Below are positions 1 through 42,124 of a stretch of DNA of 42,124 bases, in pieces. The stretch covers positions 1 through 42,124 of the forward strand of contig JALEQX010000040.1 in assembly GCA_022763825.1 (NCBI GenBank), read 5' to 3'. Made by a program: the position numbers and the translations under genes. A model generated the notes under the pieces. It was not told where the DNA came from, ran no database searches, and saw only the letters and a list, made by a program, of their open reading frames with translations. The DNA is from Oscillospiraceae bacterium. Its GTDB lineage: Bacteria; Bacillota; Clostridia; Oscillospirales; Acutalibacteraceae. Positions within the stretch are counted from its first letter, which is position 1, and each line of letters starts with the position of its first letter.

Positions 1-537
1 TGTTTCTGTATCGTCAATATAAGGAGATATATCATTTACTGAATAATAAACAACAAAATCATTACTGTAATCTTTTAACACAAAATCTAAAAAATTATGT
101 ATTTGACTTTCTTGTATAAGTTCAGATGAACTGTTATTTTCCATTTGAAAATAATAAATACTTTCGGAATGAATTTCTATTTTGGAAATATGACTGTCAA
201 TATTTTTTTGCAAGTACTCAATCGACCAATTATATATTTGTGTTAATTGAAAATCATCATAATATTTACCGTCAATATAATCGACATAAAATGTGTCATC
301 TTTATACTTGATTTTCCATTTTGGATTAACCTTCTCAAAATCAAAAATGTTGGAAGAGTGATTACTTTCGTCACGAAAATACGGTGGTACAAAATAAACT
401 GATTTAATTTCATTTCTTTCTAAATTGTATTTTTCAGATAAATATGATTTGGGTATTTGCAATATTGCTAAATACACAAAAACTAATGCAATTACTATAA
501 TTATTATCGCTAAAATGAATTTTTTACTCTTTTTCAA
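1..537 (-). CDS. Partial membrane-anchored hypothetical protein
   Basis: The minus strand is open from a TTG at 537 to the left edge (179 codons, no stop), so the C-terminus lies outside the window. The TTG is preceded by a run of six G (AGGGGGG, about 9 nt upstream) and there is an in-frame stop just upstream, so TTG is the only sensible start. The product begins with a short Lys-rich stretch followed by a hydrophobic helix (about residues 6-27), then a polar, Tyr/Asp/Ser-rich extracytoplasmic region with no domain I recognise. The single N-terminal helix with Lys before it suggests N-in, C-out topology, as a membrane anchor or uncleaved signal. Codons are strongly AT-rich (AAA, ATA, TTA), unlike the housekeeping genes to the right, which fits horizontally acquired DNA. 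Function unknown. Confidence 0.7.
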   Translation of the reverse strand, partial: MKKSKKFILAIIIIVIALVFVYLAILQIPKSYLSEKYNLERNEIKSVYFVPPYFRDESNHSSNIFDFEKVNPKWKIKYKDDTFYVDYIDGKYYDDFQLTQIYNWSIEYLQKNIDSHISKIEIHSESIYYFQMENNSSSELIQESQIHNFLDFVLKDYSNDFVVYYSVNDISPYIDDTET

Positions 538-612
538 GCATAATACCCCCCTATATTAGTACTATATCACAAAACTAATTAGAATAAAAGTACAAAATTG
601 AATATTATTAAT

Positions 613-655
613 AAAGAGGTTTGCCCAAAATGTTAGGGCAAACCTCTTTTTAAGT
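613..655 (-). terminator. Strong hairpin terminator
   Basis: A perfect 14-bp stem (613-626 against 636-649, arms AAAGAGGTTTGCCC and its complement) with a 9-nt loop, flanked by A/T runs. It ends the minus-strand gene at 650-922, whose TAA stop overlaps the outer base of the stem, and could also act on the plus strand. Confidence 0.85.
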
Positions 656-922
656 TGTGTCTCTATTTTCACTAACAATCGCATCTCGCAAATGGGCAAA
701 TGTACTTTGAGTTTTGAGTTCTGTTTCATGTTTATCAAGTTCTTGCTTAACGGCGTTCAAAATTGCAACGCTAACAGGTGGTGCAGAACTTTCACTGTAT
801 TCACCAGGAGGTGCATATGGTCGATTTTCTTTGTTTGAAGTATGAGGATATTTTTCGAGTATACTGCTTATTAGTTTTTTAGACGATGCATGCTTAACCG
901 TACGATTACTTTCATTTTTCAT
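650..922 (-). CDS. Small hypothetical protein (90 aa)
   Basis: The start ATG at 922 has a good ribosome site (AAGGAG, 7 nt upstream), a sigma-A type promoter upstream (943-971) and a strong terminator overlapping its stop, so this is a complete monocistronic unit. The protein is polar and mostly charged, with no signal peptide and no membrane helix. It has a basic N-terminal third, a Pro/Ser-rich linker (about residues 35-50, APPGEYSESSAPP) and a helical C-terminal part (VAILNAVKQELDKHETEL). I recognise no family. The size, autonomous promoter and location in an AT-rich island would suit a small accessory factor such as an antitoxin or regulator, but nothing in the sequence proves that. Confidence 0.7.
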   Translation of the reverse strand: MKNESNRTVKHASSKKLISSILEKYPHTSNKENRPYAPPGEYSESSAPPVSVAILNAVKQELDKHETELKTQSTFAHLRDAIVSENRDTT

Positions 923-942
923 TCTCCTTATTATTTGAAATG

Positions 943-971
943 ATTATATCACTGGAAGAATGATTTTTCAA
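943..971 (-). promoter_or_regulatory. Sigma-A type promoter for the 90-aa gene
   Basis: Reading the minus strand, TTGAAA (971-966), a 17-nt spacer and TATAAT (948-943), about 20 nt before the ribosome site of the gene starting at 922. Confidence 0.7.
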
Positions 972-1110
972 TAAGATAACTTTGCAATTGCCAATATTTT
1001 TTATCTACAGTCCAAAAAATATCACATAATAATCTTTTATGTTTTATTTAGTGATTTAATTTTTTCTACCTTTGCATTTTTGATGGATAAACAATATAAA
1101 AGGCTAAAAT

Positions 1111-1175
1111 AAAAAAACGCCCTGAAAATCAGGGCAGGGCAAAAGAAAAAAGAGCTGAATTTTCAGCTCTTTTTT
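1111..1175 (-). terminator. Two tandem terminators behind the tRNA-Gln remnant
   Basis: First hairpin read on the minus strand: AAGAGCTGAA-type stem 1151-1159 against 1162-1170 with T-runs on both sides. Second: GCCCTGA (1119-1125) against TCAGGGC (1129-1135) with an A7 run at 1111-1117, which becomes a U-tail on the minus strand. They lie directly after the CCA end of the tRNA fragment, as expected downstream of a real tRNA gene. Confidence 0.75.
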
Positions 1176-1176
1176 G

Positions 1177-1225
1177 TGGCAGAGGTATAAGGATTCGAAC
1201 CTTAAATGACGGAGTCAAGCTCCGT
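1177..1225 (-). pseudogene. tRNA-Gln(UUG) 3' half, 5' half missing
   Basis: On the minus strand the sequence carries an encoded CCA (1179-1177), discriminator G73, the 3' acceptor strand TACCTCT (1187-1181), a perfect T-arm (TAAGG-TTCGAAT-CCTTA), variable loop CATT, the 3' anticodon stem TCCGT and anticodon TTG. This is the usual layout of a tRNA-Gln. Upstream of anticodon position 34 the match ends: positions 32-33 read GC instead of CT, and no D-arm or 5' acceptor follows. The sequence instead runs into a response-regulator reading frame. The chance stem ACGGA/TCCGT still forms around the break. The remnant cannot make a tRNA. A break inside the anticodon loop is a typical crossover point for tRNA-targeting integrases. 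Confidence 0.75.
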
Positions 1226-1226
1226 T

Positions 1227-1496
1227 ATGTCATCAAAAAACGGAAGCGTTCGTTTAATCGCGACGGAATATAAGGTAATCGAGCTTTTTCTGCGTTCGCC
1301 TAACGTCGTTTTTTCAGCCGATACGATAACGGAACGCGTATGGGGCCGGGACAGCGAAGCGGAGATCAACGTCGTGTGGGTTCACATTTCGAATTTAAGA
1401 AAAAAATTAAAATCCGTCGCGCTCGCGTACTCGGGTTTGATAAAAGCGACGGCACCGAGCGAAGATAAAATTGAATTCACAGTTATTTTAAAATAA
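1227..1496 (+). pseudogene. Truncated OmpR-family response regulator (DNA-binding domain only)
   Basis: The frame encodes the winged-helix (Trans_reg_C) domain of an OmpR/PhoB-type regulator: recognisable TEYKVIELFLRSPN, a recognition-helix region ITERVWGRDSEAEINVVWVH and ISNLRKKL. The whole receiver domain is absent; upstream codons come from the tRNA remnant. I place the possible Met at 1227, but there is no convincing ribosome site. The C-terminus is also odd: the usual GVGY beta-hairpin ending is replaced by an unrelated tail after LRKKLKSV. A free DNA-binding domain could in principle be made, but loss of the receiver, lack of a promoter and the junction at 1218-1225 point to a broken gene. 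GC content and codon use match the right-hand chromosomal genes rather than the AT-rich left side. Confidence 0.7.
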
Positions 1497-1503
1497 AAAC
1501 AGA

Positions 1504-1547
1504 GCCGTAAGTTTCGGAACAAAATCCGATTTACGGCACGTTTTTTT
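1504..1547 (+). terminator. Hairpin terminator after the response-regulator fragment
   Basis: GCCGTAA (1504-1510) pairs with TTACGGC (1531-1537); an inner TCGGA/TCCGA stem extends it. A T7 run follows at 1541-1547. Confidence 0.75.
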
Positions 1548-1551
1548 ACGC

Positions 1552-1716
1552 AAACATTCTTTATGTAGGGGAAGATATCATCTTCCCGAATGAGACTTGC
1601 GGTTTTATCAATAATAAATTTGCGTCGGCAATATGAAATCTGCGGTTTTGAGTCGGCAAAATCATTTTTTTAATTTCCGCCTTTACCGCGGGAAGACAAT
1701 GTCTTCCCCTACGTCA
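1552..1716. repeat. MITE-like inverted-repeat element, copy 1
   Basis: The ends carry perfect 11-bp inverted repeats, GTAGGGGAAGA (1565-1575) and TCTTCCCCTAC (1702-1712), and each end folds into its own small hairpin. Inside, TGCGGTTTT and GTCGGCAA each occur twice as direct repeats. No coding capacity. The 24 nt at 1552-1575 recur exactly at 6547-6570, where the same two arms form a compact hairpin. This indicates a dispersed non-coding repeat family in this genome. No transposase is present. Confidence 0.6.
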
Positions 1717-1795
1717 CAATTAAAATTTTTACGATAATTATAATTTAATTATCATCGAAAATTGAACAAATTTTTTTCTGACCGCTGAACACTGA

Positions 1796-2629
1796 TTATT
1801 GTTTATAATGTTCCTTTACAAATGCAATTTCCGCCTTGTATCCCTCGATATCATTAGGCGTTTCGAGGTTAAACGGCAGGGAGTCGAACGCGGGGTGATT
1901 GACAACCGCCATGAGCGCGTCCGCGCCGATATTGCCCTCGCCCAGCTTCTGATGTCTGTCCTTATGCGAACCGAGGACGTTCATGCTGTCGTTTAAATGA
2001 ACGGCTTTGAGTCTGTCAAGACCTATCACCCTGTCGAATTCCTCAACAACGCCGTCGAGCGAATTTACAATGTCGTAACCGCCGTCGAATATATGGCACG
2101 TGTCAAGACAAACGCCGAGTTTTTCGGGCATTTTAACGCGGTCGATAATCTCGCGTATTTCCTCGAATGTCCTGCCGATTTCGCTTCCCTTGCCCGCCAT
2201 GGTTTCGAGTAAAACAGTTGTTTTCAGATCCTCTCTCAAAACAGAGTCAAGCGTGTCGACAATGAGTTCTATACCCTTTTCCACGCCCTGCTTTACGTGC
2301 GAGCCGGGATGAAAATTATAATAATTTCCGGGAAGCATATCCATCCGTTTAAGATCATCCGCGAACGTCTCGCGTGCAAAACGGCGGATATTCTCGTCCG
2401 CGGCGCACGCGTTTAACGTATACGGCGCGTGAGCGACTATTTTGCCGAAATTATGCTCCTTGGAGAAATCGAGAAACGCCGAAATATCATCCGGGTCGAC
2501 GCTCTTCGCCGCGCCCCCTCTCGGATTCCTCGTAAAAAACTGAAATGTATTTGCTCCTATGTCGTACGCCTGCTTTCCCATAGCAAGAAAGCCCTTCGAC
2601 GACGATAAATGACAACCGATGTATAACAT
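1796..2629 (-). CDS. nfo: Endonuclease IV (AP endonuclease)
   Basis: 277 aa, the normal length for the TIM-barrel AP endonuclease 2 family, which cuts 5' to abasic sites in base-excision repair. Zinc-ligand motifs are present in order: HAPYTLN, the Glu of [29 protein letters not shown], the Asp/His pair of [12 protein letters not shown] and the Glu of NLETPND. The start ATG at 2629 follows GGAGG with good spacing. It lies 43 nt downstream of the HAD-phosphatase gene on the same strand and probably forms a two-gene transcript with it. The last codons and stop (AAACAATAA) are part of the dispersed AAACAATAATTTA repeat family. The endonuclease call is certain; nothing suggests inactivation. Confidence 0.97.
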
Positions 2630-2643
2630 ATTTCCTCCGTGAG

Positions 2644-2682
2644 CAATAAATTATTGCGTGTAACGCAGCAATTTATTGTTTT
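2644..2682. repeat. AAACAATAATTTA-family inverted repeat between gph and nfo
   Basis: CAATAAATT at 2644-2652 is inverted at 2670-2678 (AATTTATTG), with an inner GCG/CGC stem. The right arm supplies the Lys-Gln-stop codons of the phosphatase gene. Confidence 0.55.
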
Positions 2683-3326
2683 GTTATTTCTTTTTCAAGT
2701 TCTTTCATATTTTTAACTATCTTCCGCGCGCCGGCGTTTACAAGCTCCTCGTCCGTTCTGAAGCCCCAGTCGACCGAAATACAGTCAATACCCGCGTTCC
2801 CCGCCGTCATGATATCAACCTCGCTGTCGCCTATGTACACGGCGTTTTCTTTTTTTATATTAAACTTTTCAAGTACAAGGTTGACGGAGTCGGGGTACGG
2901 CTTTTTGCGTATGGAATCTTTAAGCCCGAGAGCGAAGCCGAACAGCCCGTCGAAGTAATCTTTACATAAAGTCTGCACCGCGTAGTCTGATTTGTTCGAC
3001 ACAACGGCGGTCTTAATTCCGAGAGAATCAAGGCGTTTGATAAGTTCAATAATCCCGTCGTACGCCCTCGTTTTGTCGTTGCAGTGAACCGCGTAATGCT
3101 CATTAAAACATTCAAACACTTTTTCTGTCGTTCCTTTTGACGAATTTTCGGGGACGCCCAGTTCGACGAGCCTTCTTATTCCGTTTCCGACAAACCGCCT
3201 CGTTTCTTCAAGCGTTCTTATCGGCAGACCGTTTTCTTTGAGCGCGAAATTGAGAGAATCCTTTAAATCCTCAAGCGTATTTAAAATTGTTCCGTCCATA
3301 TCGAATATCGCAAGCGAATACTTCAT
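2673..3326 (-). CDS. HAD-family phosphatase, phosphoglycolate phosphatase-like
   Basis: 217 aa, HAD subfamily IA with helical cap. Motif I is FDMDGT (nucleophile D9, acid/base D11), motif II is the Ser of VVSNKS, motif III is the Lys region KKPYP and motif IV is GDSEVDI. The closest functional classes are phosphoglycolate phosphatase (Gph) and pyrophosphatase PpaX; motifs alone cannot separate them, so I give no symbol. Phosphoglycolate released from DNA 3' ends during repair would make sense beside endonuclease IV, but that is inference. The start ATG at 3326 has GAGGA upstream, and a promoter is visible at 3350-3378. The gene ends in Lys-Gln-stop made by a repeat arm. Confidence 0.85.
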   Translation of the reverse strand: MKYSLAIFDMDGTILNTLEDLKDSLNFALKENGLPIRTLEETRRFVGNGIRRLVELGVPENSSKGTTEKVFECFNEHYAVHCNDKTRAYDGIIELIKRLDSLGIKTAVVSNKSDYAVQTLCKDYFDGLFGFALGLKDSIRKKPYPDSVNLVLEKFNIKKENAVYIGDSEVDIMTAGNAGIDCISVDWGFRTDEELVNAGARKIVKNMKELEKEITKQ

Positions 3327-3349
3327 AATTTTTCCTCTTTTCCGTCCTT

Positions 3350-3378
3350 ATTTTACAACAACGAAACGCATTTATCAA
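3350..3378 (-). promoter_or_regulatory. Promoter for the gph-like/nfo pair
   Basis: Minus strand TTGATA (3378-3373), 17-nt spacer, TAAAAT (3355-3350). Its -35 box lies 8 nt from the -35 box of the divergent uxaC promoter, so the two are back to back. Confidence 0.6.
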
Positions 3379-3386
3379 GTATTTGC

Positions 3387-3415
3387 TTGTAACTTCGCGC
3401 GCGGTGTGATATTAT
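3387..3415 (+). promoter_or_regulatory. Promoter for uxaC
   Basis: TTGTAA (3387-3392), 17-nt spacer, TATTAT (3410-3415), 40 nt before the uxaC start. I see no clear operator palindrome. Confidence 0.6.
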
Positions 3416-3455
3416 ATTATTAACAGAATTCAATAATGTATCGGAGCTGACGGAT

Positions 3456-4859
3456 ATGAAAGAATTTATGGGCGAGGATTTTCTCCTTGATTCGAATACG
3501 GAAAAAGAACTTTTTGCTTTTTGTAAGGACGCACCGATTTTTGACTGGCACTGTCATCTTTCACCCGAGGAAATATATAGAAACGAAACGCCGAAAAACA
3601 TAACGGAGCTTTGGCTCGGCGGCGACCATTACAAGTGGCGCGCGATGAGATGCGCGGGTATAAACGAGGAACTTATCACCGGAAACGCCGGCGATTACGA
3701 TAAGTTCAAAGCGTGGTCGTCCGTCATGGACATGTGTCCGGGCAATCCGCTTTACCACTGGACCCACCTCGAATTACAGCGTTATTTCAACATAAAAAAG
3801 ACGCTGTCTCCCCGCACGGCGGACGAAATCTGGGAGGAGACGAACTCGCAGATAGCCTCCGGCGGATTCAAACCCCGCGAGCTTATCACCCGTTCAAACG
3901 TCGTATGCGTATGCACGACCGACGACCCGGCGGACAGTCTCGAATATCATAAAAAATTAAGAGAAGATACGTCGTTTAAATGCAAGGTCCTCCCCGCGTT
4001 CAGACCCGATAAGGCGTTATATATCGATCAGCCGACTTTTAAAAATTACATTGAAAAGTTATCCTCGTCGGCTGACAAATCCATTGAAACCTTTAACGAT
4101 TTAAGGGACGTTTTACTCTCACGAATCGAGCTTTTCGATTCGCTCGGATGCAGGGCGACCGACCATGCGCTTACATATATGCCGACTTTAAGAGCCGACG
4201 AAAAAGAGCTTGACTCGATTCTTAAAAAAGGCATAAACGGCGAAAACGTAACAAACGAAGAAGCCGACAAATACAAAACGGAGCTTATGCTTTTCCTTGC
4301 AAGGGAATATTACAAAAAGGGCTGGGCAATGGAATTACATCTCGGCGCAATGAGGAACAACAACACGCTCATGTTCAACAAAATCGGCGCCGATACCGGC
4401 TTTGATTCCATGAACGACGCACGTCAGGCGGAATCGTTGTCTAAATTCCTCGACATGCTCGCAAGTGAAAATTCGCTGCCGAAAACGATTCTTTTCACGC
4501 TCAACCCCAAGGACAACTACGTTTTAGGCTCCATGACGGGCAACTTCCAGACAGACGAGGCTGTTTCGAAAATTCAGTTCGGCTCCGCGTGGTGGTTCAA
4601 CGACAATATCGACGGCATGCGCGAGCAGATAAAGGCGTTCGCAAACCTCGGCGTTATCGGCGGATTCATAGGCATGGTAACGGATTCGAGATCGTTTTTG
4701 TCATACCCGAGACACGAATATTTCAGACGTATATTCTGCTCGTTCTTAGGCTCCATGGTCGAGAGGGGCGAGTACCCGTACGAACCGGAAATTCTTAAAT
4801 CAATCGTCAACAACGTATCGTTTTACAATGCGAAAAAATATTTCGGCGTCGAGGTGTAA
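3456..4859 (+). CDS. uxaC: Glucuronate isomerase
   Basis: 467 aa, full length for UxaC of the amidohydrolase superfamily, which isomerises D-glucuronate to fructuronate and galacturonate to tagaturonate at the head of hexuronate catabolism. Diagnostic features are the N-terminal DWHCHLSP metal-binding motif, the ELHLGAMRNNN segment and the WWFNDNIDGM and TDSRSFLSYPRHEYFRR blocks near the C-terminus. The start has GGAG about 10 nt upstream. No other uronate gene (uxuA, uxuB, kdgK) is next to it, so the pathway must be completed elsewhere. The next gene starts 2 nt after its stop, so the two are translationally coupled. Fits pectin or xylan side-chain use. Confidence 0.97.
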   Translation: MKEFMGEDFLLDSNTEKELFAFCKDAPIFDWHCHLSPEEIYRNETPKNITELWLGGDHYKWRAMRCAGINEELITGNAGDYDKFKAWSSVMDMCPGNPLYHWTHLELQRYFNIKKTLSPRTADEIWEETNSQIASGGFKPRELITRSNVVCVCTTDDPADSLEYHKKLREDTSFKCKVLPAFRPDKALYIDQPTFKNYIEKLSSSADKSIETFNDLRDVLLSRIELFDSLGCRATDHALTYMPTLRADEKELDSILKKGINGENVTNEEADKYKTELMLFLAREYYKKGWAMELHLGAMRNNNTLMFNKIGADTGFDSMNDARQAESLSKFLDMLASENSLPKTILFTLNPKDNYVLGSMTGNFQTDEAVSKIQFGSAWWFNDNIDGMREQIKAFANLGVIGGFIGMVTDSRSFLSYPRHEYFRRIFCSFLGSMVERGEYPYEPEILKSIVNNVSFYNAKKYFGVEV

Positions 4860-4861
4860 AA

Positions 4862-5581
4862 ATGGCTGAATTTACATACGGATTTAATATAAAAAGAGAT
4901 AAACGCATATCGCCGGACGTTTTATCGGCGGACAACGAAAAATATATAGCCCGTCTTTCGGATTTCGAATCGGCTAATCATATCGAAACCCGCCTTTTTG
5001 CCGTACTGACTTCAATGAAAACGGACGACGGCAAAACGGTTATTAAAAATTCGCTCGAAGAAAACGACATGATGACGGCGAGAAAAATTCTCAGCGATAT
5101 GTACGGAATCGTTCATTATTTTATAATTTCGGGAAAAAATTTCGAAAGAGTAAATATAATAGGCAAATTTTTAAAGACGTTTAATAAGAATATAAAAATT
5201 CATTTCGCCGTCTGCGAGGGCGAGGATGTAAACGGCGTTCTCGACTTAAACGCGGTCGATTCGGTCATCACGGTTACAGATGACGAAATGAACAAGGCGA
5301 AAAATTCACTTGACAAGACGGAACATCTTCATATTTCCGACTCCGATTCGGCGGCTCTTTACGCCGGAGCAAAGATTGCAAAAACGGCGAAAAACAAGAG
5401 GCGGAACGCGCTCGTGATGTTTTCCGACGTTTGCGAACTCGAGACTCCCGTACCGCTTGACGCGGACGGAGAATTAAATGAAAATCATACCGAAGAAAAT
5501 GAAGAACAGACTGCGGAAAACGCTCCGGTAAATGAGGAAACTGCCGTCACGCCGGACAAATCGGAAAATTCGGCACAATAA
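4862..5581 (+). CDS. Degenerate cysteine-synthase-like protein, probably non-catalytic
   Basis: 239 aa. By eye it aligns with O-acetylserine sulfhydrylase (CysK), but with key parts missing. Residues 28-49 match the N-terminal block that normally holds the PLP lysine (SVKDR), which here reads HIETR, so the lysine is replaced by Glu42. The central 90-residue moving subdomain with the SGNTG loop is gone. Residues about 108-125 match the region of the phosphate-binding GTGGT loop but read ISGKNF. Residues about 150-195 match the CysK end well (DSVITVTDDE, SAALYAGAKIAK, NALVMFSDV). The last 40 residues are an acidic Glu/Asn/Thr tail. The reading frame is intact and coupled to uxaC (2-nt gap), so it is likely made. 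It may be a PLP-free regulator or scaffold; function unknown. Confidence 0.6.
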   Translation: MAEFTYGFNIKRDKRISPDVLSADNEKYIARLSDFESANHIETRLFAVLTSMKTDDGKTVIKNSLEENDMMTARKILSDMYGIVHYFIISGKNFERVNIIGKFLKTFNKNIKIHFAVCEGEDVNGVLDLNAVDSVITVTDDEMNKAKNSLDKTEHLHISDSDSAALYAGAKIAKTAKNKRRNALVMFSDVCELETPVPLDADGELNENHTEENEEQTAENAPVNEETAVTPDKSENSAQ

Positions 5582-5599
5582 TTCGGGAAGTGACTTTTT

Positions 5600-6529
5600 G
5601 TGACAAAGAAAAAACTTCTGATAATATTTAACCCGCGGGCGGGCAGAAACGAGAACCGCCCCGACGTAAATTATATAAGAAAAACTCTTGAAAGTCATGA
5701 TTTTGACGTCGACGTAAAACTGACGGTATGCAGGGGCGACGCAGAGGAACTTGCGTATATTTATGCAAAGAAATACGACGTTCTGACCGTCTGCGGCGGC
5801 GACGGAACCTTGAGCGAGGCGATAAAGGGCGTTGTCCGTTCCGGCTCCGATGTGCCGGTGGGCTACATTCCGACAGGCTCGACAAACGACCTCGCCGCGA
5901 CCGTAGGCATTCCGACCGACGTAAACAAAGCCGTCGAGCTTATAGCCTCGGGCAATGTCAACACTTATGATTCGGCTTCGTTTAATTCCGGCGGATTTTC
6001 ATATATCGCATGCTTCGGTCCCGGAACTCACATATCGTACTCGACTCCCCAGCGGATGAAAAACGCTCTCGGATACAGTGCATATACGTTGAACGGATTT
6101 TTATTCAATGTCATCCCGACCGTGCTTGAAGCAAAGCCCAAGCATATCAAAATAGAATACGACGGCAAAACGCTCGACGATTATTTTTATTTCGGCGCGG
6201 TTTCAAACGCACTGAGCGTCGCGAGGATGTTCAATTTCGATAAAAATAAAGTCCGTCTCAACGACGGAAAATATGAAATTATGCTCGTAAGAAAAATTCA
6301 CGGCGTAGCCGGACTTATAGATACCGTGTTCAAACTTCTGCGCGGAGACCTCGACTGCGATTCGCTGTTGTTTTTGACCGCTTCCGAAGTTAAATTTGAA
6401 TTCGATTCGCCCGTAAACTGGATAACCGACGGCGAGTTCGGCGGAAAGATTCGCAAAGCGGACATCAGGATAAAAAAACACGCTGTCAGACTGCTTTGTC
6501 CCGACAGCGAGCTGTTTATTAAACAATAA
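5600..6529 (+). CDS. Diacylglycerol kinase-family lipid kinase (DagK/YegS type)
   Basis: 309 aa, full length for the DAGKc family. IFNPRAG lies near the N-terminus, the ATP-loop GGDGT is at residues 66-70, and PTGSTNDLA is at about 92-100, followed by the two-layer beta C-terminal domain ending in a GxxxDG-like WITDGEFGG. It would phosphorylate diacylglycerol or a related lipid at the cytoplasmic face, recycling lipid from lipoteichoic acid or phospholipid turnover. The start is GTG at 5600 with GGAAG upstream; the gap to the previous gene is 18 nt, so it is probably the third gene of the uxaC transcript. The Lys-Gln-stop end is formed by the AAACAATAATTTA repeat. The exact substrate cannot be read from sequence. 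Confidence 0.9.
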   Translation: MTKKKLLIIFNPRAGRNENRPDVNYIRKTLESHDFDVDVKLTVCRGDAEELAYIYAKKYDVLTVCGGDGTLSEAIKGVVRSGSDVPVGYIPTGSTNDLAATVGIPTDVNKAVELIASGNVNTYDSASFNSGGFSYIACFGPGTHISYSTPQRMKNALGYSAYTLNGFLFNVIPTVLEAKPKHIKIEYDGKTLDDYFYFGAVSNALSVARMFNFDKNKVRLNDGKYEIMLVRKIHGVAGLIDTVFKLLRGDLDCDSLLFLTASEVKFEFDSPVNWITDGEFGGKIRKADIRIKKHAVRLLCPDSELFIKQ

Positions 6530-6623
6530 TTTATTGTTCCAAACATAAACATTCTTTATGTAGGGGAAGACAATGGCTTCCCCTACATATTTTGTTTATG
6601 CCTTATAGTAAATTATTGTTTAC
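6521..6623. repeat. Nested inverted repeats between convergent genes
   Basis: The outer arms AAACAATAATTTA (6521-6533) and TAAATTATTGTTT (6609-6621) enclose CATAAAC/GTTTATG (6544-6550, 6593-6599) and an inner ATGTAGGGGAAG/CTTCCCCTACAT hairpin (6558-6569, 6577-6588). The 24 nt at 6547-6570 are identical to 1552-1575. The outer arms overlap the stop codons of both flanking genes. The layout reads as one repeat family inserted in another, and may serve as a bidirectional terminator. Confidence 0.6.
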
Positions 6624-8359
6624 AGTTCTTTTTCCAGTTTCGCGCAGAATCTCAGCATGCGTCTTGCCTCCGTCGCGGTAATCTTACCGTCGGAATTCAA
6701 GTCGCCGAATTCGATTTGTTCTATTATCGGCGAATACAGTTTGCCCGCCGTTCTGAGCATGTCCCTGGCGTCGGACACGGTGACGGTTCCGTTCATATCG
6801 AAATCGCCTCGCTGAGCTTCGATTCGGCACTTGCCCGTCCTGCCGTCGGTAACGCATCCGGGGTACACTGTCACAGTCGACGTGCTGTCGTCCTTAAATT
6901 TAAGCGTGTAACTGCCGGGCGCGAGTCTGTAGCCGGAGCACCCGGGATATCTGATATCGATACCGAAAAACGAGTTTCCGTTCTCGTCGGCGAACGCCAT
7001 ATTCGAATTATATTCCGGCTTGCCCTCATATCCCGAGTTGGTCGTTCCGCACGCCTCGAGGCACTGCTCGTCCATAAAAATTCTTATATTTTCATTAGGC
7101 GCAATGACCGTCTTAACAGCTCCCGTCATTTTGCCCGAAGCATATTCCTGACCCGACGATGAAACCGCGCGGGTCATTTTTGCGTCCGCAATCTTTGCGC
7201 TGTATACTGTTTTATAATTAAAATCGATATTCGTAAAGTTTTCCTTATTAACCTGCGAGAGTTTGAAATAATAGGTCTGACCGTCGAATAGCGTGTACTT
7301 TCCGTCCGAAATGCCGAAATACGCTTTACCGTCGGACGACGTCGTTATGCTCGTAACTTTATTCTGACAGTAACTGTCGGAGTAAACGTCAAACACGACG
7401 CCCGCACAGCCGAATTCGGTTTCTTTTAAAAGCGACGGAATATATCGAACGCTCTTTGCTTCGACAAATGCAGAACCGAGCTTCTTAGTATTTTTAAACA
7501 TAACACTCTGTTTCTGATTGGAATACGAAATCGTCGCCGTTTTTCTCGTAACGTCGGCTTTATAACCGTCGGGAATCGACTTTTCGACAATGTCATATGT
7601 TCCGTACGGAAGGTTGAGACTTTCGCCGGCTTTCATTGTGGTATAAAGATGGTTCCCCGACTTCATATAAATATCAAACTGTGCGTCAACGCGTTTTGAA
7701 TTTTCATCTGTCAAGTCGACGCTGAGCGTACCCATACCGGGACACGCCTTGACAACGACGAACTTAACGACCGCTCCGCCCGAACATATTTCCGACATTA
7801 TGTTGTAGTCGCCCGAACAGTGCCAGAACCAGTCCGATTTTCCGTCGCCCCAGTACACGCCGATGTGATTCTGACCGTGGGGGCGGAGAGCTGCATTGCA
7901 AAACATTATGATAATGTCGCCCTTGCTCATGACTCCGCTTTTCAGCGCTTCGTCTTTATTTTCAAACATATAGTATCTTATCGAATTTTCACTTAGAATG
8001 CCGTACCATCCGCGCGGATTTGCAATCGAAAAGATTTGATAATTCGACGGATTACCGCCCGAACGGACAACGCACGATTTTAATATATGCCATACAAATC
8101 CCGAACAGTTCATTCCCGGAACGCCGTTATACGAAATATCGCCGTTCGGTGAACGCCAGTCGCCTCCGTAATACGGAGTTGTGAGATAATAATTGTCGTT
8201 TTCGTGGCTGTACAGATAATCCATGTAGCTCTCGTACGAAAATCCGTAGTATTCCGACAGCGAACGCGTACCGGCTGCGGATGCGCCGACAGACAGCGGC
8301 GAGGTCAAAACAACAACTGTCAAAATAATAACGGCGATAATTTTCTTTGCATTCCTCAT
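6620..8359 (-). CDS. Secreted NlpC/P60-like protein with SpaA-type repeats and C-terminal dockerin
   Basis: 579 aa from the ATG at 8359; an upstream in-frame ATG is rejected because the promoter overlaps it. Signal peptide at residues 1-29 (KKIIAVIILTVVVLTSPLSVGASA). An NlpC/P60-type cysteine peptidase domain follows (about 35-210): catalytic Cys in MNCSGFVW, His in NHIGVYWGDG, and a further His in WFWHCSG. Then come two or three beta-rich SpaA/Cna-B-like domains (about 215-500), the first with LPYGTYDIVEKSIPDGY. The last 60 residues form a type I dockerin with two calcium-loop repeats, GDFDMNGTVTVSDARDMLR and GDLNSDGKITATEARRMLR. The product is probably exported and docked on a cohesin scaffold; a likely role is cleaving peptidoglycan stems or another amide substrate. 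No LPXTG motif. Confidence 0.85.
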   Translation of the reverse strand: MRNAKKIIAVIILTVVVLTSPLSVGASAAGTRSLSEYYGFSYESYMDYLYSHENDNYYLTTPYYGGDWRSPNGDISYNGVPGMNCSGFVWHILKSCVVRSGGNPSNYQIFSIANPRGWYGILSENSIRYYMFENKDEALKSGVMSKGDIIIMFCNAALRPHGQNHIGVYWGDGKSDWFWHCSGDYNIMSEICSGGAVVKFVVVKACPGMGTLSVDLTDENSKRVDAQFDIYMKSGNHLYTTMKAGESLNLPYGTYDIVEKSIPDGYKADVTRKTATISYSNQKQSVMFKNTKKLGSAFVEAKSVRYIPSLLKETEFGCAGVVFDVYSDSYCQNKVTSITTSSDGKAYFGISDGKYTLFDGQTYYFKLSQVNKENFTNIDFNYKTVYSAKIADAKMTRAVSSSGQEYASGKMTGAVKTVIAPNENIRIFMDEQCLEACGTTNSGYEGKPEYNSNMAFADENGNSFFGIDIRYPGCSGYRLAPGSYTLKFKDDSTSTVTVYPGCVTDGRTGKCRIEAQRGDFDMNGTVTVSDARDMLRTAGKLYSPIIEQIEFGDLNSDGKITATEARRMLRFCAKLEKEL

Positions 8360-8392
8360 AAACACACCATACCTTAGCAGAATATAAATATT

Positions 8393-8420
8393 ATTATAAG
8401 AACATAAATTCAAATGTCAA
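8393..8420 (-). promoter_or_regulatory. Promoter of the dockerin-protein gene
   Basis: Minus strand TTGACA (8420-8415), 16-nt spacer, TATAAT (8398-8393); near-perfect sigma-A boxes 34 nt before the chosen start. Confidence 0.75.
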
Positions 8421-8455
8421 TAAAATGGGAACGAAATGCAGAAAATCGGAATGAA

Positions 8456-8487
8456 AAACAATAATTTGTCTCGGCAAATTATTGTTT
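8456..8487. repeat. AAACAATAATTTG inverted repeat
   Basis: A perfect 13-bp inverted repeat (8456-8468 against 8475-8487) with loop TCTCGG, between the divergent dockerin gene and dpaA. It belongs to the family seen at 6521, 10075 and 41138. Confidence 0.65.
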
Positions 8488-8535
8488 GTGTCAACATCTC
8501 TTCCTTTGTCATAAACTGAAACAGGAGGAATGTAT

Positions 8536-9393
8536 ATGAATAAAGATTACGAATTTCTCATCGCAGGCGGAGACCTGCGGCAAATATATATGGAAAAATA
8601 TCTTAAAGGTCTCGGTTACAGGGTGCGTTCCGTATTCCTTACGCCGTGCGAAGCCAACACAAAAGAGAATTTAAAAAATTTTATCAGAAGAAGCAGATAT
8701 ATAATTCTCCCGCTGCCTGTCAGCCGTGACCGTCAGAGCGTTAACACGTCCATGAGCGAGAAGGAGCTGACGTTTTCATCATTCACCGATTGTGTCGAAA
8801 ACGGGGACATTATTTTTGCGGGAATGATAGACGACAAGTTCAGAACAGCGCTCGAAATGAAGGGCGCGGGCGTTCATGATTATTTTAAACGCGAAGACCT
8901 GGCGTTTGCAAACGCCGTCCCGACCGCGGAGGGCGTTGTTTCCGTTATAAAAGACAACGTTCCGTTTACAATTCATTCGTCGAGCGCGGCGGTAACCGGC
9001 TACGGAAAATGCGGGGAGGCAATCGCAAATTTATTAAAAGTCATGAACTGTTCTGTCACCGTCGCGGTAAGAAGCCCCGCGCAGTGCGCAAAGGCGAAAG
9101 CCGACGGTCACAGGGTATGTTTTTTAAAGGATTTAAGCTCTCATGCGGACGAATTCGACATCATAATAAACACTGTTCCCGCGCCCGTTATCGGCAGAGA
9201 CGTTCTCAACCGCGTAAAACGCGAAGCGCTGATAATCGAGGTTGCTTCCGCACCGTTCGGTGTTGATTTCGAATCCGCGCGCGAAATGGATATCAAAGTT
9301 ATAAAGGCAAGTTCTCTCCCCGGCAAAACCGCTCCCGCGACTGCGGGAAAAATAATCGCCGACGCGATAATTCAGATGATAAAGGAGGGATAG
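8536..9393 (+). CDS. dpaA: Dipicolinate synthase subunit A
   Basis: 285 aa from the ATG at 8536; the ATG at 8530 is only 1 nt from the AGGAGG ribosome site and so is unlikely to be used. Family SpoVFA: an N-terminal domain (FLIAGGDLRQIYMEKYLKGLG) and a Rossmann NAD(P)-binding domain (about 150 onward, AAVTGYGKCGEAIANLLKVM). With DpaB it oxidises a dihydrodipicolinate-level intermediate to dipicolinic acid in the mother cell, for export to the spore core. The next gene starts 1 nt after its stop. A sporulation sigma factor is expected, but I see only a weak CATA-type -10 (8510-8513) and do not call it. Its presence says the organism makes endospores or descends from a spore former. Confidence 0.95.
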   Translation: MNKDYEFLIAGGDLRQIYMEKYLKGLGYRVRSVFLTPCEANTKENLKNFIRRSRYIILPLPVSRDRQSVNTSMSEKELTFSSFTDCVENGDIIFAGMIDDKFRTALEMKGAGVHDYFKREDLAFANAVPTAEGVVSVIKDNVPFTIHSSSAAVTGYGKCGEAIANLLKVMNCSVTVAVRSPAQCAKAKADGHRVCFLKDLSSHADEFDIIINTVPAPVIGRDVLNRVKREALIIEVASAPFGVDFESAREMDIKVIKASSLPGKTAPATAGKIIADAIIQMIKEG

Positions 9394-9394
9394 C

Positions 9395-9970
9395 ATGGAC
9401 TCGATAAGAGTCGGATTCGCAATGTGCGGTTCGTTCTGCACATTTTCAAAAGCGATTGAAAGTATTGAAAATTTAATAAATAAAGGCGTTGAAATCGTAC
9501 CGATTATGTCCTATAACGCATATTCGACGGACACCCGTTTCGGGAGGGCAAAAGAGCATATTGAGAAAATCGAAAATTTATGTTCGAGGAAAATAATCTG
9601 CACATTAACCGGCGCGGAACCGATAGGCCCTAAAAAAATAATCGATGCGCTGATAATAGAGCCATGCACGGGCAACACGCTCGCAAAGCTTGCCTCGGGA
9701 ATTGCCGACACGCCCGTAACACTCTCGGCAAAATCGAATTTAAGAAATTCAAACCCCGTAATAATCGCCGTTTCAACAAACGACGCGCTCGGGAACGCGG
9801 CAAAAAACATAGGCGCACTCCAGAACGCGAAGAATATATATTTCGTCCCGTACAGACAGGACGATCCCGTAAAAAAACCAAACTCGCTCGTTGCGGATTT
9901 TTCAATGACGTACGATACGCTGATTGATGCGCTTGACGGAAAACAGATTCAGCCGATGATAAAACAATAA
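9395..9970 (+). CDS. dpaB: Dipicolinate synthase subunit B
   Basis: 191 aa, the usual length of SpoVFB, a flavoprotein of the HFCD (flavin-dependent Cys decarboxylase) fold. Recognisable blocks are VGFAMCGSFCTF at the start, PCTGNTLAKLASGI at about residue 90 and the conserved end VPYRQDDPVKKPNSLVADF. It is the partner of DpaA and is placed 1 nt downstream with AAGGAGG in the end of dpaA, so it is coupled. The C-terminus Lys-Gln-stop is written by an AAACAATAATTTA repeat arm. Together with dapA at 38.8-39.7 kb, the window covers the branch from the lysine pathway to dipicolinate. Confidence 0.95.
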   Translation: MDSIRVGFAMCGSFCTFSKAIESIENLINKGVEIVPIMSYNAYSTDTRFGRAKEHIEKIENLCSRKIICTLTGAEPIGPKKIIDALIIEPCTGNTLAKLASGIADTPVTLSAKSNLRNSNPVIIAVSTNDALGNAAKNIGALQNAKNIYFVPYRQDDPVKKPNSLVADFSMTYDTLIDALDGKQIQPMIKQ

Positions 9971-10074
9971 TTTACCGCGTTGCACGCAATAAAATATTGC
10001 AGCGGACGGCAGGCAGCGGGCAGTGTTTGGAAATTACGTAATACTGACTGCTGACAACTGCCCGCTAATCACAG
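9971..10074. other. Intergenic stretch with repeat fragments
   Basis: No gene. Contains GCGTTGCACGC and a GCGGGCAGTG...ACTGCCCGC inverted pair (10017-10026 against 10056-10063) around a TACGTA core, and resembles the TGACCGCTGAACACTG stretch at 1779-1794 after nfo. Confidence 0.4.
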
Positions 10075-10107
10075 AAACAATAATTTACCCCCGGTAAATT
10101 ATTGTTT
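10075..10107. repeat. Perfect AAACAATAATTTACC palindrome inside the 3' end of addA
   Basis: AAACAATAATTTACC (10075-10089) is inverted at 10093-10107 around a short CCC core. It encodes the last seven residues of AddA (TIIYRG plus the split Glu codon) and its stop. Confidence 0.75.
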
Positions 10108-13100
10108 CTCCCTTTTCCAGCGAATATATATACGCCGTGTCGGCGTCGAGTCTCAGCGTCTGTCTCATCGCAAGTATATAAATTTCCATCTGTTTATTAT
10201 ATCTTTCGACAAGCTCCGCAGGGTCGTTCACCTTGTCCGTTTTGTAGTCGACGACGTATGCTCTGCCGTTTTCGACAAACACCGCGTCTGCCATTCCCTG
10301 AACGAAAACGGGCTCGTTTCTTGCGTAATCGGGCAGAGTTTCGTCAAACATATACGCGGGCAGAAAAACGGCGAACTGCTTTTCCCTATACAGCTTTTCG
10401 GCGTTTTTCATTCTCGTGCAAAGCTCACTTTTTAAGAAATCCTTTATCTTATTTTCGAGCAGCGCGCCGCCCTGTTTTTCGTTGAGAATTCCCGAATCGA
10501 TAAGACGGCGTTTTTCTTTTTCAAAGTCGTTTAACGCATTGTCAAAATCGCACGACTGCAAAAACAGGTGATTTGCCGTGCCCCGTTCGCCGGGGGTCAT
10601 GCTCTTGCCGGAGAGAAATGCGGGACGGCTTTTTGCGAAAAATTCGGGTGTGAATTTATTTTTTTCGAATTCGGAAGCCGTGCGTTTGAGCGGAATCGAG
10701 CCGAACGCGGGCTGAGGATAGACGAAAGAACAGCGGTTTTCAAGTTCTTTAATAACATTTTCGTCGGGCTTTACATCAGACGATTCCCCGTCGGAATCGG
10801 AATCATCCGAGCCGTCGTCAGTTACGAATTTAATTGAAAAATCGCCGTCCCTGCCTGCGATGTCGTCGAATGCGCAGTCTTTTCTTATTAATATCGAATC
10901 GGGATGCCTGACGTACGCGCTAAGCAGCCAGTCGAGAAAACTTGACGAGTTCATTGCCTCGAAATATCCGAGACTGTCCGCGCCCGCCGTCAGCAGTGCG
11001 GAGTTGATTCTGTCCGTAATGTCGTTTACGCGGGCGACGGTTATGATTTTTTCACGCGCTCGAGTCAGCGCGACGTACAGAATCCTCAGTTCCTCGGCGC
11101 GCATGCTTTTCTTAGCGCCGATGCGCGCCGCGGAATAACTTAAGGTGTCGTATTTTATGAAATTATCAGGGTCGTATATCTTCATTCCGATACCGGTTTT
11201 CGAGTCGAGAATCATGCTTTTGTTAAGGTCGGTATCGTTGAATCTCGACGAGCAGTCGGCGAGAATTACGAACGGAAATTCGAGTCCCTTTGACTTGTGA
11301 ATGCTCATAATTCTGACAACGTCCGCAGACGCTGAAACGTCGCCTCCCGCGGGAATCTGTGCGCCGTTTTTTATGCTCTTATTAATATATGAAATGAATC
11401 CGCCGACTCCGCCTGCCGTATTTTCCTCGTACTGCGAGGCAAGAGATGAGAGCATGTATAAATTCGTGCGCCTTCCGCCGCCGTGTTCCATTGCCGAAAC
11501 TATCGAGGCAAACGACGTTTCCTCGAGCAGGGCAGAGATATATTCTCCGACTCCCATAACGCTTGACAGTTCGCGGAATTTCTGCATGTCGTTTATGAAA
11601 TGCGCACATTTTTTAAGTCCGTTGTCCGCGCCGATTCTGACGGCGTTATAAAGCGTTTCGCGTGTGTGCGAGCTTCTTATTTCCGCCAGTTCGTCGGGTG
11701 TGAAACCGTATGCCGGCGAGTACATGAGCGACAGAACCGACACGTCATCGGACGGGTTGTCAACCGCCTTTATAAGCGACATAAACATGTTGATTTCCGG
11801 CGTGTCGAAAAGGCTTCTGCGTTTTTCCGCGTACGCGCCTATGCCCATGTCGTTGAGCGCTTTTGCGTATATTTCGGCTTTTGTTTTAGTGCTTCGCAGC
11901 AGAATGCAGAAGTCGCGCGGGGAACATTTCCTGTACGCCCCGCCGTCCTTTACCGTGACGCCTTCGGCGAGCATTGATTTTATAATTTTTCCTATATACT
12001 TTGCGTCGCGTTCGTGGTCGGACGACGACTCGGAAATAAAATGCATCTCCAGCGGTATTTCCTTATCGTCGTTATAAAGTCCGCCGTAGTAAAGTTTTTC
12101 GTCCGAATTATAGTCGATACCGGCAAATGTTTTTGTCATCGTATATTCGAATAAATAATTGACAGCCTCGAGCACGCCTTTTCTCGAGCGGAAGTTTTTA
12201 GACAGAATGATTTTCGACGGGTTCGACGTTGCGTCATACGGCGGATATGAGTCGAATTTTGCCGTAAAGATGTCGGGTCGTGCCATTCTGAATGAATATA
12301 TGCTCTGCTTTACGTCGCCGACGGTGAACAGATTTTTTCCGTCTCTTGATACTGCGGAGAACAGCATGTCCTGAGCGTCGTTCGTGTCCTGGTATTCGTC
12401 TATTAAAATCTCTCTGTATGTTTTCGAAATTGTTTTTGCAAGTTCGGTCGGCTGACCGTCTTTTCCTATTAATATTTTAAGCGCCATGTGCATAAAGTCG
12501 GAAAAATCGTACGCATTTTTCATTTCTTTTAATTCCGACAGATATTCGGCGTATTTGTTTGCGCACAGGCAGATCTCGCCGACTATCGGGGCGAGCGTTT
12601 TTATGTCGTTTTCGTTTTCCTCGTCCGACGCGCAGAACATCGACGCGATTTTTTTAAGCGACTCCTTTGCATACTTTACCGCGCCCTTTACCCTCAGTGC
12701 CTGTTTGTCATCGGCGTGTCCCCTCGGAGCCGTGCCGACTCTCGGCAGAGAGGCTTTGTTTATTTCTCCGGCGGTTTCGTCCCAGCAGTCTGAGTCGGTT
12801 ATCTCGATAAGAGAGTCGAATACGTCCAGAATATTTATCAGCCCGGCGCCGTACGCTTTTGAAAACATTTCGTCGTTTGCTATCGAATCATAAGCGGATT
12901 TTAACACGTTTTTACACGCGGTGAATCCGTCGCGCGCATATTCTTTTATTATGCCCTGCCATTTTTTCGTTCCGTCCGTGCCCGAATACATATTTTTGAC
13001 CGATTCTATGTATTTTTCGGGAAACGGGTAGGAGAGTGAATTTTCATAAAGCTCGAGAATTCTCGAGCACAGTTCGGAGTCGCTGTTTGCAGAGCCTGTC

Positions 13101-13582
13101 GTGTATATGAGCGAATGATAAATTTCCTTTTCGCTTTCCTCGTCCATAACGCGGTTCATGGCTTCGGCGCTCATGTTTTTTTTGTCCGAATCGTCTAAAA
13201 CGGTGAAGTCAGGCTCAACCCCCAGTTCGTGGTAGTTTTCTCTGACGAGTTTAATGCAGAACGAGTCCATGGTGCATATTGTCGCCTCGGGGAGTTTCAT
13301 TCTGATTTCGGAATAAAACGCGTTGTCGGGGTGAGCGCAGATAAGGTCGTTTACGGCTGACGAAATACGTTCGCGCATTTCCGCCGCCGCCGCGTTAGTA
13401 AACGTTACCGCGAGCAGTTCGCTCGGATGAACGGGGTCGTTTTCGTCGGTTAAAAGTCCTATGATTCTCTCGACGAGGACGGCAGTTTTGCCCGACCCCG
13501 CCGCCGCTGAGAGCAAAAGCGTTCCGCTGCGGGCGGTTATAGCGTCGGACTGTTCCTTTGTCCATTTTTTATCTGCCGCCAT
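10085..13582 (-). CDS. addA: AddA, ATP-dependent helicase/nuclease subunit A
   Basis: 1165 aa from the ATG at 13582, which sits 9 nt after GGGGAGG; earlier in-frame starts lie on the ribosome site itself. UvrD/Rep superfamily 1A helicase: Walker A AAAGSGKTAVLVERI near the N-terminus, TFTNAAAAEMRERI, DEYQDTND (Walker B), QSIYSFRMARPDIF, IHKSKGLEFPFV, and YVALTRAREKI. The C-terminal RecB-type nuclease shows GMADAVFVENGRAYVVDYKTDK (catalytic D and DYK). With AddB it resects double-strand breaks and processes them at Chi for RecA. The 5' end overlaps addB by 14 nt. The last residues are encoded by a dispersed palindrome, so the C-terminal tail was probably altered by repeat insertion, after the nuclease motif. 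Confidence 0.97.
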   Translation of the reverse strand: MAADKKWTKEQSDAITARSGTLLLSAAAGSGKTAVLVERIIGLLTDENDPVHPSELLAVTFTNAAAAEMRERISSAVNDLICAHPDNAFYSEIRMKLPEATICTMDSFCIKLVRENYHELGVEPDFTVLDDSDKKNMSAEAMNRVMDEESEKEIYHSLIYTTGSANSDSELCSRILELYENSLSYPFPEKYIESVKNMYSGTDGTKKWQGIIKEYARDGFTACKNVLKSAYDSIANDEMFSKAYGAGLINILDVFDSLIEITDSDCWDETAGEINKASLPRVGTAPRGHADDKQALRVKGAVKYAKESLKKIASMFCASDEENENDIKTLAPIVGEICLCANKYAEYLSELKEMKNAYDFSDFMHMALKILIGKDGQPTELAKTISKTYREILIDEYQDTNDAQDMLFSAVSRDGKNLFTVGDVKQSIYSFRMARPDIFTAKFDSYPPYDATSNPSKIILSKNFRSRKGVLEAVNYLFEYTMTKTFAGIDYNSDEKLYYGGLYNDDKEIPLEMHFISESSSDHERDAKYIGKIIKSMLAEGVTVKDGGAYRKCSPRDFCILLRSTKTKAEIYAKALNDMGIGAYAEKRRSLFDTPEINMFMSLIKAVDNPSDDVSVLSLMYSPAYGFTPDELAEIRSSHTRETLYNAVRIGADNGLKKCAHFINDMQKFRELSSVMGVGEYISALLEETSFASIVSAMEHGGGRRTNLYMLSSLASQYEENTAGGVGGFISYINKSIKNGAQIPAGGDVSASADVVRIMSIHKSKGLEFPFVILADCSSRFNDTDLNKSMILDSKTGIGMKIYDPDNFIKYDTLSYSAARIGAKKSMRAEELRILYVALTRAREKIITVARVNDITDRINSALLTAGADSLGYFEAMNSSSFLDWLLSAYVRHPDSILIRKDCAFDDIAGRDGDFSIKFVTDDGSDDSDSDGESSDVKPDENVIKELENRCSFVYPQPAFGSIPLKRTASEFEKNKFTPEFFAKSRPAFLSGKSMTPGERGTANHLFLQSCDFDNALNDFEKEKRRLIDSGILNEKQGGALLENKIKDFLKSELCTRMKNAEKLYREKQFAVFLPAYMFDETLPDYARNEPVFVQGMADAVFVENGRAYVVDYKTDKVNDPAELVERYNKQMEIYILAMRQTLRLDADTAYIYSLEKGETIIYRG

Positions 13583-16500
13583 TTTTTTCATCCTCCCCAA
13601 AAAGCCAGCTTTCGTCCGTTCCTATGATGTTTTCGTCCCCGCCGTCCTCACGGCAGCAAACCGCGCGGTAGTCGCAGAATTCGCATGTGCGTTCGTACGG
13701 GTGCGAGAGCGTGGGTTTTATCTCTATTTCGCCCGAATGAAGCTCCTCGGCTGTTTTTATAACGGCTTCGTCGACGGCTTCTTTTAGTTTTATAAATTTG
13801 TCATACGTCAGTGCGTAATTTCCGAGTTTGCCGTTTTTAATTATTTTATTTGAAAGAAAAACGCCCGTGCCCGACGAATCCATGCCCGATATAACGCGTT
13901 CGTCGCAGAGAATTACGCCGTTCATTCTGCCGTTGTTGATTCTCGTTTCGTCGATTTTTTCCTGTCCGGCGTTTCGTCCCAGCGAGATATCGCCCAGTTT
14001 TGCCGGCAGGTACAGCACGCCCGCGGGAACGACGTTTCCGTATCTGTCGCCTCCGTTCTGCCACAGGCACATTAAGTATATGAGCATCTGTAAATTGAGT
14101 CCGTACGGCACGTCGGAGAGCTTGAAATCCTTTCCGCCGGTTTTGTAGTCGATTACGCGCACGAATGATTCATTGTCCGTCTTCATAACGTCAACTCTGT
14201 CGACAATTCCGTGAAGCGAAATGGTTCCGCCTCCGGGCAGTGCAAGCGTGTACTCCCTTACCTCGCCGTCTTTCCCTATATTCAATTCGACGTCCGCCGT
14301 TTCGAATTCGCACATGGAAAACTCCGCGATAAGTCGTCTTAAAATAACGTCGATTGTCTCCTCGATTCGTCTTAATCTGTAATCAAGTCTCGTGTCGGAT
14401 TCACCGCTCATCTGAGTTAAAACGTATTCTTCGGCGTATTTTTTTATTTCCGACCGGCGCTCGTTTTCGTCCATTTTTATAAGCTCTTTGTTCGTATGGA
14501 ATCTGAACATGTTTTCGAGCACGTAATGCACGACGAGACCGTGAACCGCGGAGTTGAGCTCCGCTTTTTTCAGCGCCTTAACGCGCAGTCCGAATTTGCA
14601 GAAGTATCTGAACGGACACTTGTGATAGTCCTCGATTGCGCTGGGCGAGAGGTACATGTCTTTTCCGAACAGGTTTTCCGCGTTCTCTCTTTTCTCTATT
14701 TTAGCTGTCTGTCTGTGCGAAGCGCGTTCGAGCGCGAGAACGTTTCCTTTGAAATCCCCGTTTTTCCTTATGAATTCTCTTACTGACTCCGCCTCACTCG
14801 TTTCGACGGTAAAGTTAGCCGCCGCAGTTTCGAACGCCGAAGTGTATGTTTCCGTTCTCTCGAGCGGGGAAAGTTCAACGGTTTGAATTTCTGTACATTC
14901 GGGAACGATTCGTTTGACTTCTCTTAAAATTTCCGATTCGCACGTGTCGGTTCCCGTCATATCAGAGCTCGTACACGAGACGAAAAGCATGTCCGCCGGC
15001 GTCGAAACACAGCGGTAAACGAGGTATCTTTCCTTTGAGGCAAATACCTCGCCGTCCTCGTAAAGTTCTATGCTGTTCTTTTTAAGCTCGCGCCTCTCGG
15101 AGCCTGTGAGAACGAAGCTCGCCGAGTTGTTTTGAGGGAAAACGCCCTCGTTCGCGCCGGCTATGAACGCGACTTTTATATTTTCGATTCTTATTCTCAG
15201 CGCGTCGCCGACGGTGACCCTGTCCTTTTCGCGCGGGATGTCGCCGGTTTCGGCTTTGTCGGTAAAAACTTTAAAAAGCTCGTAAAACCTTTTCGGGCTT
15301 ACTTTTCTGTCCGAAAGGGCGTTATTGAACGAATCGAGCAGAGCCATAAAATCGTCCCATACGCGCTCGCTCCTCAGCGCCAAATCCTCGCGCCGATTCT
15401 GACATAGCTTCTTTGCGGTTTTCAGCATATTTTTATCCGCCGACGAGTAAATAAGAAAATCGTAAAGCGCCTTTATGTAATCGCTTGCTGATTCCGACGA
15501 TTCTATATCGTTTTTTAATTTAATAATCGGGGCGACGATTTTTCTGCGCGATTCGTTTAATTTATCAAGGCGTTTTTTTACCCTGTCGTTTATTTCGAAT
15601 CCGTATCCGTCCGGGTGTCTCGTCCAGTCGGAAAGCCACTGCGCGGGCGAAATGTCCCAAACGACGGTGTAGTTCTCGATGTCGGCAGTTTCGCTCTCGG
15701 TCAAATCGGTATAAAGCGATGTTTTTAAACATTTTAATATATGTTCCGTGTCGAAATTTTTGACAGCGCAGTACAGCGCGCCGTCGGCAAGGCGCACGAG
15801 CGGTTCGTTTTTCATAAGCGAGGTTTCATCCTCGAAAAACCTGACTCCGTATTTTTTAAACTGGGCGGGGAAGTATTTTGAGAATTTTTCGCCCCTGCCG
15901 ATTACGGCGAAGTCGGAATACCGGTATCCCTTTTCCCTGACGAGCCTGCGGATTGTGCACGAAATGAACGAGGCCTCGTCAGCGGGATCATTTGCCCTGC
16001 ACAGAGTAACGCGGTTCGTATTTCCGTTGAATGTTTCGGGGACGGGAGAGTATATATTATCCGACAGAATTTTTAATTCGTCCGATTTTTCCGTTTCATA
16101 TTCGCATTTTTCGGCAGAGATTTTAACGTTAAGCCTTTTTGCCGTCGATTTTAATCTGCTGACGGTGCCGAACGTGTAGTAAAAAACGTCCGTTACGTTC
16201 TTTTTGCCCGAAACGGCGTCGCAGCACACTGCAATGTAAACGTCACGGCACTTCTGTATGAGCGCGGAAATGAGCGCGTACTCCTGCGCGGTGAAACCGC
16301 TGAATCCGTCGATGAATACCGTCTTATTATTTAAAATATCTGTATTCAGCACCGCCTCTGCGCACAGCGTAAGTTCGTCCGAAGCGTCAGAAAAACGTTC
16401 TGAGAGTATAGCGTTATAGGCGGAAAAAATCAGGTTTAATTCTTCCGCTTTTTTTTCGAGAATTTCGTTTCCCGTCTTAATGCATGCATTTTTGAGTTCA

Positions 16501-16901
16501 TCCTGTTTCACTCCGCACTGGGAGAATTCGTCGGCGGCGCCGAGCAGTCCGCCCACGGCGTTTCCCGTTGTGCACCGAGAGAAAATATCGAGCGAATCGC
16601 TGACGCTCTCGACAGCCGTGCTCATAATAACCCTCCGGCTGTTTTCGTCGGCGGCAGGCTTACGGTCGGGGTAAAATACGTCCGTGATTTTTTTTGCAAG
16701 CCTTTTGAAGCTGAGCACGTCGGCTCTGTCGGTTTTGTCCGCGCCGACGAGCGAGAGAATGTCGCTCTCGCTTCTGAATGAATCCTGCTCCGGGGTTATA
16801 AATAAAATATCGCCCGAACCCGAGAGAATCATCTCGGCGATTATATTTTTAATTTTGTAGGTTTTTCCGCTCCCGGCTTTGCCGTAGATAATTTTCAGCA
16901 T
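13569..16901 (-). CDS. addB: AddB, ATP-dependent nuclease subunit B
   Basis: 1110 aa, family-typical length. It has an N-terminal Walker A motif (GKAGSGKT, residues about 6-13), an inactivated helicase body and a C-terminal RecB-type nuclease domain (VRVIDYKTGGKDF). The four cysteines of the iron-sulfur staple are visible: one in YHKCPFRYFC and three in TCEFCDYRAVCC. In the complex AddB recognises Chi and cuts one strand. It is translated ahead of addA, with a 14-nt overlap. The start ATG at 16901 has only a weak ribosome site (GGTGAT). The gene begins 39 nt after the GH2 gene with no terminator between, so it may be read from the GH2 promoter. Confidence 0.96.
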   Translation of the reverse strand: MLKIIYGKAGSGKTYKIKNIIAEMILSGSGDILFITPEQDSFRSESDILSLVGADKTDRADVLSFKRLAKKITDVFYPDRKPAADENSRRVIMSTAVESVSDSLDIFSRCTTGNAVGGLLGAADEFSQCGVKQDELKNACIKTGNEILEKKAEELNLIFSAYNAILSERFSDASDELTLCAEAVLNTDILNNKTVFIDGFSGFTAQEYALISALIQKCRDVYIAVCCDAVSGKKNVTDVFYYTFGTVSRLKSTAKRLNVKISAEKCEYETEKSDELKILSDNIYSPVPETFNGNTNRVTLCRANDPADEASFISCTIRRLVREKGYRYSDFAVIGRGEKFSKYFPAQFKKYGVRFFEDETSLMKNEPLVRLADGALYCAVKNFDTEHILKCLKTSLYTDLTESETADIENYTVVWDISPAQWLSDWTRHPDGYGFEINDRVKKRLDKLNESRRKIVAPIIKLKNDIESSESASDYIKALYDFLIYSSADKNMLKTAKKLCQNRREDLALRSERVWDDFMALLDSFNNALSDRKVSPKRFYELFKVFTDKAETGDIPREKDRVTVGDALRIRIENIKVAFIAGANEGVFPQNNSASFVLTGSERRELKKNSIELYEDGEVFASKERYLVYRCVSTPADMLFVSCTSSDMTGTDTCESEILREVKRIVPECTEIQTVELSPLERTETYTSAFETAAANFTVETSEAESVREFIRKNGDFKGNVLALERASHRQTAKIEKRENAENLFGKDMYLSPSAIEDYHKCPFRYFCKFGLRVKALKKAELNSAVHGLVVHYVLENMFRFHTNKELIKMDENERRSEIKKYAEEYVLTQMSGESDTRLDYRLRRIEETIDVILRRLIAEFSMCEFETADVELNIGKDGEVREYTLALPGGGTISLHGIVDRVDVMKTDNESFVRVIDYKTGGKDFKLSDVPYGLNLQMLIYLMCLWQNGGDRYGNVVPAGVLYLPAKLGDISLGRNAGQEKIDETRINNGRMNGVILCDERVISGMDSSGTGVFLSNKIIKNGKLGNYALTYDKFIKLKEAVDEAVIKTAEELHSGEIEIKPTLSHPYERTCEFCDYRAVCCREDGGDENIIGTDESWLFGEDEKNGGR

Positions 16902-16940
16902 AACATTATCACCGATTTTGTTTGAGCTTTATAATATTGT

Positions 16941-19091
16941 TTACATATTTAATATTTTCTTTGTCTGTTCGTGTTTTTCGTGTTTTAATAAAAGCGTATA
17001 CGAATTTTCCTCGCCCTTGTCGGTTTTCAGTGTGAGCGTGATTTCGTCCGAGTCCGATTCCGGCAGTATCATTCTGAGGGTCGGACCGATTTTATTCGTG
17101 CGCTCTTTGACTTCGCCCGCTTCCCACGTAAGCAGTTCGTACGTTTCGTTTCCTATCGTGAGATACGCCGTGATTTTTCTGTGAACGCATTCGTTCGAAT
17201 CGTTTAAAAGCCATATTTCCGACGAGAATATTTCGCCCTCTTTAAAGTCGAATTTCGGAATTCTCGCGCTTGCAAGCACGCTTCTAAGCGAATCCCTCAC
17301 CGCATAATATGCAGGCTTCTTTTTGAGCGGATATTCCATAAGCGAATTATTCGCCGCCGTAATCCACGGCTCGTTAAAGCACCAGTTTATCGCCATTGAA
17401 CAATACGGCCATTGCCTGCGGGCTTCCTCGAACGCGCCCTTATAGCCGACCGCCTGCATTTTCTGCGTGCGCTCGACGGCTGTTTCGACGTCTCCGACCT
17501 CGCCGAAATAATATTCGAGCGTTTCGGGACTGCTCCAGCGCGATTCTCCCCACGCTCCGAACGCGTGATGATGAACCCACGATTTCGTCGGGGAGAGCGA
17601 TTGAATCTCCTCGGGCGGAATTATTTTTTTAAGGTTTTCGACGCTCGAAATCGACGGAACACCAAACTCGCTGTACGCGGTGCATTTCGAATTATTAAAT
17701 ACCTCGAACACGTCTTTTCCGTCGTCGTATCTGAAAAGATAACCGCCGTGACCCATTCCGGCAATCGGCGAGGTCATCATAAACGGTCTCGATTCGTCGA
17801 GTTCATAGCATATTGAGTTTAATAATCTCAGCGGCTTCGACTGGTCGTCCATTCCGCTCCAGTCGTTGAAAAGCTCGTTGCCTCCGCACCAGAACGCAAG
17901 GCATGCGTGTGAGCGGAGCTTCTTTATTATCGAGCGCGCCTCTCTGTTTAAAATTTCGAGGTAATGCTCATCGTCGGGGTAGTTGTTGCACGCGAGCATG
18001 AACTCCTGCCAGACGAGAATTCCGTACTCGTCGCACGAAGAATAAAACGCGTCCTTCGTAATGCCCGAACCGCCCCATACTCTTATGATATTCATATTCG
18101 CTTCGTATGCCGATTTAACCGTTTCAATGAGCGTTTCGTCCGTAGTATTTCCGACAAACAGCTCTGAATTTACGTAGTTCGAGCCCTTTGCGAATATTCT
18201 CCTGCCGTTTAACTCAATCGTAATCGGCGCGGGGTAACGGCTTTTGGGAAACTCGGTGAGTATCTGCGCGCCTTCGTTTTTTACAAGTCTCAGCGTTTTG
18301 AATCCTATTTTTCCTGTTTTTTCGTCCGTCCGGCTTTTTGCCGTCCAGGTGTAGAGATACGGCTCGCCCTGACCCGCGCACCACCACAGATTTACGTCGT
18401 TTAATGTAAATTCGTTGTTTTTTGACTCGTAAACGGTTTTTCCGTCCGCGTCTTTCAGCGTATATAAAACTTCGTCTTTACATTCCGTTTTAAAACGCAC
18501 TTTCGCCGTACGGGTATTGACGTCGAGCGTATAAAACGGCTCGCACGACTCTATGAAATACTCGTCCCGCGTTTCAATGTACGAATCGAGCCACATGCCC
18601 GATATGAGCAGTCTCGGGTTCCAGTCCCAGCCGTAGCAGAACGGCGGTTTGCAGCTGTGCGAAGCCTCGTCGCGGGTGTCCTTTTCGCCCGGTCCGTTCT
18701 TGGGATGGGGATAAATTACGACCTTTATTTCCGTTTTCCTACCGTCATCAATTTGACTCATTAGTTCTAATGAGACGGGTGTGTACATGCCTTCGTTTTC
18801 GTAGATTTTTTCCTCGTTTATATAAACGGCGTACGAATAGTCAATGCCCTCTGCGGTGAAAAACGCGCGTTCGTTTTCCTTTTTGTTAAATTCGGCAAAA
18901 CAGCGGTATTCCCATGTGAAATTTTCCGTCTTTCTTAAAATCTCCGAATTGTCCGAGTACATTATGTCCCCGGCGTTTATGTATTTAAGATAATCTCTCT
19001 GTACGTTTCCCGGCACGTCTGCATGAAACCATTCCGTTTTTGAATTATCGGGTTTTACCGCGCGGGCTTCCCACTGCTGATGATAGCGCAT
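16941..19091 (-). CDS. GH2 beta-mannosidase-like glycoside hydrolase
   Basis: 716 aa, somewhat shorter than typical GH2 beta-mannosidases (about 820). No signal peptide, so cytoplasmic. The N-terminal jelly roll starts directly with WEARAVKPDNSKTEWFHADVPGNVQRDYL, and the immunoglobulin-like part follows. The catalytic TIM barrel shows FWCGGNELFND (Glu acid/base) and YSEFGVPS (Glu nucleophile), with KGSNYVNSELF and NIIRVWGGSG ahead of them; both are typical of the mannosidase branch. It would release terminal beta-mannose from imported mannooligosaccharides or N-glycan cores. Promoter at 19121-19149; AAGGAG 9 nt before the ATG. The shortness seems to lie in the C-terminal accessory domain. Its stop is also followed by a TAAACAATATT repeat-like sequence. 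Confidence 0.88.
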   Translation of the reverse strand: MRYHQQWEARAVKPDNSKTEWFHADVPGNVQRDYLKYINAGDIMYSDNSEILRKTENFTWEYRCFAEFNKKENERAFFTAEGIDYSYAVYINEEKIYENEGMYTPVSLELMSQIDDGRKTEIKVVIYPHPKNGPGEKDTRDEASHSCKPPFCYGWDWNPRLLISGMWLDSYIETRDEYFIESCEPFYTLDVNTRTAKVRFKTECKDEVLYTLKDADGKTVYESKNNEFTLNDVNLWWCAGQGEPYLYTWTAKSRTDEKTGKIGFKTLRLVKNEGAQILTEFPKSRYPAPITIELNGRRIFAKGSNYVNSELFVGNTTDETLIETVKSAYEANMNIIRVWGGSGITKDAFYSSCDEYGILVWQEFMLACNNYPDDEHYLEILNREARSIIKKLRSHACLAFWCGGNELFNDWSGMDDQSKPLRLLNSICYELDESRPFMMTSPIAGMGHGGYLFRYDDGKDVFEVFNNSKCTAYSEFGVPSISSVENLKKIIPPEEIQSLSPTKSWVHHHAFGAWGESRWSSPETLEYYFGEVGDVETAVERTQKMQAVGYKGAFEEARRQWPYCSMAINWCFNEPWITAANNSLMEYPLKKKPAYYAVRDSLRSVLASARIPKFDFKEGEIFSSEIWLLNDSNECVHRKITAYLTIGNETYELLTWEAGEVKERTNKIGPTLRMILPESDSDEITLTLKTDKGEENSYTLLLKHEKHEQTKKILNM

Positions 19092-19120
19092 ATCGAGCTC
19101 TCCTTTTGTTTTATGAATTC

Positions 19121-19149
19121 ATTTTATAATAATTCGCGGTATTCGTCAA
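19121..19149 (-). promoter_or_regulatory. Promoter of the GH2 gene
   Basis: Minus strand TTGACG (19149-19144), 17-nt spacer, TAAAAT (19126-19121). Confidence 0.65.
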
Positions 19150-19153
19150 CAAT

Positions 19154-19188
19154 AAAACCGTCCCGAAAAAAATACGGAACGGTTTTTT
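19154..19188 (-). terminator. Terminator after the M28 peptidase gene
   Basis: AAAACCGTCCCG pairs with CGGAACGGTTTT (one bulge) around an AAAAAATA loop. U-tail possible in both directions. It separates the peptidase transcript from the GH2 promoter. Confidence 0.75.
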
Positions 19189-19220
19189 GTACTATGCGTT
19201 ATATATTACGTATTATGTAA

Positions 19221-20507
19221 TTAATCGTTATCCTCGCCGGCAAACTTGATTATCGTGTTGAGGATAATTTCGTAGCCCGTCTTGATAGTCTCGGGAACGA
19301 GTCTGTCATAGCTGTCGCGTCTGTTGTGGTAGTAGTCCGCGGGCGCGGGATCCATTGCCGCGAGAGTTGCCGCTCTGATACCCGCCTGAGCGTAAGCCGC
19401 CGCGTCGGACGAGCCGAAGAATACATTTGCGTACTTGAGATTATCGTGACCCATTTCAGCCGCCGCCTCTCTGACTATAGAGCAAAGCTCCTGGTCAAGC
19501 TTGACGGTGCCGGTCATGTCCTTATTGTAAACATTGAGATCCTTAAGGTCGGTGAGCGTGTCTACGCAGAGAACGACGGTCTCTACGTTCGGATCGGTAA
19601 GTTCGTCGTGATGCGCCTTTGCATAAGCCTTTGCGCCTCTGAGTCCCGCTTCCTCTCCGTCGGTTATCATGCAGACAACCTCTGTGTTTTCGAATTTGAG
19701 ATCCATTTCATCGAGCATTTTAAGTGCGCAGACAGCCGCGAGGGTACCCGTCAGGTTGTCGTTCGCGCCGGGGGAAAGAATGGAGAAGTTAATGAATCTG
19801 TTGAGCAGAAACATGCCTATGAGCGTAAGAGCGTGAACGGGGAACGCAGCGTCGGTGATGAAGTCTGCAATTTTGCTCTTTTTGCCGGAAGCCGAGAGAA
19901 CCGCTGAAGTCGACGAGAGAACCGCTGAGATTATTGCGGTGACAATCGACGTACCCATGAACGGTCCCATGAGTTTGCCCTTGCCGTAGTAAATATGTCT
20001 CCACTCGTAAGCGGTGTCGATGTGTCCGCTTATGATAATGCGCTTTTTGGTCTCGCCCTTTGCCTTGCGGACTGCAATCATGTTGCTTCCGTCTGCCTTG
20101 GGATAGAATTTATCGAGAAGCTCTCTGTAAAACAGGAATTCGCCCGCCGTGATTCCGAGCGAAACAAGGTCTACGCCCGCGATAAGAGCGTGGGGAAGAG
20201 TTTTTCCCGCCTTTGATTTGGGTTTAAGTCCGTATTTTATCGCGCCTGCGCCGAGAATCGAAGCTCCGACAGCCGTGCTTACTCCCTTTGTAAAGTGGAG
20301 AAACGCCTTAGGTGCCATCTCATAGGATTCGTAATGAATCTCGTCGGCAAACTTTTCGAGTTCTTTTTCGAGAATTTTCTGCGCTTCCTTTGCCTCTTTG
20401 CTTCCCGATTCTCTCGGGCCTACTTTTTTTACGATTTCGGTAATTTTATCCACAGAATATTTAACACTGTCGGATATAACCTTGTCGTCGATTCTTTTAA
20501 CTGCCAT
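19221..20507 (-). CDS. M28-family metallopeptidase with embedded membrane segments
   Basis: 428 aa. Zinc-ligand pattern of M28 aminopeptidases: H162 and D164 (GHIDTA), D250 (GANDNLTG), E285/E286 (DGEEAGLRG), an Asp in VLCVDTLTD (about 320) and a His in YYHNRRDSYD (about 394). Unusually, four hydrophobic stretches lie within the fold: about 76-94, 104-126, 183-206 and 220-245. The last two sit between the first His ligand and the bridging Asp. No signal peptide. It may be a membrane-associated peptidase whose zinc-site loops pass through or lie on the membrane. The start has AAGGAGAGG; promoter at 20580-20608, terminator at 19154-19188, so it is monocistronic. Substrate unknown. Confidence 0.85.
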   Translation of the reverse strand: MAVKRIDDKVISDSVKYSVDKITEIVKKVGPRESGSKEAKEAQKILEKELEKFADEIHYESYEMAPKAFLHFTKGVSTAVGASILGAGAIKYGLKPKSKAGKTLPHALIAGVDLVSLGITAGEFLFYRELLDKFYPKADGSNMIAVRKAKGETKKRIIISGHIDTAYEWRHIYYGKGKLMGPFMGTSIVTAIISAVLSSTSAVLSASGKKSKIADFITDAAFPVHALTLIGMFLLNRFINFSILSPGANDNLTGTLAAVCALKMLDEMDLKFENTEVVCMITDGEEAGLRGAKAYAKAHHDELTDPNVETVVLCVDTLTDLKDLNVYNKDMTGTVKLDQELCSIVREAAAEMGHDNLKYANVFFGSSDAAAYAQAGIRAATLAAMDPAPADYYHNRRDSYDRLVPETIKTGYEIILNTIIKFAGEDND

Positions 20508-20579
20508 GTTTCCTCTCCTTAAAACGTTACTTTCATACCTCTCTGCGTCAGCATTGAAAAAAATGCAATATGATTTTCT

Positions 20580-20608
20580 ATTTTATATGCATTGAAATAA
20601 AATTGCAA
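20580..20608 (-). promoter_or_regulatory. Promoter of the M28 peptidase gene
   Basis: Minus strand TTGCAA (20608-20603), 17-nt spacer, TAAAAT (20585-20580). Confidence 0.6.
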
Positions 20609-20668
20609 CAATTATTTAATAATATTTTTAAATTATGTAACAAATATTCATAAACTGTTCATTAATTA

Positions 20669-20696
20669 TTGTATTTTTAAACAAAATAGATATAAT
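20669..20696 (+). promoter_or_regulatory. Promoter of the four-paralog cassette
   Basis: TTGTAT (20669-20674), 16-nt spacer, TATAAT (20691-20696), followed by a 5' leader of about 80 nt that ends in GAGGAG before the first gene. The leader shows no obvious riboswitch fold. Confidence 0.6.
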
Positions 20697-20786
20697 GTGT
20701 TTGCCTGTTACTAACTTTTTATTGCAAAGGTTTCAAGGTTATGTTAAGATATGTACTGTATAAATATTATGAGGAGTAATATATAT

Positions 20787-21758
20787 ATGGATTATAAATT
20801 TATAATAATTATATTAATTGTGATTCTCGCCGTCGTAATTATCGCAGTATCGGCTGTTAAGTCGAAAAAGAAGAAGGCTCAGAGTGAGAATAAGTCCCTC
20901 GCGCCCATGCCCGAGGTGTCGAAAGATACGTTAAACCTCGTTAACGACGTTTACGACGAGGTGAAAAAAGAAAGGGAGGAATCTCTGAAGGCGATTTCCG
21001 ACGAGGCTGTACCGCCGATGGACGACATACTTTTAAACGATATCGACCCGGAGCTGTTAAACGATATTGATCCCGAGTTTCTTACGGAACTTACGTCGTC
21101 GGATTCCGATTCCGCCCTCAGAGCCGAGAAAACCGAGGGTCACGACGAGATTACCTCGCTTGTTTCCGTCGTGGATAAAGAAGACGAAAAAACCGAGTGC
21201 GGTTCTCTGCCCGAGTGCGTAAAGGCGTACCTTGAAAACAGCTATTATCTAAAGGGCAGGTCGTTTTCCGAAAAGCAGATAAAGAATACGTTTATCGCCA
21301 TAGAGGGAAATGACGTAAGACTCAGCACGAATATCGACTCAAGGGAAATTGAGGTCATCATAAAGGATTCGAACGTTTATCTCGTAAATCCCGTAAATAA
21401 AAAGTACATGGAAATGTCCAAAAAGCTGATGAAAATGCTCGGCAAGGGCGAGGATGATTTTGATTTTAATTCCGTAGGAGTTTCGGAAAATATGAGAAAT
21501 TCCGCGTGCTTGAAATTCCCTGCGTCCGTCGACGGCTTAACATGCGACTGCTATGAATTCAAAACGGACGAAAGAGTGCTGAAACTCTACGTTTCGACCG
21601 AGGGAGAATTTAAACTGATGATGAATTACGACGTCTCCGGCGAACTTGTCAGCGCGCTTAAAACAGATGAATTTATCCCGCATGCCGGCAGTGATTATAT
21701 AAATTTCGATTCACTTAAAAAAGTAGGAATGATGGCGTTTTTCTCCGATATGGTATGA
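20787..21758 (+). CDS. Cassette protein 1: membrane-anchored paralog without zinc ribbon
   Basis: 323 aa from the ATG at 20787, which follows GAGGAG by 10 nt; upstream in-frame Met codons have no ribosome site. One hydrophobic helix (residues 4-23) is followed at once by KSKKKK, then an acidic linker with the near-repeat LLNDIDPELLNDIDPEFL (about 85-103). The C-terminal 180 residues match the other three cassette proteins: VYLVNPVNKKYMEM, a Cys-Tyr pair (CDCYEF) and an IPHAGSDYINF end. By the positive-inside rule the Lys cluster after the helix would put the C-domain in the cytoplasm, opposite to paralogs 2-4. The fold pattern (beta strands around YLVNP..KKY) recalls LolA/LppX-type lipid-carrier lipoproteins, but there is no lipobox. 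Function unknown. Confidence 0.8.
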   Translation: MDYKFIIIILIVILAVVIIAVSAVKSKKKKAQSENKSLAPMPEVSKDTLNLVNDVYDEVKKEREESLKAISDEAVPPMDDILLNDIDPELLNDIDPEFLTELTSSDSDSALRAEKTEGHDEITSLVSVVDKEDEKTECGSLPECVKAYLENSYYLKGRSFSEKQIKNTFIAIEGNDVRLSTNIDSREIEVIIKDSNVYLVNPVNKKYMEMSKKLMKMLGKGEDDFDFNSVGVSENMRNSACLKFPASVDGLTCDCYEFKTDERVLKLYVSTEGEFKLMMNYDVSGELVSALKTDEFIPHAGSDYINFDSLKKVGMMAFFSDMV

Positions 21759-21768
21759 GAGGTGCATG

Positions 21769-22665
21769 ATGGCTTCCGACGAAAAAAAGAATTCCGTCCC
21801 GTCGGATTCGACGGATATTGATGAAAAAAAGCATAAAAAAAATAAAAAAGAAAAAGAAATCAACGGTGTTGTTATCGTAAATAAAAAAGGTCCTTCGGCA
21901 AAGCCCGTTATTATGGGGATTGTGCTTGTTATTCTCATCGCTGCGACTGTAGGAGCCATTACATATTTTATTGAAAATAAACCCGAAATGCCGAGCGAAA
22001 CAGCCGTCGAAACGACCGTTAATACCGTGCAGAGCGGTAATTTGCTCGACACTCCCGCTCAGGCGACCGCTCCGCTGACAACCGTTCCCGAGGTTACAGA
22101 ACCGAAGGTAGTGCTTGATTCCGACGCCGAAACGTTCGCCTCGGGCACATATACGCTCGACGGCACGGTTTATGTTTCGGGCGGTTCGGGCGGTTACGCC
22201 GTCAGCATCGCAAGCTCTCGGACGTATACGGAAATTTCGGGTCTGTGCTCGGGCATGTGGCTCGGCGTTATGAAAAAGAACGGACAGAAATATCTGCTTG
22301 ACAACGAGAGTAAAACGTATATAGACTTCACCGAGGAAGCGTATGAAAAACTCGGCGTCGATAAAATTCCCTATGACGTAGACCTTCCGGGCGATATTTC
22401 GTCGTGTGAATTCAAGCGTGCAGACGTTCTGTTAAACAACGACAGCGCGGTTTGTTACGGAGTCGACTATAACGGCGGTCACGCAGATATCTACACGGTG
22501 AACGGAGTTCTCAAACAGTTCGTAATATTTGCCGAGGACTACACCCCGCTTTATGAGGTTATCGTTAACAGCATATCCCCCGCCGTACCCTCAGACCGTA
22601 TTACCGCATCGGGATTTGCTAAGAGCACGTCAATTTTCTCGTTTTTCAGTGCGCTTGCCTCATAA
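21769..22665 (+). CDS. Cassette protein 2: membrane-anchored paralog with Lys-rich N-terminus
   Basis: 298 aa from the second of two adjacent ATGs (21769), which is better spaced from AGAGG than 21766. A highly charged N-terminal tail (KKHKKNKKEKE) leads to a membrane helix at residues 46-67, so N-in, C-out. A Thr/Val/Pro linker follows, then the shared C-terminal domain (about 120-298): QKYLLDNESKTYIDF, the conserved Cys-Tyr (AVCYGVD) and VPSDRITASGFAKSTSIFSF at the end. The domain begins with TFASGTYTLDGTVYV. It starts 10 nt after gene 1. No zinc ribbon here. No enzymatic motif is visible; the domain looks like a ligand-binding or structural beta-rich module. Confidence 0.8.
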   Translation: MASDEKKNSVPSDSTDIDEKKHKKNKKEKEINGVVIVNKKGPSAKPVIMGIVLVILIAATVGAITYFIENKPEMPSETAVETTVNTVQSGNLLDTPAQATAPLTTVPEVTEPKVVLDSDAETFASGTYTLDGTVYVSGGSGGYAVSIASSRTYTEISGLCSGMWLGVMKKNGQKYLLDNESKTYIDFTEEAYEKLGVDKIPYDVDLPGDISSCEFKRADVLLNNDSAVCYGVDYNGGHADIYTVNGVLKQFVIFAEDYTPLYEVIVNSISPAVPSDRITASGFAKSTSIFSFFSALAS

Positions 22666-22730
22666 AATGCAGGTCTTTACAATAATAATTAATCGGAACG
22701 TCATGTTCCGTATGAGGAATGATATAACTA

Positions 22731-23696
22731 ATGAAATGTAAAAACTGCGGTCACGAGATGATCGACGGAGTTTACCGTTGCATGAACTGCGGGGCGTTTG
22801 CGCCCGACCCGTATTCGGATTCGGACGGCGGTCATAAGCAGGAGGACGATTTTTCCATAACCGATAAAATCAACAACTCCGCCGTACAGTCCGTTTCGAA
22901 AACGAGCAGTCAGGTCGACCCGTTAAAAATACTTAAACCGATTATAATATGTCTTGTCTGCGTTATCGCAGTGTGCGCCGTTGTGCTTATAGTTTTGCAG
23001 AAAAAGCCCTCGGCTTCAAACGACGCCCGGACAACGGTTCCCGCACAGACCGGGGTAACAACGTCGAATGTTCAGAACAATCAGCAGGCGATAGCCGACG
23101 AGCATTTACAGCAAAATAACGCAAACACGCCCGAGTATAAGGCGTATTCGTGCGAAGGTTTTGTCGCTCTTATTTCGAATTCTTTTTACATGGTATGCAC
23201 CGTTCCGGATTCTTCGGGAGCCGAGACGAATTTCTCGATTGCCGTGTCGGGTTCGGACAGCGAAATTTCGTACGATATGGATTCTATGAAAATCGCGCTT
23301 ATGAATTTAAACGGCGAAACGTACCTTGTAAATCCTAAAAACAATACGTATGTCAACGCTTCGAAAACGATGCTTTCCATGATGGGAATCAGTGACGATG
23401 ATTTAAGTTTTGATATGATGTGGCCGGATAAAAATACGAAATTTACATTCGAGGACTCTCAATATGATTCAAAGGACGCAGTCTGCTGTACATATACGGA
23501 TTCCGACGGCGTTCTGACGAAAATTTATATAGTCGACTCGAAAATTGTCGACATAGATTCCTGCGACTCTTCCGGAAACGCCGTAAGCAGTATTAAAGTT
23601 TCGACTCTTACGGGCAGTATTCCCGCGGATCAGCTGACGCTCACGGGAAAACAGACAGCAGGCATGATGAATTTCATAACAAATCTGATGAACTAA
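22731..23696 (+). CDS. Cassette protein 3: zinc ribbon, membrane helix and shared extracellular domain
   Basis: 321 aa. N-terminal zinc ribbon with C3, C6, C17 and C20 (MKCKNCGHEM...YRCMNCG). Then an Asp-rich tail, a membrane helix at residues 69-90, a Thr/Asn/Gln linker, and the shared C-terminal domain from about 140: GETYLVNPKNNTYVNASK, AVCCTYTDSDG and IPADQLTLTGKQTAGMMNF. Predicted topology is zinc ribbon inside and domain outside. The gap of 65 nt from gene 2 contains a small CGGAAC/GTTCCG hairpin (22694-22710), which may tune expression of genes 3 and 4. The ribosome site (GAGGA) is 12 nt from the ATG, rather far. Zinc-ribbon plus single-helix proteins are common in Clostridia; this C-domain I cannot name. 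Confidence 0.8.
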   Translation: MKCKNCGHEMIDGVYRCMNCGAFAPDPYSDSDGGHKQEDDFSITDKINNSAVQSVSKTSSQVDPLKILKPIIICLVCVIAVCAVVLIVLQKKPSASNDARTTVPAQTGVTTSNVQNNQQAIADEHLQQNNANTPEYKAYSCEGFVALISNSFYMVCTVPDSSGAETNFSIAVSGSDSEISYDMDSMKIALMNLNGETYLVNPKNNTYVNASKTMLSMMGISDDDLSFDMMWPDKNTKFTFEDSQYDSKDAVCCTYTDSDGVLTKIYIVDSKIVDIDSCDSSGNAVSSIKVSTLTGSIPADQLTLTGKQTAGMMNFITNLMN

Positions 23697-23709
23697 GGAG
23701 GAACATCAA

Positions 23710-24753
23710 ATGAACTGTAAAAAATGCGGTAAGGAAATTCCCGAGGGCAGAGAGTACTGCGCCGACTGCGAAAGAGAAATTGCTCTTGCGGATATGGCGG
23801 CGGGCGCTCAGAACAACGTCCCCGACGGAAAAAAGGGACTGAGCAAAAAGGCGATAGGCATTATAATCGCGGTATGCGCCGTTGTCGTAATCGCCGTCGT
23901 CACCCTCATAATTGTATTTTCAAATAAAAACGATTCAGGCAACGAGCCGAGCAGTATAAGAGAATACGTAAGTTTTTACACCGACGAGAGCGGAAACGAA
24001 AAACAGGTTATTGTTACCGAGAAGGTTCCCGCCGAGGAAGGTAAAATTGACAACGAAAACAATCAGAATATCGGCAATAACGACAATGTAAACACGCCCG
24101 TAACCAAAAAACCGACGACCACCGTTCCTGCCGAGAATCCCAATAAAATCGGCAACGAGGTCAAGGAGGATAAGGTTAAAGTTGAGAGCAAGGTTCAGAA
24201 TTCTCTGACTGCGTTTTTCAGCGGTAAATTCTATTACGACGGCGTTATGTACGACCGGTCCGGCGAGACGACGAGAATGAAAATCGCCGTCAGCGGAAAT
24301 GACCTCGAGGCTATAATGTATGACTCGGGTATGGGCGTAAACATGGGCGTTATGCAGTTGGACGGCAAGACGTATATCGTAAATACCGATAAAAAAGAGT
24401 ATATCGAGTTTACAAAAGAGCTCGGCGATATGTTCGGTATTAATACCGAAGACCTTAAGTTTGACGATTTGAGCAAGATGTTTTCTTCTCGCAGTTCCGA
24501 GCCCGACGCCCAGTATTCGACTACCGTCAACGGCAAGGACGCGACCTGCTATGAGTACGTAAGTTCCGATAAGTCCACCATGACCAAATTCTATTTTGTC
24601 GGCAAGGATTTAGTAGAGCTTGACCAGACAGATTCCGACGGCGCGCCTATTTCTCAGACCATGATAAACGAGTTCTCCTATTCGATTCCGTCCGATATGC
24701 TCACACTCAACGGGCTTAACAAGGCATCCTCGATCATGAACATGCTTCAGTGA
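23710..24753 (+). CDS. Cassette protein 4: zinc ribbon, membrane helix and shared extracellular domain
   Basis: 347 aa, preceded by AGGAGG in the 13-nt gap from gene 3. Zinc ribbon C3, C6, C17, C20 with exactly the CX2C-X10-CX2C spacing of paralog 3; membrane helix at about 48-70 preceded by KKGLSKK (N-in); Asn/Thr-rich linker with long polar repeats (about 110-150); then the shared domain: FFSGKFYYDGVMYD, IAVSGNDLEAIMYD, GKTYIVNTDKKEYIEFTKEL, ATCYEYVSSDK and IPSDMLTLNGLNKASSIMNM. Within the family it is the closest match to paralog 3. The transcript probably ends in the hairpin at 24811-24866. Function unknown; the fold resembles LolA/LppX-like carriers only in general pattern. Confidence 0.8.
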   Translation: MNCKKCGKEIPEGREYCADCEREIALADMAAGAQNNVPDGKKGLSKKAIGIIIAVCAVVVIAVVTLIIVFSNKNDSGNEPSSIREYVSFYTDESGNEKQVIVTEKVPAEEGKIDNENNQNIGNNDNVNTPVTKKPTTTVPAENPNKIGNEVKEDKVKVESKVQNSLTAFFSGKFYYDGVMYDRSGETTRMKIAVSGNDLEAIMYDSGMGVNMGVMQLDGKTYIVNTDKKEYIEFTKELGDMFGINTEDLKFDDLSKMFSSRSSEPDAQYSTTVNGKDATCYEYVSSDKSTMTKFYFVGKDLVELDQTDSDGAPISQTMINEFSYSIPSDMLTLNGLNKASSIMNMLQ

Positions 24754-24781
24754 TGCCCAACCGTGCATGACGGCGCAGACC

Positions 24782-24894
24782 GAAAAGCAAAACGGAACAA
24801 TATAATATAACGAACCGCAGAGTATTATACGGGATTTAATGTTACCGTCAGCTTTGCGGTTTCTTATAATTTAGTATTTGATGTTTTGCTTTTC
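24782..24894. repeat. Nested inverted repeat enclosing the cassette terminator
   Basis: GAAAAGCAAAAC (24782-24793) is perfectly inverted at 24883-24894. Inside is the hairpin AACCGCAGAG (24813-24822) against CTTTGCGGTT (24852-24861), the likely terminator of the four-gene cassette. The 22 nt at 24803-24824 recur exactly at 25126-25147. Confidence 0.6.
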
Positions 24895-24898
24895 TAAG

Positions 24899-24965
24899 CG
24901 TTTTTTCACCCTCTCGCAGTACTTATGTACGGCTTCGGGGATGAAGAAAACGCTTTGGGCATCCG
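24899..24965 (+). repeat. 67-bp hairpin repeat, copy 1
   Basis: Starts CGTTTTTTCACCCTCTCGC and ends GCTTTGGGCATCCG. GCGTTTTTTCACCC at its left can pair with GGGGATGAAGAAAACGC at its right, giving a long imperfect stem-loop with a GTAC..GTAC core. It is nearly identical to copy 2. The open frame across both copies looks incidental (no ribosome site). Confidence 0.75.
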
Positions 24966-25008
24966 CCCTGCGCGGTTCGGGAGGTCTCTTCTTCTACGGC
25001 GCACAAAA

Positions 25009-25076
25009 CGTTTTTTCACCCTCTCGCGGTACTTTATGTACGGCTTCGGGGATGAAGAAAACGCTTTGGGCATCCG
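25009..25076 (+). repeat. 67-bp hairpin repeat, copy 2
   Basis: Differs from copy 1 by one A-to-G change and one inserted T. The start-to-start distance is 110 bp; the 43-bp spacer (24966-25008) is unrelated. Confidence 0.75.
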
Positions 25077-25125
25077 TCTCAAACAGTCCGGGAAGTTTGA
25101 TTTATAAATTTAATTTATAAAAATG

Positions 25126-25190
25126 TAATATAACGAACCGCAGAGTACAGGACGGGGTTTTCTCTTACCGTCTGCTCTGCGGATTTTTTT
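25126..25190 (+). terminator. Second copy of the AACCGCAGAG hairpin terminator
   Basis: CCGCAGAG (25138-25145) pairs with CTCTGCGG (25175-25182), followed by a T8 run. The left flank is identical for 22 nt to 24803-24824, so the terminator pair brackets the two 67-bp repeats. Confidence 0.7.
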
Positions 25191-25209
25191 TGTTTGGGAT
25201 TTGTCGTTG

Positions 25210-25238
25210 TTGACAGTCGTTTTTTTGTATGGTATATT
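25210..25238 (+). promoter_or_regulatory. Consensus promoter for the MGH1-like glycosidase
   Basis: TTGACA (25210-25215), 17-nt spacer, TATATT (25233-25238); start of translation at 25275. Confidence 0.8.
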
Positions 25239-25274
25239 AAAATTCACAATAATAAGCACGGCGGAGGATTTTTT

Positions 25275-26795
25275 ATGGGCGGGTATGCCGATATATACGT
25301 AGACGATAAATTTTATTCAAAGAACGAATTTATAAACATGAAGGCGGATTTTTCCGATCTTCCGAAATACGAGGATATAAAAGATTCTCTTCCCGAACCC
25401 GTGTGGGACGGACATTCGGACGAGATAAAAGCTTATTATAAAGCGTGGGAAATTGCGTTTTCGAATCTCGGCAAACCTACAAAGGAGAACGGCTTTGTCT
25501 CGCCGTACATTGACGCGGCGTTCAACGGCTGCATTTTCATGTGGGACTCGTGCTTTATGCTGATGTTCGGCAAGTACGCCGACAATGTTTTTTCGTTTCA
25601 GAAAACGCTCGACAACTTCTACTGCAAGCAGGAAAAGGACGGATATATAAGCCGTGAGATAAGCGAGGAAAACGGCAGGGGCAAGTTTTACAGACACGAC
25701 CCCGTCAGCACCGGACCCGAAATTATGACCTGGTGCGAGTGGCAGTATTATAAGAATTACGGCGACAAGGACAGGCTTAAAAAGGTATATTATCCTCTGT
25801 TAAGTTATCACCGCTGGCTTAAGGCGTATCACCGCTGGCCCGACGGAAGCTACTGGTCGTCGGGCTGGGGATGCGGAATGGACAACCTCCCGCGCGCGGA
25901 TATGGAGGCTGTCCCCGGAGCCGAGGATTGGCACCTCGAAACATTTCATCACAGCTTCATGTCGTGGGTCGACGCGACAATGCAGGCTGCAATGGCGTGC
26001 GAACATCTGATACTCATGGCTGACGAGCTGGGCATAACCGACGGCGTTGAAGAACTTGAGGACGAACGTGAAAAACTCATCTCCTATATCAATGATAAAA
26101 TGTGGGACGAAAAGGACGGTTTCTACTACGACAGACGTTCTAACGGCGAATTGTTAAAGGTCAAATCCGCCGCCGCATTCTGGTCGCTCATTTCGAAAAC
26201 CGCGCCCGCGGGCAGGGTCGAGCGTATATGCGCTCATCTTGAAAACAAAGACGAGTTCAACCGCAAAAACCGCGTGCCCGCACTGAGCGCGGATCACCCC
26301 GATTTCAGCTCCGACGGTCACTACTGGAACGGCGGAGTATGGCCGCCCGTCGTTTACATGGTTCTGACCGGACTTACCGCGAATTTAAAACACGAATCGG
26401 CTCACGATATCGCCGTGTGCAATTATAAAAATATGATTGAGGTTTTCCGCTCCACGGGTACTTTGTGGGAAAATTACGCTCCCGACAAGACCGCGCCCGG
26501 CAAGCCCGCGAAAGGTGACTTTGTAGGCTGGACGGGAATTCTGCCGATTACCATGCTTATAGAATACATATTCGGAATTCAGATTTCCGCCGATAAAAAC
26601 GAAATTGTATGGCGTATAAACGAGCTTGACAGACACGGATTCAATAATCTCCCCGTCGGCAGGGATTCGTATGTTTCGCTCGTATGCGAAAAGAGGAATT
26701 CGAAAAACGAAAAGCCCGTTGTAAACGTAAAGAGCGATAAAAAACTTACCGTAAAAGTAATTTGGAACGACGAATCGTTTATTGTAAATACGTAA
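25275..26795 (+). CDS. Trehalase/MGH1-like (alpha/alpha)6-barrel glycoside hydrolase
   Basis: 506 aa from the ATG at 25275, 8 nt after GGAGG; the longer upstream frame overlaps the promoter and is rejected. No signal peptide, so cytoplasmic. The sequence matches the GH63/GH37-related MGH1-like superfamily: IFMWDSCFMLMFGKYA at about 100, YISREISEENGRGKFYRHDP, a WSSGWGCGMDNLPR block that probably carries a catalytic acid, GHYWNGGVWPPVVYMVLTGL, and a C-terminal GWTGILPITMLIEYIFGI. Such enzymes hydrolyse alpha-linked disaccharides or glucosylglycerate/mannosylglycerate. The exact substrate cannot be read here. Single-gene unit between promoter 25210 and terminator 26801. Confidence 0.8.
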   Translation: MGGYADIYVDDKFYSKNEFINMKADFSDLPKYEDIKDSLPEPVWDGHSDEIKAYYKAWEIAFSNLGKPTKENGFVSPYIDAAFNGCIFMWDSCFMLMFGKYADNVFSFQKTLDNFYCKQEKDGYISREISEENGRGKFYRHDPVSTGPEIMTWCEWQYYKNYGDKDRLKKVYYPLLSYHRWLKAYHRWPDGSYWSSGWGCGMDNLPRADMEAVPGAEDWHLETFHHSFMSWVDATMQAAMACEHLILMADELGITDGVEELEDEREKLISYINDKMWDEKDGFYYDRRSNGELLKVKSAAAFWSLISKTAPAGRVERICAHLENKDEFNRKNRVPALSADHPDFSSDGHYWNGGVWPPVVYMVLTGLTANLKHESAHDIAVCNYKNMIEVFRSTGTLWENYAPDKTAPGKPAKGDFVGWTGILPITMLIEYIFGIQISADKNEIVWRINELDRHGFNNLPVGRDSYVSLVCEKRNSKNEKPVVNVKSDKKLTVKVIWNDESFIVNT

Positions 26796-26800
26796 AAAAC

Positions 26801-26843
26801 AAACCGCAGTTCTGAAAATGAATTGCGGTTTTGTCGTTTTTTA
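26801..26843 (+). terminator. Terminator of the MGH1-like gene
   Basis: AAACCGCAGTTC pairs with AATTGCGGTTTT (26801-26832), with a following T-rich tail (26837-26842). Confidence 0.75.
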
Positions 26844-26850
26844 AGCATAA

Positions 26851-26885
26851 AAAAGCCCGCAGCCACAAGGGCTACAGGCTTTTTT
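26851..26885 (-). terminator. Terminator of tRNA-Pro
   Basis: Minus strand AGCCTGTAGCCC / GGCTGCGGGCT hairpin followed by a U6 tail (AAAAAA at plus 26849-26854), directly behind the tRNA. Confidence 0.75.
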
Positions 26886-26893
26886 CAATTAAC

Positions 26894-26969
26894 TGGTCCG
26901 AGTGGCGAGACTTGAACTCACGGCCTCTTGACCCCCAGTCAAGCGCGCTCCCAACTGCGCCACACCCGG
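26894..26969 (-). tRNA. tRNA-Pro(GGG)
   Basis: Complete cloverleaf on the minus strand: acceptor CCGGGTG/CACTCGG with one G-U pair, A73 and encoded CCA (26896-26894), D-arm with AGTTGGGAGC, anticodon stem CTTGA/TCAAG with loop CTGGGGG (anticodon GGG), variable loop, T-arm with GTTCAAGTC. 76 nt including CCA. Confidence 0.95.
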
Positions 26970-27078
26970 ATAATCACTGATAACATTCAATCAGCTTGTA
27001 TATATTATCACACGTAAGAAAAAAAATCAATAGTTTCTTACAAAAAATTTTATTTTTTTATTCATGTGTATTTATTCG

Positions 27079-27107
27079 TTGATTATCGTATTTCGTTATG
27101 ATACAAT
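27079..27107 (+). promoter_or_regulatory. Promoter of the GH36-like gene
   Basis: TTGATT (27079-27084), 17-nt spacer, TACAAT (27102-27107); the chosen start is at 27134. Confidence 0.6.
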
Positions 27108-27133
27108 CAAGAAAAAAACATCGGAGCGTAAAA

Positions 27134-28672
27134 ATGATTGATATATTAAGAATACCTGATTTTGTTAAAATAACGTGCGATTCTGATAAAAACGACGCGT
27201 CCGTCCGATTCGTTATCGGCGAGGGAATTAAAGTTTTTGTATCGTGTTCCGATTCGGGCGTTAAATACGTTGATTTACGATGGAAATTCGATACTGAGAC
27301 TCCCGTTTCGGTTATGAGCGACTCATGGGAACGCCTTTATAACGACGCCGAATGGGGAGCGCTCGACAGTGAGAGACATCTGCCGTGGTATTTTATCGCA
27401 AAGGACGGCGATAATATTTTCACCTGCTGCGGAGTCAGGGTTCTGCCCAATAGCTTCGTGTGTTTTTCATATGATGCGTCGGGCGTAACGTGCAGACTCG
27501 ACGTGCGGTGCGGAGGTATGGGCGTTAAAATTGACGGGGAGCTTCAGGCCGCCGAAATCCTGTGCAGAAATTATACCGATATCGGCGCGTACGAGGCGTG
27601 CAGGGAGTTCTGCGCTCTGATGAGTCCGAATCCCGTTCTGCCCGAAAAGCCCGTTTACGGAAGCAACAACTGGTACTACGCGTACGGCAAAAGCTCATAT
27701 AACGAGATAATGAACGACGCGCGTCTGCTTGCTTCTCTTACCGAGGGACTCGAAAACCGCCCGTTTATGGTAATCGACGACGGCTGGACGATAAATTCGT
27801 GCGCGGGACCTTGGCTTCCTAACGATAAATACGGCGATATGAAAAAGATTGCCGGCGAATTCAAAGCTCTCGGCGTTCGTCCCGGTATATGGATGAGACC
27901 TCTGCACGACATTCAGGCTGAAAAGGAGCATCCCGAGTGGCTTATAAACCGCGCGGACTGCCGTTTTCTCGACCCGACAGTCCCCGAGGTTAAACGAAAA
28001 ATTGCCGAGGATGTAAGCCGAATTTATAACTGGGGATACGAGCTTATAAAGCACGATTTCAGCACATTCGATTTATTCGGACGGTTCGGATTCGAAATGA
28101 ATTCCCTTGTAACGAAGGAGGATTCGTGGGCGTTTAACGATAGGCACAAGACCTCGGCGCAGGTCGTCAAGGAACTTTATAAAGTCATTCGTGATAATGC
28201 GGAAAACGCCGTCATAATCGGATGCAATACAATAGGTCATCTGTGCGCGGGAATATTCGAACTCAACAGAACGGGCGACGATACAAGCGGTGAGCGTTGG
28301 GCAAGAACGCGGAAATACGGTGTAAATTCGTTGGCGTTCCGCATGTGTCAGAATAAGACCTTCTATATGTGCGACGCGGACTGCGTAGGTATTCTCGATA
28401 AAAATATTCCGTGGAGTTTAAACAGGCAGTGGCTCGATCTGCTCGCAAAAAGCGGTACGCCCCTGTTCGTTTCGGCTCAGCCCGAGGTCATGACCGCCGA
28501 AATCAGAGAGGATTTGAAAAACGCGTTTAAAACCGCTTCGAAGCAGGAGGACGAAACGTTCCCCGTCGACTTCGAATTCAATAAACACCCGAGAATCTGG
28601 AGCATAAACGGGGAAACAGTGAAGTACGATTTCTATATGTCGGACGGATGGGACGTGCAGACGGAAAGGTAA
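27134..28672 (+). CDS. Alpha-galactosidase-like glycoside hydrolase (clan GH-D, GH36 type)
   Basis: 512 aa from the ATG at 27134 (GGAG 9 nt upstream); the earlier ATG at 27098 falls in the -10 region. No signal peptide. An N-terminal beta domain (about 1-170) is followed by a TIM barrel: NNWYYAYGKSSYNEI, MVIDDGWTI, GVRPGIWMRPLHD, the nucleophile Asp in LIKHDFSTFD (usual KxD motif), the acid/base Asp in RTGDDTSGERW, and MCDADCVGI. Shorter than the 730-residue GH36 alpha-galactosidases and closer to the compact GH36/GH27-like group found in gut Firmicutes. It would remove alpha-galactosyl or related residues inside the cell. Ends just before a dispersed inverted repeat. Confidence 0.85.
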   Translation: MIDILRIPDFVKITCDSDKNDASVRFVIGEGIKVFVSCSDSGVKYVDLRWKFDTETPVSVMSDSWERLYNDAEWGALDSERHLPWYFIAKDGDNIFTCCGVRVLPNSFVCFSYDASGVTCRLDVRCGGMGVKIDGELQAAEILCRNYTDIGAYEACREFCALMSPNPVLPEKPVYGSNNWYYAYGKSSYNEIMNDARLLASLTEGLENRPFMVIDDGWTINSCAGPWLPNDKYGDMKKIAGEFKALGVRPGIWMRPLHDIQAEKEHPEWLINRADCRFLDPTVPEVKRKIAEDVSRIYNWGYELIKHDFSTFDLFGRFGFEMNSLVTKEDSWAFNDRHKTSAQVVKELYKVIRDNAENAVIIGCNTIGHLCAGIFELNRTGDDTSGERWARTRKYGVNSLAFRMCQNKTFYMCDADCVGILDKNIPWSLNRQWLDLLAKSGTPLFVSAQPEVMTAEIREDLKNAFKTASKQEDETFPVDFEFNKHPRIWSINGETVKYDFYMSDGWDVQTER

Positions 28673-28702
28673 ATAATAACTTACCGAGGCAAATATTGTT
28701 TA
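28671..28702. repeat. Imperfect AAACAATAATTTA-family inverted repeat
   Basis: TAAATAATAACTTACC is roughly inverted by CAAATATTGTTTATT. It begins at the stop codon of the GH36-like gene; a diverged member of the family. Confidence 0.5.
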
Positions 28703-28715
28703 TTTGTGTTTTACC

Positions 28716-28749
28716 AAAAAAGTCCGCGGTTATTCACCGCGGACTTTTT
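28716..28749. terminator. Bidirectional terminator between GH36-like gene and wecB
   Basis: Perfect arms AAAAAGTCCGCGGT (28717-28730) and ACCGCGGACTTTTT (28736-28749), loop TATTC. The right arm is also the last five codons of wecB (KSPR-stop). Confidence 0.85.
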
Positions 28750-29834
28750 GTCAGTATATCTGCAATTCGCTGAGATGTACAGCCGTCGCCGTACGGATTT
28801 GACGTTTTGCTCATTTTTTCATACTCTTCTTTATTCTCGAGCAGTGTTTTGAACGCAGAGTATATCGTCTCCTCGTTCGTTCCGACAAGCTTGAGCGTGC
28901 CGGCTTCGACGCCCTCGGGGCGTTCTGTCGTGCTGCGCATGACAAGTACGGGCTTGCCCAGCGACGGAGCCTCCTCCTGAATTCCGCCCGAATCCGTCAG
29001 AATCAGATACGAACGCGCGAGGAAATTATGAAAATCAAGCACGTCCAAAGGGTCTATCAGATGAATCCTGTCACAGCCGCCGAATATCTCATTAGCCGCG
29101 CTTCTGACGACGGGGTTCATATGTATCGGGTAAATTACTTTAATATCGGGCGTTTCGTCGATAATCCTTTTTATCGCGCGGAACATATGGCGCATAGGCT
29201 CGCCGAGGTTTTCCCTGCGGTGCGCCGTCAGCGTTATAAGCCGTGAGCCCTTTGCCCATTCGAGCTCGGGGTGCGTGTAATCCTCTCTGACTGTCGTTTT
29301 CAGCGCGTCTATCGCCGTGTTGCCCGTAACGAAAATCGTGTTCGGATCTCTGCCCTCTTTTAACAGATTATTTTTCGCTCTCTCGGTCGGCGCAAAATTA
29401 TATTTTGAAATAATGCTGACCGCCTGCCGGTTGAATTCCTCGGGAAACGGCGAATAAATATCGTACGTCCGAAGTCCCGCCTCGACGTGTCCGACATCCG
29501 TCTGCGTATAATAGCACGCGAGCGCGGTTACGAACGTAGTCGACGTGTCGCCGTGGACGAGAACGATATCGGGCTTTACCTCGTCGAGAACGGATTTTAT
29601 TCTTTCGAGAATATTTACCGTGACGTCGAAAAGCGTCTGCTTATCTTTCATTATCGACAAATCATAATCGGGTATGACTCCGAACGTTTCGAGCACGCTG
29701 TCGAGCATCTGGCGGTGCTGACCGGTAACGCATACGACGGTTTTGATACTCTCTCTTTTCTTCAGCTCGTTTACGAGCGGACACATTTTAATCGCTTCGG
29801 GTCTTGTACCGAAAACGAGCATGACTGTTTTCAC
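28734..29834 (-). CDS. wecB: UDP-N-acetylglucosamine 2-epimerase (non-hydrolysing)
   Basis: 366 aa, the standard length. Converts UDP-GlcNAc to UDP-ManNAc. Motifs: FGTRPEAIKMCPLV at the start, VHGDTSTTFVTALACYYTQ and VGHVEAGLRT at about 93-120, HRREN at about 210, and SGGIQEEAPSLGKPVLVMR with the catalytic Glu. Lies downstream of wecC with a 20-nt gap and AGGAGG-like site, so the two form an operon for UDP-ManNAcA, a precursor for cell-wall teichuronic acid or capsule. The C-terminal codons are inside the terminator stem. No glycosyltransferase is next to the pair, so the acceptor polymer is unknown. Confidence 0.95.
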   Translation of the reverse strand: MKTVMLVFGTRPEAIKMCPLVNELKKRESIKTVVCVTGQHRQMLDSVLETFGVIPDYDLSIMKDKQTLFDVTVNILERIKSVLDEVKPDIVLVHGDTSTTFVTALACYYTQTDVGHVEAGLRTYDIYSPFPEEFNRQAVSIISKYNFAPTERAKNNLLKEGRDPNTIFVTGNTAIDALKTTVREDYTHPELEWAKGSRLITLTAHRRENLGEPMRHMFRAIKRIIDETPDIKVIYPIHMNPVVRSAANEIFGGCDRIHLIDPLDVLDFHNFLARSYLILTDSGGIQEEAPSLGKPVLVMRSTTERPEGVEAGTLKLVGTNEETIYSAFKTLLENKEEYEKMSKTSNPYGDGCTSQRIADILTKSPR

Positions 29835-29854
29835 TTTTTTTCCTCCGAAAAGGC

Positions 29855-31075
29855 TTAAAGTCTGTATGTTCCGTCTATCCGACAGATGTTTCTCGTATCG
29901 AGAATTACTTTATCCTTGATTTTATCCATATTGTTCTTAATTTCGTCATGACCGACGAGAATTACGATCATATCTATATCGTTTAAGAATTTATCGAAAT
30001 CGTGGTACTGATTTTCGACCATATCCTTAGTGATAAACGGGTCGTAAACCTTGACTCCGCGCGAAAGGTGACGTTTCATACATTCGAGCATCTGCAATGT
30101 CGGACTCTCGCGGTAGTCGTCGACGTTTTCTTTATAAGTAAGTCCGTACAGTCCGACTCTTGAAACGTCCTTAATGCCGTTTTCGTCCATGATATCGCTG
30201 ATTCTGCCTAAAACGAACTCGGGCATGGAGTCGTTGATTTCCCTTGCTTTTCTTATTAAATTGGCAAACATCGGGTAGTCGCCGACGAGGAACCACGGGT
30301 CGACGGAAATGCAGTGACCTCCGACTCCGGGGCCGGGATTTAATATATTAACTCTCGGATGGCGGTTTGCGATGCTTATAATTTCGAGCGCGTCCATGTT
30401 GTCAGAACGGCAAATCTTTACAAGCTCGTTTGCAAACGCGATATTTATATCCCTGAATGTGTTTTCAACGACCTTTGTCATTTCGGCGGTTCTGATGTCG
30501 GTGACGACGATCTCGCCCTTGCAGAACGATTCGTAGCACTTCTTTACCTTTTCTCCTATCGCTCTGTCGTCCGCGCCTATCGTTCTTGAATTGTGTTCAA
30601 GCTCATAAACCATGTTGCCGGGAATGATTCGCTCGGGCGCGTGAACGAGGTTGATGTCCTCGCCGATTTTAAATCCGTCGGACTCTATAATCGGACGGAC
30701 GTATTTGTCTATCGTTCCGGGCGATACCGTCGACTCGATAACGACGGTTGCGCCCTTGGGGCAAACCTTCATAACGTCCCTTACCGCGCCGGTAACGTAG
30801 CTTGCGTCGACCTTTTTATTATCCTTGTCATAAGGCGTTGCGACGGCGATAATATACATATCGGTCTTTTTGTACTCGGTTGAGAATTCGATTCCGCTTT
30901 TGACCGCCGAAGCGTAAAGCTCATCGAGCCCCTTTTCCTTAAAAGTCGTATGACCGTGACATAACGTGGAGACAAGCTCCTTATTGTAGTCTGTTCCGAC
31001 GACCTCAACGCCGTGGGAGGCGAACATCAGCGCAGTGGGGAGTCCGATATAACCGAGTCCGATAACATTTATCAT
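29855..31075 (-). CDS. wecC: UDP-N-acetyl-D-mannosamine dehydrogenase
   Basis: 406 aa of the UDP-glucose/GDP-mannose dehydrogenase family: Rossmann GLGYIGLPTALMFA at the N-terminus, ESTVSPGTIDKYV, HAPERIIPGN, EMTKVVENTFRDINIAFANEL in the central helix and the catalytic Cys in GPGVGGHCISVDPWF. The HAPERIIPG and GGHCISVDP blocks are those of the ManNAc-specific branch, which fits the wecB neighbour. Oxidises UDP-ManNAc to UDP-ManNAcA with two NAD. The start at 31075 has a weak, distant AGAAGG site; promoter at 31154-31183. Confidence 0.92.
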   Translation of the reverse strand: MINVIGLGYIGLPTALMFASHGVEVVGTDYNKELVSTLCHGHTTFKEKGLDELYASAVKSGIEFSTEYKKTDMYIIAVATPYDKDNKKVDASYVTGAVRDVMKVCPKGATVVIESTVSPGTIDKYVRPIIESDGFKIGEDINLVHAPERIIPGNMVYELEHNSRTIGADDRAIGEKVKKCYESFCKGEIVVTDIRTAEMTKVVENTFRDINIAFANELVKICRSDNMDALEIISIANRHPRVNILNPGPGVGGHCISVDPWFLVGDYPMFANLIRKAREINDSMPEFVLGRISDIMDENGIKDVSRVGLYGLTYKENVDDYRESPTLQMLECMKRHLSRGVKVYDPFITKDMVENQYHDFDKFLNDIDMIVILVGHDEIKNNMDKIKDKVILDTRNICRIDGTYRL

Positions 31076-31153
31076 TAAAAATGCGACCTTCTTTCAATAA
31101 TGAGAACGAAAAACCTTCGTTTTATTTTATGAACATGATTATTTATTTATGTT

Positions 31154-31183
31154 ATAATATCATATAAACAATAATGTTGTCAA
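31154..31183 (-). promoter_or_regulatory. Promoter of wecCB
   Basis: Minus strand TTGACA (31183-31178), 18-nt spacer, TATTAT (31159-31154), giving a leader of about 70 nt. Confidence 0.65.
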
Positions 31184-31217
31184 GATTTCCGAAATTCATG
31201 TTTTTGAAAAAAATATA

Positions 31218-31246
31218 TTGACAAATCCGCACAAATATTATACACT
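31218..31246 (+). promoter_or_regulatory. Promoter of the riboswitch-ATPase unit
   Basis: TTGACA (31218-31223), then TACACT with a 17-nt spacer (31241-31246); an alternative TATACA at 31239 has 15 nt. Transcription would start just before the riboswitch aptamer. Confidence 0.6.
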
Positions 31247-31262
31247 TTATTCGAGTCGAATT

Positions 31263-31407
31263 ACCCATTGGGGAGTAGCTATGGGGATATCCCATCTGTT
31301 GTCGTCAACCGCCTCTGCGTTCGACCGCTCACGGCCGGCAGCAGACAGATACTTATGTATTTGAGGCAAGACCTTTGGCAGACTTCAGTCTGTCGAGGGT
31401 CTTTTTT
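31263..31407 (+). promoter_or_regulatory. yybP-ykoY (Mn2+) riboswitch with terminator
   Basis: Hallmark conserved pieces in order: GGGGAGTAGC (31270-31279), GTCGTCAACC (31301-31310), and GCAAGACCTTTGG (31366-31378) closing the basal helix. The 3' basal strand is shared with a terminator: AAGACCTTTGGCAGAC (31368-31383) pairs with GTCTGTCGAGGGTCTT (31388-31403), then a T run. This is the usual ON-switch design, in which Mn2+-bound aptamer blocks the terminator. The class is known upstream of P-type ATPases (such as YoaB of Lactococcus), TerC and MntP. Only manual motif matching was done. Confidence 0.85.
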
Positions 31408-31446
31408 ATATATTTTTTTATATAATTATTTTTTCGGAGGTAAATT

Positions 31447-34131
31447 ATGCAGCGTTATTTTGAAGACATTTCGACCGTTTTCAGAGAAACGGATTCCGCC
31501 GAATTCGGACTTGACGAAGCGACGGCGGAGAAAAGACTGGAATCAAACGGAAAAAACAAGCTTAAAGAGGCAAAGAAAAAATCGCTTATAAGCCGTTTTT
31601 TCTCACAGATTGCCGACCCCATGATAATAATACTGATTGTCGCCGCCGTAATATCCGCGGTCACGACGGTATATGAGGGAATATCGTCAGGCACCTCGGC
31701 GTTTCCGACGGATACGGTAATAATTCTGATCGTTGTTCTCATAAACGCAATACTCGGCGTTTTTCAGGAGAGCAAAGCCGAAAAAGCGATAGAAGCTTTG
31801 CAGGAGATGAGCGCGGCGACGTCAAAGGTTATACGTTCGGGCAAAATAACCGTAGTTAAAAGCGAGGATATCGTCGTCGGCGATATCGTCGTTCTCGAAG
31901 CAGGCGACGCGGTTCCCGCAGACTGCCGTATAATAGAGAGCGTCAGCCTTAAAATCGAGGAGGCCGCGCTGACGGGTGAAAGCGTTCCCGTCGACAAAAT
32001 AACGTCGGCTCTCAGAATTCCCGAAAGCGGAGACGTCGGACTCGGCGACAGAAAAAACATGGCTTACATGGGCAGCACCGTTGTATACGGCAGAGGCAAA
32101 GCGATTGTAACCGCGACGGGTATGGACACGGAAATGGGCAAAATCGCGGACGCGATAGCTTCTGTTTCCGAGGAGCAGACCCCGCTTCAGAAAAAGCTGT
32201 CACAGCTGTCAAAAATCCTTACATATCTCGTACTCGGAATCTGCGTTTTTATTTTCGCATTCTCGCTTCTTATGCAAAGAGACGTGCTTATGTCCGGCGA
32301 CGGCGCAATTATATTTAAAAGCGTTATAAACGTATTTATGGTTGCGGTAAGTCTTGCCGTTGCCGCCGTTCCGGAGGGACTTGCGGCAGTCGTAACGATA
32401 GTTCTTTCGATAGGCGTTACGAATATGTCGAAGAAAAATGCGGTTATAAGAAAACTGACGGCAGTTGAAACTCTCGGCTGTGCGCAGATAATCTGTTCGG
32501 ATAAAACGGGTACTCTCACTCAGAATAAAATGACGGTCGTCGACTTTTCCGCAAATGAAAAAATCCTTGCAAAGGCTATGTCTCTCTGCACCGACGCCGA
32601 GGAAAACGACGACGGAACGGTAACGGGAGAGCCGACGGAGGCGGCACTGGTCGCATGGGCTTCAAAGCTTGGAATGAAAAAAGAGACTTTATGCGCCGCC
32701 GAGCCGAGAGTCGGAGAGGCTCCGTTTGACTCCGTCAGAAAAATGATGTCCACCGTTCATAAAACGGAGACGGGATATATTCAGTACACAAAGGGCGCGC
32801 CCGATGTTCTTATAAAGAAATGCAGTTACGCTCTTATCGACGGAAAAGAAACAGAAATAACCGACGAAATTATTTCGGATATTTCAAAGGAAAACAAGAG
32901 AATGGCGGACGGCGCTCTGCGCGTCCTTGCCGGAGCGTACAGAAGGTATACTGATGTTCCGTCCGATTTTTCCGCCGATAAGCTTGAAAACGAGCTTGTA
33001 TTCATAGGTCTGTGCGGAATGATAGACCCTGTCCGTCCCGAGGTCAAGTCTGCCGTTGAGGAATGCCGGGAGGCGGGAATTACAGTCGTAATGATTACGG
33101 GTGACCATAGAGACACTGCGGCGGCAATCGCCGGGGAGCTGGGGATAATTAAGGACGATTCCCAGGTTATGACCGGAGATATGCTTTCCGCAATGAGCGA
33201 CGAAGAGTTTTCGAAAAAAGTCGAAAGCACATTCGTATATGCCCGCGTTCAGCCCGAGCATAAAACGCGTATCGTCAACGCGTGGAAGGCAAAGGGCAAA
33301 ATCACCGCAATGACCGGAGACGGAGTGAACGACGCCCCGTCGATCAAGAGCGCAGACATCGGTATCGGCATGGGCATTACGGGTACCGACGTTACAAAAA
33401 ACGTTGCGGATATGGTTCTCGCCGACGATAATTTCGCCACGATAGTGAGCGCGGTCGGAGAGGGCAGACGAATTTACGATAATATCCGAAAGGCGATACA
33501 GTTCCTGCTTGGCTCGAATCTTGCCGAGGTTCTTGCAATATTCACCGCGACTATACTCGGATTTACAATACTGAAGGCTCCGCATCTTCTTTTTATAAAT
33601 CTCGTAACGGACTGCTTCCCCGCGCTTGCTCTCGGACTTGAAAAGGCGGAAAGCAATATAATGAAACGCAAACCGCGCAATCCGTCGGATTCGATTTTCT
33701 CGGGCGGACTCGGTATGGACGTTGCGTATCAGGGCGTTCTCGTAACACTGATTACTCTTTCCGCCTTCTTTATCGGAGAACGGTTTGAAACGGGTCACTG
33801 GGCGTTTATGAACATTGCCGACTGTGAGCAGGGCATGACGATGGCATTCTTAACCATGTCGATGTGCGAAATATTCCACTCGTTCAATATGCGCTCACAG
33901 AGAGGCTCGGTGTTTGTGATGAGCATTAAGGGCAGTCATAATATTCCGCTGTTTTTGGCAATGATTGCGTCGCTCGTGCTTACGACTTCCGTTATCGAAA
34001 TTCCGTTCCTCGCATCCGCATTCGGATTTACTCCCATAGGACTTGCGGAATATGCGGTATCGCTCGCTCTTGCGTTTTCAATAATTCCGATAGTCGAAAT
34101 AATTAAAAAAATACAGCGTTCCCGCGCATAA
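31447..34131 (+). CDS. P2A-type cation ATPase (Ca2+/Mn2+), riboswitch-controlled copy
   Basis: 894 aa, full length for PacL/YoaB-like pumps. Starts at the ATG 31447 after CGGAGG. Cytoplasmic N-terminus with GKNKLKEAKKKS, first helix pair from about 55, actuator loop LTGES, M4 AVAAVPEGLAAVVT, phosphorylation motif DKTGTLTQNKMT (Asp about 352), KGAPDVLIKKC in the nucleotide domain, hinge TGDGVNDAPSIKSADIGIGMG, M5 SNLAEVLAIF and M6 INLVTDCFPALALGLEKAE. The metal-site residues of SERCA-type pumps (Glu in M4, N..E in M5, N..TD in M6) are present. M4 reads PEGLA where most relatives have PEGLP. The riboswitch suggests export of excess Mn2+; Ca2+ is possible too. Confidence 0.93.
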   Translation: MQRYFEDISTVFRETDSAEFGLDEATAEKRLESNGKNKLKEAKKKSLISRFFSQIADPMIIILIVAAVISAVTTVYEGISSGTSAFPTDTVIILIVVLINAILGVFQESKAEKAIEALQEMSAATSKVIRSGKITVVKSEDIVVGDIVVLEAGDAVPADCRIIESVSLKIEEAALTGESVPVDKITSALRIPESGDVGLGDRKNMAYMGSTVVYGRGKAIVTATGMDTEMGKIADAIASVSEEQTPLQKKLSQLSKILTYLVLGICVFIFAFSLLMQRDVLMSGDGAIIFKSVINVFMVAVSLAVAAVPEGLAAVVTIVLSIGVTNMSKKNAVIRKLTAVETLGCAQIICSDKTGTLTQNKMTVVDFSANEKILAKAMSLCTDAEENDDGTVTGEPTEAALVAWASKLGMKKETLCAAEPRVGEAPFDSVRKMMSTVHKTETGYIQYTKGAPDVLIKKCSYALIDGKETEITDEIISDISKENKRMADGALRVLAGAYRRYTDVPSDFSADKLENELVFIGLCGMIDPVRPEVKSAVEECREAGITVVMITGDHRDTAAAIAGELGIIKDDSQVMTGDMLSAMSDEEFSKKVESTFVYARVQPEHKTRIVNAWKAKGKITAMTGDGVNDAPSIKSADIGIGMGITGTDVTKNVADMVLADDNFATIVSAVGEGRRIYDNIRKAIQFLLGSNLAEVLAIFTATILGFTILKAPHLLFINLVTDCFPALALGLEKAESNIMKRKPRNPSDSIFSGGLGMDVAYQGVLVTLITLSAFFIGERFETGHWAFMNIADCEQGMTMAFLTMSMCEIFHSFNMRSQRGSVFVMSIKGSHNIPLFLAMIASLVLTTSVIEIPFLASAFGFTPIGLAEYAVSLALAFSIIPIVEIIKKIQRSRA

Positions 34132-34200
34132 AAGAAAATAACCCTTTAATTGTTTAAACGCAGTTAATTTTGTGCCCGGCGCTGGGGCGAAATATTCGTA

Positions 34201-34247
34201 TACAAGACCTTTGACAGGGGTTCCTCTCTGTCTGAGGTCTTTTTTTT
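34201..34247 (+). promoter_or_regulatory. Remnant yybP-ykoY 3' strand with terminator before ATPase copy 2
   Basis: ACAAGACCTTTGACAG matches the conserved 3' aptamer strand of the upstream riboswitch, and AAGACCTTTGACAG (34204-34217) pairs with CTGTCTGAGGTCTT (34228-34241) before a T8 run, the same expression platform. The 5' aptamer pieces (GGGGAGTAG, CGTCAAC) are not found in the 70 nt between the previous gene and this hairpin. As it stands this would be a constitutive terminator or attenuator. Confidence 0.6.
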
Positions 34248-34314
34248 CGCCCGGCGAAACTCTGTACATCACATCAAATGATGTCTCTTATATGACAGAA
34301 AGAACTGAACTGCA

Positions 34315-37047
34315 ATGAAGTTCTGCCTCGAAGAAACCGAGAAGGTTTTTTCCGAAGTTCAAAGCTCTCCCAAGGGACTTACGTCAAATGAAGCCCAATG
34401 ACGACTTGAGCGCGACGGAAAAAACAAGCTCAAAGAAGCTGAAAAGGAAAGCCTTTTCAAAAAATTCATCTCTTCTCTTGCCGACCCGATGATAATTATG
34501 CTCATCGTTGCCGCCGTCATACAGGCGGTCGTAACCGTCGTTGAATCTGCGGGCGGACAGGCTAAATTATCCGACTTTGCGGACGTTATAGTTATTCTCG
34601 TTGTCGTTATCATTAACACTATAATGAGTCTTGTTCAGGAGAGCAAGGCGGAGGCGGCGATGGACGCACTCATGCAGATGACCGCCGCGACGAGTAAAGT
34701 TTTAAGAGACGGCGAAATCGTAACCGTCAAGAGCGAGGATCTTGTAAGGGGAGACGTCATCGTTCTCGAAGCGGGCGACGCCGTTCCCGCGGACTGCCGA
34801 ATTATCGAGTCGTACAGCATGAAGGTTGAAGAAGCGGCTCTGACCGGTGAGAGCGTTCCCGTTACGAAGATGATCGACGTTCTTAAATTAAAGAATTCTA
34901 ATTCGGACGTTGCGCTCGGCGACAGAAAGAATATGCTCTATTCGGGCTCGACCGTAGTTTACGGACGCGGACGCGCAGTTGTCGTCGGAGTCGGAATGGA
35001 CACCGAGATGGGCAAGATTGCCGACGCGTTAAACGACGCGCAGAAGGAGCAGACTCCCTTACAGAAGAAGATGGGCGAGCTGTCACACTTCCTTACAAAG
35101 CTCGTTATCGCAATATCCGTTATCGTATTCGTTGTAGGCGTTGTCGAGTCGCTCGTAATCAACAGAGCGAACTTCTCATGGGAGCTTTTAGGCGAAACGT
35201 CGCTTAATACGTTCATATCCGCTATCGCGCTCGCAGTTGCGGCTATCCCCGAGGGACTTCCCGCAGTCGTAACAATCATTCTTTCAATCGGCGTTACCGC
35301 GATGAGCAAACGTCAGGCGCTTATCAGAAAGCTTACCGCCGTTGAAACTCTCGGCTGTACGCAGATAATATGCTCGGATAAAACGGGTACCCTTACCCAG
35401 AACAAGATGACCGTCACCGACCATTACGGCGAGGACGAGAAGCTTATAGCAACAGCCATGGCTCTGTGCTGCGACGCGGAGATTGACGAGAACGGCAAGG
35501 TCACGGGCGAACCCACCGAGGCGGCTCTCGTAGGCTACGCTTATTCGCTCGGCATGAGCAAGAACGACCTTGTAAAATCGAATCCCCGAATCGGCGAGGC
35601 TCCGTTTGACTCGGGCAGAAAGATGATGTCGACCGTTCACAATACTGCCGACGGAATCGTTCAGTATACAAAGGGCGCGCCCGACGAAATACTTAAAAAA
35701 TGTTCATACGCCCTGATCGGCGGAAAGACGGTTCCGATGACCAACGCGGTAAAAGCCGACATTCTCGCCGATAACAAGAGAATGGCGGACAAGGCTTTGA
35801 GAGTTCTTGCCGTCGGACTTAAAAAATACGACTCCGCTCCCGCGGATTTCGACCCCGAAACGCTTGAAAACGACCTTGTATTTGTAGGTCTTACGGGCAT
35901 GATAGACCCCGTCCGTCCCGAGGTTAAGGCGGCTATCGACGAGTGCCGCGGCGCGGGAATCACACCGATAATGATAACCGGCGACCATAAGGACACCGCA
36001 GTTGCTATCGGTAAGGAATTAGGAATAATCACCGACGCTTCGCAGGCTATTATGGGCGCGGAGCTTGATAAATTCACGGACGAACAGCTCGTTGAAGAGG
36101 TTACGAAATACTCCGTATACGCGCGTGTTCAGCCCGAGCATAAGACGCGTATCGTAAACGCATGGAAAGCAAGAGGCATGGTAACCGCCATGACCGGCGA
36201 CGGCGTTAACGACGCTCCGTCAATTAAATCCGCCGATATCGGTATCGGCATGGGCATCACGGGAACCGACGTTACAAAGGGCGTTGCGGACATGGTTCTC
36301 GCCGACGATAACTTTGCTACTATCGTAAACGCGGTCGAAGAGGGCAGAAAGATTTACGACAACGTATGCAAGGTTCTCCAGTTCCAGCTCTCAACGAATT
36401 TGAGCGAGGTTATTATAATGTTCGTAGCCTCGATTCTCCACTTCACGATTCTATCTCCCGTTCACCTTCTCTGGATCAACATGGTTACGGACTCTCTTCC
36501 CGGTCTTGCACTCGGTATGGAAAAAGCCGAGGGCGACATAATGAGACGTAAGCCCAGAGCGACGACCGACGGTATATTCTCCGGCGGAGCGGGCATCGAT
36601 ATGGTATGGCAGGGTATTTATCTTGCGGCAGTCGAAATCGCCGCCTATGTTATCGGATACTGGCTCGAACCCGCAGGCGGTACGGCTCATTCCCTTGCAG
36701 GCTTTTTCTCGGGCGAGCTGTGCGTAAACGCTATGGCAATGGCGTTCCTGACCGTCAACTTCTCTGAGATGTTCTGCGCTATAAACATGCGTTCGAGACT
36801 CGGCTCCATCTTCTCAGCCGACATGATGAAGAAGATGAACTGGTGGCTCGTCGGCGCGTTCTTCGCAACGAGTGCGATGACTCTCGCAGCTATCTACATC
36901 CCCGGTCTTTCCGATGTATTCGGAATCGCTCCCGGAACGTTCAGCACGACGGAGCTTCTCATCTCGTTCGGTTTGGCTGTTTCAACCATCCCCGTATTCG
37001 AGATAGGCAAGGCAATCAGACGCGCGCTTAATAAGAAAAAGGCGTAA
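34315..37047 (+). pseudogene. P2A-type cation ATPase copy 2 with in-frame TGA near the 5' end
   Basis: From the ATG at 34315 the frame reads 28 sensible residues homologous to copy 1 (MKFCLEETEKVFSEVQ), hits TGA at 34399-34401, then continues in the same frame with RLERDGKNKLKEAEKE and the full pump to 37047. The downstream open frame from 34489 is 852 aa with intact LTGES, PEGLPAVVT, DKTGTLTQNKMT, TGDGVNDAPSIKSADIGIGMG and M5/M6 site residues. Re-initiation at 34489 would start inside the first membrane helix (MIIMLIVAAV) and drop the 58-residue cytoplasmic head. TGA is a normal stop in this window. Either a very recent nonsense mutation, a sequencing error, or a pump working from an internal start. 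Paralog of the preceding gene, probably by tandem duplication. Confidence 0.75.
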
Positions 37048-37067
37048 TTATAATTATCAATAAAAAT

Positions 37068-37140
37068 CCCCGCTGAATGAACGGCGGGGAAGTGAATACT
37101 GAGCTGTAAAATGATTTTTACAGCTCAGTTAATTTTATAT
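37068..37140 (+). terminator. Hairpins after ATPase copy 2
   Basis: A short CCCCGC/GCGGGG stem (37068-37073, 37084-37089) without a T run, then a strong stem ACTGAGCTGTAAAA (37098-37111) against TTTTACAGCTCAGT, followed by TAATTTTATATT. The second is the better terminator. Confidence 0.6.
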
Positions 37141-37150
37141 TACTAATATA

Positions 37151-37185
37151 AAAACTGCGCGGACGTAAGCAGTCTGCGCAGTTTT
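37151..37185 (-). terminator. Terminator of the 48-codon gene
   Basis: AAAACTGCGC (37151-37160) pairs with GCGCAGTTTT (37176-37185). On the minus strand it starts 7 nt after the stop of the small gene and ends in U4. Confidence 0.75.
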
Positions 37186-37191
37186 GTTATG

Positions 37192-37338
37192 TCAGAAATA
37201 TTTTTTTAAATTCTCGATAATATTGACAAACACCGCAAGGAATCTGAACATAATCGACGATATTATACCGCCCGAACGCGCCGTCGAATTATTATTGCCG
37301 TATGAAAAGATGAAATCTTGATTTATGGTATCCGCCAT
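37192..37338 (-). CDS. Small protein, 48 aa, unknown
   Basis: Complete tiny transcription unit: near-consensus promoter at 37376-37404, GGGTTGAG as a weak ribosome site, ATG at 37338, 48 codons, TGA at 37192 and a terminator directly behind. The product begins MADTINQDFIFSYGNNNST, has a Gly-Gly (TARSGGIISS) in the middle and an amphipathic, hydrophobic C-terminal half (IMFRFLAVFVNIIENLKKYF). The GG followed by a hydrophobic, basic-ended segment resembles a leader plus short peptide, but I recognise no family. Too short for most gene callers. No transporter or modification enzyme is adjacent. Confidence 0.55.
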   Translation of the reverse strand: MADTINQDFIFSYGNNNSTARSGGIISSIMFRFLAVFVNIIENLKKYF

Positions 37339-37375
37339 TTTTTTCTCAACCCTTGCAAAAATATATTACAGTACA

Positions 37376-37404
37376 ATAATAACGTATTTATATCTGCTTG
37401 TCAA
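37376..37404 (-). promoter_or_regulatory. Near-consensus promoter for the 48-codon gene
   Basis: Minus strand TTGACA (37404-37399), 17-nt spacer, TATTAT (37381-37376), then a leader of about 30 nt. Confidence 0.75.
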
Positions 37405-37480
37405 TATTTGTAAAGTTAGTTAAGAGACACAAACAAGGCTGACTGTCTGATATTTATAAATGTTTACATATTGTTAATAT

Positions 37481-38782
37481 TTAAACATCGAGAGCGGTCA
37501 TGTGTTCGTATGTCTCACGTTTAATGATAACCTTTGCCTTGCCGTCCTTTACGCTGACGACCTCGGGACGGGTGACCCTGTTATAATTCGAAGCCATCGA
37601 ATAGTTGTACGCGCCCGTGACGAGTACGGCTATGATGTCCCCGCGTTTGGGCGAGGGAAGCAGAACGTTCTCCTGTATAAGGTCTCCGCTTTCACAGCAT
37701 CTGCCGGCGACGGTGCATTTAAAATCAGGCGTTTCGTTCATTTTGTTAGCGCAGTAAACGGTATATTCTGACTGATAAAGCGCGTATCTCGGATTGTCGG
37801 TCATACCGCCGTCGATCGAGACGTAGCTTTTATATCCCGTTATCGTCTTAACGCTTCCGGCGGTATACAATGTCAACGCGGCGTCGGCGACAATACTTCT
37901 GCCCGGCTCCATTAAAACCGCAGGCATTTTGAGATTGAGAGATGAACACTTCGACTTTACATGTTCGCTTATCTCGCCGATATTTTTATCGTAATCTATT
38001 TCGGGATCTGATTGGACGTATCTTACGCCGAAGCCGCCGCCGAGGTTGAGAACGGAAGCCTCAAAGCCCTTGTGCTCCCTCATTTTTGCGATAAAATCAA
38101 GCATGATATCCGCCGCGTCGCAGAATGGGTCAATGTCGAAAACCTGAGAGCCGATATGGCAGTGATAGCCCTTTAAATCAATATTTTCAAGCTCCAATGC
38201 GTAATCGGTCAGAGCCTCGATCTGTCCGGTTTCGACAGCCGTTCCGAATTTTGAGTCAACCTTGCCCGTCGAAATTTTTGCGTGGGTGTGCGGGTCGATT
38301 CCGGGCGTGGCTCTTAAAATAATCTTCTGAACGATTCCCTTTTTATGTGCAATAGCCTGAATCGCGTCAAGCTCCTCGCGGTTGTCGACTACGAAATAAC
38401 CGATACGATTGTCAATTGCGTATGCTATTTCGGCGTCGGTTTTGTTGTTGCCGTGAAAAAACACTCTGTCAGTCGGGAACCCCGCGCTGACCGCGGTATA
38501 AAGCTCTCCGCCGGAAACCACATCCGCGCCGACTCCCTCGTCGGCTGCGATTCTGTACATCTCCTTACAGCAGAAAGCCTTGCCCGCATAAAGCGCAAGT
38601 GAGTTTTCTCCGAAGTGACGAGCCATTGACTCCTTATAAATACGGCAGTTTTCTCTTAATTTATTTTCATCAAATACGATCAGCGGAGTGCCGTGCTCCT
38701 TTGCAAGAACTACGGTATCGACTCCCGCTATCGTAAGATGTCCCTTTTCGTTCACTCCCAAATTATCGTGAAGCATTTTCAT
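37481..38782 (-). CDS. lysA: Diaminopimelate decarboxylase
   Basis: 433 aa, a normal length for this PLP fold III enzyme, which makes L-lysine from meso-DAP. PLP lysine in LYAGKAFCCKEMY, then HCHIGSQVFD, NLGGGFGVRY, EPGRSIVADA, and the CCESGD motif with the dimer-interface cysteine near the C-terminus. Start ATG at 38782 with GGGGGGAGAG upstream. It follows dapA by 20 nt on the same strand, so both are under the lysine riboswitch at 39822-39993. Confidence 0.97.
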   Translation of the reverse strand: MKMLHDNLGVNEKGHLTIAGVDTVVLAKEHGTPLIVFDENKLRENCRIYKESMARHFGENSLALYAGKAFCCKEMYRIAADEGVGADVVSGGELYTAVSAGFPTDRVFFHGNNKTDAEIAYAIDNRIGYFVVDNREELDAIQAIAHKKGIVQKIILRATPGIDPHTHAKISTGKVDSKFGTAVETGQIEALTDYALELENIDLKGYHCHIGSQVFDIDPFCDAADIMLDFIAKMREHKGFEASVLNLGGGFGVRYVQSDPEIDYDKNIGEISEHVKSKCSSLNLKMPAVLMEPGRSIVADAALTLYTAGSVKTITGYKSYVSIDGGMTDNPRYALYQSEYTVYCANKMNETPDFKCTVAGRCCESGDLIQENVLLPSPKRGDIIAVLVTGAYNYSMASNYNRVTRPEVVSVKDGKAKVIIKRETYEHMTALDV

Positions 38783-38802
38783 TGTTCTCTCCCCCCTTGA
38801 TT

Positions 38803-39705
38803 TCAGACGTTTATACCCTGCTCTCTCATCAGAGCATAAAGCTTTTCGGCGTGAGAGGATTCCATCTCGGTAAGAGGAAGTCTTAAAATATTGTCGCAGA
38901 AGCCCATTGCCGACATTGCCGCCTTAACGGGAATTGGGTTGACCTCGCAGAAAAGAGCGTCGATAAGGTCGTGATATTTATACTGCATGTTTCTCGCGGT
39001 TTCTATATCTCCGTCGAGGAATGAGTGACACAGCTTCGACGTTTCGCCGGGGAGAAGATTCGACAGAACGGAAATGCATCCGACTCCGCCTAAAGCCATG
39101 AGCGGAACTATCTGGTCGTCGTTGCCCGAATACAAATCGAGTCTGCCGTGAACTCTCGCCATAGTCTCGACGATTTTCGACATGTTTCCGTTCGCCTCTT
39201 TAATTCCGACGATGTTTTCATGCTCCGCAAGAGCCTCGTACGTTGCAGGTTCAATGTTTACGCCCGTGCGCGAGGGTACGTTGTACAAAATTACGGGAAC
39301 AGTGCTTCTGTCAGCAATCGCGTTGTACATTTTGATAAGTCCGTTCTGCGTGGCTTTGTTGTAGTAAGGCGTGACGGATAAAACCGCGTCCGCGCCCGCA
39401 CTGCAAGCGCAGTCGACGAGGTCGAGCGCGTAGGACAAATCGTTGCTTCCCGTACCCGCGATAATCGGTACTCTGCCCGCCGCCGTTTTAACGGCGAAAC
39501 GAATCGCGTCGCGGTGTTCGTCGTCGGTCATTGTCGACGCTTCGCCCGAGGTTCCGCAGATAACGAGAGCGTCGATTCCGCTTTCTATCTGCCAATTTAT
39601 GAGCCTTTCGAACTGTGGATAATTAATGCCGTCCTCGGTGAACGGTGTGATAAGCGCGGTCGCCGCGCCTGTGAATACTCTCTTTTTTTTAAAATTTTCT
39701 GACAT
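38803..39705 (-). CDS. dapA: 4-Hydroxy-tetrahydrodipicolinate synthase
   Basis: 300 aa, full length. Condenses pyruvate with aspartate semialdehyde as first committed step of DAP/lysine synthesis, with the product branch also feeding dipicolinate through DpaAB. Motifs: GTSGEASTMTDDEH near residue 50, TPYYNKATQNG (catalytic Tyr), YNVPSRTGVN and the Schiff-base Lys in VGIKEANGNM. The start at 39705 has TAAGGAG 9 nt upstream. First gene after the lysine riboswitch; lysA follows. Nothing irregular. Confidence 0.97.
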   Translation of the reverse strand: MSENFKKKRVFTGAATALITPFTEDGINYPQFERLINWQIESGIDALVICGTSGEASTMTDDEHRDAIRFAVKTAAGRVPIIAGTGSNDLSYALDLVDCACSAGADAVLSVTPYYNKATQNGLIKMYNAIADRSTVPVILYNVPSRTGVNIEPATYEALAEHENIVGIKEANGNMSKIVETMARVHGRLDLYSGNDDQIVPLMALGGVGCISVLSNLLPGETSKLCHSFLDGDIETARNMQYKYHDLIDALFCEVNPIPVKAAMSAMGFCDNILRLPLTEMESSHAEKLYALMREQGINV

Positions 39706-39760
39706 TACGCATAACTCCTTAACTTTAATAAATTATGTGATTTGGCATTTACGGCAGACA

Positions 39761-39790
39761 AAAAAGGCGAACCGTAAATGCGGTTCGCCG
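39761..39790 (-). terminator. Expression-platform terminator of the lysine riboswitch
   Basis: GGCGAACCG/CGGTTCGCC (39766-39774, 39781-39789) with loop TAAATG; U6 tail on the minus strand. Lies between aptamer and dapA. Confidence 0.85.
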
Positions 39791-39821
39791 AATACCCGAT
39801 AAAAAAGATGTAAAACGGTAT

Positions 39822-39993
39822 CAGATAGCTCTCCGCAGTTTAAGCGACAGTCGGACAAATCTTATTTTGCCAAACCGGCAGACTCCGTGCCGTGAAGTCC
39901 CCTCGGCGTCCGCGCCTTTCGTATCGGACATCGACCCGGCCGGTCTTACAGCTTCCGATATTACTAATCGCTAAACGCGCCTCTATCATCTTT
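39822..39993 (-). promoter_or_regulatory. Lysine riboswitch (L box) for dapA-lysA
   Basis: On the minus strand the aptamer starts GATGATAGAGGCGC, contains AGTAAT, GGCGCGGACGCCGAGG, GCCGGTTTGG and ends AACTGCGGAGAGCTATCTGA; the first and last GATAG/CTATC elements form the closing helix. These are the conserved L-box blocks. With the terminator at 39761-39790 it is an OFF switch: bound lysine releases the terminator and stops dapA-lysA transcription. Confidence 0.93.
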
Positions 39994-40022
39994 ACATTAA
40001 CATATAAAATACACGTTGTCAA
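39994..40022 (-). promoter_or_regulatory. Promoter of the lysine riboswitch unit
   Basis: Minus strand TTGACA (40022-40017), 17-nt spacer, TAATGT (39999-39994). Start of transcription would fall at the first bases of the aptamer helix. Confidence 0.6.
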
Positions 40023-40049
40023 TAGAAAAAATGAACTTATGTATATTTT

Positions 40050-41066
40050 CTAAATAAGTCCTCTGAATTCCTCTAAATTATCGGGAGTTATGGGACGTTC
40101 ACCCGATTCTATCTGCTTAATCATTGTATAAAGCAAGTCGTTTACGGGCGTTTTTACGTTGTATTTTTTGCCCATGCGCGAAAAATAGCCGTTGAAAATA
40201 TCTATTTCCGTCTTTTCTCCGCGTTCGAGCGACTGAAGCGTCGACGGCTTGACGGACGAGTATTTCGACTTTCCGACAAGCAAAACCACACCCTTGCAAA
40301 GAGAATTGTAAATTTTATTGTCGCCGAGCATCAATAAATTATAGTCAAGAAGCGCACCGTATTTCGGAACCTTTAATCCCATTGCTTTGGCGACGTACAT
40401 ACCCTCTCTCGCAATTTTCAGAAACAGCGAACGCGCCCTGCCGTCGTCCAAAATAACGCCGAGCGTCTGACCCGATATTGCGGCGACAGCGTTTATGCAC
40501 GAATTTATTATGAGCTTCGAATACTGTCTTGCCGTAATGTTGTCGGTTGTTTTTGTCGGCAGAACCTTGCCCAGAATATCTCGCACCTTGTCGAGAATCG
40601 GAGGGTGAGAGTTGTCCGCCATTCCGACGTAGAATTCGCCCAGACTCGTCATGGTTACGTCGTTTACGTCGTTTCTTGTCGCGCCGAAGCCTATCATACA
40701 GCCTACGGTTCTGCTTCTTCCGGCAATTTCGGCAAGCTCGTCGGAGCAGATTCCGTTCTGCATGCCTATCATAACGCCGTCGTCCTTTAGAAGCCCGATC
40801 GTTTTTTCGGCGGCTTCTTTCATCGCAAGGTATTTCGTCGCAATCATTATTATATCGAATTTTTCATCCGGAACGGCGGAGTCGAGATAACACACAAAAT
40901 CCGCGTGACGTTCGCCCTTTGCGCCGTGCAGATAAAACCCTTTTTCCTCGATAATCGATTTTGTTTTCTCGCTGTGACACATAATCCGTACGTCAAGCCC
41001 CGCGTTTTTTAACAAAACGCCGACGCATCCTCCGATTGCCCCCGCACCGGAAATTAATATTTTCAT
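40050..41066 (-). CDS. 2-Dehydropantoate 2-reductase family (PanE/ApbA)
   Basis: 338 aa, slightly longer than typical PanE (about 300). N-terminal Rossmann motif ISGAGAIGGCVGVLL, then VMIGMQNGICSDELAEIAG, a GCMIGFGATR block and a C-terminal helical domain beginning ITARQYSKLIINSCINAVAAI (expected catalytic Lys in YSKLIIN). Likely reduces ketopantoate to pantoate with NADPH for pantothenate/CoA synthesis. The ketopantoate reductase family also includes other 2-oxo-acid reductases, and no panB or panC is present, so I leave the symbol empty. GGAG ribosome site; own promoter at 41097-41125. Confidence 0.85.
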   Translation of the reverse strand: MKILISGAGAIGGCVGVLLKNAGLDVRIMCHSEKTKSIIEEKGFYLHGAKGERHADFVCYLDSAVPDEKFDIIMIATKYLAMKEAAEKTIGLLKDDGVMIGMQNGICSDELAEIAGRSRTVGCMIGFGATRNDVNDVTMTSLGEFYVGMADNSHPPILDKVRDILGKVLPTKTTDNITARQYSKLIINSCINAVAAISGQTLGVILDDGRARSLFLKIAREGMYVAKAMGLKVPKYGALLDYNLLMLGDNKIYNSLCKGVVLLVGKSKYSSVKPSTLQSLERGEKTEIDIFNGYFSRMGKKYNVKTPVNDLLYTMIKQIESGERPITPDNLEEFRGLI

Positions 41067-41096
41067 AACGACTCCAGCCCCTTTTGCTTTTTATAG

Positions 41097-41125
41097 ATTG
41101 TAACATTATTTAATAAATAAAACAA
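41097..41125 (-). promoter_or_regulatory. Promoter of the PanE-like gene
   Basis: Minus strand TTGTTT (41125-41120), 17-nt spacer, TACAAT (41102-41097). Confidence 0.5.
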
Positions 41126-41137
41126 TAGTCCGAAATG

Positions 41138-41167
41138 AACAATAATTTACTTATGTAAATTATTATT
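41138..41167. repeat. AACAATAATTTAC inverted repeat
   Basis: AACAATAATTTAC (41138-41150) is inverted at 41155-41167 with one mismatch, loop TTAT. Member of the dispersed family; here it lies between divergent promoters, not at a gene end. Confidence 0.6.
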
Positions 41168-41264
41168 CCGGTTATATTAAAATTACTAAAGCTGATTGTT
41201 TTAATATAATCACACATGCGTTATACTGCCGTCAAAAGAGAAAATAATTTCGGAGGTAAAAACA

Positions 41265-41766
41265 ATGGAAAACAGATACGAACTTAACAAACAGCTTGCG
41301 CAGATGTTCAAGGGCGGAGTTATAATGGACGTTACGACACCCGAGCAGGCGAAGATCGCAGAATCGGCGGGGAAAGCACCGTCCGGGGCAAACTGATAAA
41401 GGAACTCGGCATGTTCCGACCTTTGCGCGAAATGATAAAACGCGGGGGATGATTCTGTTAGCCGAGAAAATCGAGAGACAGAACGAAACGTATTTCGGCA
41501 CGCTCCCCGTCACGGTTAAAAGAAACGCTTACGGCAGACAGCTCGGCAGTTTTCATACCGAGGGAGAATTTAAGCCAATAGGAACGGTTCCGATGACGTT
41601 CATCCGTGCGCCGTATGTGAAAAAAGTCTCGCCCGGGGCGGAAATCACGGCGGAGGTCGGCGGCAAAATCGTCGGCGTAAAGTATAAAAATCAAATCGCC
41701 GTCTCATTCCACCCGGAACTTGACGACGATATGAGAATACATGAAGCATTGATTCATCTCGGATAA
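41265..41766 (+). pseudogene. Collapsed pdxS-pdxT operon
   Basis: Begins as an intact PdxS gene (CGGAGG, ATG at 41265, [20 protein letters not shown] and [16 protein letters not shown]), but after 36 codons jumps into Pdx[21 protein letters not shown] follows in another frame (from 41366), ends MIKRGG-stop at 41450, and the rest of PdxT continues in a third frame from 41449 (GMILLAEKIERQ to FHPELDDDMRIHEALIHLG, with the His-Pro-Glu of the glutaminase triad). About 260 residues of PdxS, the first 45 or so of PdxT, and the PdxT loop with catalytic Cys (normally FGTCAG) are missing. PdxST makes pyridoxal 5'-phosphate; this locus cannot. Both breaks lie in G-rich repeats (GGCGGGG and CGCGGGG). 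Confidence 0.85.
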
Positions 41767-42005
41767 ATTAATATCTCGGTGAAAAGAGAATCGGTCTCGT
41801 TTTTTAAGAAAACATGCAGATTTATATGATAATCAAATTTGATTTTTCTGTAAAAATTCGGATTGAGACGTAGTGCTCTGAAACGCCTAAAAGTTTACAT
41901 AATGTCTTTTCTCATAATACGACCGACCTTTCAGAGAGTTATTAATTATAATATTAAAATTACGGTGTTAAACATGTGTTAATAATTCGTAAATTCAAAA
42001 TTAAA
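41767..42005. other. AT-rich intergenic stretch
   Basis: A weak GAGA/TCTC hairpin with a T6 run (41786-41804) could end the pdxST remnant. Otherwise no gene, RNA or repeat that I can support. Confidence 0.4.
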
Positions 42006-42124
42006 TCAGCCGAGCTGCATGAATCCGACTTTCTTCATGACCTTGCGCATAGTTCTGTCCGCGATTCTCTGCGCCTTTTCGGCTCCCTTTTTCGCGGTTT
42101 CGAGAATGTACGCCTTGTCGGTTA
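42006..42124 (-). CDS. trpS: Tryptophanyl-tRNA synthetase, C-terminal end (partial)
   Basis: Only the last 38 codons and the TGA stop (42006-42008) are inside the window; the rest lies to the right. The helix AKKGAEKAQRIADRTMRKVMKKVGF matches the typical TrpRS C-terminus (GAEKAR.IA..TL..V...GF). The assignment is from this short tail alone, so moderate confidence. Confidence 0.65.
   Translation of the reverse strand, partial: TDKAYILETAKKGAEKAQRIADRTMRKVMKKVGFMQLG

Follow-up and report, generated by a model that had tools for sequence, protein, structure and literature searches.

The window, the whole 42,124-nucleotide stretch of DNA that was analysed, comes from an Oscillospiraceae bacterium and carries four adjacent genes, ORF1–ORF4 (Table 1). 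ORF calls and hydropathy confirm the claim of an earlier note that each encodes one membrane helix, a linker and a related C-terminal domain. The start of ORF1 is likely at 20787, although the ORF call gives 20751. A gap of 65 nt separates ORF2 from ORF3. The linkers differ in length (hydropathy) and are mostly unrelated in sequence. The same note had reported a CX2C-X10-CX2C zinc ribbon in two of the genes, and the four Cys of the CX2C-Xn-CX2C pattern are indeed present in the N ends of ORF3 and ORF4, though below Pfam thresholds: ORF3 matches PF13240 at E 6.6e-5 (23 bits, cut-off 25), and ORF4 matches PF12773 at 0.008 and PF13240 at 0.0093, both under cut-off (for PF13240, 16.2 bits against 25). 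None of the zinc ribbons scanned, in ORF3, ORF4 or relatives, reaches its Pfam cut-off. All four ORFs are under selection, with dN/dS values against their sister copies of 0.11 (ORF1), 0.148 (ORF2), 0.143 (ORF3) and 0.07 (ORF4), and their C-domains are strongly conserved.

Table 1. Features of the four-gene cluster and its flanks (positions in the window)
Feature	Position	Strand	Description and basis
GH2-type glycosidase	16941-19091	-	Flank of cluster; Pfam 4.2e-20
M28-type peptidase	19221-20507	-	Flank of cluster; Pfam 2.5e-21
ORF1, 335 aa	20751..21758	+	Short N end, one membrane helix, long acidic linker, LolA-fold C-domain (ORF call, hydropathy)
ORF1 C-domain	21201..21755	+	Predicted LolA fold
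ORF2, 299 aa	21766..22665	+	Lysine-rich N end, one membrane helix, Thr/Pro linker, C-domain (ORF call, hydropathy)
ORF2 membrane helix	about 21886-21978	+	Hydropathy
ORF2 C-domain	22111..22662	+	Same family as ORF1/ORF3/ORF4 C-domains
ORF3, 321 aa	22731..23696	+	Zinc ribbon, one membrane helix, linker, C-domain (ORF call, hydropathy)
ORF3 CX2C-X10-CX2C zinc ribbon	22737..22790	+	Read in sequence
ORF3 membrane helix	about 22911-23018	+	Hydropathy
ORF3 C-domain	23133..23693	+	Same family as ORF1/ORF2/ORF4 C-domains
ORF4, 347 aa	23710..24753	+	Zinc ribbon, one membrane helix, long linker, C-domain (ORF call, hydropathy)
ORF4 CX2C-X10-CX2C zinc ribbon	23716..23769	+	Read in sequence
ORF4 membrane helix	about 23833-23934	+	Hydropathy
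ORF4 C-domain	24175..24750	+	Predicted LolA fold
MGH1-like glycoside hydrolase	25194-26795	+	Flank of cluster; Pfam 8.1e-39

Scanned directly, the C-domains of the four ORFs match nothing in Pfam or NCBIfam above cut-off, and no ORF1–ORF4 match reaches the gathering cut-off of PF14371 DUF4412 (21.6 bits). Structure models of two divergent C-domains, those of ORF1 and ORF4, were made separately, and both match the LolA superfamily (LolA, LolB, RseB/MucB, LprG/LprF, VioE, EPDR1). Like the members of that superfamily, both models have one N-terminal helix, 11 strands and a helical lid between strands 6 and 7, and they form the half-barrel with helix and lid that marks the fold. The structural matches span nearly the whole model, at 3–18% identity among the matches listed. 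We predict that the C-domains are LolA-type β-clams, a placement that draws on the modelled fold for these two ORFs and on sequence kinship for the other two.

Profile comparison supplies this kinship. We used profile A2 (14 domains, homologues from the own genome and relatives), profile A3 (centred on the four ORFs) and profile A4 (57 domains, mean column identity 22%). The harvest for A4 comprised 66 domains in 64 proteins; two with E > 1e-8 were dropped, the remaining 64 were thinned to 57 at ∼85% likeness, and the ORF4 copy was substituted for its sister copy. In single pairwise hhalign comparisons, A2 matches the DUF4412 set at E 3.2e-6 (probability 88.0). Only with the broader family is this link secure, because A3 reaches a probability of only 20.0 (E 1.1e-3), against 97.7 (E 1.4e-12) for A4 with nine DUF4412 proteins. 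None of 252 shuffled or reversed controls fell below E 1 (best 1.5), and the C-domain family has a significant profile link to DUF4412, a named member family of the LolA superfamily. Scanned singly against Pfam, 3/57 domains match DUF4412 (best 0.0026) and 3/57 match LolA (best 0.0054), in both cases weakly; the best DUF4412 match lies under the cut-off, as judged from E/bit pairs elsewhere. These two are the commonest Pfam families among the 25 of 54 listed, and the other matches listed are single-member.

The DUF4412/LolA_like lipoproteins (PF14371, PF17131) have, by profile comparison, the same domain. Of 398 genomes of the phylum searched with A4, 26 had matches, counting the own genome. 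Nine further A4 loci were examined; inspection by eye classes eight as lipoproteins, and L121 is incomplete at its start. Pfam scans of five A4 loci put L123 and L124, from one genus, above the DUF4412 threshold at 34.9 and 39.0 bits, gave sub-threshold matches for L120 and L126 and gave no match for L122. L123 shares with the present domains the aligned hairpin (VYVYQPEQK), the Cys strand (KKCLVYE) and the IPDSMFELPEG end. The DUF4412 model, run on 199 genomes of the phylum, gave nine matches. Four of these (G287, G333, G418, G460) coincide with A4 finds; the other five do not appear in the A4 genome search, and when they were scored directly four matched A4 (4e-10 to 3e-7) and L136 did not. 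The nine DUF4412 matches differ from the present family in occurring one per genome, each a small secreted protein or lipoprotein except L136 (363 aa).

Structure and profile comparison bear out the suggestion of the earlier note that the β pattern recalls LolA/LppX lipid carriers. Its description of the domain as unnamed holds for the cut-offs of Pfam and NCBIfam on the four ORFs but not for the fold, which belongs to a named superfamily; a LolA-like family covers all four by kinship, but not with an established role. Direct sequence searches of solved structures gave six matches with profile A1 (best 0.43) and none with A2, and the A4 matches to a carboxylesterase (0.0083) and a MarR regulator (0.2) were judged to be chance. 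A rough shuffling test gave no signal of hydrophobic alternation along the strands: 757/2000 shuffles reached the observed value.

Relatives are numerous and architecturally diverse. A pattern scan of genome contigs returned 141 stretches but only two distinct loci, and was replaced by whole-genome profile searches; in viral contigs, 163 pattern stretches included no relative. In 250 genomes of the same taxonomic family, A2 finds matches in 46 at E 1e-3, spread over 27/135 genera, with the rows used to build A2 matching by construction. The own genome holds 10 matches, G001 12, G104 8 and G213 7. By rule-based classes, the 64 member proteins, sister copies included, comprise 19 with a lipobox, 15 with dockerin-like doublets, 13 with a helix or signal only, eight with a helix and an inner part, seven with a zinc ribbon and helix, and two truncated; these counts retain the weak members L092 (2.8e-4) and the first member of L117 (1.4e-3). 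Two of the 13 helix/signal-only proteins are lipoproteins by eye, giving 21 lipoproteins. Four of the seven zinc-ribbon proteins are those of the present cluster and its sister. Gene context was read for selected loci, a subset of the A2 genome matches, and among these the four-gene set occurs only in two genomes of the own genus. The search for the same gene set in related Clostridia, which the earlier note had proposed, succeeded in the sister genome and nowhere else in the loci read.

The dockerin-like doublets stand behind a hydrophobic N end, and Pfam scans of four of the 15 gave three scores above the dockerin cut-off; the fourth, L081, falls short (19.6 against 22.9). Other front parts are rarer. 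L097 (3863-5656), from the class of eight with a helix and an inner part, has a protein kinase match (6e-8), one transmembrane helix and then a LolA-type domain; it is the single kinase-like member, and its kinase-like part looks like a pseudokinase because the HRD and DFG Asp are missing by eye. L096 carries a metallophosphoesterase (2.1e-8) ahead of its LolA-type domain. The lipoprotein at L089 is 71% alike over 206 residues to a dockerin protein one gene away, and the domains of L096 and L110 are 56% alike over 180 residues; in these two genomes the domain has likely moved recently between different front parts. The domains are homologous, the family has expanded and its domain has been shuffled in relatives, which supports the earlier picture of a common C-terminal domain behind different front modules. 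As separate observations, the lipoprotein at L137:4173-5828 (-) has a run of short YTYNxDGSYTV-type repeats ahead of its LolA-type domain, and L085:7501-8562 and L107:3171-4010, beside or near members, encode membrane proteins with N-end CX2C pairs and no domain-profile match.

Lipoprotein members have a characteristic neighbour. A short-gap (-14 to 105 nt), same-strand SDR gene directly follows 17/21 of them and 0/43 other members; for this count the TM-protein loci were set aside by hand and the zinc-ribbon L101 was reassigned by eye, and it yields no clean p-value because the loci share descent. NCBIfam scans covered two of these 17 SDRs, and both pass the model for EF-P 5-aminopentanone reductase YmfI (264.8 and 255.3 against 238) and also a FabG subfamily model. 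The own genome carries such a pair at C79 (L036:6120-7601). The lipoprotein–SDR pair may be the ancestral arrangement. The M28 peptidase gene adjoins the cluster on the opposite strand in both genus members and lies one gene from a lipoprotein member in G200; this neighbourhood was not taken as functional. A grouping of neighbour genes, cluster 1, was rejected as one family, its members being joined through shared dockerin domains.

The earlier note had derived all four genes from repeated tandem duplication. In a maximum-likelihood tree of the 57 domains, with bootstrap not fully settled, ORF3 and ORF4 are sisters (94/69), and both carry the zinc ribbon, so that tandem duplication is supported for this pair. 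The claim is weaker for the others: ORF2 groups with the lipoprotein L036 from elsewhere in the genome (91/60) and ORF1 stands apart (83/50). Forcing ORF1–ORF4 into one clade costs 11.15 log units and is not rejected (AU p 0.175). That all four arose in place and share out one job is conceivable on these figures, yet the mostly unrelated linkers also speak against it, and we regard it as doubtful.

The C-domains of ORF1–ORF4 probably lie outside the cytoplasmic membrane, because their relatives are lipoproteins or secreted dockerin proteins. This location is usual in the LolA superfamily, VioE excepted. The charges of ORF1 disagree: KSKKKK stands just behind the membrane helix, and the stretch ahead of the helix has hardly any positive charge. 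Under the positive-inside rule, this pattern would make the ORF1 C-domain cytoplasmic.

Among LolA-type domains, those studied most closely serve Gram-negative and mycobacterial envelopes as carriers or stress sensors, GerS, VioE and EPDR1 excepted. The present domains differ from others of the superfamily in being joined to a membrane helix, a zinc ribbon or, in relatives, dockerin and kinase-like parts. In the cluster and its relatives, a known fold has undergone genuine and unusual expansion and recombination in Clostridia. We consider the best overall explanation, at a probability of about one half, to be membrane-tethered LolA-type clams that act as ligand- or partner-holding envelope sensors or chaperones. 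A helix and flexible linker would hold the β-clams on the outer side of the cytoplasmic membrane. By analogy with other LolA-superfamily proteins, which bind in this way, the concave face would most likely hold a hydrophobic or amphiphilic ligand (a lipid tail, lipoprotein or membrane-active peptide) or a protein partner. Stationary sensors or chaperones appear more likely than free shuttles because all four proteins are helix-tethered, two of them carry a zinc ribbon on the cytosolic side and the inner part of one relative is kinase-like. ORF1–ORF4 may also form hetero-oligomers. We infer ligand binding, sensing and complex formation in this sense, and a group of hypothetical proteins gains a predicted fold and a hypothesis testable by lipid-binding assay. 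A broader conjecture, which we hold only tentatively, makes the LolA β-clam a general-purpose receptor module of this Clostridia family, in which repeated domain transfer from an SDR-adjacent lipoprotein ancestor produced tethered sensors (a zinc ribbon or kinase-like part inside) and secreted dockerin forms, with some ten different receptors in one genome for envelope lipids or lipid-like signals.

The main rival, which we think rather improbable, is that the domain is a protein-binding switch of a cell-wall enzyme or signalling partner with no lipid role, in the manner of GerS or RseB. GerS of Clostridioides difficile is an extracytoplasmic lipoprotein of LolA-like fold that regulates an amidase, and shows that in Clostridia the fold can act through a protein partner (PMC8496864). 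GerS is set apart by its sporulation role and by a strand-swapped dimer bound to CwlD (PMC8496864). RseB is reported to carry a second domain and to target the anti-sigma factor RseA (PMC6363788); no counterpart of either was noticed here. Among the four genes flanking the cluster, Pfam finds no amidase, and amidase neighbours of dockerin–LolA genes amount to two loci. Another published LolA-like lipoprotein sits in an operon with cpCone-1, unlike the zinc ribbon, helix and LolA arrangement described here. Open-licence literature yielded nothing on DUF4412 or on LolA-fold lipoproteins of Gram-positives under that fold name.

Alternatively, the four proteins could be carrier stations for the outward passage of a lipid or lipoprotein across the wall, a relay to which four adjacent copies with linkers of unequal length would lend themselves. 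To our knowledge, bacteria of this kind have no outer membrane for delivery, which counts against such a relay, as do the apparent tethering of all four proteins (hydropathy) and the lack of a transporter among the four flanking genes. LolA, LolB and LprG, of the same fold, do carry lipoproteins or lipids (PMC6363788), but we judge the relay unlikely. Quite unlikely, too, is a generic adhesive or decoy module at the surface or secreted, its dockerin forms plugging into cohesin scaffolds. It would suit the 15/64 dockerin-like members, the closely similar pair at L089 and the own genome's 43 dockerin matches (E up to 1e-3) and single cohesin match above cut-off, but it accounts for neither the zinc-ribbon membrane forms nor the strongly conserved C-domains.

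Several further features were noted. Dockerin–LolA genes at L046 and L115 adjoin N-acetylmuramoyl-L-alanine amidase (Amidase_3) genes, an arrangement that recalls GerS and CwlD. A 597-aa ORF at 6620-8413 (-) has one of the 43 dockerin matches, of type I and over cut-off (G000:C93:6656-6808, 3.6e-5). Downstream of ORF4 (24796-25208), a terminator-like unit of 90 nt has copies at 24796 and 25119 that are 77% alike, and a second repeat pair, ∼110 nt apart, occupies 24896-24985 and 25006-25096; an exact pattern made for this pair has a single genomic occurrence, at 24898. The window also has, at 10085-16901 (-), two overlapping long ORFs of 1171 and 1110 aa that by eye resemble an AddA/AddB helicase–nuclease pair.
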